The position numbers and the translations under genes are program-made. Shown piece after piece: positions 1 to 54,897 of a stretch of DNA of 54,897 bases. The notes below the pieces were generated by a model. That model saw nothing but the letters and a program-made list of their open reading frames with translations, made no database searches and was not told the DNA's origin. The stretch lies in the NCBI GenBank assembly GCA_018240985.1, contig JAFEER010000265.1, forward strand, positions 1 through 54,897. The letters run 5' to 3'. Position 1 is the first letter of the stretch. Each line of letters opens with the position of its first letter. This DNA is from Pseudomonadota bacterium (GTDB taxonomy: Bacteria > Pseudomonadota > Gammaproteobacteria > Burkholderiales > Burkholderiaceae_C).

Positions 1-17
1 CGGTCTGCGCTGGCCCT

Positions 18-96
18 CGAATCGCATCGCTGCGTTGCATCGCTTGCCAATACGCTCGGTATTGGCTGCGCAATGCGCCTTGCGCTGCGATCCGAT
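18..96. repeat. Large imperfect palindrome at left edge
   Basis: The core is a perfect 8-bp stem, GCCAATAC at 46-53 and GTATTGGC at 59-66, around the loop GCTCG. Imperfect complementarity continues outward on both sides to about 18 and 96. No convincing reading frame covers it. The structure resembles a dispersed extragenic palindrome, but only one copy lies in this window, so calling it a repeat family is inference. Confidence 0.5.
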
Positions 97-151
97 GGCG
101 ATGCGCAGCCTTCGACATCTGACCGCTGACGCGACACTAGCCAACCGACAT

Positions 152-176
152 AAAAAAACCCGGTGCAAGCACCGGG
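152..176 (-). terminator. Rho-independent terminator after the H1-like gene
   Basis: On the minus strand an 8-bp stem (CCCGGTGC and GCACCGGG, plus-strand 159-176) with a two-base loop is followed by a run of seven T (plus-strand A run 152-158). It lies 26 bases past the stop of the H1-like gene and is oriented to end its transcript. Confidence 0.9.
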
Positions 177-201
177 CTCTGGCAGTGACTGCCAGAAGGC
201 T

Positions 202-744
202 TCAGGGCTTGCCGCCTGTGGGGAAGGGCCATGCAGCCTGGGGGTTCAGCGTGGTTTGTGCCGCCGGTGCGGCTGCGACGGGGGCCTTGGCTGCGACTTT
301 TTTGGCTGCAGGCGCCTTCTTCGCCGGCGCGGCGGCTTTCTTGGCTGGAGCTGCAGCCTTCTTCGCCGGTGTCGCCTTCTTGGCTGCTACGGCCTTCTTC
401 GCGGGTGCTGCGGCCTTTTTTGCCGGGGCTGCCTTTTTTGCTGGAGCAGCAGCCTTCTTGGCCACTACGGCCTTCTTGGCGGGGGCTACTTTCTTGGAAG
501 CCACGGCTTTCTTGGCCGGTGCTGCCTTCTTGGCTGCTACGGCCTTTTTGGCCGGTGCTGCCTTCTTGGCTGCTACGACCTTTTTGGCCGGTGCTGCCTT
601 CTTGGCCGCTACGGCCTTCTTGGCGGGTGCCGCCTTCTTAGCCGCTACGGCCTTTTTGGCGGGTGCCGCGGCCTTTTTGGCCGGCGCAGCAGCCTTCTTC
701 GCGGGGGCTGCCTTCTTGGCAGCGGGTTTCTTCGCAGTTGCCAT
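202..744 (-). CDS. Histone H1-like Ala/Lys-rich DNA-binding protein
   Basis: A 180-residue, extremely basic protein made almost entirely of Ala, Lys and Pro. Units of the type AAKKAAPAKK are repeated more than a dozen times between about residues 5 and 150, followed by a short non-repetitive tail. Composition and repeats match the bacterial H1-like proteins (AlgP/BpH1 type), which bind DNA non-specifically and compact the nucleoid. The start is placed at the second of two adjacent ATGs because AAGGAG lies six bases upstream; using the first ATG adds one Met. Upstream in-frame codons lack a ribosome site. Repeat number in such genes varies between strains by slippage, so length may not be conserved. 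It has its own terminator and follows nrdB on the same strand. Confidence 0.9.
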   Translation of the reverse strand: MATAKKPAAKKAAPAKKAAAPAKKAAAPAKKAVAAKKAAPAKKAVAAKKAAPAKKVVAAKKAAPAKKAVAAKKAAPAKKAVASKKVAPAKKAVVAKKAAAPAKKAAPAKKAAAPAKKAVAAKKATPAKKAAAPAKKAAAPAKKAPAAKKVAAKAPVAAAPAAQTTLNPQAAWPFPTGGKP

Positions 745-923
745 CATTTTCTCCTTGGGTCGATTTGCAAAGAGCACTCCACGCCTGCATTGGGCGCGGA
801 GCGATCCATGGCAACGACACAATGCGCGTCACCACGAATGCGGGAACGCACCGGCACTGCAGCGCCGCAGGGCGCCGGGTGCGAGGAGCGTGGTTGAAAA
901 ATCATGGCCGGGTGGTGTGGGAG

Positions 924-2108
924 TCAATCCCAGGACAGCGCCCCGCCGGTTTGGTACTCGATGACGCGCGTCTCGAAGAAGTTGCGCTCCTTCTTCAGGT
1001 CGATCATCTCGCTCATCCAGGGGAAGGGGTTCTCAACGTTTTGGAACAGCGCCTCCAGCCCGATCTGGGTGGCGCGGCGGTTGGCGATGTAGCGCAGGTA
1101 GCCCTTGAACATGGAGGCATTCATGCCCAGCACGCCGCGCGGCATGGTGTCCTCGGCGTAGCGGTATTCCAGGTCTACGGCCTGGTGGAACAGGGCGGTG
1201 ATCTCGGCCTTGAACTCGGGTGTCCACAGTTGCGGGTTCTCGAGCTTGAGCTGGTTGATCAGGTCGATGCCGAAGTTGCAGTGCATGGACTCGTCGCGCA
1301 GGATGTATTGGTACTGCTCGGCCGCGCCGGTCATCTTGTTCTGCCGGCCCAGGGCCAGGATCTGCGTGAAGCCGACGTAGAAGAACAGGCCCTCCATCAG
1401 GCAGGCGAACACGATCAGGCTTTTCAGCAGCGTCTGATCGGCCGCGGGCGTGCCGGTCTTGAAGTTCGGATCCATGACCGCCTCGATGAAGGGGATCAGG
1501 AACTCGTCCTTGTCGCGTATCGACCAGACCTCGTTGTAGGCGTTGAAGATCTCGCCCTCGTCCAGGCCCAGCGACTCCACGATGTACTGGTAGGCGTGGG
1601 TGTGGATGGCCTCTTCAAAGGCCTGGCGCAGCAGGAACTGGCGGCACTCGGGCGCCGTGATGTGGCGGTAGGTGCCGAGCACGATGTTGTTGGCGGCCAG
1701 CGAGTCGGCCGTCACGAAGAAACCCAGGTTGCGCTTGACGATGCGGCGCTCGTCCTCGGTCAGGCCGTTCGGGTCTTTCCACAAGGCGATGTCTCGCGTC
1801 ATGTTGATCTCCTGCGGCATCCAGTGGTTGGCGCAGGTGGCCAGGTACTTCTCCCAGGCCCACTTGTATTTGAACGGCACCAGCTGGTTCACATCGGTCT
1901 GGCCGTTGATGATGCGCTTGTCAACGGCAGAGACACGGCGCTGTGTGGGCGCGGGCGTCTTGTGGAGCGCGGTGGTGTGGATGACGGGCTGCAGCGCGGA
2001 GGCTACTGCGTGGGCTGCGAGCGTCGGCTCTGCAGCGCGGCTGCTTGCGTGGCGGCCGTTCAATGTGTGTTGCGATGAGGGCTTGACTTCGTCGTCCCAG
2101 GTAAGCAT
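924..2108 (-). CDS. nrdB: Ribonucleoside-diphosphate reductase, beta subunit (class Ia)
   Basis: A 394-residue protein with the ferritin-like NrdB fold. It houses the diiron centre and tyrosyl radical needed by NrdA to reduce ribonucleotides. Visible iron-ligand segments include EEAIHTHAY and DESMHCNFG, and the C-terminal tail carries the acidic and aromatic residues that dock on NrdA. The start at MLTWDDEV is chosen because it matches the usual beginning of this family; the open frame extends 30 codons further with unrelated sequence. The gene lies 136 bases downstream of nrdA on the same strand and is probably cotranscribed with it under NrdR control. Confidence 0.96.
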
Positions 2109-2244
2109 AGATTGTCCCGTGCATGAATTATGAGAGCAGTGCTGCAAAATGAAAAGCACTGAAGCGTTGCTGCGCCGTGTTTTGTTGCTGCACAACACCT
2201 AGCAGGCCGGTCTGAGGGCCAACCTGCCTGCGCTTTGGTGGTTT

Positions 2245-5121
2245 TTACTGGCAGGCTTCGCAGCCCGGATCATCGATGGCGCAGAACTTCACATCGCTCG
2301 CGGGCACGGCAGCATCCGCGTCGAGGGCCATATGTTGGTCTTCGTTGCCCGAGGACACGGCATTGAGCTGGCGCGTGTGCACGGTGCTCATCTCCGCATG
2401 CGTGGCGCTTTGCGTGCGCAGGTAGTAGGTGGTCTTGAGGCCGCGCAGCCAGGCGAGCTTGTAGGTCTCGTCCAGCTTCTTGCCCGATGCGCCGGCCATG
2501 TAGATGTTCAGGCTCTGCGCCTGGTCTATCCACTTCTGGCGCCGCGCCGCGGCCTCCACCAGCCATGCCGGTGCGACCTCGAAGGCCGTGGAGTACAAGG
2601 CCTTCACGTCCTGCGGCACGCGGTCGATCGCATGCAGCGAGCCCTTGAAATGCTTGAGATCCATGAGCATCACGTCGTCCCACAGGCCCAGTGCCTTCAA
2701 GTCGCGCACCAGGTACTGATTGATGACGGTGAACTCGCCCGACAGATTGGACTTGACCGAGAGATTGCCGAACGAGGGCTCGATGGACGCATCCACGCCC
2801 ACGATGTTGGAGATGGTCGCCGTGGGCGCGATGGCAACGCAGTTGGAGTTGCGCATGCCATCCTGCGCGATCTTCTGGCGCAGGGCGTCCCAGTCCAGTC
2901 GCGTGCTGGTATCGACCTCGACATGGCCGCTGCGTTCCTGCGCCAGCAGCCCGAGCGAATCCAGCGGCAGCACGCCCTGATCCCAGAGCGAGCCCTTGAA
3001 GGTGGAGTAGCTGCCGCGCTCCTTCGACAGCTCGGTCGAGGCCCAATAGGCGTAGTAGCAGATCGCCTCCATGGAGGCGTCGGCAAACTCCACGGCCGCG
3101 TCCGATGCATAGGGCAGGCGCAGCTGGTACAGCGCGTCCTGGAAGCCCATCAGCCCCAGTCCCACGGGGCGGTGGCGCAGGTTGGCGTCGCGCGCCTTGT
3201 CCACGGCGTAGTAGTTGATGTCGATGACGTTGTCCAGCATGCGCATGGCCGTGGTCACGGTCTGGCGCAGCTTGGCGTGGTCGATCTGGCCGTCTTTGAT
3301 GTGCTGCGCCAGGTTCACCGAACCCAGGTTGCACACCGCCGTCTCGCTGTCGCTGGTGTTCAGCGTGATCTCGGTGCACAGGTTGCTCGAATGCACCACG
3401 CCCACATGCTGCTGGGGTGAGCGGATGTTGCAGGGATCCTTGAAGGTGATCCAGGGGTGGCCCGTTTCAAACAGCATCGACAGCATCTTGCGCCACAGGT
3501 CTACGGCGGGCACGCGCTTGAAGAGCTTGAGCTCTCCGCTGTCGGCCTTGGCTTCGTAGGCGGTGTAAGCGCGCTCGAAGGCCTGGCCGTACAGGTCGTG
3601 CAGCTCGGGCACGTCCGACGGCGAGAACAGCGTCCATTGGCCCTTGTCCAGCACGCGCTTCATGAACAGGTCGGGCACCCAGTTGGCCGTGTTCATGTCG
3701 TGCGTGCGGCGCCGGTCGTCGCCGGTGTTCTTGCGCAGCTCCAAAAACTCCTCGATGTCCAGGTGCCAGCTTTCCAGATAGGTGCAGACGGCGCCCTTGC
3801 GCTTGCCGCCCTGGTTCACGGCCACGGCCGTGTCGTTGACCACCTTCAGGAACGGCACCACGCCCTGCGACTCGCCGTTCGTGCCCTTGATGCGCGCGCC
3901 CAGGGCCCGCACGCGCGTCCAGTCATTACCCAGGCCGCCGGCAAATTTGGACAGCAGGGCGTTTTCCTTGATCGACTCGTAGATGCCGCCCAGCTCGTCG
4001 GGCACCGTGGTCAGGTAGCAGGACGACAGCTGCGAGCGCAGCGTGCCGCTATTGAAGAGCGTGGGCGTGCTGCTCATGAAGTCGAAGGAGGACAGCAGCT
4101 CGTAGAACTCGATCGCGCGCGCGTTGCGGTCAACTTCCCCCAGCGCCAGGCCCATGGCCACGCGCATGAAGAAGGCCTGGGGCAGCTCGATGCGCGCCTT
4201 GCTGACATGCAGGAAGTAGCGGTCATACAGCGTCTGCAGGCCCAGATAGTCGAACTGCTGGTCGCGCCCGGCCTTGAGGGCTGCGGCCAGGCGCGGCAGG
4301 TCGAAGGCCAGCAGCTCGGGGTTCAGCAGCTCGTGATACACGCCCTTCTGGATGAAGTCGGGAAAGTAGTCGGCGTAGGCCGCCTGCATCTCGGCGGGTT
4401 GCACGCTGCGCCCCAGCACCTCGCGCACGATGGTGTGCAGCAGCAGGCGCGCCGTGGCGTAGCTGTAGCCGGGATCCTTCTCGATAAGGGTGCGCGCGGC
4501 CAGGATGGAGGCCTTGTAGACCTCGTCCATGGGTACGCCGTCGTACAGGTTGCGCATCGTCTCGGCGGCGATGGGGGCGGCCTGGACGTCCTGGCCCAGG
4601 TTGGCGCAGGCCGATTCGATCAGGGCCTGCAGGCGCAGCACGTCGAGTTCCACGCGCTGGCCCCTGTCCTGCACGTACAGCGCCGGCATCTGCGGGTGCA
4701 GCTGCTCCTGCTTGTGCGCGCGCTCCTGGGCGCGGCGCTCGCGGTACAGCACATAGGCGCGCGCCACCTCGTGGTGGCTGCCGCGCATCAGGCCCAGCTC
4801 CACCTGGTCCTGCACGTCCTCGATGTGGAAGGTGCCGCCGGCGGGGCGCGAGCGCATCAGGGCGCGCACCACGGCCTGGGTGAGCTCATCGACCAGCTCG
4901 CGCACGCTGGCCGAGGCTGCGCCCTGCGTGCCATGCACGGCCAGGAAGGCCTTCATCATGGCCACGGCGATCTTCTGCGGCTCGAAGGGCACGACGGCGC
5001 CGTTGCGGCGGATGATCTGGTAGTGACTGAAGGCGCTGGCCGTGCCGGCTGGCGTTGGAGTGCCTGCAGCAGGGGTTTGGGGGGGCAATGTGGTGTCGGC
5101 GTGAACGGATGCAGCTTGCAT
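2245..5121 (-). CDS. nrdA: Ribonucleoside-diphosphate reductase, alpha subunit (class Ia)
   Basis: A 958-residue catalytic subunit making dNDPs from NDPs. An N-terminal ATP-cone (around YQIIRRNGAVVPFEPQKI, residues 34-120) gives allosteric activity control, and the large ten-stranded barrel follows. Active-site segments SSNLCTEI and CNLGSVNL, the radical-transfer segment TTYYLRTQ and the redox-active C-terminal CEACQ are all present. The start is the ATG at 5121, with GAGGAG just upstream. The frame stays open to a TTG at 5169, which has no ribosome site. Two NrdR boxes lie about 100-145 bases upstream. nrdB follows on the same strand. Confidence 0.96.
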   Translation of the reverse strand: MQAASVHADTTLPPQTPAAGTPTPAGTASAFSHYQIIRRNGAVVPFEPQKIAVAMMKAFLAVHGTQGAASASVRELVDELTQAVVRALMRSRPAGGTFHIEDVQDQVELGLMRGSHHEVARAYVLYRERRAQERAHKQEQLHPQMPALYVQDRGQRVELDVLRLQALIESACANLGQDVQAAPIAAETMRNLYDGVPMDEVYKASILAARTLIEKDPGYSYATARLLLHTIVREVLGRSVQPAEMQAAYADYFPDFIQKGVYHELLNPELLAFDLPRLAAALKAGRDQQFDYLGLQTLYDRYFLHVSKARIELPQAFFMRVAMGLALGEVDRNARAIEFYELLSSFDFMSSTPTLFNSGTLRSQLSSCYLTTVPDELGGIYESIKENALLSKFAGGLGNDWTRVRALGARIKGTNGESQGVVPFLKVVNDTAVAVNQGGKRKGAVCTYLESWHLDIEEFLELRKNTGDDRRRTHDMNTANWVPDLFMKRVLDKGQWTLFSPSDVPELHDLYGQAFERAYTAYEAKADSGELKLFKRVPAVDLWRKMLSMLFETGHPWITFKDPCNIRSPQQHVGVVHSSNLCTEITLNTSDSETAVCNLGSVNLAQHIKDGQIDHAKLRQTVTTAMRMLDNVIDINYYAVDKARDANLRHRPVGLGLMGFQDALYQLRLPYASDAAVEFADASMEAICYYAYWASTELSKERGSYSTFKGSLWDQGVLPLDSLGLLAQERSGHVEVDTSTRLDWDALRQKIAQDGMRNSNCVAIAPTATISNIVGVDASIEPSFGNLSVKSNLSGEFTVINQYLVRDLKALGLWDDVMLMDLKHFKGSLHAIDRVPQDVKALYSTAFEVAPAWLVEAAARRQKWIDQAQSLNIYMAGASGKKLDETYKLAWLRGLKTTYYLRTQSATHAEMSTVHTRQLNAVSSGNEDQHMALDADAAVPASDVKFCAIDDPGCEACQ

Positions 5122-5218
5122 GGGCTCCTCTGTTGGATGGTCGATGAAAGATGGGGTGCGCTGGGCCAAGAACGAGCGGCGGGCGTGGGTCGCGGGCGCC
5201 GTCGCTGCGACTTGACGA

Positions 5219-5234
5219 ACACTATATCTGTGGT
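5219..5234. promoter_or_regulatory. NrdR box 1 upstream of nrdA
   Basis: ACACTATATCTGTGGT fits the NrdR-box pattern (ACACwATATATwGTGT) with a few mismatches. It starts exactly 32 bp before the second box, the three-helical-turn spacing known for NrdR operators. On the minus strand it contains TATAGT, a plausible -10 element, so NrdR binding here would cover the nrdAB promoter. Confidence 0.85.
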
Positions 5235-5250
5235 GTTTTGATGGTTAAAA

Positions 5251-5266
5251 ACACTACAGGTAGTGT
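5251..5266. promoter_or_regulatory. NrdR box 2 upstream of nrdA
   Basis: ACACTACAGGTAGTGT is a perfect palindrome apart from its central two bases and fits the NrdR-box pattern. Paired with box 1 at 32-bp spacing, it predicts repression of nrdAB by the ATP/dATP-sensing regulator NrdR; nrdR itself is not in this window. Confidence 0.88.
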
Positions 5267-5408
5267 ATATCCGGATGGATGCGCTTTTGCCGAGGTGGTG
5301 CCGAAGGGGCGCCAGCCGCGCCAGGGCTTGAGGCGCGGTGCTTTCGGTGGGGTGGCGCAATACTGACGCGCCTTGGCAGCGCTTTTGACCCGCGAGGGGC
5401 CGTCACGC

Positions 5409-6002
5409 CTACGGTCTGGCTGCCGGAGGAAACAGGATGCCCGATCCGGCAAAGGCTGATCGCAGCTGTCGCCAATCGAAGCCCGCGCCCGGATCGTGCT
5501 TGCGCTGCGGCGCAATGTGCTCATGTCCGGCGATGAAGGCGATGGGGTAGCGGCGCGACAGGGCGGCGCACAGGCGGATCAGGCTGCGGTACTGCGCCTC
5601 TTCAAATGCCTGGCCCTCCAGGCCTTCGAGCTCTACGCCGATGGAGTCGTCGTTGCAGCCGCCGCGCCCACGGTAGTGCGAACGCCCGGCATGCCAGGCG
5701 CGCTGCCCGGTATCGACAAACTGCCACAGCTGGCCGTCGCGGGTGATGAAGAAATGGCTCGACACCTCCAGGCCGCGGATCTGCTGGAAGTAGGGATGGG
5801 CATCCCAGTCGAGCCGGTTGGTGAAAAGCTCTTGCACGGCCGTGCCCCCATACTCCCCTGGCGGCAGGCTGATGGAGTGCACGACAACCAGGTCGATCGT
5901 GGCGCCGGGCGGCCGGCAACCGTGGTTGGGAGATGGCATGTGGCGCGCCGGCCGGTACCAGCCGCCTTGCCATTCCCGTGCCGGGCTACGGTGCGTCGTC
6001 AT
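5409..6002 (-). CDS. ampD: 1,6-anhydro-N-acetylmuramyl-L-alanine amidase
   Basis: A 197-residue cytoplasmic zinc amidase of peptidoglycan recycling. It cleaves the lactyl-amide bond of anhydro-muropeptides and so limits inducers of AmpR-type regulators. The family signatures are in order: MPSPNHGCRPPG near the N-terminus, VVVHSISLPPGEYGG with the first zinc His, RAWHAG, SIGVELEG, and GHEHIAPQRKHDPG with the remaining zinc ligands and catalytic Lys. The start at MTTHRSP gives a normal length and overlaps the end of pilR by 17 bases, suggesting cotranscription with pilSR. The longer open frame upstream only shadows pilR. Confidence 0.95.
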   Translation of the reverse strand: MTTHRSPAREWQGGWYRPARHMPSPNHGCRPPGATIDLVVVHSISLPPGEYGGTAVQELFTNRLDWDAHPYFQQIRGLEVSSHFFITRDGQLWQFVDTGQRAWHAGRSHYRGRGGCNDDSIGVELEGLEGQAFEEAQYRSLIRLCAALSRRYPIAFIAGHEHIAPQRKHDPGAGFDWRQLRSAFAGSGILFPPAARP

Positions 6003-7482
6003 CGGCGGCGCCGTCTTGCGGCATGGCGATGTGCAGGCGTTGGATGCGGTAGCCAATCTGGCGCGGGCTGAGCCCCAGGCGCGCCGCCGCGGCCTTGCGG
6101 TCAAAACCACAGTCGCGCAGGGCGCGCGAGAGGATTTCGTGTTCCTGTTGATCCAGCCAGGCCTGCAGTTTGGCTGGTTTGGCGGCTGCGGCAGGGGCGC
6201 CAGGGGTCGGCACGCTGGCAGGCCTGGGCCTGTCGGCACCGTCGGCAGGTGCGGCCGCGGCGGGTGCTGCTGCCGGCGCGGCGGCGCCATTGACTGCCGT
6301 GGGCGCGGAGCATTCGACCTGCAGCTCATGTCCGTCGCTCAGGGCCACGGCGCGGTGCAGCAGGTTTTCCAGTTCGCGCACGTTGCCTGTGAGCGGGTGC
6401 TGGGCAATGCGTTGCAGCGCCGTCTCGCTCAGGCGTGGCACGCTCGCGCCAGACTCCTGCGCGATGCGCTCCAGCAAGGCCTCGCACAGCGCGGGCAAGT
6501 CCTCGCGCCGCTCGCGCAGCGGCGGGATCACCAGCTCGATGACGTTCAGGCGGTAGTACAGATCCTGGCGGAAGCGCCCGGCCTGCACGTCGGCCGCCAG
6601 GTCGCGGTGCGTGGCGCTGACGATGCGCACGTCCACCGTCTCCTCCTGCGTGGAGCCCAGCGGGCGCACGCTGCGCTCCTGGATGGCGCGCAGCAGCTTG
6701 GATTGCATGGCCAGCGGCAGGTCGCCGATCTCGTCCAGGAACAGCGTGCCGCCGCGCGCGGCCTGGAAGTAGCCCTCGCGGTCGCTGGAGGCGCCGGTGT
6801 AGGAGCCCTTGCGCGCGCCAAAGAACTCGGCCTCGAGCAGGTTCTCGGGAATGGCGCCGCAGTTCACCGCCACCAGCGGGCCGCCCGTGCGCTGGCTGCT
6901 GGCGTGCAGGGCGCGCGCCACCAGTTCCTTGCCGGTGCCCGATTCGCCGTGGATCAGCACCGGTGCCATGCTGCGCGCCACCTTGGCGATGCGCTGCTTG
7001 ACGTTGCGCATGGCCTCGGACTCGCCGATCAGGCGCGCCAGCACCGGGTTGTCGGCGGCCGTTGCGGGGGCGCTGGCACGGCCCGGTTTGGCTGAGGCCA
7101 ACATTCCGCCCGAACCCTGTACGGCCGAGGCCACCACCGAGCGGAACTGCTTCAAGTCCACGGGCTTGGTCAGATAGTCAAACGCGCCGGAACGCAGCGC
7201 CTCCACCGCGTTTTCGGCCGAGCCGTAGGCGGTCATGACGACGCAGCGCTCGGGCCGCTGCTGTTCGCGCAGGTCGTGCAGCAGCTCCATGCCCAGGCCA
7301 TCGGGCAGGCGCATATCGGTGATCACGGCGTCGAACGCCTGGCCCTGCAGCTGCGCGCGCGCCTCGCCCACGCTGCCCGCGGTCTCCACGCGATAGCCTT
7401 CGCGCAGCAGCGTCAGCTCGTAGAGCATGCGCAGGTCGGGTTCGTCATCGACGACGAGGATGCAGGCGGCGGTGGCGTTCAT
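5986..7482 (-). CDS. pilR: Sigma-54-dependent response regulator, PilR type
   Basis: A 498-residue NtrC-family regulator. The receiver domain has the phosphoacceptor D56 (in [10 protein letters not shown]) and the acidic pocket VDDEPD. The AAA+ domain has Walker A GESGTGKE at 179-186 and GSYTGA at 226-231, the loop contacting sigma-54; Tyr replaces the usual Phe, an accepted variant. The C-terminal Fis-type helix-turn-helix ends in [15 protein letters not shown]. An Ala-rich linker separates the last two domains. It starts 18 bases after pilS, its likely kinase. In this family the pair activates pilin (pilA) transcription. The pil assignment rests on domains and neighbour order, since no pil structural genes are in the window. 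Confidence 0.9.
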
Positions 7483-7500
7483 GGGGGATTTTTCTCGGCC

Positions 7501-9201
7501 TCAGACCACGATGGTGTCAAACAAGGAGTCGGTTTCAAAGGGGCGGGTGGTGCTGCGCAGGCTCACGGTGAAGGCGTTGCCCGCCACCGCGCCACGATCG
7601 AGCATGCGCGTGCTGCGCTGATGGGCGATGGCGGCGCCGTGGCGCTGGCACAGCTGGCGGCAAATGTACAGACCCAGGCCGCTGGAGCGGCTCTCGGACG
7701 AGAAAAAGGGCTCGAACAGGTGGCGCTCGACCGATTTTTCCAGCGGCGCGCCGTCGCTCCAGACCTGCAGGCTGACATGCCCGGTGGTCGTGGCCTGTGT
7801 GTTCACCAGCAGTGAATCGGCCTCTTGCCCCTTGTAGCGCAGCGCGTTGTCCAGCAGGTTGACGAGCACGCGGCGCAGGTGCTCGGCGTCGAACTCGACC
7901 TGGATGCCCTCGGCATTGAGCAGCAGCCGGCCCTGGCGGCGCGCCGGGTCGTGCGCCTGCCAGTCCTGCCAGACCTGCGTCACGGTGGCGTCAAGCGCCA
8001 GCATGGAAGAGGGCGTATGGCCGATCTGGTGCTGCACCCGGGCGATGTCGAGCACGTCCTCGGTGATGCGCACCAGGCGGTCGGCGTTCTGGCCGATCAT
8101 GTGGCTCAGGCGCTTGTGGCCGGCGTCGCTCAGGTCTTCGGCCAGCAGCTCGTTGGCCTGGACGATGGCGGCCAGCGGGTTGCGTATCTCGTGCGCCACC
8201 GCCGCTGACATGCGCCCCATGGAGGCGAGCTTCTCGGTGCGCAGGCGTGCCTCCATCTCGCGCAGGTCGTGCAGGAACATCACGCACAGCGGCTCTTCAT
8301 CAATCGTGCCCGCCGCGCCTGGCGTGTGTGTCAGCCAGGTGCGGATGCGCAGCCCCATGGGGCTGTGATCCTCGTGCAGGATGTTGACGTCGGCATGCTG
8401 GGGCTGGGCGAGTTCGAACGAGGCGCGTGCCAGTTCCATCAGCGGCTTCCAGGCCTGGGAATGGGCCAGCATGAAGGGCGTAGCAGTCCTGGCATCGGGG
8501 CCCAGCAGCAGCAGGGCGGCAGGGTTGGCCAGCCGCACCTGGCCCTGGCGGTCGAGCACCAGCACGCCATCGCCCACATGCTGCATCACCAGCGCGCTCA
8601 CGGCCTTTTGCGCGCGCGCATCCATCTGGCTGCGCCGCGCCACCTGCTGCTCGCTGGTGAGCCGGGCGGCCAGCTGGTGCACCAGATAGGCCACCAGAAA
8701 ATAGCCCGTACCGGTCAGTGCCGCCTGCAGGTAGCGCTGTGCGGCATCGCCGCCGCCTTGCTCGCCCAGCCACCAGGCCCAGGCCAGCAGCAGCAGCGTG
8801 ACGCAGGCGGTGGTGCCCAGGGCCAGCGTCAGCGTGCCCAGCATGCCGGCCATCAGCACAGGCAGGCCGAACAAGGCCGTGAAATTCATGCTGCCCGACT
8901 GGTGCAGCAGCTGCAGCAGGGCGATGAGGGTGATGTCCAGCCCGATCGAGGGCAGCCATTGAATGCCCGGCCGTGGGTCGGGCGGCAGGCGCGCGCCGAC
9001 GATCCGCAGCAAGGTGGTGGCCAGCAGATAGCCCAGGCAGATGCCTAGCACGGCCAGTTCGCTGCTCTGGCTCAGCGCCATGGCCAGCAGCTGCAGCAGC
9101 ACCAGGGCCTGCGCCACCATGATGCGCGCCGTCAGGAACGCCTTCCACAGACGCTGGAAGGAGGGCGGGCTGGCCAGCAGTGTGGGCTTGGTGCGTGCCA
9201 T
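7501..9201 (-). CDS. pilS: Membrane sensor histidine kinase, PilS type
   Basis: A 566-residue kinase. About six hydrophobic segments fill residues 20-190, followed by a PAS-like region (around DGVLVLDRQGQVRLANPAA). The dimerisation/phosphoacceptor domain has H337 in VAHEIRNPLAAI. The HATPase domain has N- and G-boxes (NLLDNALRYKG and SSGLGLYICRQL). The start is the ATG at 9201; the preceding in-frame codon is only TTG. Topology and the adjacent sigma-54 regulator match PilS, which senses membrane pilin levels in type IV pilus regulation. The gene lies 14 bases after the PP0621-like gene and probably shares its operon. Confidence 0.9.
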   Translation of the reverse strand: MARTKPTLLASPPSFQRLWKAFLTARIMVAQALVLLQLLAMALSQSSELAVLGICLGYLLATTLLRIVGARLPPDPRPGIQWLPSIGLDITLIALLQLLHQSGSMNFTALFGLPVLMAGMLGTLTLALGTTACVTLLLLAWAWWLGEQGGGDAAQRYLQAALTGTGYFLVAYLVHQLAARLTSEQQVARRSQMDARAQKAVSALVMQHVGDGVLVLDRQGQVRLANPAALLLLGPDARTATPFMLAHSQAWKPLMELARASFELAQPQHADVNILHEDHSPMGLRIRTWLTHTPGAAGTIDEEPLCVMFLHDLREMEARLRTEKLASMGRMSAAVAHEIRNPLAAIVQANELLAEDLSDAGHKRLSHMIGQNADRLVRITEDVLDIARVQHQIGHTPSSMLALDATVTQVWQDWQAHDPARRQGRLLLNAEGIQVEFDAEHLRRVLVNLLDNALRYKGQEADSLLVNTQATTTGHVSLQVWSDGAPLEKSVERHLFEPFFSSESRSSGLGLYICRQLCQRHGAAIAHQRSTRMLDRGAVAGNAFTVSLRSTTRPFETDSLFDTIVV

Positions 9202-9215
9202 CAACGTTCAGCTGC

Positions 9216-9443
9216 TCAGCTCGGGCCCAGATCCCGGTGTGCCGCGCAGCAGTAGCTGCGGCCGCCTTGTTGCAGGGCATCGTCCTTGGGCAGATGCAGG
9301 CCGCAATGCGCGCAGCGCACCATGTCCTGCGGCGCCGCACCGCCGGCGCGCGGGCCTGCGCGCCGGCCGGGCGGCACCTGGCGCTGGCCACGCCATAGCG
9401 CATAGACGACGGCAATCACCGCCAGCACGATGAGGTATTTCAT
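9216..9443 (-). CDS. PP0621-family small membrane-anchored zinc-ribbon protein
   Basis: A 75-residue protein with one N-terminal hydrophobic helix (residues 2-16, MKYLIVLAVIAVVYALW), a basic Gly/Pro/Arg linker and a C-terminal Cys/His motif CAHCGLHLPKDDA followed by YCCAAH, a plausible zinc site. It matches the small uncharacterised PP0621-type family found next to pilS in related bacteria. Its ATG overlaps the stop of the upstream ccsA-like gene in an ATGA, pointing to translational coupling. No biochemical role is known to me. Confidence 0.85.
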   Translation of the reverse strand: MKYLIVLAVIAVVYALWRGQRQVPPGRRAGPRAGGAAPQDMVRCAHCGLHLPKDDALQQGGRSYCCAAHRDLGPS

Positions 9444-10237
9444 GTGCTGCGCCCCAGTACCACCTCCAGCACGAAGCGCGAGCCCACATAGGCCAGCAGC
9501 AGCAGCATGGCGCCCGCATACAGCACGCGCACCGCGCTGCGCCCACGCCAGCCAAAGCGCGCACGGCCCAGCAGCAGCACGGCAAAGGTGATCCAGGCGA
9601 GGATGGAAAACACCGCCTTGTGATCCCATAGCCAGGCGCGGCCATAGAGCTGCTCGCTGAAAAGCCAGCCCGCGATCAGCGTGGCCGACAGCAGCGCAAA
9701 GCCCCAGCGCACAAAACGGAAGGTGAGGCGCTCCAGCGTCAAGAGCGGCAGGCTGCTGTTCAAATGCATGGCCTGGCGCATCTGCCGCTCCGCCCGGCTC
9801 ATGAGCCAGGCATGGGCCACGGCCGCGGCAAACAGGCCATAGCAGGCAATGCCCAGCGTCAGGTGCAATGGCATCCAGGGCGATGCCATGCCATGCAGCG
9901 GCCGGCCCGGAAACAGCGCCGCCAGCAGCACGGTGGCACCGCCGAGCGCGCCCAGCGCCCAGCGCGTGCGCATCTGCGGGAACAGCTCGCGCTCCAGCGC
10001 GTAGATGGTCAGCACCAGCCAGGCCGTCATCGACAGCGCGGCGGCAAAGCCGAAATGCGGCGTGCTGCCCAGCTGGCTCCAGGCGATGGTGATGGCATGC
10101 AGCGCCCAGGCCGGCGCCATGGCCAGGTGGCTGCGCCGGCCCGCGTTGCGCGAGGCCACGGCCGCGCCCAGCGCATACGCTGCGGCCGTTACCAGGGCCA
10201 GCAGCCATGCCGACGGGGAAGCACTGGGTAAAATCAT
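9440..10237 (-). CDS. Cytochrome c assembly (CcsA/YpjD-like) membrane protein
   Basis: A 265-residue protein with about eight hydrophobic helices. The segment LWDHKAVFSILAWITFA near residue 200 corresponds to the conserved loop and helix of the cytochrome c assembly (CcsA/CcmC/YpjD) superfamily, whose better-studied members handle heme at the membrane; this subfamily is not well characterised. The ATG at 10237 starts MILPSASPSA; the open frame continues upstream only as a shadow of ffh on the other strand. It is transcribed divergently from ffh, with a 94-base gap that must hold both promoters. Confidence 0.88.
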   Translation of the reverse strand: MILPSASPSAWLLALVTAAAYALGAAVASRNAGRRSHLAMAPAWALHAITIAWSQLGSTPHFGFAAALSMTAWLVLTIYALERELFPQMRTRWALGALGGATVLLAALFPGRPLHGMASPWMPLHLTLGIACYGLFAAAVAHAWLMSRAERQMRQAMHLNSSLPLLTLERLTFRFVRWGFALLSATLIAGWLFSEQLYGRAWLWDHKAVFSILAWITFAVLLLGRARFGWRGRSAVRVLYAGAMLLLLAYVGSRFVLEVVLGRST

Positions 10238-10331
10238 AGGATTGAAGTTTAGCCCCTCGCCGCTGGTCTCCAGGGCTGGGCCACCGGCCGCCGGCATGCC
10301 CTGCGCCGATCTATCTGGAGCACTTGGCGCA

Positions 10332-11705
10332 ATGGCCTCCGCACTCACCGACAAACTCACCCGTCTCGTCAAAGAGATGCGCGGCCAGGCCCGCATCACC
10401 GAATCCAACGTGCAGGACATGCTGCGCGAGGTGCGCATGGCGCTGCTGGAGGCCGACGTGGCCCTGCCCGTGGTGCGCGACTTCGTCGCCCGCGTCAAGG
10501 ACAAGGCCCTGGGCCAGGAGGTGCTGGGCAGCCTGAAACCCGGCCAGGCGCTGGTCGGCATCGTCAACAAGGAGCTGGCCGTCACCATGGGCGATGGCGT
10601 GGCCGACATCAACCTGGCCGCCCAGCCGCCCGCCGTGATCCTGATGGCCGGCCTGCAGGGCGCGGGCAAGACCACCACCACAGCAAAACTGGCCAAGCAC
10701 CTGATCGAGAAGCGCAAGAAAAAGGTGCTCACCGTCTCGGGCGACGTGTACCGCCCGGCGGCCATCGAGCAGCTCAAGACCGTGAGCAAACAGGCCGGCG
10801 CCGAGTGGTTCCCCAGCACACCTGACCAGAAGCCGCGCGACATCGCCCTGGCGGCACTGGACTACGCCAAAAAGCATTACTTCGACGTGCTGCTGGTGGA
10901 CACGGCCGGACGCCTGGCCATCGACGAACTGTTGATGCAGGAAATCAAGGATCTGCACACGGTGCTGAACCCGGTGGAGACGCTGTTCGTGGTCGATGCC
11001 ATGCAGGGCCAGGACGCGGTGAACACCGCCAAGGCCTTCAAGGAGGCGCTGCCGCTGACCGGCATCGTGCTGACCAAGCTGGACGGCGACTCGCGCGGCG
11101 GCGCGGCGCTGTCGGTGCGGGCCATCACCGGCGCGCCCATCAAGTTTGCCGGCGTGTCCGAGAAGATCGACGGTCTGGAGGTGTTCGACGCCGAACGCCA
11201 CGCCGGCCGCATCCTGGGCATGGGCGACATCGTGGCGCTGGTCGAACAGGTCACGGCCGGCGTGGACATGGAGGCGGCGCAAAAGCTGGCCGCCAAGGTC
11301 AAGAGCGGCGATGGCTTCGATCTGAACGACTTCCTGGCCCAGCTGCAGCAGATGAAGCAGATGGGGGGGCTATCGAGCCTGATGGACAAGCTGCCCGCCC
11401 AGCTCACGGCCAAAGCCGGCCAGATGGACATGGACAAGGCCGAGCGCGACATCCGCCGCAAGGAGGGCATCATCTGCAGCATGACCGCACTGGAGCGCCG
11501 CAAGCCCGAACTCATCAAGGCCACGCGCAAGAAGCGCATCGCCATGGGCGCCGGCGTTCAGGTGCAGGAGGTGAACCGCCTGCTCAACGAATTCGAACAG
11601 ATGCAGGGCATGATGAAGAAGATGAAGGGCGGCGGCCTGATGAAGATGATGAAGAAGATGGGCGGCATGAAGGGCCTGGGCGGTATGCCCAAGATGCCTT
11701 TTTGA
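10332..11705 (+). CDS. ffh: Signal recognition particle GTPase
   Basis: A 457-residue SRP54/Ffh protein. It binds 4.5S RNA and signal sequences of nascent inner-membrane proteins and delivers ribosomes to FtsY. The N domain (1-85) leads into the G domain with GLQGAGKT at 107-114, DTAGRLAID, TKLDGDSRGG and the closing motif. The Met- and Lys-rich M domain (about 330-457) ends in KMMKKMGGMKG with a RMxGM-type RNA-binding region upstream. The start at MASALTDKL is standard; the frame stays open upstream only opposite the ccsA-like gene. A hairpin follows at 11771. Confidence 0.97.
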   Translation: MASALTDKLTRLVKEMRGQARITESNVQDMLREVRMALLEADVALPVVRDFVARVKDKALGQEVLGSLKPGQALVGIVNKELAVTMGDGVADINLAAQPPAVILMAGLQGAGKTTTTAKLAKHLIEKRKKKVLTVSGDVYRPAAIEQLKTVSKQAGAEWFPSTPDQKPRDIALAALDYAKKHYFDVLLVDTAGRLAIDELLMQEIKDLHTVLNPVETLFVVDAMQGQDAVNTAKAFKEALPLTGIVLTKLDGDSRGGAALSVRAITGAPIKFAGVSEKIDGLEVFDAERHAGRILGMGDIVALVEQVTAGVDMEAAQKLAAKVKSGDGFDLNDFLAQLQQMKQMGGLSSLMDKLPAQLTAKAGQMDMDKAERDIRRKEGIICSMTALERRKPELIKATRKKRIAMGAGVQVQEVNRLLNEFEQMQGMMKKMKGGGLMKMMKKMGGMKGLGGMPKMPF

Positions 11706-11740
11706 ATTTCAAGTGTTTTCGGGCTTCAGCGCCGTTGCGG

Positions 11741-11763
11741 TAAGCGCTGACAGCTATCAAAAA
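11741..11763 (+). repeat. Dispersed intergenic motif, copy 1
   Basis: TAAGCGCTGACAGCTATC followed by an A run lies just after ffh. Similar sequence occurs at 15183, 19784 (opposite strand) and 20003, all between or at the ends of genes. Confidence 0.5.
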
Positions 11764-11770
11764 AAGCAAA

Positions 11771-11797
11771 AGCCGGCGCGGGGCCGGTTATTTATTG
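11771..11797 (+). terminator. Probable ffh terminator
   Basis: A 7-bp GC-rich stem (AGCCGGC at 71-77 with GCCGGTT at 83-89, one G-U pair) and a five-base loop are followed by an imperfect T-rich tail, ATTTATTG. It lies 66 bases past the ffh stop, and the group II intron sequence begins immediately after it. Confidence 0.6.
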
Positions 11798-12080
11798 GTG
11801 CGCCCAGCATGGGCGCACTCACTTGGAGGTGAAAGTCCTCTACTCGCCCGACAAGGGGAAGAGTTAGCTAAACGGCAAGGGGGTTCTGGGCGACTGGAAA
11901 TCTGGAGGAGGCCGAAGGCAAAGCGCTGGCCTGACTTCAGACGAGCGGATAGAAGGCGGAACAGCGGGGTAAGACGGCCAATACCGTCAAAGCCCGAAAC
12001 TTGTACGGAACGCTGTGACGTACAACCATCAAAAACAGGTTTCCGTACGGTAGTGCATGGCGACAAGGTTTTCCGCGCAA
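11798..12080 (+). mobile_element. Group II intron 5' fragment without reverse transcriptase
   Basis: The sequence begins with GTGCGCCC, the GTGYG start of bacterial group II introns. The first two hairpins of domain I follow: GCGCCCAGCATGGGCGC, then GGAGGTGAAAGTCCTCT. The downstream block with AACGGCAAGGGGGTT, GGAACGCTGTGACGTAC and GTTTCCGTACGG is typical of the rest of the domain I region. No open frame for the intron-encoded reverse transcriptase/maturase follows, and no domain V or VI is seen before the next gene at 12184. This is therefore a decayed 5' portion; the right limit is approximate. It starts directly behind a terminator hairpin, a site type favoured by some group II introns. 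Confidence 0.72.
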
Positions 12081-12183
12081 TTTCGAGGCCGCCAAAGGCT
12101 TGGTGCTTAGGACTGTTGCAGGCACGTCGCAAAACACTTGTTTGGCGACCATCGACGACCACGAGGCTTCATGTCGATGACTC

Positions 12184-12672
12184 TCAGTTCGCCATTGGCC
12201 TCGTGAGCAGCGCGGCGAAGAACAACACCGTCGCCACCAATGAGGCCGCGGTGCGGACATGGTTCCACGCCGTCCATGTCCGCACGTACTCGGGCCAATA
12301 CGCTAACGCCTGATCCGGTTCCAGCGCCGCCAGGCGCAGGTTCATCGGCTGGTTCAGCACCATCGTGAGCCCGAAAGACCCGAACAGGTAGAGCAGCGCC
12401 GCGGCGAGCACCAGTTTGCCGCTGACCTCGGCCCACCAGAACCAGGAGCCGCCGGCCAAAACCAGGCACAGCAGGGCCGTGCCCACGAAGGGCAGCATGA
12501 AGCTGGGCGTGATGACCACGACGTTGATTGAGTTCATCGCCGCCACGCCCTGCCGGGGTGCGATGCGCCGGAGCGCGCGCATCACGAACGACGAAAAGCC
12601 GTAGAACACGCCACCGATGATGGCGCTGCCTATCGCGGCCACGAAGGCGAGGGCAGACAATGCATAGTCCAT
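12184..12672 (-). CDS. DUF1772 / anthrone oxygenase-like membrane protein
   Basis: A 162-residue protein with four hydrophobic helices. The first is rich in small residues (FVAAIGSAIIGGVFYGF) and a conserved Asn-rich segment (NSINVVV) follows. This pattern matches the DUF1772 family, sometimes called anthrone oxygenase family; its real reaction in bacteria is unsettled. The start at MDYALSAL is four bases after the stop of the NmrA-like gene, so the two form an operon, probably controlled by the divergent TetR gene. Similar trios of DUF1772, NAD(P)-binding protein and regulator suggest a small oxidative or detoxifying cassette; this is inference. Confidence 0.82.
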   Translation of the reverse strand: MDYALSALAFVAAIGSAIIGGVFYGFSSFVMRALRRIAPRQGVAAMNSINVVVITPSFMLPFVGTALLCLVLAGGSWFWWAEVSGKLVLAAALLYLFGSFGLTMVLNQPMNLRLAALEPDQALAYWPEYVRTWTAWNHVRTAASLVATVLFFAALLTRPMAN

Positions 12673-12676
12673 GGCG

Positions 12677-13516
12677 TCAAGCCCTCCACACGCCGCTGGC
12701 GGCGACGTGCCGCACGTAGTCGTCGAAGTCGCGCGCCGGTCGGCCCAGGGCGCGCTGCACGCCATCGGTCACGCGCTCGTTGCGGCCGTCCAGCACCGTC
12801 CTGAACAGGTAGAGGATGAGATCGATCTCCACCGCACTGAGCCGCGCCTGCTCCAGCCCCGCGCGGAAGTCCTGCGGCGTGATCGGCACGAAGCGGATGT
12901 TTCGGCCGGTGGCCTTCGCGATAGCCGCCACGGCTTGTGCGAAGCTGATCGCGCGCGGGCCGGTCAACTCATGGAGCTGCCCGGAATGCCCGCGCTGGGT
13001 CAGGGCCGCCGTGGCCACGTCGGCGATGTCGTCGGCATCGACGAATGGCTCTGCCACAGCACCCACCGGCAGCGCCACCTCGCCGGCAAGAATCATGTCG
13101 AGGAAGAAGTTCTCGCTGAAGTTCTGGCTGAACCAGCTGCAGCGCAGGATGGTCCAGTCCGCGCCCGAGTCCTTCAGCGCCTGCTCCGCGTCCTCGGCCT
13201 CGACCTCGCCACGGCCGGATAGCAGCGCCAGCCGCTTGACGCCGCTTTGAACCGCCTGCTCGAAGAAGGCCGTCACCGTCGCGAGCGCGCCCGGCACGGC
13301 CAGGTCGGGCTGGTAGGTCACGTAGGCCTGGCTCGCGCCGTCGAGCGCGGCGGCCCAGGTCGAGCGGTCTTCCCAGTCGAAACGAGGGGTGGAAGTGCGT
13401 GAAACCGGGCGCACGGCGCGGCCCAGGCCGCGCAGCCGCTCCACGACGCGGCGGCCGGTCTTGCCGTTGCCGCCGAGCACCAGGGTGAGGTCGTTTTGTC
13501 GCGTCGAAGCAGTCAT
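12677..13516 (-). CDS. NmrA-like NAD(P)-binding protein
   Basis: A 279-residue atypical short-chain dehydrogenase of the NmrA/NAD(P)H-binding type. The N-terminal Rossmann motif is LVLGGNGKTGRRV, and the PFVDADDIADVA segment near residue 180 is characteristic of the family. The usual catalytic Tyr-x-x-x-Lys is not evident, which fits a sensor-like or azoreductase-like role rather than a classic dehydrogenase. The start is the ATG at 13516, six bases after GGAG; a TTG further upstream is in frame but unsupported. It heads an operon with the DUF1772 gene and faces the TetR gene. Confidence 0.85.
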   Translation of the reverse strand: MTASTRQNDLTLVLGGNGKTGRRVVERLRGLGRAVRPVSRTSTPRFDWEDRSTWAAALDGASQAYVTYQPDLAVPGALATVTAFFEQAVQSGVKRLALLSGRGEVEAEDAEQALKDSGADWTILRCSWFSQNFSENFFLDMILAGEVALPVGAVAEPFVDADDIADVATAALTQRGHSGQLHELTGPRAISFAQAVAAIAKATGRNIRFVPITPQDFRAGLEQARLSAVEIDLILYLFRTVLDGRNERVTDGVQRALGRPARDFDDYVRHVAASGVWRA

Positions 13517-13552
13517 TTCAATCTCCAGGGAGGCCAAGGGTTTGCAATAACA

Positions 13553-13565
13553 TGAGAATTGCTCA
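13553..13565. promoter_or_regulatory. Candidate TetR-family operator A
   Basis: TGAGAATTGCTCA is a TGAG/CTCA inverted repeat in the divergent intergenic space. With the palindrome at 13588 it is the natural candidate binding site for the adjacent TetR-family regulator. No experimental match is known to me. Confidence 0.4.
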
Positions 13566-13587
13566 CGTTTAAAAATGATAGATACTC

Positions 13588-13599
13588 ACATCTTGATGT
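13588..13599. promoter_or_regulatory. Candidate TetR-family operator B
   Basis: ACATCTTGATGT is a perfect 5+2+5 palindrome, extending imperfectly to 16 bp (13586-13601). It lies between the divergent NmrA-like and TetR genes, 28 bases before the TetR start, well placed to control both. Confidence 0.45.
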
Positions 13600-13626
13600 C
13601 AATCTCTTTTTTGTAACGGCACCCTC

Positions 13627-14268
13627 ATGAAACCATCGACACCAGTGCTGACGCCGCCGGCCGGCGCACCGGAAGCGCGTCGCCAGCCGCAGCAGCGGCG
13701 CAGCCGCGAGCGCCTGGACCGCATCCTGGCAGTGGCCGCGGAGCTGATCGGCGAGAAGGGCAGCGATCAGGTCAAGATGAGCGAAATCGCCGAGCGGGCA
13801 CGGCTCTCGATCGGTTCGCTGTACCAGTACTTCCCGGACAAGCGCGCGATCCTGCGCACCCTGGCCGAGGGCTACGCCGCCGAGAGCCGGCGCTGCATCG
13901 ACGAAGCACTGGCCGGCGTCGGTGATCGCAAAGGCCTCGAAGCGGCTTTCTCGGCCCTGGTGGACCAGTACTACGAGCTCATGCTGAGCAAGCCCGTGAT
14001 CCGCGACATCGCCGCGGGCATGCGCTCGGACAAGGATCTGATGGCGATCGAGCTGGCCGAAAGCAAAACCTGCGGCGCGTTGTTGGCCGCGGCAATCCGG
14101 CGCGTGCTCCCGAGGGCTGACGCCAAGGAGGTCGGCGTTCAGGCCTTCTTGATCTGGCAGCTGGGCGAGGAGACCATGCGCCTGGCCTTGCAGCACAGGC
14201 GCGGCGAAGGCGCGCGCCTCGTGGAGGCCTATAAGCGCATGAGCCTGCGCGCGATGCTGGAGCCTTGA
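13627..14268 (+). CDS. TetR-family transcriptional regulator
   Basis: A 213-residue regulator. After a Pro-rich tail, residues 20-70 form the TetR helix-turn-helix, with the signature RARLSIGSLYQYFPDKRAIL. The C-terminal helices form a ligand and dimer domain of unknown specificity. It is transcribed away from the NmrA-like/DUF1772 operon across a 110-base gap containing two palindromes, so autoregulation and repression of that operon are the simplest reading. The inducer cannot be read from sequence. Confidence 0.9.
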   Translation: MKPSTPVLTPPAGAPEARRQPQQRRSRERLDRILAVAAELIGEKGSDQVKMSEIAERARLSIGSLYQYFPDKRAILRTLAEGYAAESRRCIDEALAGVGDRKGLEAAFSALVDQYYELMLSKPVIRDIAAGMRSDKDLMAIELAESKTCGALLAAAIRRVLPRADAKEVGVQAFLIWQLGEETMRLALQHRRGEGARLVEAYKRMSLRAMLEP

Positions 14269-14295
14269 GCTGGACGGTGCAGACGGCGGACTCGT

Positions 14296-14384
14296 ATGCG
14301 GAGGATTGAGCACACCGCCCAGTACAAGCGCGACTATAAGCGCAACGCCAAAGGTCAGCACGGGCCACGCTCGATGGGGGCCAG
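14296..14384 (+). pseudogene. YafQ-type (RelE superfamily) toxin remnant
   Basis: The first codons read MRRIEHTAQYKRDYKRNAKG, the characteristic beginning of YafQ-family mRNA interferases of type II toxin-antitoxin systems. After QHG the match continues only in another frame (RATLDGGQVP), indicating loss of one base near 14362. Similarity ends within 30 more bases, and the remaining two thirds of a toxin, including the catalytic region, is absent. No antitoxin gene precedes it; the TetR gene ends 27 bases upstream. I read this as a dead fragment. The stretch from here to 14603 holds nothing else I recognise. Confidence 0.65.
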
Positions 14385-14603
14385 GTGCCCGGGATATTGG
14401 GGTCGGATTCCCATTATTTGCAAGCCAAGTCCCCATCCCCACCTTCCCCCAGAGGTGGAAGGAATCTGAGATATGCCACTAAGATCATTGGAGTTGGGCC
14501 CCAACGATCCGCCGAGGGGTGATGGCTAGCGCCTTCTGGTCCCGGGGTGGTGTGGTAGCCGGTCACGCGTACACTGCGACGTATGCAAGGCAATGGGGGT
14601 TCC

Positions 14604-15158
14604 ATGTCGGCACTGAGCCCACCCAAGTATTTCACCAGCGAGCAAGAGTATCTGGATGGCGAGCGGCACGGCGAGCTGCGCCATGAGTACATCGACGGGC
14701 AGGTGTATGCGATGACCGGGGCCAGCGACCGGCATGGCCTGATCCTGAATGCCCTGGCCTACGCCCTGACGCCGGCGGCGCGGCGCAAAGGCTGCCAGCT
14801 GTTCACGTCCGACATGAAGCTGCGGCTCGAGATCGGCGGCAAGATTTGTTTCTACTACCCGGATCTGCTGCTGTCCTGTGACCCGCAGGATAGAGAGCCG
14901 TATTTCAGGCGCTCGCCCTGCCTGATCGTCGAGGTGCTGTCGGAATCGACCGCGCGCATCGATCGGCGCGAAAAGCTGCTGGCCTACCAGAGCCTGCCCA
15001 GCCTGCAGGCCTACATGCTGGTCGAGCAGGAGGCGCGGCGCGTGGAGTTGTACCGCCGCGCCAATGATTGGCGCGTGGAGTACCACGACGAGGGCGAGGT
15101 CTGGCTGGACTGCCTGGAGCTGGCGCTGCCGCTCGCCGAGGTGTACGTAGATTTGTGA
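14604..15158 (+). CDS. Uma2-family (DUF820) PD-(D/E)XK nuclease-like protein
   Basis: A 184-residue protein of the Uma2 family. An N-terminal block (SEQEYLDGERHGELRHEYID) precedes the restriction-endonuclease-like core, with YYPDLLLSCDPQD and PCLIVEVLSEST supplying the Asp and Glu-x-x-type residues expected at the metal site. The biological role is unknown; the family is frequent in transposon-rich genomes. I prefer the ATG at 14604, after a G-rich stretch, over an in-frame ATG at 14583 that has no ribosome site. It converges on miaB. Location next to a toxin remnant and an intron fragment marks this stretch as accessory. Confidence 0.85.
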   Translation: MSALSPPKYFTSEQEYLDGERHGELRHEYIDGQVYAMTGASDRHGLILNALAYALTPAARRKGCQLFTSDMKLRLEIGGKICFYYPDLLLSCDPQDREPYFRRSPCLIVEVLSESTARIDRREKLLAYQSLPSLQAYMLVEQEARRVELYRRANDWRVEYHDEGEVWLDCLELALPLAEVYVDL

Positions 15159-15182
15159 ATTTCCGGCACAAACCCAGACAGG

Positions 15183-15208
15183 TTAAGCGCTTGCAGCTAT
15201 TCGGTTTA
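15183..15208 (+). repeat. Dispersed intergenic motif, copy 2
   Basis: TTAAGCGCTTGCAGCTATTC sits in the 56-base gap between the convergent Uma2 and miaB genes. It shares the AAGCGC..GCAGCTAT core with copies at 11741, 19784 and 20003. Confidence 0.5.
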
Positions 15209-15214
15209 TAGCGT

Positions 15215-16546
15215 TCAGGCAAACTCCCGCGCCACCTCGCCGCGCAGCGTGTAGGTGCGCGCCTCGGTGATCTTCACGTCGATCAGCTGGCCGATCAGGC
15301 CCTCCGCGCCGGGGAAGTTGACCACGCGGTTGCACTCGGTGCGGCCCATGAGTTCGTTGCTGTCGCGCTTGCTCACGCCCTCGACGAGGATGCGTTGCAC
15401 CGTGCCCACGCGCTCCTGGCTGATCTCCAGGATGTTGCGGTTGATGACGGCCTGCAACTCCTGCAGGCGGCGCAGCTTGACCTCGTGCGGCGTGTCATCC
15501 TGCAGGTTGGCGGCGGGCGTGCCGGGGCGGGGGCTGAAGATGAAGCTGAAACTGTTGTCGAAGCGCACGTCCGCAATGAGCTTCATCATCTTCTGGAAGT
15601 CTTCTTCCGTTTCGCCGGGAAAGCCGACGATGAAGTCGCTGCTCATGGCCATGTCGGGGCGGATGGCGCGCAGCTTGCGGATCGTGCTCTTGTATTCCAT
15701 AGCGGTGTAGCCGCGCTTCATGGCCATCAGGATGCGGTCTGATCCATGCTGCACCGGCAGGTGCAGGTGGCTGACCAGCTTGGGGATCCTGGCGTAGGCC
15801 TCGATCAGGCGCGGCGTGAACTCGTTCGGGTGGCTGGTGGTGTAGCGGATGCGCTCTATGCCCGGGATCTCGGCCACGTATTCGAGCAGCAGGGCAAAGT
15901 CGGCAGTGTCTTGCGTGTCGCCCATCTTGCCCAGGTAGGCGTTGACGTTCTGGCCCAGTAGCGTCACTTCTTTCACGCCCTGGTCGGCCAGGCCGGCCAC
16001 TTCCACCAGCACGTCCTCGAACGGGCGGCTGACTTCCTCGCCGCGCGTGTAGGGCACGACGCAGTAGCTGCAGTATTTGGAGCAGCCTTCCATGATGGAG
16101 ACGAAGGCGCTGGCGCCCTCGACGCGCGCGGGCGGCAGGTGGTCGAACTTCTCGATCTCGGGGAAGCTGATGTCCACCTGCGGCTTGTGCTGCTTGGCGC
16201 GCGCGTTCAGCAGTTCCGGCAGGCGGTGCAGCGTCTGCGGGCCGAACACCACATCGACGAAGGGCGCGCGCTTGATGATCTCCTCGCCCTCCTGGCTGGC
16301 CACGCAGCCGCCCACGCCGATGAGCACGCCCTTTTCCTTCAGGTGCTTGACGCGGCCGAGGTCGCTAAACACCTTCTCCTGCGCCTTCTCGCGCACCGAG
16401 CAGGTGTTGAAGAGGATCAGGTCGGCCTCTTCGGGGTTGCTGGTTTCAACATAGTCCTGCTCGGCGCCCAGCACGTCGGCCATCTTGGCCGAGTCGTATT
16501 CGTTCATCTGGCAGCCAAAGGTCTTGATGAAGACTTTCTTGCTCAT
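15215..16546 (-). CDS. miaB: tRNA-2-methylthio-N6-dimethylallyladenosine synthase
   Basis: A 443-residue radical-SAM methylthiotransferase that adds the 2-methylthio group at A37 of tRNAs reading UNN codons. The N-terminal UPF0004 domain carries three Cys for one 4Fe-4S cluster ([23 protein letters not shown]). The radical-SAM CxxxCxxC is in [17 protein letters not shown]. The C-terminal TRAM domain binds tRNA. The start at [12 protein letters not shown] is canonical; the frame runs on upstream only through the shadow of the next gene. It follows the small secreted-protein gene by 11 bases and is likely cotranscribed. Confidence 0.97.
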
Positions 16547-16557
16547 GACTCTCACCT

Positions 16558-16965
16558 TCAGCGTGCGGTTTTCGGCTCGTCCCACTGGGAGCGGATATTG
16601 GTCTGCACGGCGTCGCTGCCCTTGCGCGGCTGCCTGGCCTCGTCCTCGGTCAGGATCCAGACGGTGTGCAGCATGCCGGTGCTGGCCTCCAGCACGTAGT
16701 TGACCTTCAATGGCTGGTTGATGAGCGTGTGCGCAAAGACCAGCGCATTGTTGGGGTTGAAGATGCGCAGGCCCGGCGCCAGGCGCACGGTCTGGTTGTT
16801 CAGGCGCGCCTCGGCGCTGTTGGTGATGGTGAGCTGGCCGCGCAGCGCGGCCTCGGGAAAGTTGCGCTGGCCGGCGGGCGTGGGCGCCTGCTGGGCCTGC
16901 GCCGCAAGGGGCAGGGCGATGGCGGCGGCAAGCGCCAGGGCGGGCAGCGAGGGGCAGCGTGTCAT
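16558..16965 (-). CDS. Small predicted periplasmic protein, function unknown
   Basis: A 135-residue protein with a clear Sec signal peptide ([20 protein letters not shown], cleavage likely after AQA near residue 24). The mature part contains [20 protein letters not shown] and [19 protein letters not shown], giving a beta-rich impression and no catalytic motif I can name. It lies directly before miaB on the same strand. Such proteins are common in Comamonadaceae without assigned function; the pairing with miaB may simply be an operon of convenience. Confidence 0.8.
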
Positions 16966-17003
16966 GGTGTATATCCAGGGGCTGTTGATAAGGCCACAAG
17001 AAA

Positions 17004-17036
17004 AAAACCCACAGCGCCGTAGCACTGCGGGTTTTT
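17004..17036 (-). terminator. Terminator after tRNA-Met
   Basis: A stem of AAAAACCC-ACAG with CTGCGGGTTTTT flanks a short loop, A-rich on one side and T-rich on the other, so it can work on either strand. It lies just past the tRNA 3' end and 39 bases before the start of the small secreted-protein gene. Confidence 0.85.
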
Positions 17037-17042
17037 CTTATG

Positions 17043-17119
17043 TGGTGGTGGTACCGGGACTTGAACCTGGGACATCAGCATTATGAATGCTGCGCTCTAA
17101 CCAACTGAGCTATACCACC
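17043..17119 (-). tRNA. tRNA-Met (CAU), elongator type
   Basis: A 77-base tRNA on the minus strand with encoded CCA (plus-strand TGG at 17043-17045). The acceptor stem pairs GGTGGTA with TACCACC, and the D arm contains GCTCAGTTGGTTAGAGC. The anticodon arm CAGCA-TTCATAA-TGCTG gives anticodon CAT, and the T loop is TTCAAGT. The first acceptor pair is fully matched, unlike initiator tRNA. CAU could also be the tRNA-Ile that is lysidine-modified, but the arm sequences resemble elongator Met more closely. Confidence 0.93.
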
Positions 17120-17144
17120 GAAGCCGGCGATTATATGGCAAAAA

Positions 17145-17924
17145 TTACTGGTTCGTGAACACTGCGGCGCGCTTGTTCACGAAGGCGTCCATGCCTTCCT
17201 TCTGATCCTGCGTGGCAAACAGCGCGTGGAACAGGCGGCGCTCGAACATCACGCCGTCGCTCAAAGTGCCCTCGAAGGCGCGGTTCACAGATTCCTTGGC
17301 GGCCATCACGGCGATCTGCGAGAAGCCGCTGATGATGAGGGCGGCGCCCAGGGCTTCTTCCATGAGTTTGTCCAGCGGCACGATGCGGCTGACCAGGCCG
17401 GCGCGCTCGGCCTCCTGCACATCCATCATGCGCGCGGTGAGGGCCAAGTCCATGGCCTTGGACTTGCCCACGGCGCGCGGCAGGCGCTGCGTGCCACCGG
17501 CGCCGGGGATCACGCCGAGCTTGATCTCGGGCTGGCCGAACCTGGCGTTGTCGGCGGCGATGATGAAGTCGCACATCATGGCCAGTTCGCAGCCGCCGCC
17601 CAAGGCAAAGCCGCTCACGGCGGCGATCACGGGCTTGCGGATCGTGCGGATGGTTTCCCAGTTGCGCGTGATGTAGTCGCCCTTGTAGGCGTCGGCAAAG
17701 CTGTATTGGGCCATGGCGCCGATGTCGGCGCCGGCGGCAAAGGCCTTCTCGCTGCCGGTGATGATCATGCAGCCGATCTTCTCATCGGCGTCAAAGGCCT
17801 TGAGCGCCGCGCCCAGCTCGTCCATGAGCTGGCCATTCAGGGCGTTGAGCTGCTTGGGGCGATTGAGCGTGATGACGCCGACTTTCTCGCCTTCGGTGCG
17901 AACGGTGATGCATTCGTAGGTCAC
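17145..17924 (-). CDS. Enoyl-CoA hydratase (crotonase family)
   Basis: A 259-residue crotonase-fold enzyme, normal length for mitochondrial-type enoyl-CoA hydratases. These add water across trans-2-enoyl-CoA in fatty-acid beta-oxidation. The oxyanion-hole segments [10 protein letters not shown] and [15 protein letters not shown] are present. The two catalytic Glu fall in GGCEL and [17 protein letters not shown], so the enzyme should be active as a hydratase. The start is a GTG: AGGAG lies six bases upstream, and no better ATG is present. Substrate chain length cannot be told from sequence. Confidence 0.93.
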
Positions 17925-17973
17925 GGTGATCTCCTGGGTGTTGTGAAGTCAAACCCAGTGACTATAACCAAGC

Positions 17974-19752
17974 TCACACTGCCGCGGCGGGCAGCCCCAG
18001 CCAGCGCTGGGCGATGGCGGCGTCCTTGACGTCCAGGCGCACGGTATCCATCGATGGGCCGGTGCCAGGCAGCGTGAGCGCCAGGTGCAGCAGGCGCCGG
18101 TCGCGTGCGACCAGGGCGACAACTTCGCTCGCGTTGCCGGCGTAGAGCGCCAATTCGTCGAGCTTGTGCAGGCGCCAGGCCTGGCCATCGACCTCGATGC
18201 CCAGCCATTCGTCGCCGGCCATGAAGCCCGCCGCCTCGGCGGCGCCGCCGTGCAGCACGGTCTTGACCTGCACGCCGCCGTTCTCCGCCACGCGCAGGCC
18301 CAGGCGCTGGGCGGTCTGCGCGGGCTCGCTCTGCAGGCTGATGCCGTGGGCTGCGAGCAGCTCGGCCAGCGGCAGCTCCCCGGTGCCGTGCACCCACTCT
18401 GCAATCTCGGCCGACCAGTCGCGGCCAGAGAGCTGCTGCAGCACGGCCAGCACATCGTTTTCTGCCATGGGGCCGCCGGCCTGGCGCTGCCACAACGCGC
18501 GCATCACGTCATCGAGCGTGCTGCGGCCCTCACGGCGCAGCGCCAAGTCCAGGCACAGGGCCACGAGCGCGCCCTTGGTGTAGTAGCTGACGGTGGCGTT
18601 GGGCGTGTTCTCGTCCTGGCGGTAGTACTTGACCCAGGCGTCAAAGCTGGCCTGGGCCACGGACTGCACCTGGCGCCCCGGCGTCTGCAGCATCTGGTTG
18701 ATGGCCTTTGTGAGCAGCCTGAGGTAGCCGGCGTGATCCAGCAGCCCGGCGCGGCGCAGCAGCAGGTCATCGTAGTAGCTGGTGAAGCCCTCGAAGAACC
18801 ACAGCAGCTCGGTGTAGTTCTCGCGCGCGTAGTCGTAGGGCGCAAACTCGGCCGGGCGCAGGCGCTTGACGTTCCAGGTGTGAAAGTACTCGTGGCTGAT
18901 CAGGCCGAGCAGCGTGGTGTAGCCCTCGCTCGACTGCAGCTCCTTCTCGCTCTGGCCCTGGCGCGGCAGGTCGCGGCGGTTGCAGATCAGCGCCGTGCTG
19001 TTGCGGTGCTCCAGGCCGCCGTAGCCGTCGTGCACGGCGTTCAGCATGAAGAGGTAACGGTCGAAGGGCGGGCGCTCTTCGCCATGCCAGAAGCGAATGA
19101 CTTCTTCGCAGATGCGCTGCGCGTCGCGCGCCAGGCGTTCGCCGTCGAAGGAGGGAGCGGCGCCGGCGACGATGAAGCGATGCGGCACGCCGCAGGCGGT
19201 GAATCGCGTGCTCCAGAACTGGCCCAGCTCCACGGGGCAGTCCGCCAGCTCGTCGTAGTCAGCTGCGCGGTAGCTGCCAAAGCCGGCCGCATTCACTTGG
19301 ACGGGCGCAAGGCCCGTGGCCAGCGACCAGTGCGCCAGGGCCGGGGGCTGCACTACCTCCAGGCTGTGCGGCGCGTCTTCCTGGCCCTGCACGCGCAGGC
19401 ACAGGCTGGTGGCGTTGAAGAAGCCACGCGCCGCATCCAGCCAGGCCGTGCGCACCGAATTGTCGTAGGCCGCCACCTCGTAGCTCAGCACCAGCGGCGC
19501 CCCGGCTTGGCAGGCTGCGCGCCAGCGGTGCTTGTCAAGCTGCGTGAGCGCCACCGCGGCGCCGGCCTGTTGGGCGCGCAGCGACTGCAGGTTCTTCGCA
19601 AACTCGCGCACCAGGTAGCTGCCGGGGATCCACACGGGCAGCGACAGCTCCTGCTCCGCCGCCGGCGCGGCCACGGTGAGTGTGACCTGGTACAGGCGGG
19701 CGTGGGTCTGAGAGGGGTCGATGCGGTAGTGGATGGCCTGGGTGATGGTCAT
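17974..19752 (-). CDS. M61-family metallopeptidase with PDZ domain
   Basis: A 592-residue peptidase of family M61 (glycyl aminopeptidase group). The N-terminal beta domain (1-180) precedes the thermolysin-like catalytic domain with HEYFHTWN (H287, E288, H291) and a downstream Glu in the NYTELLWFFEGFTSYYDD segment. A C-terminal PDZ domain (around GGVQVKTVLHGGAAEAAGF) follows. There is no signal peptide, suggesting a cytoplasmic enzyme that removes N-terminal Gly or Ala from peptides. It lies 49 bases before the enoyl-CoA hydratase start on the same strand, but no functional tie is evident. Confidence 0.92.
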   Translation of the reverse strand: MTITQAIHYRIDPSQTHARLYQVTLTVAAPAAEQELSLPVWIPGSYLVREFAKNLQSLRAQQAGAAVALTQLDKHRWRAACQAGAPLVLSYEVAAYDNSVRTAWLDAARGFFNATSLCLRVQGQEDAPHSLEVVQPPALAHWSLATGLAPVQVNAAGFGSYRAADYDELADCPVELGQFWSTRFTACGVPHRFIVAGAAPSFDGERLARDAQRICEEVIRFWHGEERPPFDRYLFMLNAVHDGYGGLEHRNSTALICNRRDLPRQGQSEKELQSSEGYTTLLGLISHEYFHTWNVKRLRPAEFAPYDYARENYTELLWFFEGFTSYYDDLLLRRAGLLDHAGYLRLLTKAINQMLQTPGRQVQSVAQASFDAWVKYYRQDENTPNATVSYYTKGALVALCLDLALRREGRSTLDDVMRALWQRQAGGPMAENDVLAVLQQLSGRDWSAEIAEWVHGTGELPLAELLAAHGISLQSEPAQTAQRLGLRVAENGGVQVKTVLHGGAAEAAGFMAGDEWLGIEVDGQAWRLHKLDELALYAGNASEVVALVARDRRLLHLALTLPGTGPSMDTVRLDVKDAAIAQRWLGLPAAAV

Positions 19753-19783
19753 GGATGGGCGCGCGGTGCAGTATCAAAAATAT

Positions 19784-19797
19784 AGCTGCTTGCGCTT
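19784..19797 (-). repeat. Dispersed intergenic motif, copy 3 (inverted)
   Basis: AGCTGCTTGCGCTT is the exact reverse complement of AAGCGCAAGCAGCT at 20003-20016. The two copies form a perfect 14-bp inverted pair enclosing about 205 bases, inside which lies the palindromic repeat at 19861. The 304-base stretch between the M61 and DsbC genes contains only these repeats. Confidence 0.55.
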
Positions 19798-19860
19798 ATC
19801 AAGCAACGATTTCAAGCCAAAAAATACCCAACTGGCGACATGTCTCAGAGCGGGCCGCGG

Positions 19861-19953
19861 GCCCTCACCCCACCCTCTCCCAGAGGGAGAGGGAGAAATA
19901 CCGGCGCGACCGGTCGCCCTCGCCCCTTTGGGGAGAGGGAGGGGTGAGGGGCC
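19861..19953. repeat. REP-like GC-rich palindromic repeat
   Basis: CCCTCACCCC at 19862-19871 pairs perfectly with GGGGTGAGGG at 19941-19950. Inner hairpins (CCTCTCCC with GGGAGAGG; CGCCCCTTTGGGG) sit between. The sequence type, ending in runs such as CTCTCCC and GGGAGAGGG, is that of widely scattered extragenic palindromes in proteobacteria; no coding potential. Confidence 0.75.
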
Positions 19954-20002
19954 TCCACGGCATGTGCACAGTCAGATAAAACTATCCAAATCAATTGCCA
20001 TC

Positions 20003-20016
20003 AAGCGCAAGCAGCT
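20003..20016 (+). repeat. Dispersed intergenic motif, copy 4
   Basis: AAGCGCAAGCAGCT, the partner of the inverted copy at 19784-19797 and related to those at 11741 and 15183. It lies 41 bases before the stop of the convergently read DsbC-type gene. Confidence 0.55.
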
Positions 20017-20056
20017 CTTGTATTGAGAGCGGGTCGGCTCCGTACCGGCGGCCTTC

Positions 20057-20773
20057 CTAGTTGCCGCCAGCCGCCTCGGCCAGGCGCTTCTCCACGTCCT
20101 GCGCGCCAATGGCGCCGGGCACGCGCGAGCCGTCGGCAAAGATCAGTGTGGGCGTTCCTGTGATCTTGTGTTTTTTTCCGTAGGCCAGGTTGCGCTGCAG
20201 TGCGGCCGTGTCGCAGCTGGCGGCAGCGGGCGTCTTGTCGCGCAGCATGTGGTCTTGCCAGGCGGCGGCGCGATCCTTGGCGCACCAGATGTTGCGCGAC
20301 TTCTCGGCCGAATCGGGGCTCAGGATGGGGTAGAGGAACAGGTACACGGTCACGTTGTCCACGTTCTGCATGTCTTTCTCGAAGCGCTTGCAATAGCCGC
20401 AGTTCGGATCCTCGAACACGGCCAGCTTGCGCTCGCCCTTGCCGTGCACCATGGTGAAGGCGTCCTGCAGCGGCAGGGACTTGAAGTCCACGGCGGTGAG
20501 CTTGTTCAGCCTATCCTCGGTCAGGTTGCGCCGCGCCTTGGTGTCGATGAGTTCACCCTGGATCAGGTAGTTGCCCTGGGCATCGGTGTAGAACAGATCC
20601 GTGCCGATGCGCACCTCGTACAGGCCCTTCATGGGCGTGGCGCGCACCTCGTCGATCTGCTGCAGCTGCGGAATGCGCTCGCCCAGGGTCTTGCGGATCG
20701 CGGCGTCCTGCGCCGATGCATTCAGGCCCAGGCACAGCGTGGCGGCGGCGAGCAGGGTGGGGACAAGTTTCAT
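20057..20773 (-). CDS. dsbC: DsbC-type periplasmic thiol:disulfide isomerase
   Basis: A 238-residue periplasmic protein. Signal peptide MKLVPTLLAAATLCLG is cleaved near ASA-QD. An N-terminal DsbC dimerisation domain precedes the thioredoxin-like domain with active site CGYC (in EDPNCGYCKRF) and the cis-Pro loop TGTPT. A second Cys pair, CAKDR and ASCDT, matches the structural disulfide of DsbC. It rearranges wrong disulfides in secreted proteins and is kept reduced by DsbD. An in-frame ATG seven codons upstream (20794) is possible; neither start has a strong ribosome site. The UbiH-type gene ends 26 bases before that ATG, so cotranscription is likely. Confidence 0.92.
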   Translation of the reverse strand: MKLVPTLLAAATLCLGLNASAQDAAIRKTLGERIPQLQQIDEVRATPMKGLYEVRIGTDLFYTDAQGNYLIQGELIDTKARRNLTEDRLNKLTAVDFKSLPLQDAFTMVHGKGERKLAVFEDPNCGYCKRFEKDMQNVDNVTVYLFLYPILSPDSAEKSRNIWCAKDRAAAWQDHMLRDKTPAAASCDTAALQRNLAYGKKHKITGTPTLIFADGSRVPGAIGAQDVEKRLAEAAGGN

Positions 20774-20820
20774 CACGGACTTTCGTTCTTTCATTGGTAT
20801 TGCAGGCCTTGCTGCGTTGT

Positions 20821-21948
20821 TTATTCGGTGCCCATGGCGCGGCGCGCCACCCAGGCCTTCAGCGGGCCGCTCAGGTCAAAGCCCTTCATGCCCCAGTTGC
20901 GCAGCGCGGCCAGCGCGCCCTCGCGCCGCGTGAACAGCTGCTGCAGCCCGTCCATGGCCATGCCCATAGGCAGCAGGGCGGCCTTGCGGTCGCGCTCGTA
21001 GCGGCGCAGCAGGCGCTGGTCGCCCACGCCGCGCCAGGCGGCGCGTTTGCACAGCACCTGCGCCAGCGCGCGTGCATCGCCCAGCCCCAGGTTCAGGCCC
21101 TGGCCCGCCAGCGGATGCACGTTGTGCGCGGCGTCGCCGGCCAGCACCCAGCTTTGGCCCGGCTGGCCGGGCACGGTGCCACACCAGTGGTGCGCCTGCG
21201 CCTGCTGCAACGCCCAGCTGGCGCGCGGTGCTATCTGCTGCAGCGCGCCCAGGCTGCCCCGGCTGGCTTCGCGCAGTTGCTGGGTGAATTCCGCCTCGTC
21301 GGCCTGCAGCCAGTGCGCCGCACGCTCCTGGGGAACAGACCAGACAACGGCCACGGAGTTCCCCTCTGCGCCGCCCAGCGGCAGAAAGGCCAGGATGCTG
21401 CCATCGGCCGCAAACCACTGGCGCGCCACCTGCCCATGCGGCCGCTCGCAGGCCAGGCGCGTGGCAATGGCGTGCTGGCCGTAGGGGGTGATGTCGAATT
21501 CCGCGCCAAACTCGGCGCGCGTGCGGCTGGCGCGGCCCTCGCAGACGATGGTGAGCGGCGCGGCCACGGGCGTGCTCACCTGCTCCACCAGCGGCTGAAA
21601 GCGCACGGCCTCGGCCAGGCGCGCCTCCAGCGCCGGCACATCGACGATCCAGGTCAGCGCGTCGCAACCCTGCTGCGCTGCGTCAAAGCGCACCATGCCG
21701 TCCTGGTCGGCCTGCACCTGCATCTGCAGCACGGCCGTGGCGTGCTGCGCATCGGGCCAGCCGCGCACCGACTCCAGCAGCGTGCGCGAAGCCGCGTTGA
21801 GCGCGTAGGCGCGCACGTCGTCCGCTGCCGGCGCCCCTGGCGGCGGCGCCACCAGGGCCACGCGCAGGCGCTCGCGCGCCAGCAAAAGGGCCAGCGTGCG
21901 GCCTACCACACCCGCGCCGCGGATACATACGTCAAAAGTCTGCGCCAT
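20821..21948 (-). CDS. UbiH/COQ6-family FAD-dependent hydroxylase
   Basis: A 375-residue flavoprotein monooxygenase. The N-terminal dinucleotide fold GAGVVG (residues 11-16) and the second FAD motif VLAGDAAHNVHPLAGQG, with the conserved GD and downstream GLNLGLGD, place it in the UbiH/UbiF/VisC group that hydroxylates the ubiquinone ring. Which ring position it modifies cannot be judged here. The start at MAQTFDVCIRG follows the family pattern; a further 34 open codons upstream lack similarity. It sits divergent to ychF. Confidence 0.9.
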   Translation of the reverse strand: MAQTFDVCIRGAGVVGRTLALLLARERLRVALVAPPPGAPAADDVRAYALNAASRTLLESVRGWPDAQHATAVLQMQVQADQDGMVRFDAAQQGCDALTWIVDVPALEARLAEAVRFQPLVEQVSTPVAAPLTIVCEGRASRTRAEFGAEFDITPYGQHAIATRLACERPHGQVARQWFAADGSILAFLPLGGAEGNSVAVVWSVPQERAAHWLQADEAEFTQQLREASRGSLGALQQIAPRASWALQQAQAHHWCGTVPGQPGQSWVLAGDAAHNVHPLAGQGLNLGLGDARALAQVLCKRAAWRGVGDQRLLRRYERDRKAALLPMGMAMDGLQQLFTRREGALAALRNWGMKGFDLSGPLKAWVARRAMGTE

Positions 21949-22124
21949 GTTGCGGATTGTAGGGAGGCCGCTGCCGGCCCTTGTGCCGCGATGGTTGGCG
22001 GGGGACGTCGGGCGTTGGGCGTCCGGCGTGAATATCCGCAAAACGCTCAACCCTCAACGCACAACCGTGCTCTATCTCAACACCCTAAAATGGCGGGTTT
22101 CCCCGTACTTACGAAAGCCCTGCC

Positions 22125-23219
22125 ATGAGCCTGCAATGCGGCATCGTGGGCCTGCCCAATGTGGGCAAGTCCACCCTCTTCAACGCCCTCACCAAGGCCG
22201 GCATCGCCGCCGAGAACTACCCCTTCTGCACCATCGAACCCAACACCGGCGTGGTCGAGGTGCCCGATCCGCGCCTGGCCCAGCTGGCCGAGGTCGTCAA
22301 GCCCGAGCGCACCGTGCCCGCCATCGTCGAGTTCGTGGACATCGCCGGTCTGGTGGCTGGTGCCAGCAAGGGCGAGGGCCTGGGCAACCAGTTTCTGGCG
22401 CATATCCGCGAGACCGACGCCATCGTCAACGTGGTGCGCTGCTTTGAAGACCCGAACGTGATCCACGTCGCCGGCAAGGTCGATCCGATCTCCGACATCG
22501 AGGTCATCCAGACCGAGCTGTGCCTGGCCGACCTGGCCACGGTGGAAAAGGCCCTGAACCGCTACAGCAAGGCCGCCAAGAGCGGCAACGACAAGGAGGC
22601 GGCCAAGCTGGTGTCCCTGCTCACGCCGATCCAGGCCGTGCTGAACGAGGGCAAGCCCGCGCGCAACGTGCCCGTATCGAAAGAGGACGCGCCGCTCCTG
22701 AAACAGTTCTGCCTGATCACCGCCAAGCCGGCGATGTTCGTCGGCAACGTGGCCGAGGACGGCTTCGAGAACAACCTGCTGCTGGACAAGCTGAAGGAAT
22801 ACGCCGCCGCGCAGGGCGCGCCCGTGGTGGCCATCTGCGCAAAAATAGAGGCCGAAATGGCCGAAATGAGCGACGAAGACCGCGACATGTTCCTGGCCGA
22901 GATGGGCCAGGACGAGCCCGGCCTGAACCGCCTGATCCGCGCCGGCTTCAAGCTCTTGGGCCTGCAGACCTACTTCACCGCCGGCGTGAAGGAGGTGCGC
23001 GCCTGGACTATCCACCAGGGCGACACGGCGCCCCAGGCCGCCGGCGTGATCCACGGCGACTTCGAGCGCGGCTTCATCCGCGCCCAGACGATCGCCTTCG
23101 ACGACTTCATCCAATACAAGGGCGAACAGGGCGCCAAGGACGCGGGCAAGATGCGCGCCGAGGGCAAGGAATATGTCGTCAAGGATGGGGATGTGATGAA
23201 CTTTTTGTTCAACGTCTGA
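22125..23219 (+). CDS. ychF: Redox-regulated ATPase YchF
   Basis: A 364-residue OBG-family P-loop protein that hydrolyses ATP rather than GTP and associates with ribosomes. The G1 motif GLPNVGKST is at residues 9-17. The G4 position reads NVAEDG rather than NKxD, as expected for ATP preference, and the C-terminal TGS-like domain ends in the usual [12 protein letters not shown]. The last bases of the gene, TTGTTCAACGTCTG, are repeated at 49681, so the gene end serves as the attachment site of the island that follows. Its coding sequence is left intact. Confidence 0.97.
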
Positions 23220-23223
23220 GTGC
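23202..23223 (+). other. attL: left junction of the integrative element (ychF 3' end)
   Basis: The stretch TTTTTGTTCAACGTCTG plus AGTGC spans the ychF stop codon. It recurs at 49677-49699 with one substitution and one extra G. The core identical block is 14 bp (23205-23218). Placement at a gene end that is preserved after insertion, with an integrase gene just inside, is how P4-type islands integrate. Confidence 0.75.
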
Positions 23224-23305
23224 TCTTGTGATGTTTCGCATCTATTCATGTTGTTTCAATATAGTTCATAAAAATATTTGAAATCAACAGCTTGGACGGC
23301 ATTTG

Positions 23306-23341
23306 ACGGCGTTTCGTGTTTCAGCACGTTGCGCCGTTTTT
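23306..23341 (+). terminator. Terminator inside the left end of the island
   Basis: A two-stage hairpin (ACGGCG with CGCCGT outside, CGTG with CACG inside) is followed by TTTTT. It lies 86 bases after ychF and before the integrase promoter region, isolating the island from ychF read-through. Confidence 0.75.
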
Positions 23342-23373
23342 CATTTCTTTCCAAGCAAAAATTGGGTATATCT

Positions 23374-23419
23374 GTGGGTATGGTTCTTGACGGGCTCCCG
23401 GTTCGGTGGGTATGGTTCT
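23374..23419 (+). repeat. Direct repeats GTGGGTATGGTTCT before the integrase
   Basis: Two exact 14-bp copies lie at 23374-23387 and 23406-23419, 32 bp apart, and a partial one (TTGGGTAT) begins at 23362. Related GTGGGTAC and GCGGGTAC occur at 49604 and 49616, just inside the right end. Placement at both ends suggests arm-type binding sites for the integrase; this is inference. Confidence 0.5.
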
Positions 23420-23423
23420 GCCC

Positions 23424-24608
23424 ATGCTTACCGACATGCACTGCCGCACCGCCAAACCCCGCGAACGGCTCTACCGACTGAACGACCGTGACGGCCTCTA
23501 TCTGGAGGTCAAGCCCAATGGCGTCAAAGCCTTCCGCTACCGCTTCAAGCTGGGCGGCAAGGAGTCGATGATGGGCTTAGGCGAGTACCCCGTCACCCCC
23601 TTGTCCGAGGCGCGTGAGAAAGCCCAGGCTGCACGCAAGCTCGTCAAGGACGGTATCAACCCTGTCCAGCAAAAGCAGCTTGACAAGGTGCGCCAGGAGC
23701 TGGATCGCAGCAACACCTTGGAGTTGATTGCAGCGGAATGGCTGGCAACCAAGGACTGGGAAGACATCACGAAGAAGCGGCGACTGGACATGTTGCACCG
23801 TGTGGTGTTCCCGATGCTGGGCAAGCTGCCGGTGCGTGACATCACCGCACATCAGGTGCTTGCCATCCTGCAAGCCACGCACACACGCGCTCCCACGGTG
23901 GCAGCTGAGGCCAAGCGCACGCTGTCAAGCATCTTTCAATTTGCGGTCGCCACCCTGCGTGCCGACATTGATCCAGTCTGGCCGGTGCGCAATGCTCTGC
24001 CCAAGAACAAGACGCAGCACAAAACGGCGCTGAGCAAGGAGCAGGTCGGCAAGCTGCTGCGCGAGATCGGCGAACACCGGGGTAATTTCATGACGGTGCA
24101 GGCCTTCCGCCTGCTCTGGTACACGCTGCTGCGTGCCAATGAGGTCGCTGCGGCTGAGTGGTCAGAGATTGACTTCGAGAAGCGGGTCTGGACGATCCCC
24201 GCTGAACGCATGAAGGCGCGGCGGCCCCATTCGATCTATCTGACAGATCAGACCTTGGAAATTTTCAAAGGGATGCAGCCACAAACCGGGAAGTACAAAT
24301 ACGTCTTCACAGGCAGGGACTCCAAGCAGAAGCCGCTCGCAATCGCCACCTTCCGGCAACTGCTTTACAAAAACGGCTGGGCTGGAACTTACTCCCCGCA
24401 CGGGACAAGAACGACGGGGTCAACCATGTTGCATGAGATGGGGCATCGTAGCGAGTTGATTGAAGCGCAGCTTGCGCACATTGACCAGAATCAAGTTCGA
24501 CGAACTTATAACCACACCGACTATTTTTCGGAGAGAGCGAAAATGATGCAGGAGTGGTGTGATTTTATTGATGAAATATCCAAGACTGAGGTTAATTATG
24601 ACGCCTAG
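23424..24608 (+). CDS. int: P4-type tyrosine integrase of the island
   Basis: A 394-residue integrase. The N-terminal DUF4102-type arm-binding domain (MLTDMHCRTAKPRERL, DGLYLEVKPNGVKAFRYRF) is followed by a SAM-like core-binding domain and the catalytic domain. The catalytic residues are in place: Arg in LLRANEVAAAEW, HGTR in YSPHGTRTTGS, and LAHIDQNQVRRTYNHTDYF carrying the last His and Tyr. The ATG at 23424 is chosen by alignment with the family; a GTG six codons upstream is also open. It sits just inside attL at ychF and reads into the island. The next gene overlaps its last codons. Confidence 0.94.
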   Translation: MLTDMHCRTAKPRERLYRLNDRDGLYLEVKPNGVKAFRYRFKLGGKESMMGLGEYPVTPLSEAREKAQAARKLVKDGINPVQQKQLDKVRQELDRSNTLELIAAEWLATKDWEDITKKRRLDMLHRVVFPMLGKLPVRDITAHQVLAILQATHTRAPTVAAEAKRTLSSIFQFAVATLRADIDPVWPVRNALPKNKTQHKTALSKEQVGKLLREIGEHRGNFMTVQAFRLLWYTLLRANEVAAAEWSEIDFEKRVWTIPAERMKARRPHSIYLTDQTLEIFKGMQPQTGKYKYVFTGRDSKQKPLAIATFRQLLYKNGWAGTYSPHGTRTTGSTMLHEMGHRSELIEAQLAHIDQNQVRRTYNHTDYFSERAKMMQEWCDFIDEISKTEVNYDA

Positions 24609-25488
24609 TTTCAATCTTGCGCAGGTTGCCTCGGATGATTTTTATGCCAAATTGAATCAACTGCGTGAAAGCATCAGTTTTGGTGTAGAACACCAGAGTT
24701 GTGCAAATCATCAAAAAGTGGTTAATGACTTTTGCGCATTGGCGGTAATTTATAGGCTGAAAATATTCGACACCACTAGATCAAACAAAAACATCAATCA
24801 TCCAGCCAAAGATGTCATCAGCGCCATAGATATTTTGGTGTCGAAAATTGATAAATTCAAAAATCGAAATATGTGGAGACATGATTGCTCCGAGAATCCG
24901 CACACTCCGTTGGATAGATTTGTTTTTTATCACGCTGGAGATGGAGAAATCTTGAATTCCAATGAATTATTGAAAATAAGGAAAAAATTGGAATTGGCTT
25001 TTGTTGAGGAGAGTAAATATGACGATGATTTTTTTAAAAAATTCATCCGCGTCGCCTTTGTAAATTTGCTTGGGGACATTCTAAAATTAACGCACAATAA
25101 TGAATTAAAAATAAATTTTTCAAATGAAACTGGAGCAATCGATAAACGTAGTTTATTTTTTGTATTTTTAAAAATATTTGAATTTTGCGAATATGAATTT
25201 TATGAAAGCAAATTCGAGTGGTTGCCATGGGCTCGTGAAAAAATTACGTGCAAATCTCTGGAGAGACTGTTGTTAAATAGGCTCGACGCTATTAGGGGTG
25301 GTAAAAACAAACCAGGAAACCCAATAAAAATACCATTTTATTCTGACATTAACTCAGCTGAGCCGTGTGCATTCGAATGTATTGATACTAAGGGGGTTGG
25401 CATGGTTGGCGATTTGTGTGCGCTTCACGGGTACACCGAATTTGATAATGTTGTCATCAGGGGTGTATTGCCTGATTTTTCAAAGTAA
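24598..25488 (+). CDS. AT-rich gene of unknown function overlapping int
   Basis: A 296-residue protein I do not recognise. It begins with an ATG inside the last codons of the integrase (11-base overlap), so it is probably translated together with it. Base composition is far more AT-rich than neighbours, with long A and T runs and rare codons such as AAT, AAA and TTT, pointing to acquisition from a low-GC source. The protein is rich in Lys, Asn and Phe and appears mostly helical; no signal peptide, membrane helix or known catalytic motif is visible. A C-terminal segment has conserved-looking Cys/His/Gly (DLCALHGYTEFDNVVIRG). A defence or cargo role is only a guess. Confidence 0.75.
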   Translation: MTPSFNLAQVASDDFYAKLNQLRESISFGVEHQSCANHQKVVNDFCALAVIYRLKIFDTTRSNKNINHPAKDVISAIDILVSKIDKFKNRNMWRHDCSENPHTPLDRFVFYHAGDGEILNSNELLKIRKKLELAFVEESKYDDDFFKKFIRVAFVNLLGDILKLTHNNELKINFSNETGAIDKRSLFFVFLKIFEFCEYEFYESKFEWLPWAREKITCKSLERLLLNRLDAIRGGKNKPGNPIKIPFYSDINSAEPCAFECIDTKGVGMVGDLCALHGYTEFDNVVIRGVLPDFSK

Positions 25489-25588
25489 AATTCCTTGGTC
25501 TACCATGAAATTTAGATTTTAACTAGGAACCATTGATAAATCGCTTGCCTCCTAGATTTCGGTAGTACTGGTTTGCACACTGTGCCGC

Positions 25589-25804
25589 ATGAACACAGAA
25601 CATTTCATGACAGTCCAGTTGCTCACTTTTCCAGAGGCTTGCCAGCTCCTTAGATTCAGCCGCACAACGCTGTGGCGAAGAATCCAGACTGATCCATCAT
25701 TTCCCCGCCCCGTTCAGGTTGGCGCAAGAAGCCCGCGCCTGTCCCTTCAAGAAATCGAGAAATATTTGACGCGCTCAAGGGAGGAAGGCACACAGCAAGG
25801 TTAA
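25589..25804 (+). CDS. AlpA-like excisionase / helix-turn-helix protein
   Basis: A 71-residue DNA-binding protein with the AlpA/MerR-type winged helix. TFPEACQLLRFSRTTLWRRI is the helix-turn-helix and FPRPVQVGARSPRLSLQEIEKYL the wing and closing helix. Such proteins beside P4-type integrases act as directionality factors or activate integrase expression. An in-frame ATG six codons downstream is an alternative start; neither has a clear ribosome site. It ends four bases before the replication-initiator gene and probably shares its transcript. Confidence 0.85.
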   Translation: MNTEHFMTVQLLTFPEACQLLRFSRTTLWRRIQTDPSFPRPVQVGARSPRLSLQEIEKYLTRSREEGTQQG

Positions 25805-25808
25805 AGCT

Positions 25809-26819
25809 GTGAGTGAGGAAACGCTGCTCACTCGCGGCTCAAACGTGATCAACCAATCGAATGCCTTCGAGCAGAAATTGGCGTGGGTACGGGAGAGAGC
25901 TGCCAAGGCAGCAGCTGCAACAATGCAGGAAGCTTGCCCAGACGTATCGTCTGAACTCTCCAATCGGTCGAGCAGGGCACTGGCTCAACTTCGACGAAAA
26001 GCCTTAGAAGCGGCAATACAGACAGAGAAGACGCTAGCAGAAACGCCGCAGCAGCTATTTCTTCCAGGCTTCGAGATAGGCGCCTTTCCAAATCGCCTGA
26101 ATCGCTCTAGTCTCATTGCGCCGATCGCGCGTGGGTCGCGCAAATTTTATCGGCAGGCCGTGATGGTTACACGGGGAAAATGTGTCCTTGAATACACGGG
26201 AGAGCAATTGGACGAGGCCGATGGAGACCTCGTCATGGCGCTGATTGCCTTTGCGCAGCCCTTTTTATTTGGGACTCCAGTGGTGCTGAACCGCAAGCAG
26301 CTACTACGAGCAATCAAGTCAGGCAAGATCGGGAGCTCGCAATACGTCTGGCTCCATCAGAGTATGAAACGCCTGCGCGAAGCAACCTTATTCCTTGAGG
26401 TCCGGAAACAGGACGGATCGTTCCACTACGCGGTTGGCAAGATGGATTCATTCAACATCTTGAAAGATGTGAGTTTCGATGGAGGCAGCGAAACGTACAC
26501 GTACACCCTCGACCCTCGCTGGGTGTTGATGTTCGGCAATCGTGAATACAGCCGACTCGACTGGGGAAAACGGATGCAAATTGGGCGCGGGCTAGATATG
26601 GCCAAGACCGTGCAGCGGCTGGTGGCTACATCCGCAGACCCTGTTCAGCGCTTTGCGTTGGATGATCTCAAAGCACAGATGCAGTATGCCAGCCCTCTGC
26701 GGAAATTTCGAGAAGCGCTCGCTGCTGCCTGCAAGGAAGTTGAGCGACTTGGGATCATCAGCGCGTGGCGACTTGAGGAAAGCACCAAAGGCAAACCGCA
26801 GCTTGCCATGTGGCGATAA
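25809..26819 (+). CDS. trfA: TrfA-like plasmid replication initiator
   Basis: A 336-residue protein. After a helical N-terminal region (1-90), the TrfA-type core follows: LNRSSLIAPIARGSRKFYRQ, VLEYTGEQLDEADGDLVMAL and SQYVWLHQSMKRLREATLFLEV, then YTYTLDPRWVLMFGNREYSRLDWGKR in two winged-helix units. TrfA proteins bind iterons and open the origin of broad-host-range plasmids. The start is GTG, with AAGG eight bases upstream. Five iterons lie immediately after the stop codon, the classic arrangement of initiator and origin. Its presence in a chromosomal island indicates a plasmid-derived or self-replicating excised form. Confidence 0.87.
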   Translation: MSEETLLTRGSNVINQSNAFEQKLAWVRERAAKAAAATMQEACPDVSSELSNRSSRALAQLRRKALEAAIQTEKTLAETPQQLFLPGFEIGAFPNRLNRSSLIAPIARGSRKFYRQAVMVTRGKCVLEYTGEQLDEADGDLVMALIAFAQPFLFGTPVVLNRKQLLRAIKSGKIGSSQYVWLHQSMKRLREATLFLEVRKQDGSFHYAVGKMDSFNILKDVSFDGGSETYTYTLDPRWVLMFGNREYSRLDWGKRMQIGRGLDMAKTVQRLVATSADPVQRFALDDLKAQMQYASPLRKFREALAAACKEVERLGIISAWRLEESTKGKPQLAMWR

Positions 26820-26823
26820 GCAG

Positions 26824-26922
26824 TGGCATAGCGTTCCGCAAGCAGTGGCATAGCATTCCGCATTGGTGGCATAGCATTCCGTTTTAGTGGCATAGCGTTC
26901 CGTTTTAGTGGCATAGCGTTCC
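26824..26922 (+). repeat. oriV: Five iterons, TGGCATAGCrTTCC, of a plasmid-type origin
   Basis: Copies start at 26824, 26846, 26867, 26888 and 26909, each 14 bp and differing only at one purine, with a period of 21-22 bp, that is two helical turns. All are in one direction and lie directly downstream of the trfA-like gene. Spacing, sequence conservation and position are those of replication-initiator binding iterons. An AT-rich stretch (26938-27000) and a DnaA box follow. Confidence 0.92.
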
Positions 26923-27014
26923 ACGCTGCCTTCCTAAGTTGTTGATTTAAATGAATAAATCAGCATCTTTTTGCTCTCTACCTTCTTTCTATCTTCTTTC
27001 TACCAGCAGGCACC

Positions 27015-27023
27015 TGTGGATAA
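27015..27023 (-). promoter_or_regulatory. DnaA box in the origin region
   Basis: The plus strand reads TGTGGATAA, the complement of the perfect consensus TTATCCACA. It is 92 bases beyond the last iteron, across an AT-rich stretch suited to strand opening. The remainder of the stretch to 27161 shows nothing else clear. Confidence 0.75.
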
Positions 27024-27161
27024 CTACCGCCAGCGCAGACGGGCAGCCCAAGGAGTCTGAGCTGGTGGCATGTTTTGACAGGATCCCCAAAATCTCTGGC
27101 ATCGGAGATGCACTACACGTGCAATCGCGCAGCAACCACAGCCTTCTACGGGTACGCCAGC

Positions 27162-27443
27162 TCACTCCCCCACACCCAGCCGCAACCCTCGCTCCAGCAT
27201 CTGCACCACAGCCAGGTTGATCACCGCAGCACGGCTCTGCCCCAGCTGCCCAGCGAGCTCATCAACCCGCTCCAGCAAGGGCTCGGTGATGGTGAGCGTG
27301 ATTTGCACTTTGCGCCCCTTGCGCACCCTGCGTGGTGCCGGGGGCGTATCTACGCCAGCATCCGGCGCCCCGGCAATAAAAGCGTCAGCCGCCTCGGAAG
27401 CGACAGCTTCGGCAGTTTTGGTTGGTTTCCTTGTAATGGCCAT
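27162..27443 (-). CDS. Ribbon-helix-helix partition partner of ParA
   Basis: A 93-residue protein with a disordered, Ala- and Pro-rich N-terminus (1-40), a basic patch (RRVRKGRK) and a C-terminal ribbon-helix-helix domain (KVQITLTITEPLLERVDEL then SRAAVINLAVVQMLERG). It follows parA by 36 bases on the same strand. Small RHH proteins in this position are the centromere-binding ParB-equivalents (ParG/Omega type) of type Ib partition systems; the basic, flexible N-terminus fits ParG, which stimulates ParA with an arginine-rich tail. Confidence 0.78.
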   Translation of the reverse strand: MAITRKPTKTAEAVASEAADAFIAGAPDAGVDTPPAPRRVRKGRKVQITLTITEPLLERVDELAGQLGQSRAAVINLAVVQMLERGLRLGVGE

Positions 27444-27479
27444 ACAGTAATCAAAGATTGAAATGCAATGTTTTTAATA

Positions 27480-28121
27480 TTAGAACAATGCGTCCAGCAG
27501 TGAATTCAGCTCTGCGATCGCCTTGTCGTCTCTGGGCTTGGCCTCCAGCACGCACAGGCCAGCGCCCGCAGCGTTGGCAAAGGCCTTGCGGCGGCGCAGT
27601 GGGGTCGGCAGGTACTCAAACTGCGGCACTTCGGCCACGGCAGCCGCCGCCTCGGCGTTGTCGCTGGAATGCTCGCCAGGGTCGGCGCAGTTGAGTACGG
27701 CAAAGGCGCGCAGGCCGTCGCGCACGCTGCGGGCCTCATCCACCAGGGCTGCGATGTCACTCAGCGCCCACACGTCATAGCTGCGAGGCTGGAACGGCAC
27801 CAGCAGCACGTCTGACAAGACCAGCGCCGCACGCAAGGCGGTTGAATCCCGTCCGCCAGCGTCAATCACCACGTCATCAAATTTGGCAGCCTGCTGCTGC
27901 ACCTGGGCGCGCAAGGTGGGGCCATCCGGGTAGGTAGCGCAGGCGATGCCTGGCGCGTGCCCCGCTGCCGCGCGAATACTGATGGCTGTTTGGGCTGTGC
28001 CCTGGCGGTCGCCATCAATCAGCCACACGTCACGGCCTGCAAGGGCTCGGGCGATGGCTAGGTTCACGGCCAGTGTCGTCTTGCCTACCCCGCCTTTGGT
28101 GTTCCCAATGGTGATGATCAT
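27480..28121 (-). CDS. parA: ParA-family partition ATPase (type Ib)
   Basis: A 213-residue deviant-Walker ATPase. KGGVGKTT at residues 9-16 carries the signature Lys of ParA/MinD proteins, DGDRQGTA is the A' region, and VVIDAGGRDS the Walker B. It lacks the N-terminal helix-turn-helix of larger ParA proteins, so it is the short type Ib class and its RHH partner should do the DNA binding. It moves plasmid copies apart by patterning on the nucleoid. It is read divergently from the RM operon; an AT-rich inverted repeat precedes it. Confidence 0.92.
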   Translation of the reverse strand: MIITIGNTKGGVGKTTLAVNLAIARALAGRDVWLIDGDRQGTAQTAISIRAAAGHAPGIACATYPDGPTLRAQVQQQAAKFDDVVIDAGGRDSTALRAALVLSDVLLVPFQPRSYDVWALSDIAALVDEARSVRDGLRAFAVLNCADPGEHSSDNAEAAAAVAEVPQFEYLPTPLRRRKAFANAAGAGLCVLEAKPRDDKAIAELNSLLDALF

Positions 28122-28131
28122 CTGTTTTCAC

Positions 28132-28153
28132 ATCAATTTAATATTGAGTTGAT
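28132..28153. promoter_or_regulatory. AT-rich inverted repeat upstream of parA (possible parS/operator)
   Basis: TCAAT and ATTGA flank TTAAT at 28133-28147, and a second, overlapping pair, ATCAA and TTGAT, spans 28132-28153. The site is 11 bases from the parA start. The RHH protein could bind here to repress parA and serve as centromere. Functional assignment is inference from position. Confidence 0.5.
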
Positions 28154-28298
28154 TTGTTTTTAAATTGTAAAACAGTGAATTTCATCCGACAACATGCACT
28201 TCCACAGGCATCTGGCAATGTTCACCTATGCGCACGAATTCATTCCGGCCGCGAAGCATATGCAGTACATTTGCACGACAACCATCCTGTGCATTGCC

Positions 28299-28496
28299 AT
28301 GTCGCTTCTCAAGGACGAAACCCTCTCCATCCGCACCTCTTCTGAGATCAAGCAATTGGTGCGCCTGGCTGCTGAGCGCGAGCGGCGCTCGGTCTCTTCC
28401 ATGATCGAAATCCTGGTGTTGGACTACGCCCGCCAGCACAAGCTTCAGCCCGCTTCCACGGCAACGGCAAAAACGAAAAAAACCGCCAAGCAATGA
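28299..28496 (+). CDS. Small Arc/RHH-like protein leading the RM operon
   Basis: A 65-residue protein. LSIRTSSEIKQLVRLAAERE and RSVSSMIEILVLDYARQHKL give the strand-helix-helix of an Arc/MetJ-type ribbon-helix-helix domain, followed by a Lys/Thr-rich tail. Its stop overlaps the hsdM1 start in ATGA, making it the first gene of the coupled RM operon. A regulator that times expression of the restriction genes is the natural guess; it could also belong to a toxin-antitoxin type family, but no toxin is next to it. The open frame extends 35 codons upstream without similarity. Confidence 0.75.
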   Translation: MSLLKDETLSIRTSSEIKQLVRLAAERERRSVSSMIEILVLDYARQHKLQPASTATAKTKKTAKQ

Positions 28497-29995
28497 ACGA
28501 CCCGTTGCCCCATATCACCCCTGCCCAACTCGAAAGCCATCTCTGGGAATCCGCCAACATCCTGCGCGGCCCGGTGGATGCGGCCGACTTCAAGACCTAT
28601 ATCTTTCCGCTGCTGTTCTTCAAGCGCATCTGCGATGTCTGGGATGAGGAATACCAGGAAATCGTCGATGAAACCGGCGACGAGCAACTGGCCTGCTTCC
28701 CTGAGTCGCACCGTTTTCAGATACCGCAGGACTGCCACTGGAACGACGTGCGCGCCAAGGCGGCCAACATCGGCGCGGCCCTGCACCACGCCATGCGCGG
28801 CATTGAGCAGGCCAACCCCGACACCCTGTACGGTGTCTTCGGCGATGCGCAGTGGTCGAACAAAGAGCGCCTGTCAGACGCCTTGCTCAAGGACTTGATC
28901 GAGCACTTCTCGCGCATCTCCTTTGGCAACCAAGACATCGCCTCGGATGTGTTGGGCGATGCCTACGAATACCTGATCAAGAAGTTTGCCGACGCCACCA
29001 ACAAGAAGGCCGGTGAGTTCTACACCCCACGCAGCGTGGTGCGGCTGATGATCGACATGCTCGACCCCAAAGAAGGGCAGACCATCTACGACCCTGCTTG
29101 CGGCACCGGCGGCATGTTGCTTGCTGCCGTGCAGCACGTGCATGAACAGCATGGCGATGTCAAACGCCTGTGGGGCAAGCTCTATGGGCAGGAGAAGAAC
29201 CTCACCACCTCGTCCATCGCCCGCATGAACCTGTTTCTACACGGTATTGAGGACTTTCAAATCGTGCGTGGCGACACCTTGCGCAACCCGGCATTTTTCG
29301 ACGGTGACCGCCTGGCCAGCTTCGACTGCGTAATCGCCAACCCGCCGTTCTCGCTTGAAAAGTGGGGCGAAGAACTGTGGGTCAACGACCCCTTTGGTCG
29401 CAACTTTGCCGGCCTGCCACCTTCCTCCAGTGGAGATTTCGCCTGGGTGCAGCACATGGTCAAGTCGATGGCCGACGGTACGGGCCGCATGGCCGTGGTG
29501 CTGCCCCAGGGGGCGTTGTTTCGCAAGGGTGCAGAAGGCAGCATCCGCCAAAAATTGCTGGAGCTCGATCTGGTGGATGCCGTTATCGGCCTGGCCCCCA
29601 ATCTGTTCTATGGCACTGGCCTGGCCGCCTGCATTCTGGTGCTGCGCAAGCACAAACCCGCCGCGCACAAAAACAAGGTGTTGATCGCTGATGCGTCGCG
29701 CCTGTTCAAAAAAGGCCGCGCGCAAAACTTCCTGGAGCCAGAGCATGCCGCCAGCATCCTGGGCTGGTATCGCGGCTTTGCCGATGTGCAAGACGCCGTG
29801 CGCGTGGTCAGCCTGGGCGACATCCAGGCCGAGGACTGGACGCTCAACATCTCGCGCTACGTGCTGCCCCCATTGCAAGAAGACATACCGCCCCTGCCCG
29901 ATGCCATCGCCGCCTTCAAGGATGCGCTGGCGCGCTGCCGCGAGGCGGAAGAACGCCTGGCCCAGGTGATGACCGAAGGAGGCTGGCTGCAATGA
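28493..29995 (+). CDS. hsdM: Type I restriction-modification methyltransferase subunit, HsdM copy 1
   Basis: A 500-residue N6-adenine methyltransferase subunit. HsdM_N helical domain (1-130, with FPLLFFKRICDVWDEEY), then the methylase domain with SAM motif DPACGTGG at 200-207 and catalytic NPPF at 283-286. KKAGEFYTPRSVVRLM is the usual segment before motif I. It overlaps the preceding RHH gene and the next gene by ATGA junctions. It should pair with HsdS to methylate adenines in the target. All active-site motifs are intact, so it is not a dead copy despite the second hsdM directly behind it. Confidence 0.95.
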   Translation: MNDPLPHITPAQLESHLWESANILRGPVDAADFKTYIFPLLFFKRICDVWDEEYQEIVDETGDEQLACFPESHRFQIPQDCHWNDVRAKAANIGAALHHAMRGIEQANPDTLYGVFGDAQWSNKERLSDALLKDLIEHFSRISFGNQDIASDVLGDAYEYLIKKFADATNKKAGEFYTPRSVVRLMIDMLDPKEGQTIYDPACGTGGMLLAAVQHVHEQHGDVKRLWGKLYGQEKNLTTSSIARMNLFLHGIEDFQIVRGDTLRNPAFFDGDRLASFDCVIANPPFSLEKWGEELWVNDPFGRNFAGLPPSSSGDFAWVQHMVKSMADGTGRMAVVLPQGALFRKGAEGSIRQKLLELDLVDAVIGLAPNLFYGTGLAACILVLRKHKPAAHKNKVLIADASRLFKKGRAQNFLEPEHAASILGWYRGFADVQDAVRVVSLGDIQAEDWTLNISRYVLPPLQEDIPPLPDAIAAFKDALARCREAEERLAQVMTEGGWLQ

Positions 29996-31533
29996 GCGAC
30001 ACGAGCAAAAACACCACCCCAAAACGCATCAGCCAGCAAGAGCTCGAAAGCTACCTTTGGGGCGCCGCCGTGCTGCTGCGCGGCCTGATCGACGCGGGCG
30101 ACTACAAGCAGTTCATCTTTCCCCTGCTGTTCTACAAACGCGTCTCCGACGTGTGGGACGAGGAATACCAGGCCGCGCTGGCCGAGTCCGATGGTGATCT
30201 GTCTTACGCCGAGTTTGCCGAAAACCACCGCTTCCAAATCCCGGCTGAAGCGCAGTGGCAAGCCGTGCGCCAGGCGCCCAAGAACGTCGGCGCCGCCATC
30301 CAGAAAGCCATGCGCGCCATCGAGGCGGCCAACCCCGACATGCTCGACGGCATCTTTGGCGATGCCCCCTGGACGAACGGCGAGCGCCTGCCCGATGCCA
30401 CGCTGAAAAACCTCATCGAGCATTTCTCCACCCGCACGCTGTCGGTCGCCAACGTGCCCGAGGACGAACTGGGCAACGCCTACGAATACCTGATCAAGAA
30501 GTTTGCCGACGACTCTGGCCACACCGCCGCCGAGTTTTACACCAACCGCACCGTGGTGCATTTGATGACCCAACTGCTGGCACCCAAGGCGGGCGAATCC
30601 ATCTACGACCCCACCTGCGGCACGGGCGGCATGTTGATCTCGGCGCTGGACGAAGTAAAGCGCTCAGGGGGCGAGTACCGCACGCTCAAACTCTACGGGC
30701 AAGAGCGCAACCTCATCACCTCCAGCATCGCCCGCATGAATTTGTTTCTGCACGGCGTGGAAGACTTCGAGATCATCCGGGGCGACACGCTGGCCCACCC
30801 CAGGCACATCGAAGGCGACCGCCTGCGCCAGTTCGATGTCATCCTGGCCAACCCGCCATACTCCATCAAGCAGTGGGATCGCGAGGCCTGGAGCAGCGAC
30901 AAATGGGGGCGCAACTTTCTCGGCACGCCGCCACAGGGCCGTGCCGACTACGCCTTTCAGCAGCACATCCTCACCAGCCTCACGGCCAAGGGCCGCAGCG
31001 CCGCCCTGTGGCCGCACGGCGTGCTGTTTCGCAACGAAGAGCAGTCCATGCGCGCCAAGATGGTGGAGCAGGACTGGGTGGAAGCCATCATCGGCCTGGG
31101 GCCCAACCTGTTCTACAACTCGCCCATGGAGTCCTGCATCGTCGTCTGCAACCGCCACAAGGCGGCAGCACGCAAGGGTAAGGTGATCTTCATCGACGCG
31201 GTGAATGAAGTCACCCGCGAGCGGGCGCAAAGCTTTTTGAAGCCTGAGCACCAGCAGCGCATCCTGTCCGCGTACAAGGCTTTTGCCGATGTGCCCGGTT
31301 TCGCCAAGGTCGCCACCCTGGCGGAAATCGGCGCCAATGCGGACAACCTCTCGATCCCGCTGTACGTGAAGCGCATTGCCGCCGCCATCGCCACCGACAG
31401 CAATGGTGACGCGGTATCGCTGCGCTCTGCCTGGGAGCAATGGCAAACCGATGGCCGCACGTTCTGGCAACAGATGGATGTTTTGATCGAAACGCTGGAT
31501 GGCCTCGCCGTGCAGGAGAAACCCGATGCGTAG
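29992..31533 (+). CDS. hsdM: Type I restriction-modification methyltransferase subunit, HsdM copy 2
   Basis: A 513-residue HsdM clearly related to copy 1 along its whole length but well diverged: FPLLFYKRVSDVWDEEY, TAAEFYTNRTVVHLM, DPTCGTGG at 206-213 and NPPY at 287-290. The NPPY versus NPPF difference and changed surroundings make a recent duplication unlikely. Both copies keep their catalytic residues. With one hsdS and one hsdR in the operon, the two might form a mixed M1M2S complex or serve different recognition halves; this is inference. ATGA overlap at its start and an 8-base overlap with the next gene show tight coupling. Confidence 0.95.
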   Translation: MSDTSKNTTPKRISQQELESYLWGAAVLLRGLIDAGDYKQFIFPLLFYKRVSDVWDEEYQAALAESDGDLSYAEFAENHRFQIPAEAQWQAVRQAPKNVGAAIQKAMRAIEAANPDMLDGIFGDAPWTNGERLPDATLKNLIEHFSTRTLSVANVPEDELGNAYEYLIKKFADDSGHTAAEFYTNRTVVHLMTQLLAPKAGESIYDPTCGTGGMLISALDEVKRSGGEYRTLKLYGQERNLITSSIARMNLFLHGVEDFEIIRGDTLAHPRHIEGDRLRQFDVILANPPYSIKQWDREAWSSDKWGRNFLGTPPQGRADYAFQQHILTSLTAKGRSAALWPHGVLFRNEEQSMRAKMVEQDWVEAIIGLGPNLFYNSPMESCIVVCNRHKAAARKGKVIFIDAVNEVTRERAQSFLKPEHQQRILSAYKAFADVPGFAKVATLAEIGANADNLSIPLYVKRIAAAIATDSNGDAVSLRSAWEQWQTDGRTFWQQMDVLIETLDGLAVQEKPDA

Positions 31534-33418
31534 TGCCTTGGAGCTGTTCGAGGAGCTCAATGCGGTGGATGAGTCCACCCGCATCGAAGCCAAGCGCGCC
31601 AGTGAGCTGGGCAAGTCCGTCATGCAGACGGTGATCGCATTTGCCAACGAGCCCGGGCTGAATGGTGGCTACCTGCTGCTCGGCGCAGACTGGTCCATCA
31701 ATGACAAGGGCGATACGGTATACCGGCCCGCCGGACTGCCCGACCCGGACAAGGTGCAGCGGGACTTGGCCTCGCAATGTGCCAGCATGCTCAGCGTCAC
31801 GCTGCGGCCGGAGATGCAACTGGAAACGGTCGATGGGCATACCGTGCTGGTGGTCTATGTGCCCGAGGCCGATGTCACCCACAAGCCCGTTTACCTCAAG
31901 GCCACCGGCCTACCTCGTGGCGCGTATCGGCGCATTGGCAGCACTGACCAGCACTGCGTAGACGAAGACCTCTGGGTGCTGCGCGGCGAAAGCCAACCCA
32001 GCCATGGCCCCGACACCAGCGTGCTGCCTGATGCACGGCTTGACGACTTTGACCCCGCTGCGATTGCAGCCTATCGCCGCGACCGTGGCCGCATCAACCC
32101 TCAGGCGGAAGAGCTCGCCTACGGTGACGACGACATGCTTGAGGCCCTGGGCGCCTTACGTCGCGTCGATGGGGCGCTGCGTCCCACCTTGGCCGGGATC
32201 GTGCTGTTTGGCAAGCCGCTAGCCCTGCGGCGGCTCTTGCCCATGGTCCTTATCGACTACATCCGCGTGCCCGGTAACGAATGGGTGGAAGACCCAGACA
32301 ACCGCTTCCAGTCCATCGACATCCGCAAACCCCTGCTGCTGGCCTTGCCTCAGGCCGAGGCCAGCATCATCGATGAGCTGCCCAAAGGTTTCCGTTTGCC
32401 CGAAGGGCAGCTGCAAAGCGTGCAAGAGCCTATCCTGCCGCGCAAGGTCATCCGCGAGGCCCTGGCCAATGCGGCCATGCACCGCAGCTATACCGTCCAC
32501 AGCCCCACGCAGATCATCCGCTTCAGCAACCGCATCGAAGTGCGCAATGTGGGCTACTCGCTCAAGGCCCCCGAGCAACTGGGCTCACCGGGCTCACGCC
32601 TGCGCAACCCGGTGATTGCGGCGGTGTTGCACGACCTGCATCTGGCCGAAGCCAAGGGGACCGGCATTCGCGCTATGCGTCGCCTCGCGGCAGAAGCCGG
32701 GCTCACCGCCCCCGAGTTCCATTCCGACCGGCAGGCCAACGAGTTCAAGCTCACGCTCTTCCTGCACAACCTGCTGACCGAGGACGACCATGCCTGGCTG
32801 CGCGGTTTTGCGGGAGGGGCGGTGAGCGGTGACGAAGCCAAGGCGCTGATCTACGCAAGGGAGACCGGCGCCGTGGACAACAGCGCTTGTCGTGACTTCT
32901 GTGGCCTCGATACACTGGCTGCCAGCCACTTGCTGCGCCGCCTGCGCGATCGGGGACTGCTGGACAAAGAAGGCTCCGGCAGCGGCACCTATTACGTGCT
33001 GGCCCAAGCCGACGCCGCCCCCCCAGAGCCGCCAGCCCAGCTCGCGCTGGACATCGAAACAGAGCCCTCGCCGGAGGCCTCTGGGACGGAGGTGCCCTCG
33101 CCTGACACCAATTCCAATACACCAGCATGCAACCCAGAGCTTGCAACCTTGCCGCCAGAGCTTGCAACCTTGCTTGCAACCCTGAAGGGCCGCACTCAAG
33201 AGGATGATCTGCGCCAGGCCATCGTTCGCCTGTGCGCTTGGGCTCCACTCACGGTAGACCAACTTGCAACCTTGCTGGGCAAGAGCCGCGACTACCTGCG
33301 CAACAAGCACCTGATTCCCATGGTAGGCAGCGGTCGGCTGCGCTTTCGCTACCCGGAAAGCGCCAAACACCCCCATCAGGCCTATGTGGCACCCTTGGAC
33401 AGTACGACAAAGCCATGA
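31526..33418 (+). CDS. Schlafen/AlbA_2-type putative ATP-binding regulator inside the RM operon
   Basis: A 630-residue protein. Residues about 10-140 form an AlbA_2 (Schlafen-like, divergent AAA-4) nucleic-acid-binding domain (EAKRASELGKSVMQTVIAFAN). A RecG-C/HATPase_c_4-like region is at about 280-420 (IREALANAAMHRSY, EAKGTGIRAMRRLA), then winged-helix segments. A Pro/Glu-rich linker (about 500-560), in which LATLPPELATL-type motifs repeat, precedes a C-terminal helical domain. The ATG at 31526 has AGGAG seven bases upstream. It overlaps hsdM2 and overlaps hsdS in ATGA, so it is an integral operon member. AlbA_2 proteins occur in other type I RM loci; their task there is unknown to me. Confidence 0.83.
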   Translation: MRSALELFEELNAVDESTRIEAKRASELGKSVMQTVIAFANEPGLNGGYLLLGADWSINDKGDTVYRPAGLPDPDKVQRDLASQCASMLSVTLRPEMQLETVDGHTVLVVYVPEADVTHKPVYLKATGLPRGAYRRIGSTDQHCVDEDLWVLRGESQPSHGPDTSVLPDARLDDFDPAAIAAYRRDRGRINPQAEELAYGDDDMLEALGALRRVDGALRPTLAGIVLFGKPLALRRLLPMVLIDYIRVPGNEWVEDPDNRFQSIDIRKPLLLALPQAEASIIDELPKGFRLPEGQLQSVQEPILPRKVIREALANAAMHRSYTVHSPTQIIRFSNRIEVRNVGYSLKAPEQLGSPGSRLRNPVIAAVLHDLHLAEAKGTGIRAMRRLAAEAGLTAPEFHSDRQANEFKLTLFLHNLLTEDDHAWLRGFAGGAVSGDEAKALIYARETGAVDNSACRDFCGLDTLAASHLLRRLRDRGLLDKEGSGSGTYYVLAQADAAPPEPPAQLALDIETEPSPEASGTEVPSPDTNSNTPACNPELATLPPELATLLATLKGRTQEDDLRQAIVRLCAWAPLTVDQLATLLGKSRDYLRNKHLIPMVGSGRLRFRYPESAKHPHQAYVAPLDSTTKP

Positions 33419-34578
33419 CTAACAAGACCTTGAAGCCCGGTTGGCGGCGCGTGAAGTTCGGCGACGTGGTGCGCCTCTCGAAAGCCCGCAGCCAAGACCC
33501 GCTGGCCGATGGCATTGAACGCTACGTCGGCCTGGAACACCTCGAACCCGGCGACTTGCGCATCCGCAGTTGGGGCAACGTCGCCGACGGCGTGACCTTT
33601 ACCAGCGTGTTTCAACCCGGGCAGATGCTGTTCGGCAAGCGACGCGCTTACCAGCGCAAGGTGGCGGTGGCGGATTTCTCTGGCGTGTGTTCCGGGGACA
33701 TCTACGTGTTGGAGACCAAGGACGCGCAGGTTTTGCTGCCGGAGCTGCTGCCCTTCATTTGCCAGACCGACGCCTTTTTCGGTCATGCAGTGGGTACGTC
33801 GGCGGGATCGTTGAGCCCGCGTACCAATTGGACGAGTTTGGCGGGGTTTGAGTTTGCGCTGCCGCCGATGGAAGAACAGACAACACTTGTTGACCTTTTT
33901 CAAGGACTTGAGCTAACCAGCGAAGCGCACCAAAGAGTGGGAGCCGTAGCCGACCAGCTTGTTCGATCATTATTTTCAGACGTACTAAATCGGAAATGGC
34001 CTGTTGTCGAACTTGGCGCAGTTGTTCAGGAGACGCAATACGGACTTTCAATCAACGCAGGGTCGGACGGGCAATATCCGATACTTCGGATGATGAATAT
34101 TGAAGATGGGCTATGCGTCGAAAATGACATCAAGTATGTGGATCTCGGCGATAAAGATTTCGAGGCATATCGACTCATCCATGGCGATGTGCTTTTTAAT
34201 CGCACCAACAGCTATGAATTAGTGGGCAGAACAGGTGTTTACGATCTCAATGGTGATCACGTATTCGCTTCGTACCTGGTGCGAATCAAGACAAACACGG
34301 AAAAACTAGAGCCAAAGTTCCTGGCGTTTTACCTGAACTCTGATTTTGGACGCCGACAGGTGCTCGCTTATGCAACCAAAGCCGTGAGTCAGGCAAACGT
34401 GAACGCCAGTAATTTGCTTCGTGTCCGTCTGCCGCTGCCACCGCTGGATGTACAACAACAGTTGCTGGATGAGATCGCTGAAGTGAAATCGGCGGAAAAG
34501 GTAGCGTTGGAGCGCCGCATCTCTTCAGAGGAGATGAAGAAGCAGTTGTTCGCAAAGATCACGGGTGACGCCAGATGA
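33415..34578 (+). CDS. hsdS: Type I restriction-modification specificity subunit
   Basis: A 387-residue HsdS. Two target-recognition domains (about 5-165 and 185-350) are each followed by a conserved helical spacer. The proximal one begins LPPMEEQTTLVDLFQ and the distal one LPLPPLDVQQQLLDEI, the expected repeat that sets half-site spacing. Each recognition domain reads one half of a bipartite DNA target. The second half is noticeably more AT-rich than the first, which fits domain exchange by recombination. The start at MTNKTLKPGW overlaps the previous stop in ATGA, and hsdR follows by another ATGA. Confidence 0.93.
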   Translation: MTNKTLKPGWRRVKFGDVVRLSKARSQDPLADGIERYVGLEHLEPGDLRIRSWGNVADGVTFTSVFQPGQMLFGKRRAYQRKVAVADFSGVCSGDIYVLETKDAQVLLPELLPFICQTDAFFGHAVGTSAGSLSPRTNWTSLAGFEFALPPMEEQTTLVDLFQGLELTSEAHQRVGAVADQLVRSLFSDVLNRKWPVVELGAVVQETQYGLSINAGSDGQYPILRMMNIEDGLCVENDIKYVDLGDKDFEAYRLIHGDVLFNRTNSYELVGRTGVYDLNGDHVFASYLVRIKTNTEKLEPKFLAFYLNSDFGRRQVLAYATKAVSQANVNASNLLRVRLPLPPLDVQQQLLDEIAEVKSAEKVALERRISSEEMKKQLFAKITGDAR

Positions 34579-37500
34579 GTTCTTTCAACGAATCCAATAC
34601 CGTCGAAGCCTATGTCCGCGATCTGCTCGCCGGCCCGGTCAAGGCCGCCCCGGCCAATACCGTCCAAGAACCTCAAGCCAGTTACGGCCCCAGCCCCAAG
34701 GGCATCGGCTGGCGCCACAAAGCCCCAGCCGAGGTGCCGCGCCAGCTGCAGGAAGTGCTGGTGGAGCCCTGGCTGCGCGAGGCGCTGATCCGCCTGAACC
34801 CCGAAATTGCCGCTGACCCCGACCGCGCCGACGAGGTGCTTTACAAGCTGCGCGCCATCGTGCTGTCGGTGCGCTCGGATGGGTTGATCCGCGCCAACGA
34901 AGAATTCACCGCCTGGATGCGTGGCGAGCGTTCCATGCCCTTTGGCCCCAACCATGAGCATGTGCCGGTGCGGCTGATCGACCTGGATGACCCGGCGCAA
35001 AACCACTACATCGTCACCCAGCAGTACACCTACCGCGCTGGCCCCACCGAGCGCCGCGCCGACCTGGTGCTGTTGGTCAACGGTCTGCCCGTCGTGCTGA
35101 TCGAGGCCAAGACGCCGGTGAAGAAATGCATCAGCTGGGTGGATGGCGCGGTGCAGGTGCATGACGACTACGAAAAGTTCGTGCCCGAGCTGTTTGTCTG
35201 CAATGTGTTCTCAGTCGCCACCGAGGGCAAGGCGTTTCGCTTTGGCTCCATTGGCCTGCCGGTGAAAGACTGGGGGCCGTGGCATCTGGAGGACGAAGGT
35301 GCTGCGCCCGCGCAGGGCCAGCACCATGCGCTGAAGTCGCTCAAACTGTCCGCCGAGAGCATGTTGCGCCCGCCCGTGGTGCTGGACATTTTGAGCAATT
35401 TCACCCTGTTTGCCACCAACAAGAAAAAGCAGCGTATCAAGATCATTTGCCGCTACCAGCAGTTTGAAGCGGCCAACAAGATCGTCGAGCGCGTGCTGGC
35501 GGGCTACCCCAAGAAGGGCTTGATCTGGCATTTTCAGGGTTCGGGCAAGTCGCTGCTGATGGTGTTTGCCGCGCAGAAGCTGCGTATGCACGCCGGGCTG
35601 AAGAACCCCACGGTGCTGATCGTGGTCGATCGCATTGACCTGGACAGCCAGATCACCGGCACCTTTACCGGCGCGGACATCCCCAATCTGGAAAAGGCCG
35701 ACAGCCGCGAGAAGCTGCAGCAACTGCTGGCCCAGGATGTGCGCAAGATCATCATCACCACCATCTTCAAGTTTGGCGAGGCCACGAGTGCGCTGAACGA
35801 GCGCAGCAACATCATCGCCCTGGTGGACGAGGCCCACCGCACCCAGGAAGGCGACCTGGGCCGCAAGATGCGCGAGGCCCTGCCCAATGCGTTTTTGTTT
35901 GGCCTGACGGGCACGCCCATCAACCGCGCCGACCGCAATACCTTTTATGCCTTTGGTGCCGATGAAGACTTGGCCAGTGGCCGGGGTTACCTGAGCCGCT
36001 ATGGTTTTGAGGAGTCCATCCGCGACGGCGCCACGCTGCAACTGCACTTTGAGCCGCGACTGATTGACCTGCACATCGACAAGGCGGCGCTGGATGCCGC
36101 GTACAAGGATTTGACCGGCGGCCTGTCTGACCTGGACAAGGACAACCTGGCCAAGACCGCCGCCAAGATGGCGGTGCTGGTGAAGACGCCCGAGCGCATT
36201 CGCAAGATTTGCGAAGACATCGTGCAGCACTACCAGGCCAAGGTGGAGCCCAACGGCTTCAAGGGCCAGATCGTCACCTTCGACCGCGAATCCTGCCTGC
36301 TGTTCAAGGCCGAGCTGGACAAGCTGCTGCCGCCCGAGGCCAGCGACATCGTGATGTCGGTGCAGGCGGCGGACAAAAAGGAGCACCCGGAGTACGCGCC
36401 CTACGACCGCAGCCGCGAGGAGGAAGAGCGCTTGCTGGATCGCTTTCGTGATCCGGCCGATCCGCTTAAGCTCATCATCGTTACGGCCAAGCTGCTGACG
36501 GGCTTTGATGCGCCGATTCTGCAGGTCATGTATCTGGACAAGCCGCTGCGCGACCACACGCTGCTGCAAGCCATCTGCCGGGTGAATCGCACCTATTCTG
36601 AGCAAAAGACCCACGGCCTGATCGTGGACTACCTGGGCATCTTCGACGACGTGGCCGCCGCGCTGGAGTTCGACGACCAGAGCGTGAAACAGGTGGTGAG
36701 CAACATCCAGGAGCTGAAGGACAAGCTGCCCGAGGCGATGCAGAAATGCCTGGCCTTCTTCCCCGGCATCGACCGCAGCGTGCAGGGCTATGAGGGCCTG
36801 ATTGCCGCCCAGCAATGTCTGCCCAATAACGAGGTGCGCGACAACTTTGCGGCCGAATACAGCATTCTCAACAAAATCTGGGAAGCGCTGTCGCCCGATG
36901 CGGTGCTGACGCCCTTTGAGACCGACTACCGCTGGCTGTCGCAGGTGTACCAGTCGGTGCAGCCCTCCAGCGGCCACGGCAAGCTGCTGTGGCATTCGCT
37001 GGGCGCCAAGACCATCGAGCTGATCCACCAGAACGTGCATGTGAACGCCGTGCGCGATGACCTCGACACCCTGGTGCTGGATGCTGACCTGCTGGAGGCG
37101 GTGCTCTCCAACCCAGACCCGAAGAAGGCCAAGGAGATCGAGATCAAGCTCCAACGCCGTCTGCGCGGCAAGGCGGGCAAGCCCAAATTCAAGCAGCTTT
37201 CAGAACGGCTGGATGCGCTGAAGGATCGTTTTGAATCCGGCCAGATCAACAGCGTGGAGTTCTTGAAGCAGCTGCTGCAAATCGCCAAGGAAACCCTGCA
37301 GGCCGAAAAGGAAGTGCCGCCCGAAGAGGACGAGGATCGCGGCAAGGCAGCGCTGACCGAGCTGTTCAACGAAATCAAGACCACCGACACCCCGGTGGTG
37401 GTGGAGCGCGTGGTGGCGGACATTGACGAGATCGTGCGCCTGGTGCGCTTTCCCGGTTGGCAGGGGACACAGGCCGGTGAGCGGGAGGTGAAGAAAGCCC

Positions 37501-37586
37501 TGCGCAAAGCGCTCTTCAAATACAAGCTGCACGCGGATGAAGAGCTGTTTGAGAAGGCGTTCAGCTATATCCGGCAGTATTACTGA
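34575..37586 (+). CDS. hsdR: Type I restriction endonuclease subunit
   Basis: A 1003-residue motor-nuclease. The N-terminal PD-(D/E)xK domain has the active-site segment LIEAKTP (E177, K179) after an acidic Asp in RRADLVLLVNG. The two RecA-like translocase domains follow, with Walker A GSGKS at 322-326, DEAH at 418-421, GLTGTPINRADR, and the later motif LLTGFDAPILQVMYLDKPL. A C-terminal helical domain contacts the methylase. Foreign DNA lacking the adenine methylation is pumped and cut. Catalytic residues are intact. The last seven bases overlap the convergent XRE gene. Confidence 0.96.
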   Translation: MSSFNESNTVEAYVRDLLAGPVKAAPANTVQEPQASYGPSPKGIGWRHKAPAEVPRQLQEVLVEPWLREALIRLNPEIAADPDRADEVLYKLRAIVLSVRSDGLIRANEEFTAWMRGERSMPFGPNHEHVPVRLIDLDDPAQNHYIVTQQYTYRAGPTERRADLVLLVNGLPVVLIEAKTPVKKCISWVDGAVQVHDDYEKFVPELFVCNVFSVATEGKAFRFGSIGLPVKDWGPWHLEDEGAAPAQGQHHALKSLKLSAESMLRPPVVLDILSNFTLFATNKKKQRIKIICRYQQFEAANKIVERVLAGYPKKGLIWHFQGSGKSLLMVFAAQKLRMHAGLKNPTVLIVVDRIDLDSQITGTFTGADIPNLEKADSREKLQQLLAQDVRKIIITTIFKFGEATSALNERSNIIALVDEAHRTQEGDLGRKMREALPNAFLFGLTGTPINRADRNTFYAFGADEDLASGRGYLSRYGFEESIRDGATLQLHFEPRLIDLHIDKAALDAAYKDLTGGLSDLDKDNLAKTAAKMAVLVKTPERIRKICEDIVQHYQAKVEPNGFKGQIVTFDRESCLLFKAELDKLLPPEASDIVMSVQAADKKEHPEYAPYDRSREEEERLLDRFRDPADPLKLIIVTAKLLTGFDAPILQVMYLDKPLRDHTLLQAICRVNRTYSEQKTHGLIVDYLGIFDDVAAALEFDDQSVKQVVSNIQELKDKLPEAMQKCLAFFPGIDRSVQGYEGLIAAQQCLPNNEVRDNFAAEYSILNKIWEALSPDAVLTPFETDYRWLSQVYQSVQPSSGHGKLLWHSLGAKTIELIHQNVHVNAVRDDLDTLVLDADLLEAVLSNPDPKKAKEIEIKLQRRLRGKAGKPKFKQLSERLDALKDRFESGQINSVEFLKQLLQIAKETLQAEKEVPPEEDEDRGKAALTELFNEIKTTDTPVVVERVVADIDEIVRLVRFPGWQGTQAGEREVKKALRKALFKYKLHADEELFEKAFSYIRQYY

Positions 37587-37870
37587 GACGCGGCGCCAGC
37601 GGCTGTAGGCGGGGCCTGATCAGGCAGAAGGGGGGCGCTGCTGTCCAGCTCCCGCACAAAGTCCGCCAGCTCATAGCCCAGCGCCTTGAGCCAGATGCGC
37701 AGCTCGATCACGTCCAGCCTACGCACTCCAGTCTCGCACTTGCTCACGTCCGCCTGCGTCCACGCCAGGCGGCGCGCCAGCTCCACCTGGCTGACTTGGG
37801 CATCTGTGCGTTTGGCACGCAGCAGGGCAAGCATCTGCTGGTATTCACGGGTGTAGAGGGTCTTGTACAT
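37580..37870 (-). CDS. XRE-family regulator convergent with hsdR
   Basis: A 96-residue helix-turn-helix protein. VSQVELARRLAWTQADVSKCETGVRRLDVIELRIWLKAL is the XRE domain (residues 25-70), followed by a Pro/Ala-rich tail. The ATG at 37870 is preferred over a TTG two codons upstream. Its 3' end overlaps the end of hsdR on the opposite strand, so transcription through it would produce antisense RNA to hsdR. A 21-bp near-palindrome at 37907 is a candidate site for autoregulation. A controller role for the RM system is possible but not proven. Confidence 0.85.
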   Translation of the reverse strand: MYKTLYTREYQQMLALLRAKRTDAQVSQVELARRLAWTQADVSKCETGVRRLDVIELRIWLKALGYELADFVRELDSSAPLLPDQAPPTAAGAASQ

Positions 37871-37906
37871 GGGCAACTCGGCCCATGAGGTTGCATGCGA
37901 TCATTG

Positions 37907-37927
37907 AATATGCGAACATCGTATATT
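37907..37927. promoter_or_regulatory. 21-bp near-palindrome upstream of the XRE gene
   Basis: AATATGCGA and TCGTATATT flank ACA, with one mismatch between arms. It lies 37 bases upstream of the XRE start, between this gene and the oppositely oriented 37994 gene, and can control both. Confidence 0.55.
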
Positions 37928-37993
37928 TGAATGACAAATCGCATTTGAAAATTGGCGGAAAAAGTATTTACCCCAGAACCATCAAGGATGCAC

Positions 37994-38440
37994 ATGTTTC
38001 AGGTTGAGCAACGCTTTGAGCGGCAGATGATTAACTTCGGAGAGAAAGATCGACCCATTCGACATTATCCAATTGCCGAAGTAGTTGCCGGTCATCTTGT
38101 TTTGCATATCATCGGCACGCAGCCAATCCAGGAGCCCGATGGCCATGAGCACAAGAGGCGTACCCATCTGATGGTGACAAAGGTAGGGATTGCTGCAGAA
38201 ATTTTGAATCAGAATGAATTTGAAGAGGTGGCGGTCTTTGTGGCGATTCCACCATTGAGCCCATCCTCACCAGCGCCTGCAGTCAACCGATGCACAGCCA
38301 TCTTTGAATGCAGAGATAAAAATTATCCAGACACCAAGGCGTGGGGTTGTGAGTTCGGGGCGGAATTATTCATCGATCCAACCGATGATGTTGATTTGGA
38401 AAATACGACGAGCAAAAAAATGCTTTGGGTATCAAAATAA
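37994..38440 (+). CDS. Hypothetical protein, 148 residues
   Basis: I do not recognise this protein. AAGG at 37984 lies six bases before the ATG at 37994, which decides the start (MFQVEQRFER). It contains RPIRHYPIAEVVAGHLVLHI, GHEHKRRTHLMVTKVG and a Pro-rich PPLSPSSPAPA loop, and a C-terminal FIDPTDDVDLENTT. No membrane segment or catalytic motif is visible. GC content is lower than in the RM genes. A coiled-coil gene follows 24 bases downstream, so the two likely form an operon. Confidence 0.7.
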   Translation: MFQVEQRFERQMINFGEKDRPIRHYPIAEVVAGHLVLHIIGTQPIQEPDGHEHKRRTHLMVTKVGIAAEILNQNEFEEVAVFVAIPPLSPSSPAPAVNRCTAIFECRDKNYPDTKAWGCEFGAELFIDPTDDVDLENTTSKKMLWVSK

Positions 38441-38464
38441 TCAAGCATTGAGGAGATTATTCAC

Positions 38465-39073
38465 ATGTCCCGATTCGATAACAGTTATCTCGCAGAATCT
38501 GTTGGCTACAACAATGGCCACGCTAATGGCATGGCTGATGGCGTAGCTGTTGGGCGTGAGCATGGCTACACCCAAGGCTGGAATGAAGCCACCATACATG
38601 CCAATGGCGTGATTGATGAGCGCAACCAGCTCATCGACCGGCTGTACGGTGCGAACGAGCGGTTGGGTGCAGAAAATAGGCGACTGATTCCAGAGAACGA
38701 GATACTGAGGGCAGAGAACGAGCAGTTGAAGCAGCAACTACAGTTGCAGCAAGAGCAGGCACAAGCCCTGCGCGCAGAGCATGAAGGAATGTTCAAAGCG
38801 TTCCTTGGTGTTGTCGCCATTGCGCATCCAGCAATGAAGGTGGTTGCAAAGCTCCCTCTCTCTGAGCGAGCAGAGGTTTTTGACCAGTTCTGCGATCAAG
38901 CAATTCAGTTGCAGTCGCGGGAGTACGTGGTTCAGAATAAGTACCCAAGCAGCCAACCTCTAATCTTGAAATACTTGCCTATTGCCAACCAGGTTTTTAA
39001 CAAGACTCACAAGGAGCTCCAGCAGCAAGAATATGAATCAAAATCAGCGACCAAAAGCCCCTCTGATAATTGA
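38465..39073 (+). CDS. Hypothetical coiled-coil protein, 202 residues
   Basis: The N-terminal part (1-45) is a Gly/Asn-rich, aromatic-containing stretch (GYNNGHANGMADGVAVG), perhaps low-complexity. Residues about 50-105 form a coiled coil rich in Gln, Glu and Leu (ENEQLKQQLQLQQEQAQALR). A helical C-terminal domain follows, with LPLSERAEVFDQFCDQA. GGAG lies nine bases before the start. No known family comes to mind. With the 148-residue gene it forms a two-gene cassette next to the XRE regulator. Confidence 0.72.
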   Translation: MSRFDNSYLAESVGYNNGHANGMADGVAVGREHGYTQGWNEATIHANGVIDERNQLIDRLYGANERLGAENRRLIPENEILRAENEQLKQQLQLQQEQAQALRAEHEGMFKAFLGVVAIAHPAMKVVAKLPLSERAEVFDQFCDQAIQLQSREYVVQNKYPSSQPLILKYLPIANQVFNKTHKELQQQEYESKSATKSPSDN

Positions 39074-39214
39074 TCAATATTTGAATTATTTCAGTTCACG
39101 GACTCTTTCTTGATCGTCGCGATATGTGCTGCATCGGTGCTCTGTAGGTGATGCGGTGGTGCTCTCATGGAGCAGTAATCTTCCACCCAGTGAGCAGCGT
39201 GTTGATTTTCTCTA

Positions 39215-39280
39215 TTGCACCATCGCAGCACGTTCAAAGCTCCTAATTGACACCATCACAGCACGCTGACATCTCCTTGA
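39215..39280 (+). repeat. Tandem 32-33 bp direct repeat
   Basis: Unit 1 (39215-39246) starts TTGCACCATCGCAGCACGTT and unit 2 (39247-39280) starts TTGACACCATCACAGCACGC; both end in a CTCCT stretch. They differ at scattered positions. This is part of the 703-base gene-free stretch upstream of the second recombinase. Confidence 0.6.
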
Positions 39281-39325
39281 TGACACGTAAATGTAATTTG
39301 TCTCGTTTGCGCAAAAATATTTTTT

Positions 39326-39550
39326 GGTCACAGACGGTGCGTGCAGCATTACTCCCCCGAAATTTCGCCGCCAAGCATCATTTGCAACCCTGCTGTGGCT
39401 ACATATGCTGTGATATGTGCACATGTTAGCCGAATTTGAAGACAAAAGAACGGCGAAACCGCTTTTCATCCTTTGTTTTATGGCGGTGATACGCATCTCT
39501 TTTGGCGGCGATACGTACAATTTTTTGGGGAGTAATGCTGCACTGTGACC
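39326..39550. repeat. 225-bp unit with terminal inverted repeats next to a recombinase
   Basis: The left arm (39326-39357) contains GGTCACAG and, after seven bases, GTGCAGCATTACTCCCC. The right arm (39527-39550) is GGGGAGTAATGCTGCAC running into TGTGACC, the exact complement of both blocks. Inside lie CATATGCTGTGATATG and two copies of TGGCGGyGATACG 22 bp apart (39481, 39503). No open frame fits. A miniature transposable element or a recombination/regulatory site for the recombinase at 39777 are the two readings; no target-site duplication is obvious. Confidence 0.6.
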
Positions 39551-39776
39551 AGGAAAACATCACTTGCAAACTGGGTACGACACACTTGTCACCGAAACAC
39601 TCTCGCCTGAAACCTTCCCCTGCCGCCATAATTTTCAGTGTTGGTGGTGGCATCGCCAAGACCTTTTTGGCGTCGATCCACCGATAGTTTTGATTTCAGA
39701 GGTTGATTTTTTGCGCCCACTCGGCGTCCTGAATTCATCCCTGATTCATTCTTTGTTAATTATTGGCTGGACATGT

Positions 39777-40892
39777 ATGGACGAAAAATCATCTGATGAT
39801 GCCTTCCGCGCAAAAACATTTGCAAATCGCATTCTTGAGGAAGAGATGGTAGGAGAGTCGTTGGCTAAAAGTACTGTTTATTTATATTTGAGAAAATTAG
39901 AACAAATTGCAAAGAGGTCATCTATTGGTGGATATTGGCAATTGACACCAGAAATAATTGTGCGTGATTTTACTAAACGGGTTGAATCAAAGGCAATTAC
40001 GCAGGCGACAGCGCGTCTGGAAAAGGCGGCTGCCTTGTTTTGGATTGCTGCGCAAGGTCGATCAGCTTATGACTCAAATTCCAGCGAGCTTTGGCGGTTT
40101 GAATGCGCATACAATGATATTGTTTCAATACCTATTGGTGAATTACCAGTTAATTCAAAAAATACATCATCAAAAAAAGCGAAGGCATTTCCCGATGAAG
40201 TATTTGATCTGCTGATGAACGAAGCCCTCACTTCAGGATCTGAATCCCTTCTTAATTCTCTGATATTTATTCGGGCAAATCTATTTTTGGGACTTCGCCC
40301 CGTCGAATGGCTGAATGCTCGGATCATAAGCTATCAGCATAAAAATGCGTTGGGCGAGCACATATTTCAGCCCGATGGATCAACAAAAATTTCGTCAGCT
40401 CTTGAAGTCCTGAATGCCAAGCACTCCACTGTACGTGGCAATGGTCATATACGGATCATACTTCTTGATGGCATTGATGACGAAGGCATTCGACATATCC
40501 AGCAATGGATTGGCATGATCAGCAAATTGAAAACTGATCATCTGATGTCATTATCCGAAGAAGAGATTTACAAGAAAATATACGGCAGCATGCAACGCAC
40601 TATCCGTAGAGTATTGATTAAGGCTGGGTGGCAAGGGCAAAAACCGACGCTGTACAGCACTCGCCATCAAGCAGTTGCCAATGCCCGCGCCGATGGACTT
40701 ACTGAGAAAGAAATCGCTGCCCTATTTGGACATAGCAGCACCAACACAGCCCGCAGGCACTATGGTAAGAAAATCGCTGGTTATTCAGGAAGAACTATGC
40801 GCCCCGCTCCTGAGTCAATCTGGGCTGTTCGCAGCACGGTTGCTGTACGTCCCAAACCTCCGCGCGGGGAGCCGTCACCGGGATTGGATTGA
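39777..40892 (+). CDS. Second tyrosine recombinase
   Basis: A 371-residue site-specific recombinase unlike the P4-type enzyme at the left end. The N-terminal helices (1-130, VGESLAKSTVYLYLRKLEQI) form a SAM-like domain. The catalytic domain has Arg in FLGLRPVEW, TLYSTRHQAVANARADGLTEKEIAALFGHSS with the Arg and His residues, and the nucleophile Tyr in ARRHYGKK. The C-terminal 35 residues are Pro/Arg-rich and probably disordered. Low GC marks it as separately acquired. The start at MDEKSSDDAF is chosen because upstream codons are non-conserved, though the frame is open to 39564. The repeats just upstream may be its sites. Confidence 0.87.
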   Translation: MDEKSSDDAFRAKTFANRILEEEMVGESLAKSTVYLYLRKLEQIAKRSSIGGYWQLTPEIIVRDFTKRVESKAITQATARLEKAAALFWIAAQGRSAYDSNSSELWRFECAYNDIVSIPIGELPVNSKNTSSKKAKAFPDEVFDLLMNEALTSGSESLLNSLIFIRANLFLGLRPVEWLNARIISYQHKNALGEHIFQPDGSTKISSALEVLNAKHSTVRGNGHIRIILLDGIDDEGIRHIQQWIGMISKLKTDHLMSLSEEEIYKKIYGSMQRTIRRVLIKAGWQGQKPTLYSTRHQAVANARADGLTEKEIAALFGHSSTNTARRHYGKKIAGYSGRTMRPAPESIWAVRSTVAVRPKPPRGEPSPGLD

Positions 40893-40970
40893 CGCCCTTG
40901 GTTTTGGGGGTGTCCTGTGAGCGCGTTCGATGACTTAAAAATGGTTACCATCATCACCAATGTGCGGTGT

Positions 40971-40990
40971 TTGGTTAAAATGTTGACCAA
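40971..40990. promoter_or_regulatory. Operator-like palindrome abutting the HTH gene start
   Basis: TTGGTTAA and TTGACCAA flank AATG with one mismatch, ending exactly at the ATG of the helix-turn-helix gene. A second short palindrome, TGGTTACCA, lies at 40942-40950. This is typical of an antitoxin that represses its own operon. Confidence 0.6.
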
Positions 40991-41677
40991 ATGACGATTG
41001 AGAAATCAAACCTTCTCCTTGAGCGCCAGCTGCTGCTGCAACTAGGTGACCGCCTCAAGCGCCTGCGTAAGGCCCAGCGCCTGGGCACGGTAGAGCTTGC
41101 TGCACGCGCAGGCATGACGCGCAACACCCTGCGCGCGGTCGAGTCAGGCGACCCAGCGCCGTCCATCGGCACCTACCTGCGCGTCATGTCCATCCTGGGC
41201 GTTGGTGGTGATATGGCATTGCTGGCGGGTGATGTCTTGCAACCGGCACCTGCGGGCTCCGCCGCTGCGCGTTCCAGGCATCCGACTCCCGTCGTGCAGG
41301 TGCGCGTGCGTGCCGATCCAACCAGGCATCAGCTACAGGATTTGCAAAGCCTGGCCCTGCACGAAGAAGCCGTGCACCTGGCCAAGATCGACCCTGCTCA
41401 GGTGCAACAGGCGCAGGACACGCTCCAGCGCTGGCTGGCGACGGGAGATGTTCGCTCTGCCGCCTTGTGGCGTGAGTGGGAGGACATTCTGAAGGCGGGC
41501 GCCTGGCGCAAGGTGCTGGCCCGCACCCGTCGTGCACAGCAGCTGCGCCAGGCATCGCCATTGGTCACGATCTTGCCGCCAGAGGCCCGTCTGGCCATCC
41601 TGCAGCAGGTGAATGAACTCAAGAAGGGCGTTGAAATGGGCGACGAGAGGGGCGATGCTCCCGAGGAGCAGCCGTGA
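40991..41677 (+). CDS. XRE-type antitoxin-like regulator paired with a nucleotidyltransferase
   Basis: A 228-residue protein. The XRE helix-turn-helix at about 20-80 (RLGTVELAARAGMTRNTLRAVESG, then TYLRVMSILGVGGDMALLAGD) is followed by a Pro/Ala linker and a helical C-terminal domain with RWLATGDVRSAALWREWEDIL. The following gene starts in a GTGA overlap, so they are coupled. HTH plus nucleotidyltransferase pairs are the layout of AbiE-like toxin-antitoxin systems. The larger size than a typical antitoxin suggests an added partner-binding domain. Confidence 0.8.
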   Translation: MTIEKSNLLLERQLLLQLGDRLKRLRKAQRLGTVELAARAGMTRNTLRAVESGDPAPSIGTYLRVMSILGVGGDMALLAGDVLQPAPAGSAAARSRHPTPVVQVRVRADPTRHQLQDLQSLALHEEAVHLAKIDPAQVQQAQDTLQRWLATGDVRSAALWREWEDILKAGAWRKVLARTRRAQQLRQASPLVTILPPEARLAILQQVNELKKGVEMGDERGDAPEEQP

Positions 41678-42219
41678 CGCGGGAGGAGCTGGAGCACATC
41701 ATCCGCGCCAGCGGTGACATTACCGACCAGTACGAGTTCGTCATCGTCGGCAGCCAGTCCATTCTGGGCGCAGTGCACCGGCCCGAGGATGTGTTCACCG
41801 TGTCCATGGAGGCGGACATCTACCCCCTGCAGGCACCGGAGCTGGCCGACAGGATCGATGGTGCCATCGGCGAAGGCTCACGGTTCCATGAGACCTACGG
41901 CTACTACGCGCAAGGCGTCGGGCCGGAGACGGCCTGCCTGCCAGCCGACTGGATGCAGCGGGTGCATCGCATCCAGAACCGCAATACGCGGGATCGCATC
42001 GGTTACTGCCTGGACGTGCTCGACCTTTTTCTGGCCAAGGCCGTGGCCGCACGAGAAAAGGATCGCGAGTTCTGCATCGCGCTGCTGCAGCAGGGCTACG
42101 TGAACCTGGACGCCGCCTTGGCGCTCGTGGGCAACATGCCTCTGGATGCCAAGGCGCAGCAGAAATTGCGGGCGACGATGCGGCGGTGGGCGCGGAGTGC
42201 AGATCGCCCGCTTAATTGA
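41674..42219 (+). CDS. DUF6036-type nucleotidyltransferase-like protein (putative toxin)
   Basis: A 181-residue protein. FVIVGSQSILGAVHRPEDVFTVSMEADIYP gives the GS motif and a later acidic pair of the nucleotidyltransferase fold, in the divergent form seen in DUF6036 proteins. A helical C-terminal half includes RIGYCLDVLDLFLAKAVAAREKDREFC. The GTG start overlaps the stop of the preceding regulator in GTGA. By analogy with AbiEii and MenT toxins it could modify tRNA or proteins, but substrate is unknown. The next gene is convergent and overlaps its end by eight bases. Confidence 0.8.
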   Translation: MTREELEHIIRASGDITDQYEFVIVGSQSILGAVHRPEDVFTVSMEADIYPLQAPELADRIDGAIGEGSRFHETYGYYAQGVGPETACLPADWMQRVHRIQNRNTRDRIGYCLDVLDLFLAKAVAAREKDREFCIALLQQGYVNLDAALALVGNMPLDAKAQQKLRATMRRWARSADRPLN

Positions 42220-42748
42220 GCCGCTGACAAGCCACCGCCGATTGGTACTTGACGCTGCCGTTGCCCACAAAAGCTTCGGATGCCGCCCCCACCAGCAAGG
42301 TCGTCTTCTTGCTGGTCTGCTTGAAGTAGGACGGCTCGTCGGTGTCCGCCTGTTCGTCGATCTGGGTGACCCCCAGCCGTTTCGCCATCTGCTTACCCGT
42401 CTGGCGCTTCAGGTACACGGCTGCCTTTGTCTCGCCACCGCCGGTGGTGACCAGCGCCGCCACCACTTCGTCTCCGAACAGCGTTGGCTTCTGTCCCTTT
42501 CGCAACGGCAGAAAGAAGCCATCCGCCCCTTTGACCAGCCCGATAGATTGGAGCCTGGATTCCACTTCATCGGTCTTGAGCGTTGTCCCCGTCTTGCATT
42601 GCAGCAGGGCTTCGAGCTGTTGTGCTGCGGCTGTTGGTGCGGCAGCGTCAAGCAGCGGCACAGGCATTTGTGCCCCAACTTTGCCGATACCGAATGCGAC
42701 CAGGCCGCACGCAATCCAGCGACGCAAAGCGCGCAGATTCTGATTCAT
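42212..42748 (-). CDS. Predicted exported protein of unknown function
   Basis: A 178-residue protein with a basic N-terminus and hydrophobic helix (NLRALRRWIACGLVAFGIGK) and likely cleavage after VGA, then a soluble part with LLQCKTGTTLKTDEVESRL, FFLPLRKGQKPTLFGDEV and a C-terminal Cys. GGAA lies about ten bases before the ATG. It is the last gene of a three-gene minus-strand operon, overlapping the 96-residue gene by ATGA. I know no family for it. Confidence 0.7.
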   Translation of the reverse strand: MNQNLRALRRWIACGLVAFGIGKVGAQMPVPLLDAAAPTAAAQQLEALLQCKTGTTLKTDEVESRLQSIGLVKGADGFFLPLRKGQKPTLFGDEVVAALVTTGGGETKAAVYLKRQTGKQMAKRLGVTQIDEQADTDEPSYFKQTSKKTTLLVGAASEAFVGNGSVKYQSAVACQRLN

Positions 42749-43035
42749 GATGAGTTCCTTTCCGAACGACGTTGCAACCACCACCGCTGGCGTTCCAGCA
42801 GAGCCTGCAAATGGGTTTCGCTGGGCGCATTCCTCGGCGGCCAGTCGGGCGGCAGATCAGGCTGGGGGCGTGGCGCCACACGCAAAGCCAGCAACTCCAA
42901 CCGCTTCGGAAAATTCCGCAGCAGGTCGGCAGCGATGGATTGCTCCTGGCCCATGATGGCGTTGACGCACAGCAGCAGATCTTGTGCGACCTTGCGCAGC
43001 TCGGCAGCCAGCGCGTCGGCTTCGATGGTGTTCAT
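42745..43035 (-). CDS. Small hypothetical protein, 96 residues
   Basis: This protein starts MNTIEADALAAELRKVAQDL, has a helical first half and a Pro-rich second half (PRPQPDLPPDWPPRN), and ends in Trp/Arg-rich ERQRWWLQRRSERNSS. It overlaps both neighbours by four bases (ATGA at each junction), so all three genes are translated as a unit. No motif identifies a function. Confidence 0.68.
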   Translation of the reverse strand: MNTIEADALAAELRKVAQDLLLCVNAIMGQEQSIAADLLRNFPKRLELLALRVAPRPQPDLPPDWPPRNAPSETHLQALLERQRWWLQRRSERNSS

Positions 43036-44030
43036 GGCTGGCCTTCCTCTGTATTGGGCGCCTCCGGTGGCTGCATCCGCAGCCCGGCGTAAACGAAGGC
43101 ACGGGCCTCTGGGGCGTAGGCGATGAGCTCGCCTCCATCCCACAGCGGGAAGGTGCAGACCGTTTTCCCCGTGCGCAGGAATTCCTGGCGCACGTACTGC
43201 GCCAATGCCTCCAGGTCGTGCAGCGCAACGTTTTGCGGTGCCTCTGCCGCAGAAATCACCAGATCGGTGGGCGGCACATGCACCAGCTCCAGGCCCATGC
43301 GCTGAAACGCCAGTACCAGCAGGGAGCGTGACGGCTCCTGGTCAAGGTAGTGCGGCAGCGCGGCCAGGGTTTCGTCATAGCGCAGCGGCTTGCGCTTGGC
43401 CATGATGAACTCGCGCAGTCGTGCGAACGCATCGTCGAGCGCCTGCAGGCTTTTGGCGCTGATCTTGGTGCCGATGTCCCTGTCCTGGTTCAGCTCGCCA
43501 TAGGCGTCGCTGGTCAGCCAGGCGCGGCGCGTCACCGTGTCCACCACGCAATGCAGGATGTTCTGTGCAAAACCGTCGGTGCGTTCGACCAGGCCGAACT
43601 CAATGGAGTCCAAGCCATTGAGAGTGACCGTGGCCCACAGGCCATTGCGCTCATCGCCATGCAGGCACTGCGTGGCCATGCCCTGCAGCGGAATGATGAA
43701 GCCCAGCTCTTCCAGCTTGGCCAGCAGCATCTCCACCGTGGCGTTGATGGACGCAGGCTGTGGAGGTGGAGCACTGGTATCCGGTGGTGCATCGGGCTGC
43801 GCCGGTGGCAAGCGCCCACCAAACCGGGCCTCGTACCAGTCACCCAGGATGTCCGTGGCGAGTTCGGACTCACGCAGGCCTCGGGCCTTGGCCTCGTGCC
43901 GGATGGCGTCCGTCAGGCGCACGTCCAGCATCCAGTTGGTCTGCGCCATGGCGCCCTGGGCCTTTTTGCGCTCGCGGTAGCGGCGTTGGTATTCGGCGGA
44001 GGTCTGCCTGCCGGTGCGTGGTCGTGCCAT
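43032..44030 (-). CDS. Hypothetical DNA-binding-like protein, 332 residues
   Basis: The N-terminal 70 residues are basic and helical (MARPRTGRQTSAEYQRRYRE, then MLDVRLTDAIRHEAKARGLRESELATDIL), resembling a ribbon-helix-helix domain as in some plasmid regulators. A Pro-rich linker (about 75-95) leads to a C-terminal domain with DIGTKISAKSLQALDDAFARL and LVISAAEAPQNVALHDLEALAQYV. It heads the three-gene minus-strand operon. Perfect inverted repeats immediately upstream are a likely operator. Function beyond possible regulation is unknown. Confidence 0.7.
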   Translation of the reverse strand: MARPRTGRQTSAEYQRRYRERKKAQGAMAQTNWMLDVRLTDAIRHEAKARGLRESELATDILGDWYEARFGGRLPPAQPDAPPDTSAPPPQPASINATVEMLLAKLEELGFIIPLQGMATQCLHGDERNGLWATVTLNGLDSIEFGLVERTDGFAQNILHCVVDTVTRRAWLTSDAYGELNQDRDIGTKISAKSLQALDDAFARLREFIMAKRKPLRYDETLAALPHYLDQEPSRSLLVLAFQRMGLELVHVPPTDLVISAAEAPQNVALHDLEALAQYVRQEFLRTGKTVCTFPLWDGGELIAYAPEARAFVYAGLRMQPPEAPNTEEGQP

Positions 44031-44040
44031 ATGCTTGCTT

Positions 44041-44067
44041 GTTTAACAACACTAGTTAAACTAACTA
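44041..44067. promoter_or_regulatory. Divergent operator: GTTTAAC/GTTAAAC palindromes
   Basis: GTTTAAC (44041-44047) and GTTAAAC (44055-44061) form a perfect 7-bp inverted repeat with a 7-base spacer. Overlapping it, TAGTTA and TAACTA flank AAC. It lies between the divergent 332-residue and 293-residue genes, ten bases from the former, and fits a ribbon-helix-helix operator. Confidence 0.6.
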
Positions 44068-44131
44068 TCCACGAAATCGCCCTTCCATGCAAGTCCATGC
44101 CTGTGGCCACAATCCTTCGCAGGAGATGAAC

Positions 44132-45013
44132 ATGACAACCGACGGTGCCCAGCCCATGAGTCAGAGACAGGCCGACGCCCTGCGTCAGGAATGGGCGTTG
44201 CTGCTCAAGCTGGGTTACGCCAGCCAATGGACGCCAGCGCAAAAGATGGCGCGCCAGGATGAAATCACCGCCCTGCTGCTGCAGGCGGGGCAGGCGCTGC
44301 CACGGGCGTTGACCCAGCAGGAATTGCTGGCCAGCGTGCCCATCCGGAACGTGGAAGGTCGGCGCTACTACGTCGATCTGGCCGACATCCCGCAGCCATG
44401 GAGAGATGATTTCTGGGCGGCGCTTTATGGCGCTCAGCTTCCCGTCATCGAAGGGGTGGAACGCGCCGCCTACGCCTGGGACTGGGAGGGCTGGGTGTGC
44501 GGCAAGGGGTTCACTGCCCCTGCCGTCATGCAGGCTCTCCATCGGCTGGCCGACTATCCGGTGCTCTCTGCCCTTGCCGCGTCACGTACCCAGGCCACGC
44601 AGCTCGATGGCCGGGCTTGCCGCTACCTCTATCAGGAAGCAGGTTCGGGTCTGGCACGGTACGTGGTGTCGGAGAACGAGCAGGCCTTCATGCTGCAGTT
44701 GGGGGTGGTTGTGCGAAGCGCACGCGAGGTCGAAGAGGTCTTGCTTATGGCGTGCCTGGAGATTGCCCGCAGCCTTCGCGACATGCCTTGCTCGGCGACG
44801 GAGGCCAATGTGATGTGCGTCGCGGCGATGGTCATCGGCAACGGTTTTCCTGTTTCACAAAAACGCCTGATGGACGCTGCGACGAGGTATTTCGAGGTGC
44901 ATGCAGACGCGAGAGTGGAGACAGCCGAGGTTGTCCGACGCGGCTGGGTTTTGAATTTGCCGCGCCTGCGCGATCGGTTGGAGCGCAAATTGCGGGATGC
45001 GAGGGCGCAATGA
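44132..45013 (+). CDS. Hypothetical protein, 293 residues
   Basis: Unrecognised. AGGAG at 44121 lies six bases before the ATG at 44132, deciding the start (MTTDGAQPMSQRQADALRQE). It contains NVEGRRYYVDLADIPQPWRDDF, YAWDWEGWVCGKGF and a helical C-terminal half with many Ala and Arg. No membrane segments. The metallophosphoesterase gene starts in its stop codon (ATGA). It reads divergently from the 42212-44030 operon and shares its control region. Confidence 0.72.
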   Translation: MTTDGAQPMSQRQADALRQEWALLLKLGYASQWTPAQKMARQDEITALLLQAGQALPRALTQQELLASVPIRNVEGRRYYVDLADIPQPWRDDFWAALYGAQLPVIEGVERAAYAWDWEGWVCGKGFTAPAVMQALHRLADYPVLSALAASRTQATQLDGRACRYLYQEAGSGLARYVVSENEQAFMLQLGVVVRSAREVEEVLLMACLEIARSLRDMPCSATEANVMCVAAMVIGNGFPVSQKRLMDAATRYFEVHADARVETAEVVRRGWVLNLPRLRDRLERKLRDARAQ

Positions 45014-45720
45014 TCTACTTCCTTGGAGATGTCCACGGCCACTTCGACCATGTACTGGAGATCGTCGCCAGGGATCGCCCGGCCGCCATCGTATTCCTGG
45101 GCGATCTGCAGGCGCAGCGCCCGCTGGAAGCGGAGCTCGAATTCATCCTGGGGATGACCGAGGTCTGGTTCATCCATGGCAACCACGACACCGATTCGGA
45201 CGCCGACTACGACCACCTGTTTGGCTCGGCGCTGGCTGATCGAAACCTGCACGGCCGCGTGGCCGTGGTCGATGGCGTGCGCATTGCCGGGCTGGGTGGT
45301 GTGTTCCGTGGGCAGGTGTGGGCGCCACCGGCTGACTGGCTGTACGAGAGCTCCAAGGAATTCACAGCGCGTTGCGGCAGGGGGAACCGCTGGCGCGACG
45401 GCCTGCCGCGCAAGCACCGCAGCTCTATCTTTCCGGAGGATTACTTTTGCCTGGTCTCGCAACGTGCCGATATTCTGGTGACGCACGAAGCGCCGAGTGC
45501 CCACCCGCATGGGTTTGACGCCATTGATGAACTGGCGCGCAGCATGAGGGTGGGCAAAGCGTTCCATGGCCACCACCATGACTGCCTGGACTACAGCCGC
45601 GATCACGCGCGGCTGGGGTTTGCGGCCTTTGGCGTCGGGTTTTGCGGTGTGACGGACATGAATGGCGGCTGCATTCAACCCGGAAAGTTTGACTATGCGC
45701 GGGCAGGACGCCTGCGGTGA
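45010..45720 (+). CDS. Calcineurin-like metallophosphoesterase
   Basis: A 236-residue phosphoesterase with the complete motif set: GDVHGH near the N-terminus, VFLGDLQAQ, FIHGNHDTD, a THEAPS segment and GHHHDCLDY near the C-terminus. These hold two metal ions in a PPP-like or phage-phosphatase-like site. Possible substrates include phosphoproteins, nucleotides or RNA ends; none can be assigned. Its start overlaps the upstream gene in ATGA, and a further gene follows after nine bases, so a three-gene unit is likely. Confidence 0.88.
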   Translation: MIYFLGDVHGHFDHVLEIVARDRPAAIVFLGDLQAQRPLEAELEFILGMTEVWFIHGNHDTDSDADYDHLFGSALADRNLHGRVAVVDGVRIAGLGGVFRGQVWAPPADWLYESSKEFTARCGRGNRWRDGLPRKHRSSIFPEDYFCLVSQRADILVTHEAPSAHPHGFDAIDELARSMRVGKAFHGHHHDCLDYSRDHARLGFAAFGVGFCGVTDMNGGCIQPGKFDYARAGRLR

Positions 45721-45729
45721 AAGGAATGT

Positions 45730-46365
45730 ATGAAAGACCCCCGCCAAGAGCGCCTTGGCCGCCTGCAGCGCGAATACCACCGACACCATCCGTGGCGACT
45801 GGGGCCTGGCGGCTTGTTTGTGCCCCACAGCTATGCGGAGACCAAGCCGGACGCGCTGTCCTGGTGGGACGACGTGGGCTTCATCCTGAACGGCAGGCGC
45901 GTCATTGTCTGGTGGCGCCACCCACGTTGTGTGTATCAGGATGCCCTTGAAGAACAGGCAAGCGAACGGGCTGGTGAGTTTCCGTTCGATGACTGGCTGA
46001 TGAAAGGCGCAATTGCGAACTACCGCAAGGTAGGTCGATCGCGCAAAAAAATCGTCAGCTACACCTGCCGCCCGCCCTCGGAGGCTTCGCGCGAATATTT
46101 CCAGCGCCTACAAACTCTGGAGCAGGAGCTTTCCGCGCAAGGCATTGACTGCGATGTGCGCCCCAGCAGCAAACGCAAGCGTTTGTCCTGGGCAACCGGG
46201 CTGGATTTGGTGGCGCCACTGGAGGTGCGCAACGAACAAGAGCTTGCGGTAGTGGCCGACCTGGCTCGCCGTCTTCTGCTGGGCCACACCACGCTGGAGC
46301 GGGAGTTTGCAGGCTACCGCTACACCAAGGAAAGCTGGCTATCGGAGGCAGTGGCCAGGCCTTAG
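45730..46365 (+). CDS. Hypothetical protein, 211 residues
   Basis: Unrecognised protein rich in Trp and Arg: RLGPGGLFVPHSYAETKP, LSWWDDVGFILNGRRVIVWW, VSYTCRPPSEASREYF. AAGGA lies four bases upstream of the ATG. It is third in the unit with the 293-residue protein and the metallophosphoesterase. The final codons sit at the start of the duplicated block at 46357, so its present C-terminus (EAVARP) may have been altered by that rearrangement. Confidence 0.7.
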   Translation: MKDPRQERLGRLQREYHRHHPWRLGPGGLFVPHSYAETKPDALSWWDDVGFILNGRRVIVWWRHPRCVYQDALEEQASERAGEFPFDDWLMKGAIANYRKVGRSRKKIVSYTCRPPSEASREYFQRLQTLEQELSAQGIDCDVRPSSKRKRLSWATGLDLVAPLEVRNEQELAVVADLARRLLLGHTTLEREFAGYRYTKESWLSEAVARP

Positions 46366-46463
46366 CCTTGGTGCGTGGACGAGAGGCGTCAGCGGCCCTG
46401 CCGCTCCCCTTGAGCCTGGAAGACCTCCAGCTTTCCGGCCAGCCTGGCTGCGTTAGCAATGGC
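46357..46463. repeat. Duplicated kfrA 3' end, copy A
   Basis: This block matches 46878-46985 closely, including GGACGAGAGGC.TCAGCGGCC and CAGCCTGGCTGCGT, and ends in the same GCAATGGCT. In copy B the sequence is the 3' end of the kfrA-like gene (minus strand), so copy A is a detached kfrA tail with its body missing. Confidence 0.85.
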
Positions 46464-46797
46464 TACCGTGCGCAGCGTCAATGCCTTCATGACCGCCAGC
46501 TTTTGGGAAATTGGGCGGCGTATCGTGGAGTTCGAGCAGGGTGGGCAGGAGCGTGCCGCTTACGGACAGGCCTTGCTCAGGCGGCTTTCCAGCGATTTGA
46601 CGGCACGCTTCGGGCATGGCTTCGGCATCTACAACTTGCAACAGATGCGTCTGTTTTATCAAACGTGGCCTGCCGACCGAATTTATTGGACGCTGCCCAA
46701 CAAATCTGCCGGGAGCGGGATTTTGCAGGCGTTGTCTGCAGAATTTTCCGACCTGCCAAAACTCCAGACTCCGTCTGGAGAATCCGCCGACACTTAA
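46459..46797 (+). pseudogene. DUF1016 (YhcG-type) nuclease N-terminal fragment
   Basis: A 112-codon frame beginning MATVRSVNAFMTASFWEIGR and continuing EFEQGGQERAAYGQALLRRL, RFGHGFGIYNLQQMRLFYQTWP, the well-conserved N-terminal helical domain of DUF1016/YhcG proteins. Full-length members have about 340 residues with a C-terminal PD-(D/E)xK nuclease domain; here the frame stops after linker sequence, so the nuclease is lost. The usual first 20-30 residues are also missing, replaced by the duplicated kfrA tail joined at GCAATGGCT. Short palindromes, CCAGACTCCGTCTGG and GCCAGACACCGTCTGGC, lie at its 3' end. Confidence 0.78.
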
Positions 46798-46877
46798 ATT
46801 CGCCAGACACCGTCTGGCAAATCTGCTTCTACCGAGCTTTCCGAACCATCGATTCGGAAATCCCCCGAGGCAACTGC

Positions 46878-46985
46878 CAGACCTTAGCCTTCACGCGCAC
46901 GGACGAGAGGCATCAGCGGCCCTGCCGCTCCCCCTGAGCCTGCAAGACCTCCAACTTTCCCGCCAGCCTGGCTGCGTCGGCAATG
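46878..46985. repeat. Duplicated kfrA 3' end, copy B
   Basis: Partner of the block at 46357-46463. Here it is in its native context as the last 24 codons of the kfrA-like gene plus about 35 bases downstream. The pair brackets the DUF1016 fragment and could recombine to delete it. Confidence 0.85.
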
Positions 46986-47521
46986 GCTTTCTCGGCCTTG
47001 GACTGCATCTCGGCGCTTAACGCCCGCTCGCGCTCCAAAAGCTCGGTCAGGCTATCGGCACGTTTCTGTGCCTCAGCCAATGCCGCCTGCGCCGTATCGG
47101 TGGCGGCCTGCGCTGTATGCAGCAACGCCTCCTGTTGTGCAAGCCGATTTCGTGTGGACTCCAACTCAGTCGCCAATTGATCAGCCCATTCGGCAGCTTC
47201 CTTCTGCGCCTGCTCCGTCTCCGCCTTTGCGCTCTCGAAGGCTTCCCGTTCTTTGGCCAGGCGGTCATTGGCCATGCTGATCGCCACGGCCCATACATCG
47301 GCGCCCAGCTGATGGAAGCGCTCCATGACGGCGGCGGGAGCTGCCTCGCGAACCGGTGCGGCTGCCGCCTGCTGCATTGCCCGCCATGATTTCATTGCCT
47401 CACTGATGGTGGTGAAGCTTCCTCCTCCCAGTGCCGAGCGCACGGCGGCCAATGTGGGCTGCTGCCCCGACTCCGAGAGCCGATCGGCAGCGGAAAAAAC
47501 ATCGTCGATGCTGATGGCCAT
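46913..47521 (-). CDS. kfrA: KfrA-like plasmid DNA-binding coiled-coil protein
   Basis: A 202-residue protein. The N-terminal KfrA_N domain (1-65: DDVFSAADRLSESGQQPTLAAVRSALGGGSFTTISEAM) carries the helix-turn-helix. Residues about 80-195 form a long coiled coil rich in Ala, Glu and Gln (ETEQAQKEAAEWADQLATEL). KfrA of IncP plasmids is an autorepressor and forms filaments that support stable plasmid inheritance. This homologue is shorter than the RK2 protein, mainly in the coiled coil. Its presence with TrfA, iterons and ParA strengthens the plasmid origin of this element. Confidence 0.88.
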   Translation of the reverse strand: MAISIDDVFSAADRLSESGQQPTLAAVRSALGGGSFTTISEAMKSWRAMQQAAAAPVREAAPAAVMERFHQLGADVWAVAISMANDRLAKEREAFESAKAETEQAQKEAAEWADQLATELESTRNRLAQQEALLHTAQAATDTAQAALAEAQKRADSLTELLERERALSAEMQSKAEKAIADAARLAGKLEVLQAQGERQGR

Positions 47522-47732
47522 AGCAATCTCATTTGTAGATAGTAATATCGTACAACATACTACAACAATAGGGGAGTACCTTCGCCCATGAGCCTGGCGC
47601 CTGTCGGCAGCAAGTCGCTACTCAAAGATCAGTACGGAATCACCGCGTGTTTACGCCGAAGGCCCTGTGAACATGCCTTTTGACTGACCCGACTCGAAAT
47701 CTCGATTGCTTGGCTGCACGGCAAGGTTTAAT

Positions 47733-47752
47733 ATGTCAAATATTTAGGACAT
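47733..47752. promoter_or_regulatory. Operator-like repeat before the AbiE-type pair
   Basis: ATGTC (47733-47737) and GACAT (47748-47752) flank an AT-rich AAATATTTAG stretch. It lies about 12 bases upstream of the regulator start and is a reasonable site for autorepression by the antitoxin. The space from kfrA (47522) to here otherwise shows only AT-rich promoter-like sequence. Confidence 0.45.
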
Positions 47753-47763
47753 TTCTAAGGTCT

Positions 47764-48264
47764 ATGCCAGCCATGAACCTGATCGATATTGGCCACGTCG
47801 TTGGCGCCCGGCGTGCCGAGCTGGGTCTGACCCAGGCGCAGCTTGCGCACCTGAGCGGCTTATCCCGCCAGACCTTGGTCGGCCTGGAAAACGGCACCCT
47901 GAGTGATCTGGGTGTCAACCGTGTGGGACAGGTGCTGGCAGTGTTGGGCTTGGACAGCACCGCGCCAGATACCCAGTCGCGGCGCAAAAAGCGTGGCTTG
48001 TGGATGGCGGCCAAAACGGCCAGTGTCAGTTACTCGCGTGAGCTGGCGCCGGAGATGTTGGAGCAGGCCCTGGCCAGCGGCGAGGTGCCACCTTCGTTTG
48101 CACCGCACCTCACTCACTTGCTGGATGAGGCGCCCGTGCCCACCGTCGTGATGGCCGTGGAGGAGGCTGCAGCACAGGCGCATCTACCACCCCGGAAGGT
48201 CTGGCGCAACGTCGCAAGGCTCGCAGAGGCGCTGTCCGTGCATCGCCGGGCGCTATGGGCATGA
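47764..48264 (+). CDS. XRE-type antitoxin of an AbiE-like pair
   Basis: A 166-residue protein. IGHVVGARRAELGLTQAQLAHLSGLSRQTLVGLENG is a clear XRE helix-turn-helix (residues 7-60). The C-terminal half, with APEMLEQALASGEVPPSFAPHL and LPPRKVWRNVARLAEAL, should bind the toxin. AAGG lies three bases before the ATG at 47764; another ATG three codons later is equally possible. The toxin gene starts inside its stop (ATGA), the usual order of antitoxin then toxin in AbiE systems. Confidence 0.85.
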   Translation: MPAMNLIDIGHVVGARRAELGLTQAQLAHLSGLSRQTLVGLENGTLSDLGVNRVGQVLAVLGLDSTAPDTQSRRKKRGLWMAAKTASVSYSRELAPEMLEQALASGEVPPSFAPHLTHLLDEAPVPTVVMAVEEAAAQAHLPPRKVWRNVARLAEALSVHRRALWA

Positions 48265-48917
48265 AGGCCGATGCGTTGCCCAGCGGGGCCTGGGAGAGTT
48301 TGTTCCCGCGTGCGTTGATGTTGATCGATGACATCAGCAAGTACGGAGGCACAGCCGACCCGTTTTGGACTTTCGGTGGCGGAACCGTGTTGATGTTCCG
48401 CTACCGCCACCGGCTAAGCAAGGACATCGACATTTTTGTGCCCGATCCGCAGTACCTGGGCTTTGTCACCCCACGGCTGAGTGACACGGCTGCGGATCTG
48501 ACCGAGGACTACACGGAACAGCCGGGCATGTTCGTCAAGCTTCAGTTCGACGAGGGCGAGGTGGACTTTGTCGCTGCCCCTAATCTGCTGGATGACGCCT
48601 GGGAAATCTGGAACATCGGAGGCCGTGCCGTCAAAGTGGAGACGGCTGCCGAGATCATTGCCAAGAAGATGTACCACCGTGGCGACCGTGTCACGGCGCG
48701 CGATCTGTTTGATCTGGCGCTCGTGATCGAGCGCGAGCCTGTACAGCTTCTGGCAGCCAAGCCATTTTTGCTACGCCACCGCAGTGCCTTCCTGGCCCAG
48801 ATTCGACAGCCGCATCCCAGCCTGCGGGCCGCGTTCGACGCCATCGCCACGCTGGAATACACGCCGAGCTTCGATCACTGCGTGGCGGTGGCGGGTGAGT
48901 TCTTGGATAGCTTGTAG
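48261..48917 (+). CDS. AbiEii/AbiGii-family nucleotidyltransferase toxin
   Basis: A 218-residue nucleotidyltransferase. FGGGTVLMFRYRHRLSKDIDIFV gives the GGG(S/T) and D-x-D catalytic motifs, and QFDEGEVDFVAAP the third acidic residue. VETAAEIIAKKMYHRGDRVTARDLFDLALV is the conserved helix block of AbiEii. These toxins act in abortive infection against phage, and related MenT enzymes add nucleotides to tRNA. Catalytic residues are intact. An ATG two codons earlier is also possible; I take the one in the ATGA overlap. Confidence 0.87.
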   Translation: MKADALPSGAWESLFPRALMLIDDISKYGGTADPFWTFGGGTVLMFRYRHRLSKDIDIFVPDPQYLGFVTPRLSDTAADLTEDYTEQPGMFVKLQFDEGEVDFVAAPNLLDDAWEIWNIGGRAVKVETAAEIIAKKMYHRGDRVTARDLFDLALVIEREPVQLLAAKPFLLRHRSAFLAQIRQPHPSLRAAFDAIATLEYTPSFDHCVAVAGEFLDSL

Positions 48918-48986
48918 CGATGGTGGAGGTGCACATCTGCGGTGCCAGTGTCGAGCCCGTGCCAGCCATTCATGGCGTTCATCATC

Positions 48987-49060
48987 AATCCTTGCAGGCG
49001 TGCGGATTTTTGCGCAAGTCGTCTTGCGCACGAACAAATCCTCGCAAGCGTAAGGATTTC
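48987..49060. repeat. Nested palindromic block after the AbiE-type pair
   Basis: AATCCTTGCAGGCGTGCGGA (48987 on) and AATCCTCGCAAGCGTAAGGA (49037 on) are direct repeats that are also each weakly self-complementary (AATCC with GGATT). Between them TGCGCAAG and CTTGCGCA (49011-49030) form a perfect 8-bp stem with loop TCGT. No coding frame explains the pattern. Confidence 0.6.
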
Positions 49061-49066
49061 TGTTGG

Positions 49067-49093
49067 AGAGCACTGTGCGTTGCACAGTGCTCT
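49067..49093. terminator. Perfect 12-bp hairpin, possible transcription end
   Basis: AGAGCACTGTGC and GCACAGTGCTCT pair perfectly around a three-base loop, with no T run on either side. It could stop transcription from the AbiE-type pair with Rho, stabilise the mRNA end, or mark a repeat edge. From here to 49293 I see nothing else certain. Confidence 0.55.
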
Positions 49094-49293
49094 ACTCGTT
49101 TCTGCGAAACCACCCGTCAATACGTCAGAAGAAGCATCCGCATGGCTCGAATGCCCCAGGAGGCCACGCCAGCAACTGACCGCACGCCCTGATACCGTTC
49201 GCCAAGGGCAACAATACCCACTTGGCCAAGGCCGGGCGGAACGACTTGGCTGACCAGTCTGATGTGCGGTCGAAATCTGGGGGGGAAAACATC

Positions 49294-49578
49294 GTGAGCA
49301 CCGCGTTCCAAAGCATCAACCGGGGTCTGAAAGAGGCCATCGCTCACGCCCAAGGTGACGAGCGCAGCGTGTATGTACATCTCCCGCGCACCATCGACGT
49401 GAAGGCCGCGCGGGTCAAGGTGGGCATGACGCAAGAACAGTTCGCCGCTCGCTTTGGTTTCTCCATGGCAACTCTGCGACACTGGGAACGCGGCGACCGT
49501 ACTCCACGCGGCTCGGCACTGGTGCTGCTCAAGGTGATTGAGCGTAACCCGGAAGCGGTCATCGAGGCCTTGGCGTGA
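49294..49578 (+). CDS. XRE-family regulator (HigA/YiaG-like)
   Basis: A 94-residue protein. VGMTQEQFAARFGFSMATLRHWERGDRTPRGSALVLLKVIERNP is the typical C-terminal helix-turn-helix of HigA/NadS-type antitoxins, after an N-terminal segment with GDERSVYVHLPRTIDVKAARV. The start is a GTG preceded by a G-rich ribosome site (GGGGGGGAAAACATC). Antitoxins of this type normally follow a RelE-like toxin gene, but no intact toxin precedes it here, so it may be an orphan. It is the last gene of the island before attR. Confidence 0.82.
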   Translation: MSTAFQSINRGLKEAIAHAQGDERSVYVHLPRTIDVKAARVKVGMTQEQFAARFGFSMATLRHWERGDRTPRGSALVLLKVIERNPEAVIEALA

Positions 49579-49603
49579 CTATCTCGCCAAGGAGCGTTCA
49601 AAA

Positions 49604-49623
49604 GTGGGTACAGGAGCGGGTAC
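49604..49623 (+). repeat. GTGGGTAC and GCGGGTAC repeats inside the right end
   Basis: Two related octamers lie 12 bp apart, 54-73 bases inside attR. They resemble the GTGGGTAT repeats inside attL and may be integrase arm sites; assignment rests on position only. Confidence 0.4.
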
Positions 49624-49676
49624 AGAATGATCGGAACAACCTACATGCCAAGCATCCATACGGCTTTCAAGCCACA

Positions 49677-49699
49677 TTTCTTGTTCAACGTCTGGAGTG
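49677..49699 (+). other. attR: right junction of the integrative element
   Basis: The block with TTGTTCAACGTCTG at 49681-49694 followed by GAGTGC copies the end of ychF and the next bases (23202-23223), with one substitution and one inserted G. It marks the right end of a 26.5-kb element. Confidence 0.72.
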
Positions 49700-49700
49700 C

Positions 49701-49775
49701 GATGACCTCTATCAGGAGGTCAAACCCAATCGGGTCAAAGCCTTCCAGTGCCGCTTCAAACCCGGCGCTTGCCTT
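49701..49775 (+). pseudogene. Remnant of a second P4-type integrase
   Basis: The frame reads DDLYQEVKPNRVKAFQCRFK, a close match to DGLYLEVKPNGVKAFRYRFK in the intact integrase (about 23489-23550), at nucleotide level as well. The sequence before it is the attR block, and the rest of the gene is gone by 49780. It is therefore the N-terminal scrap of another integrase abutting the same site, left by an older insertion or a tandem element. Nothing recognisable fills 49776-49859. Confidence 0.75.
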
Positions 49776-49859
49776 CTTCCAGCCCGCGCACCCGCATGCC
49801 CCGTCGGTTGCCGCGGAGTCCAATGCCGGTCTGTGCCGGGCCGCAAATCCAGGGACTGC

Positions 49860-51143
49860 ATGAAATTCATCCACACCGCCGATCTGCACCTTGACAGCCC
49901 GTTGCGCGGCCTGGCCGCGTATGCCGATGCGCCGGCCGAGCGCCTGCGCACGGCGACCCGGGACGCTTTCCAGAACCTGGTCACCCAGGCCATCGACGAA
50001 GAAGTGGACTTCATGGTGATTGCCGGCGATGTCTACGACGGCGACTGGAAGGACTTCAATACCGGCTTGTTCTTCATTCGCCAGATGGGCCGGCTGCGCC
50101 TTGCGGGCATCCCCGTGTACCTGCTGTATGGCAACCATGACGCCGACAGCGAGATGACGCGCGGACTGGAGTTGCCCGACAACGTGCATGTCTTTTCGTC
50201 GCGCAAGGCCGAAACCTTTCGGCTCGATGCCCACAAGGTGGCCCTGCACGGGCGCAGCTTCAAGCTGGCGGCCACCACCGAGAACCTGCTGCCCGGCTAC
50301 CCCGAACCGGTGGCCGGCTGGCTCAACATCGGCGTGCTGCACACCGCGCTGGAGGGCAACGCCGAGCACGCCAGGTATGCCCCCTGCTCCGTGGCCGAGC
50401 TGCAGGGCAAAGGCTATCAGTATTGGGCCCTGGGCCACGTCCATGAGCACTGGTTGCAGCGTGGCGATGTGACGCTGGCCTACCCCGGCAACCTGCAAGG
50501 GCGTCATATCCGGGAGCCGGGCATGCGCGGCGCGCTGCTGGTGAGCGCCGAGGACGGCGAGATCACCGCGGTCGAGCGTTTGGCGGTGGACGTGCTGCGC
50601 TGGCATGCCCTGGAGGTGGACATTGGCCAGGCCGCGGATCGCCGCGAGGCCCTGCGTGCCGCGGGCCAGGGGCTGGAGCAGGCGCTGCAGGCCACGCCGG
50701 AGCATTTGCCGCTGGCCGTGCGGGTGCTGTTCAAGGGGCGCTCGGCCGCCCATGCGGCCCTGGTCGCCGATGCCGGGCAGCTGCGGCAGGAGGTCATTGC
50801 CCAGGCGGTGGCGCTCGATCCCGACCGCCTGTGGATCGAAAAGGTGCGGGTGGACAGCGAGGCCCAGCCGGCGGATGCGCTGCTCGCCAGCGAAGAGGCC
50901 CAGGGCGCCTTGGCCGAGCTGGCGGGGCTGGCGCTGGCGGCCCAGGACGATGCGGGCTTTGTGCAATCGGTGCAGGCCGACTGGCAGGCGCTGCTGGAGA
51001 AGCTGCCACACGAGGTGCTGCAGGCCTCGCCGCAGTTGCAGGCGCTGCGCCAGGATCCGCTGGCGCAACTGCCGGAACTGCTGCGGCAGGGCAGCGCGGT
51101 GCTGATGGGCCGGGTGGCCCAGAACGCGGCCTCGTCCACTTGA
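49860..51143 (+). CDS. SbcD/YhaO-like DNA-repair metallophosphoesterase
   Basis: A 427-residue exonuclease-type phosphoesterase. FIHTADLHLDSPLRG, VIAGDVYDGD, YGNHDADSE, a HTALEG segment and ALGHVHEHW hold the Mre11/SbcD metal site. The C-terminal third is Ala/Gln-rich and helical. It matches the YhaO-type branch, whose genes sit before a large ATPase (YhaN), as here. The pair resembles SbcCD, which opens DNA hairpins and trims ends. The start at MKFIHTADLH is the family norm; the frame is open further upstream through the integrase remnant, which has no bearing. Confidence 0.9.
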   Translation: MKFIHTADLHLDSPLRGLAAYADAPAERLRTATRDAFQNLVTQAIDEEVDFMVIAGDVYDGDWKDFNTGLFFIRQMGRLRLAGIPVYLLYGNHDADSEMTRGLELPDNVHVFSSRKAETFRLDAHKVALHGRSFKLAATTENLLPGYPEPVAGWLNIGVLHTALEGNAEHARYAPCSVAELQGKGYQYWALGHVHEHWLQRGDVTLAYPGNLQGRHIREPGMRGALLVSAEDGEITAVERLAVDVLRWHALEVDIGQAADRREALRAAGQGLEQALQATPEHLPLAVRVLFKGRSAAHAALVADAGQLRQEVIAQAVALDPDRLWIEKVRVDSEAQPADALLASEEAQGALAELAGLALAAQDDAGFVQSVQADWQALLEKLPHEVLQASPQLQALRQDPLAQLPELLRQGSAVLMGRVAQNAASST

Positions 51144-51168
51144 GCCACTTGAGCGCGAAAGACCCTGC

Positions 51169-54100
51169 ATGCGCATCCGCGAACTCCAGCTGATCCGATT
51201 CGGAAAATTCACCGACCGATCCTTAGGCCTGCCCTTGCAGGAGCGTGACATCCACCTCATCGTCGGCCCCAACGAGGCCGGCAAGTCCACGGTGCGAACC
51301 GCCATCGGCGACTGGCTGTTCGGCATCCCGGCGCGCACGCCGCTGGCGTTTCTGCACCCCATGCCCGAGTTGCGCATAGGCGGCGTGATCGAGCGGCGCG
51401 GCGCAGGCGGCACACAGGCCGAGCCACTGGCCTTCCACCGCACCAAGGGCAACAAGAACACGCTGCGCACCCCCGCGGACACGCCCCTGCCCGATGGCGC
51501 CCTGCAGCCCTGGCTCGGCAGCCTGCAGGCGCAGGCCTTCAACCGCATGTATGCCTTGGATCACACCACCCTGGTCGAAGGCGGTGCCGGCATTCTGTCG
51601 GCGTCGGACGACATCGGCCGCATGCTGTTCCAGTCGGCCGCAGGCATCGAGCACCTGGGCGAGGCCCTGCAGCAGCTCCAGGCCGAGGCCGATGCGCTGT
51701 GGGCGCCGCGCAAGTCCGGCGCGCGTGTCTACTACCAGGCGTTGGAAGCCTACGAGGCCGCGCACGCGCAGTTCAAGCGCGCCACGCTGCGCACCAAGGA
51801 CTGGCAGGCGCAGCACGATGCCCTGACGACCACCGAAGCCCGCCTGGCCGAGGCCAAGGCCCGCGATGCCGAACTGCGGCAACAGCTCAGCCGCCTGGAG
51901 CGCATCCGCCGCGTGCGGCCGAGGCTGCAGGCGCTGGATGCCGCCCGCGCCCGGCGCGCCGAACTGCTGGCAGGCGCAGACATCCCCCTGCTGGACGAGA
52001 ACGCCGCCCCGCTGTTTGCGCAGGCGATGCAGGACATGGCGCTGGCCGATGCCGACATCGCACGCCTGCGGCGCGACATCGCCCAGGATCAGGCGGGTTT
52101 ACAGGGCTTGAGCGTAGACCGGGCCATCCTGGCGCTGCAGGACGACATCACGGAGCTCAATGAACGCCGTTTGCAGTTCCGGGCGCACCCCACCGACATG
52201 GTCAAGCGCGCGGAAGAGCTGCGGCTCCAATGGCTGCGCGTGCAGGAATCGGCCCGCGGACTGGGCTGGCACGCCGACAGCGAGGACGGTGTGCGTGACC
52301 GCCTGCCCGCTGCCCCCGTGCGCGCCAGGCTGGCCGCCCTGGTCAAGAACCGCACCGCCCTGGCGCAGGACTTGAAGACCGTGCGCGCCAGCCTGGCCGA
52401 CCGCCAGCTGCAGCTGCAGCAGGCCCAGGAACAGCTGGCGCAGCTGGCCGCAGGCGTCGTCGATGCCGAATTGGCGGCGGCGGTTGAGCAGGCCCTGAGG
52501 CTCGGCGACCACCCCACGGTGATGGCCCAGCTGCAGCAAGAGAGTGCCGAACTGGCGCCAAGCATCGAAGCCGCAATGGCTGCGCTGGGTGCCTGGCGCC
52601 GGCCACTGGAAGCCCTGCAGGCGCTGGTGCTGCCCGACAGCGCACATATTCAGCGGCTGCTGGAGCTGCATCGCTCGGATGCGGCCCAGGAGGCGGCGCA
52701 GCGCGATGCGCTGGCCGCCAGGAAGCAGGAGCTGGTGCAGCTGGAGCTGGAGCTGCAGCAGTTCGTGCGCAACTTCCAGCCGGTCTCGCGTGAGCAGGTG
52801 CTGCAGGCGCGGCGCGAACGCGACGCCTCATGGCTGGCGATCAAGCAGGCGCCGCAGGCCCTGCTGGCGGCGGCGCCGGCGTTCGAGGCGCAGATGGCAG
52901 AGGCCGACCGCCTTGCCGACGACCGGCTGGAGCGCGCCCGGTACGAGGCCGATCGCCAGTCCAAGACCGACACCCTGGAACACAAGCAGCGCGAACTGCG
53001 CGACCTGGAGCAGCGCCTGCAGTCGCTAGAGCAGCGCCGAGACCAGCGCAGCACCGACTGGGCCGCGCTGACGCAGGCCTGCGGCCTGCCCGCGTTGCCG
53101 CTGGAGATGGCCCTGCCCTGGCTGCAGCAGCGCCAGCAGGTGCTGGACTTGGCGGCGCAGCGCGCGTCCGTCGAGCGGCGCCTGGCGGCCCAGCAGGCCG
53201 CGGCCACGCAGCTGCGCGAGCTGCTCTGGACGCGGCTGGGCCGGGCCTCCGCCGCAACACCGGCGCCGGAGCTGAGCCTGTGCCTGCGCGAGGCCAGAGC
53301 CCAGATCACGCAGGCCGATCAGGCCCAGGGGCAACGCCAGACCCTGGAGCAGCAGACGCGCGAAGGGCAGCGCAGCCTGGTCAGGCTCCAGGATGCGCTG
53401 CAGGCCGCGCAGGCCGACTGGGACGCGTGGCTCAAGTCCTGGCAGGCGGCGGTGCAGGCGGCGGGCTACGCCGCCGATACGCCGGTCGATCAGGTCGAAG
53501 CTGAGACGGCGGTGATGCAGGACATGGAGCGCCAGCTCGACGCCATGCGCAGCATCCGCAGCGAGCGGCTTGAAACCATGCAGGCCGACCTGGACGGCCT
53601 GGCCGCGACTGCCGCCAGCCTGGCCGCGCGGGTCGGGCCCGACCTGAGCGGCCAGCAGAGCGAGGACATCGCGCTGGAGCTCGCCCGGCGACTGGAGGCC
53701 GCCCAAAAGGCCGATGCCGCGGCCGCCAACCTGCAGGCCAGGCTGCAGCGCGGCCAGACCGATCTGGCGCAGGCCGAGCAGGGCCGGCAATTGGTGCTGG
53801 CGCGGCTGGCGCCATGGATGGCGGCGGCGGGTGTCGATGGGCTGGATGCGCTGGGGCCGGCGATCGAGCGCTCCGATGAGCGCCGCGCGGTCGAGCGCCA
53901 GATGCAGTCGGCCGAGCAGGATCTGGCGCAGGCCGGCGATGGCCTGCCGCTGGACGCGTTGCGCCAGGAAGGCGACGGCATTGGCGCGGATGCGCTGCTG
54001 GCGGAACTCGATCGCCTGGCTGCCGCAGCCCGCGACGGCGTGGAACAGATTGCGGCGCTGAGCAATGACTACGGCGCCCAGAAGGCGGCGTTTGAGGCGC

Positions 54101-54651
54101 TGGACGGCACCGATCAGGCGGCACGCGCCGAGTCGCAGCGCCAGGAAGCCATCGCCGCCATGGCCGACGCGGCCGAGCGCTATCTGCAGCAGCAGACGGC
54201 CGCGCGCCTGCTCAAGTGGTCGATCGAGAAGTTCCGCGAGACCCGGCAGGGGCCCATGCTGTCCAAGGCCTCGGCCATCTTCCAGGGGCTGACGATGAAT
54301 TCCTTCAGCCGCCTGCTGGTGGATTCCGACGAAGCCGCGCCGCGCCTGCTCGGCATCCGCCCCACGGGCAAGCCGGTGGACGTGACGGGCATGAGCGAGG
54401 GCTCGCGCGACCAGCTGTATCTGGCGCTGCGCCTGGCGGCGCTGGAACTGCAGGTGGAGCAGGGGCTGTGCATGCCGCTGATCGCCGACGACCTGTTCAT
54501 CAACTTTGATGACCAACGCACGGCCGCGGGGCTGAAGGTGCTGGGCGACCTGTCGCGCTCCATGCAGGTCGTGTTCCTGACGCATCACGACCACCTGGTG
54601 CCGCTGGCAAGGGAAGTTCTGGGCGCCGACTTGAATGTGGTCTTCCTGTGA
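51169..54651 (+). CDS. SbcC/YhaN-like AAA ATPase
   Basis: A 1160-residue SMC-like protein. The N-terminal half-ATPase (1-130) has MRIRELQLIRFGKFTD and Walker A IVGPNEAGKST (about 32-42). A very long Ala/Leu/Gln/Arg-rich coiled coil fills about 170-1000, broken near the middle without the Cys-x-x-Cys hook of true SbcC/Rad50. The C-terminal half has the signature region VTGMSEGSRDQLYLALRLA, Walker B MPLIADDLFINFDDQR and a His switch FLTHHDHLV. This matches YhaN, partner of the preceding SbcD/YhaO-like gene 25 bases upstream. The pair lies just outside the island. Confidence 0.9.
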   Translation: MRIRELQLIRFGKFTDRSLGLPLQERDIHLIVGPNEAGKSTVRTAIGDWLFGIPARTPLAFLHPMPELRIGGVIERRGAGGTQAEPLAFHRTKGNKNTLRTPADTPLPDGALQPWLGSLQAQAFNRMYALDHTTLVEGGAGILSASDDIGRMLFQSAAGIEHLGEALQQLQAEADALWAPRKSGARVYYQALEAYEAAHAQFKRATLRTKDWQAQHDALTTTEARLAEAKARDAELRQQLSRLERIRRVRPRLQALDAARARRAELLAGADIPLLDENAAPLFAQAMQDMALADADIARLRRDIAQDQAGLQGLSVDRAILALQDDITELNERRLQFRAHPTDMVKRAEELRLQWLRVQESARGLGWHADSEDGVRDRLPAAPVRARLAALVKNRTALAQDLKTVRASLADRQLQLQQAQEQLAQLAAGVVDAELAAAVEQALRLGDHPTVMAQLQQESAELAPSIEAAMAALGAWRRPLEALQALVLPDSAHIQRLLELHRSDAAQEAAQRDALAARKQELVQLELELQQFVRNFQPVSREQVLQARRERDASWLAIKQAPQALLAAAPAFEAQMAEADRLADDRLERARYEADRQSKTDTLEHKQRELRDLEQRLQSLEQRRDQRSTDWAALTQACGLPALPLEMALPWLQQRQQVLDLAAQRASVERRLAAQQAAATQLRELLWTRLGRASAATPAPELSLCLREARAQITQADQAQGQRQTLEQQTREGQRSLVRLQDALQAAQADWDAWLKSWQAAVQAAGYAADTPVDQVEAETAVMQDMERQLDAMRSIRSERLETMQADLDGLAATAASLAARVGPDLSGQQSEDIALELARRLEAAQKADAAAANLQARLQRGQTDLAQAEQGRQLVLARLAPWMAAAGVDGLDALGPAIERSDERRAVERQMQSAEQDLAQAGDGLPLDALRQEGDGIGADALLAELDRLAAAARDGVEQIAALSNDYGAQKAAFEALDGTDQAARAESQRQEAIAAMADAAERYLQQQTAARLLKWSIEKFRETRQGPMLSKASAIFQGLTMNSFSRLLVDSDEAAPRLLGIRPTGKPVDVTGMSEGSRDQLYLALRLAALELQVEQGLCMPLIADDLFINFDDQRTAAGLKVLGDLSRSMQVVFLTHHDHLVPLAREVLGADLNVVFL

Positions 54652-54721
54652 TCCAAGAGTGGTCACCCAGTGCCTCCCATTTTTTGCTTATTCACTCGGC
54701 AACAAACCGTTGTAAATACCC

Positions 54722-54791
54722 CGTCATTCCGGCGAAGGCCGCAATCCCTGGTTTCCTCGTCGTACAGGCGCCTTGGATCCCGGCCTTCGCC
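54722..54791. repeat. REP-like palindrome, truncated on the right
   Basis: GGCGAAGGCCG (54731-54741) and CGGCCTTCGCC (54781-54791) pair perfectly. The left arm starts GTCATTCC, typical of common proteobacterial extragenic repeats, whose right arm should end GGAATGAC. Instead the match breaks at 54792 into unrelated sequence, suggesting an insertion there. Confidence 0.7.
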
Positions 54792-54897
54792 CATAAGCGC
54801 TAACTTAATATGAGTATTTGCCGTATCCTTGAGGCTCAACTCAAGGCGAGGCGCGAATGGAACAGGATACGAAGCAGTCCGAGTTCACTCGGACTGG
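54792..54897 (+). mobile_element. Possible left end of another mobile element, partial
   Basis: Unrelated sequence starts where the REP-like palindrome is cut. An ATG at 54857 opens a frame (MEQDTKQSEFTRTG) that runs off the window with no ribosome-site certainty; it may be the start of a transposase. CAGTCCGAG and CTCGGACTG form a perfect 9-bp inverted repeat around TTCA at 54875-54896. I cannot name the element. Confidence 0.35.

What the first reader, a model, noticed from the sequence alone, without database searches (positions are those of the whole stretch)
28299..37586. Type I RM operon with two intact, diverged HsdM genes and an embedded Schlafen/AlbA_2 protein
Six genes (RHH, hsdM1, hsdM2, AlbA_2-type, hsdS, hsdR) are chained by overlaps at every junction, so they are translated as one unit. 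Both HsdM proteins keep the SAM and NPP(F/Y) motifs but differ throughout, while there is only one HsdS and one HsdR. Classical systems use M2S with identical M subunits. A heteromeric M1M2S enzyme, or one methylase devoted to another job, plus a nucleic-acid-binding AlbA_2 partner, would be a distinct architecture. That AlbA_2 genes occur in some RM loci is established; the combination here being functional is inference.
Basis: partly seen in the sequence, partly recalled or inferred. Interest (0 to 1): 0.8.

Follow-up and report, generated by a model that had tools for sequence, protein, structure and literature searches.

The report
Two-methylase type I restriction operon
This is a bacterial DNA-restriction operon of an already described kind, in which two different methylases are expected to mark adenine on one DNA strand and cytosine on the other, and it carries an extra gene that is probably an exchangeable anti-phage module.

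Summary
Six + strand genes (28299-37586) overlap by 4-8 nt at each junction. HsdM1 and HsdM2 are intact and 52% identical, with one HsdS and one HsdR. The heteromeric M1M2S reading is probably right, but not new. The closest solved proteins are the M1 and M2 subunits of PacII, a non-canonical type I enzyme that makes m6A (M1, NPPF/AGEF) and m4C (M2, NPPY/AAEF). Window M1 pairs with PacII M1 and window M2 with PacII M2, by score, motif and tree. Of 80 genome loci found with M2, 78 show M1; the other two meet a contig end near M2.

The AlbA_2 protein is not part of this core. Of 72 loci with M2 and S both found, 37 have no insert between them and 35 do: 14 AlbA_2 (one a fragment), 11 HigB/PD-Lambda-2-like pairs, 8 Gabija gajAB. 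Proteins of its Schlafen plus ATPase layout are published as backup effectors of BREX loci. I read it as an embedded, separable defence effector. That function, and the m4C/m6A chemistry here, are inferred. Verdict: new member of a known kind. My searches of a partial library listed no report of this particular pairing.

The parts
28299..28496 (+). 65-aa small protein, first gene of the operon; possible regulator ('RHH' not confirmed)
   Evidence: ORF; no family match; homologues upstream of M1 in 5 of 80 genome loci
28493..29995 (+). HsdM1, m6A-type modification subunit (AGEF, NPPF), 500 aa
   Evidence: best solved relative PacII M1 (7vru_A) 601 bits vs PacII M2 461 bits; M1 clade
29992..31533 (+). 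HsdM2, predicted m4C-type modification subunit (AAEF, NPPY, Arg29 equivalent), 513 aa
   Evidence: best solved relative PacII M2 (7vru_B) 612 bits vs PacII M1 438 bits; M2 clade; residues
31526..33418 (+). Schlafen AlbA_2 + GHKL-type ATPase (HATPase_c_4) protein, 630 aa; embedded cargo, probable defence effector
   Evidence: first 147 residues match solved structure 2kyy; invariant E16, E21 and ATPase residues
33415..34578 (+). HsdS, 387 aa; N half related to PacII TRD1 (GKRRAYQRK), C half a separate TRD2
34575..37586 (+). HsdR, restriction/translocation subunit, 1003 aa
   Evidence: TIGR00348 508 bits, over its cut-off

Best explanation
Core: a non-canonical type I RM system of the PacII kind. 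M1 and M2 are paralogues that assemble with one HsdS as M1M2S, and with HsdR as the restriction complex. M2 sits by the N-terminal TRD and methylates cytosine (m4C); M1 sits by the C-terminal TRD and methylates adenine (m6A) on the other strand. Shown here: gene content, pairing, motifs, phylogeny. Inferred from PacII: assembly and chemistry. AlbA_2 gene: a separable Schlafen-GHKL cargo module lodged by overlapping start/stop codons at the M2|S junction, so it is probably co-expressed with the RM genes. It most likely acts as a second-line effector, an RNA-cleaving Schlafen gated by ATP, against phages that evade or inhibit restriction. Its position as interchangeable cargo is shown; the effector role is inferred.
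For: Reciprocal best PDB hits to PacII M1 and M2. Tree of 209 proteins: 95 M1 and 95 M2 rows, each one side of a branch (SH-aLRT 93 and 100), PacII M1 and M2 on the matching sides. In 94 M1/M2 pairs (92 distinct): NPPF 94/94 in M1, NPPY 94/94 in M2, AGE[FY] 94/94, A[AQ]EF 94/94, M2 Arg29 94/94. M1 upstream of M2 in 78 of 80 genome loci and beside 17 of 19 M2 places in a survey of 399 genomes of the order that overlaps the 80. HsdS N half shares the PacII DNA-contact motif. Cargo at M2|S: an insert in 35 of 72 loci with M2 and S, by AlbA_2, GajAB, HigB/PD-Lambda-2-like and others. Schlafen + minimal histidine kinase + wHTH proteins are described as backup effectors in BREX loci (PMC12839542, passages). 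E16/E21 invariant in 15/15, with the spacing of SLFN13 E205/E210.
Against: No methylome or complex data. The third Schlafen carboxylate is D or E in 13 of 15 only. The AlphaFold model of the AlbA_2 protein is unusable (pLDDT 60, pTM 0.27), so the C-terminal wHTH is not confirmed. The arginine that Zhu et al. report in M2 'but not M1' is present in both here (M1: 87 of 94, window included). Two PacII M2 DNA contacts, K15 and D19, are Q and S in the window. PacII TRD1 base contact H94 is Asp in the window, so the half-site need not be CCC. Two M2 places lack M1 (G543, G584), and in L086 about 710 nt upstream of M2 hold no M1.
Confidence: 0.78

Rival explanations
1. The AlbA_2 protein is a regulator rather than an effector: its ATPase and C-terminal region tune transcription or assembly of the RM genes.
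For: 12 of the 15 relatives listed in the plasmid search (87 records matched) are annotated as RNA-binding, DNA-binding or helix-turn-helix proteins; invariant ATP-site residues; translational overlap with S.
Against: 37 of 72 loci with M2 and S have no insert there, and others carry matches to known defence modules instead, so the RM core does not need it; relatives exist away from M1M2 genes.
Confidence: 0.2
2. The AlbA_2 protein is a structural subunit of a distinct M1M2-AlbA_2-S-R enzyme.
For: Overlapping genes inside the operon; recurrent at the same junction in 16 of 80 loci.
Against: Absent from many loci whose R is over 90% identical to the window's; PacII MTase works as M1M2S without it (PMC9613975).
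Confidence: 0.07
3. M1 and M2 do not form a heterodimer; they make separate M1-M1-S and M2-M2-S enzymes that share one HsdS.
For: Both keep the catalytic motifs; M2 without M1 occurs at two places.
Against: PacII is a solved M1M2S heterotrimer, in which M2 alone did not bind S (PMC9613975); M1 and M2 found together in 78 of 80 loci; HsdS halves differ sharply in conservation.
Confidence: 0.05

Closest known systems
PacII non-canonical m6A/m4C type I RM system (Pseudomonas alcaligenes NEB585; 7VRU/7VS4; PMC9613975, parts 1-4 of 6 read)
   Same: M1 (NPPF/AGEF) + M2 (NPPY/AAEF) + S + R; 56% identical M1, 57% identical M2; related S with the same TRD1 contact motif
   Different: Window operon has an upstream small gene and an embedded AlbA_2 gene (I did not see the PacII locus itself); M1 has Arg at the M2-Arg29 place; TRD1 H94 contact is Asp; TRD2 differs
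Schlafen + minimal histidine kinase + wHTH effectors of BREX loci (PMC12839542, passages seen)
   Same: Schlafen AlbA_2 domain followed by a GHKL-type ATPase, encoded inside a modification-based defence operon
   Different: Here inside an M1M2 type I operon; wHTH not confirmed; no direct comparison with those proteins was made
RRDM island: RptR-type I RM with embedded DarTG2 (PMC12255303, abstract and passages seen)
   Same: Small first gene, type I RM genes, and a separate defence module embedded between hsd genes
   Different: One HsdM listed, cargo between S and R, RptR is an alpha-helical 79-aa protein
PrrC in the EcoprrI locus (PMC12707154, passages seen)
   Same: Would be an embedded RNA-cleaving guard of a type I enzyme
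   Different: No PrrC family among the matches of the window protein; sensing of RM inhibition not tested

Membership tests
Non-canonical m6A/m4C type I RM (PacII kind) | Two different M genes with one S and one R | tested here: met
Non-canonical m6A/m4C type I RM (PacII kind) | M1 with NPPF and AGEF motifs | tested here: met
   window sequence
Non-canonical m6A/m4C type I RM (PacII kind) | M2 with NPPY and AAEF motifs and Arg29 | tested here: met
Non-canonical m6A/m4C type I RM (PacII kind) | M1 and M2 orthologous to PacII M1 and M2 | tested here: met
Non-canonical m6A/m4C type I RM (PacII kind) | Reported trait, not a definition: Arg29 equivalent absent from M1 | tested here: not met
   M1 has Arg in 87 of 94, window included. 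Zhu et al. also find this Arg in about 80% of classical M subunits, so it does not define the class
Non-canonical m6A/m4C type I RM (PacII kind) | m6A on one strand and m4C on the other | not testable with these tools
   needs a methylome
Non-canonical m6A/m4C type I RM (PacII kind) | M1M2S heterotrimer | not testable with these tools
   needs purification; no complex prediction offered
Schlafen-GHKL-wHTH effector | SLFN AlbA_2 domain followed by GHKL-type ATPase | tested here: met
   SLFN_AlbA_2 and HATPase_c_4; E311, N315, G378, G380 in 15/15; calling these the ATP-site residues is recall of the GHKL fold
Schlafen-GHKL-wHTH effector | C-terminal winged helix | tested here: inconclusive
   no Pfam match; model of low confidence
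Schlafen-GHKL-wHTH effector | Three-carboxylate RNase site | tested here: inconclusive
   E16 and E21 15/15; third position D 11, E 2, N 1, A 1; equivalence to SLFN13 residues is by motif only
Schlafen-GHKL-wHTH effector | RNase activity and phage defence | not testable with these tools
   bench test needed
Defence module embedded in a type I RM operon | Cargo gene between hsd genes, replaced by other defence modules or absent in relatives | tested here: met
   that the AlbA_2 gene itself is a defence module is inferred
PrrC-like guard | Held off by the RM enzyme and released when it is inhibited | not testable with these tools
   no data

The most novel reading that the evidence does not exclude
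In m4C/m6A type I operons the M2|S junction (and, less often, M1|M2) is a cargo bay, kept open by overlapping start/stop codons. Whole defence modules (Schlafen-GHKL, Gabija, PD-Lambda-2-like, and short pAgo with TIR in M1|M2) are swapped there while staying under RM expression. The Schlafen-GHKL protein is a guard that is unleashed when the M1M2S enzyme is inhibited by DNA mimics such as Ocr or ArdA.
Probability: 0.2. Interest if true: 0.6.

Novelty: new member of a known kind. Interest (0 to 1): 0.3.

Why it matters
The survey finds the class in several phyla with a deep M1/M2 split, which sits poorly with the published view that it evolved recently. It also gives a concrete lead for the Schlafen gene: it shares a junction with modules that match known defence systems, so it can be tested as one.

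Tried and rejected
Natural M1-M2 fusion in L107 (Dechloromonas SSB2): rejected. The single reading frame has 40 ambiguous bases and is likely a sequence-quality effect.

AlphaFold model of the AlbA_2 protein from 15 sequences: pLDDT 60, pTM 0.27. Not interpreted; no fold search was run.

TRD exclusivity: I expected the N-terminal TRD family never to occur in C halves. That is not so. A TRD1 profile gives over 50 bits for 4 of 96 C halves (L040, L119, L254, L154), weaker matches to 34 more, and 100.6 bits for one half of a canonical HsdS (L203), with weaker matches to 7 more of the 36 canonical halves. Only the difference in conservation is claimed.

PrrC-like anticodon nuclease as the identity of the cargo: no such family among the matches; kept only as an analogy.

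Arg29 as a discriminator of M2 from M1: fails outside PacII.

Regulator 'RHH': not confirmed by the three libraries tried.

Mirror-tree correlation of M1 and M2 identities (r = 0.97, 4371 pairs) is not used as proof of contact; shared inheritance alone would give it.

A check showed that L086 has about 710 nt upstream of M2 without M1 (and a transposase-like ORF, by my reading, at the contig end), so the count is now 78 of 80.

Full report
What is there. Pfam identifies HsdM_N + N6_Mtase in both M proteins, SLFN_AlbA_2 + HATPase_c_4 in the fourth gene, Methylase_S in the C half of HsdS, and HSDR_N + SWI2_SNF2 in HsdR. NCBIfam places HsdR over its cut-off (TIGR00348, 508 bits). M1 and M2 are 52% identical over 463 aligned positions. 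The 65-aa first gene matches none of three libraries, so the RHH label is unconfirmed; it is conserved directly upstream of M1 in 5 of 80 genome loci. The own genome has 13 N6_Mtase matches (some are pieces of one gene); outside the window its closest match to M1 is 48-49% identical, in two pieces of one 541-aa frame.

The two methylases are a known pair. Against all PDB sequences, window M1 scores 601 bits with PacII M1 (7vru_A) and 461 with PacII M2; window M2 scores 612 with PacII M2 (7vru_B) and 438 with PacII M1. Zhu et al. 2022 (PMC9613975; parts 1-4 of 6 read) describe PacII as a non-canonical type I enzyme. It is an M1M2S heterotrimer in which M1 (AGEF, NPPF) makes m6A and M2 (AAEF, NPPY) makes m4C. 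They credit the class to an earlier paper; I recall this as Morgan et al., NAR 2016, and the DOI I tried is not held. Window M1 has AGEF and NPPF, and window M2 has AAEF and NPPY. In 94 loci with full M1 and M2 (window included, L107 dropped for poor sequence; 92 distinct pairs), NPPF is 94/94 in M1, NPPY 94/94 in M2, and M2 Arg29, Asp33, Lys38, His175, Phe180, Ser289, Arg346, Phe373 and Ser376 are each 94/94. Two PacII M2 DNA contacts are not kept (K15 is Q and D19 is S in the window), and the M2-only Arg29 is not M2-only here: M1 has Arg in 87 of 94.

Distribution. A scan of one genome for each of 84,980 species with an M2 alignment found 461 relatives and returned the best 80. M2 motifs in that set are partly selected for; the neighbours are not. 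M1, whole or in part, lies upstream of M2 in 77 of 80. In L107 M1 is in the same reading frame, in a poor sequence. L054 and L086 meet a contig end about 230 and 710 nt upstream of M2, with no M1 seen. A second survey covered 399 genomes of the order at E <= 1e-140, with at most three candidates scored in most genomes. It gave 19 M2 places in 18 genomes: 17 have M1 on the same strand nearby (one cut short), two (G543, G584) do not. Two more genomes (G061, G413) matched by M1, at a contig end. Plasmids of Streptomyces hirsutus and Exiguobacterium aurantiacum have the plain M1-M2-S-R order; M1-M2-S-R loci also occur in bins named Chloroflexota (L125) and in Geobacteraceae (L120-L122). A tree of 209 proteins (quick method, LG+G4) puts all 95 M1 on one side of a branch (SH-aLRT 93), all 95 M2 on one side of another (100), and 19 other HsdM outside both; PacII M1 and M2 fall with their kind. 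Some long branches (PacII, L040) are flagged as unsure by the program. The split is deep, with window M1 only 51% identical to the Exiguobacterium M1, which does not sit easily with the published suggestion of a recent origin; transfer between phyla could still be recent.

HsdS is lopsided. In 83 M1/M2 loci (1500 random pairs of loci), the N-terminal TRD keeps a median identity of 47-53% where M2 identity is 40-85%, and 84% above that; the C-terminal TRD stays at 23-25% throughout. These HsdS were picked by similarity to the window HsdS (over 90 bits), which could favour conserved N halves; but none of the loci L050-L158 with an HsdR lacked such an HsdS. In a control of 14 HsdS beside canonical single HsdM genes (91 pairs), both halves are at 24-27%. 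Those 14 come from 28 fetched loci, of which 18 had a candidate ORF; L190, L198, L200 and L204 were dropped. Eight of the 14 were confirmed as Methylase_S by Pfam and six were not scanned. Domain borders are approximate. The N half carries the PacII DNA-contact motif GKRRAYQRK or a close form in 64 of 96. In PacII this TRD1 serves the cytosine half and M2. The asymmetry fits an enzyme whose two ends face different methylases. I recall that the 2016 abstract already noted the similarity of the cytosine-recognising parts, so I do not claim it as new. It is not absolute: TRD1-like C halves exist.

The AlbA_2 gene is cargo. Among the 80 genome loci, M2 and S were both found in 72; the other 8 are cut off or, in L084, have no detected S. 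In 37 of the 72 there is no gap of 150 nt or more between M2 and S, and in 35 there is: AlbA_2 in 14 (L123 a fragment), HigB-like + PD-Lambda-2_B-like pair in 11, Gabija GajA+GajB in 8, a PDC-S28-like helicase in 1, unclassified in 2 (one locus, L115, has two kinds) (families named from single representatives, the rest assigned by BLAST). Two further loci have AlbA_2 after M2 (L098, L109). A gap of 150 nt or more between M1 and M2 is seen in 17 of 77 loci; contents include a GIY-YIG protein, an OLD-like protein, and a TIR-APAZ + short pAgo pair (L118). In L042 the Gabija genes are themselves chained by 4-nt overlaps to M2 and S. The closest relative of the window operon by M1 (95%; small gene 88%) is in Comamonas testosteroni NFYY023 (L084, also seen as L260): it has HigB, a PD-Lambda-2_B-like gene, an 86-aa AlbA_2 remnant, and gajAB after M2, and no detected S or R. 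In 399 genomes of the order, AlbA_2 relatives at E <= 1e-60 occur in 4. Two (the window and G485) are beside M2, and two (G539, G560) have no M1, M2, S or R match within the 18-19 kb fetched. In G539 it is overlapped by a DruE-like gene, in a locus with DrmD- and type IIG-like genes.

What the AlbA_2 protein probably does. Its first 147 residues match the solved structure 2kyy (E 8e-78). [quoted passage not shown] Passages of PMC5862951 give Glu205 and Glu210 as essential in SLFN13, with Asp248 as the third carboxylate. In 15 AlbA_2 proteins of this family (window plus the 14 longest), E16 and E21 (same spacing of five) are invariant, and the third place is D in 11, E in 2, N in 1, A in 1; E311, N315, G378 and G380, which I take as ATP-site residues, are invariant. 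The equivalence is by motif, not by structure. An RNase effector gated by ATP is the best guess; a regulator is the main rival.

Known versus new. The M1M2S core is known. Embedding of defence genes in type I loci is known: PMC12255303 (abstract and passages seen) shows DarTG2 between hsdS and hsdR and calls the site a possible hotspot. Schlafen-kinase proteins as accessory effectors are known in BREX. I saw no description of M1M2SR with this Schlafen gene in the listings of my searches, of which I opened six papers, five of them only in part or in passages and one not held. That library lacks most subscription journals and preprints, so this says little.

Noticed in passing
L254 (G543:C1:624000-640000) 5884-11472; L255 (G584:C152) 4923-6383: M2-type methylase without M1. 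L254 is M2-S-R with no M1 match in the 5.9 kb upstream, and its HsdS has a cytosine-type N TRD and a C half that also matches the TRD1 profile (59.8 bits): a possible m4C-only type I enzyme. L255 ends at the contig edge after M2.
   Followed up: partly
L260 (G334:C1:756000-772000), same locus as L084: Stack of cargo after M2 (HigB, PD-Lambda-2_B-like, AlbA_2 remnant, gajAB), no S or R detected, and a filamentous-phage G2P-like gene nearby: a rearranged relative of the window operon.
   Followed up: partly
L251 (G539:C42) 1-18001: AlbA_2-HATPase gene 75% identical to the window's over the matched stretch, chained by overlap to a 2383-aa DruE-like gene, in a locus with DrmD-like helicase and type IIG/DrmMI-like methylase.
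   Followed up: partly
L140, L143, L157, L158 (viral contigs), S|R junction: Tyrosine integrase matches at the S|R junction (4 of 21 uncut S|R junctions of the viral-contig set), with an extra Methylase_S fragment in L140: likely recombination-switched specificity in M1M2 systems.
   Followed up: no
L139 11608-12816; L136 10839-12989: Shedu SduA-like gene and a PDC-S46-like gene embedded between S and R.
   Followed up: no
L118 6053-8988: TIR-APAZ plus short prokaryotic Argonaute pair embedded between hsdM1 and hsdM2.
   Followed up: no
L190 1461-2873: A locus with a canonical HsdM also carries an AlbA_2 + HATPase_c_4 gene about 1.3 kb beyond hsdM on the same strand.
   Followed up: no
window 27162-28121 (- strand): CopG-family gene and ParA-like ATPase just upstream of the operon; a 213-aa ORF stands at the same place in L260 (sequences not compared). 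Suggests a mobile-element or plasmid-partition neighbourhood.
   Followed up: no
window 37580-37876 (- strand): HTH gene whose 3' end overlaps the 3' end of hsdR by 7 nt, tail to tail.
   Followed up: no
L052 6691-8225; L110 8003-9492; L114 (= L253): M1 or other hsd genes split into two frames in some relatives, by mutation or by sequence error, so part of the 80 loci may be inactive.
   Followed up: no
L086 1-710: No M1 in about 710 nt upstream of M2 up to the contig end; the end holds an ORF that reads like a transposase, so M1 may be interrupted or lost.
   Followed up: no
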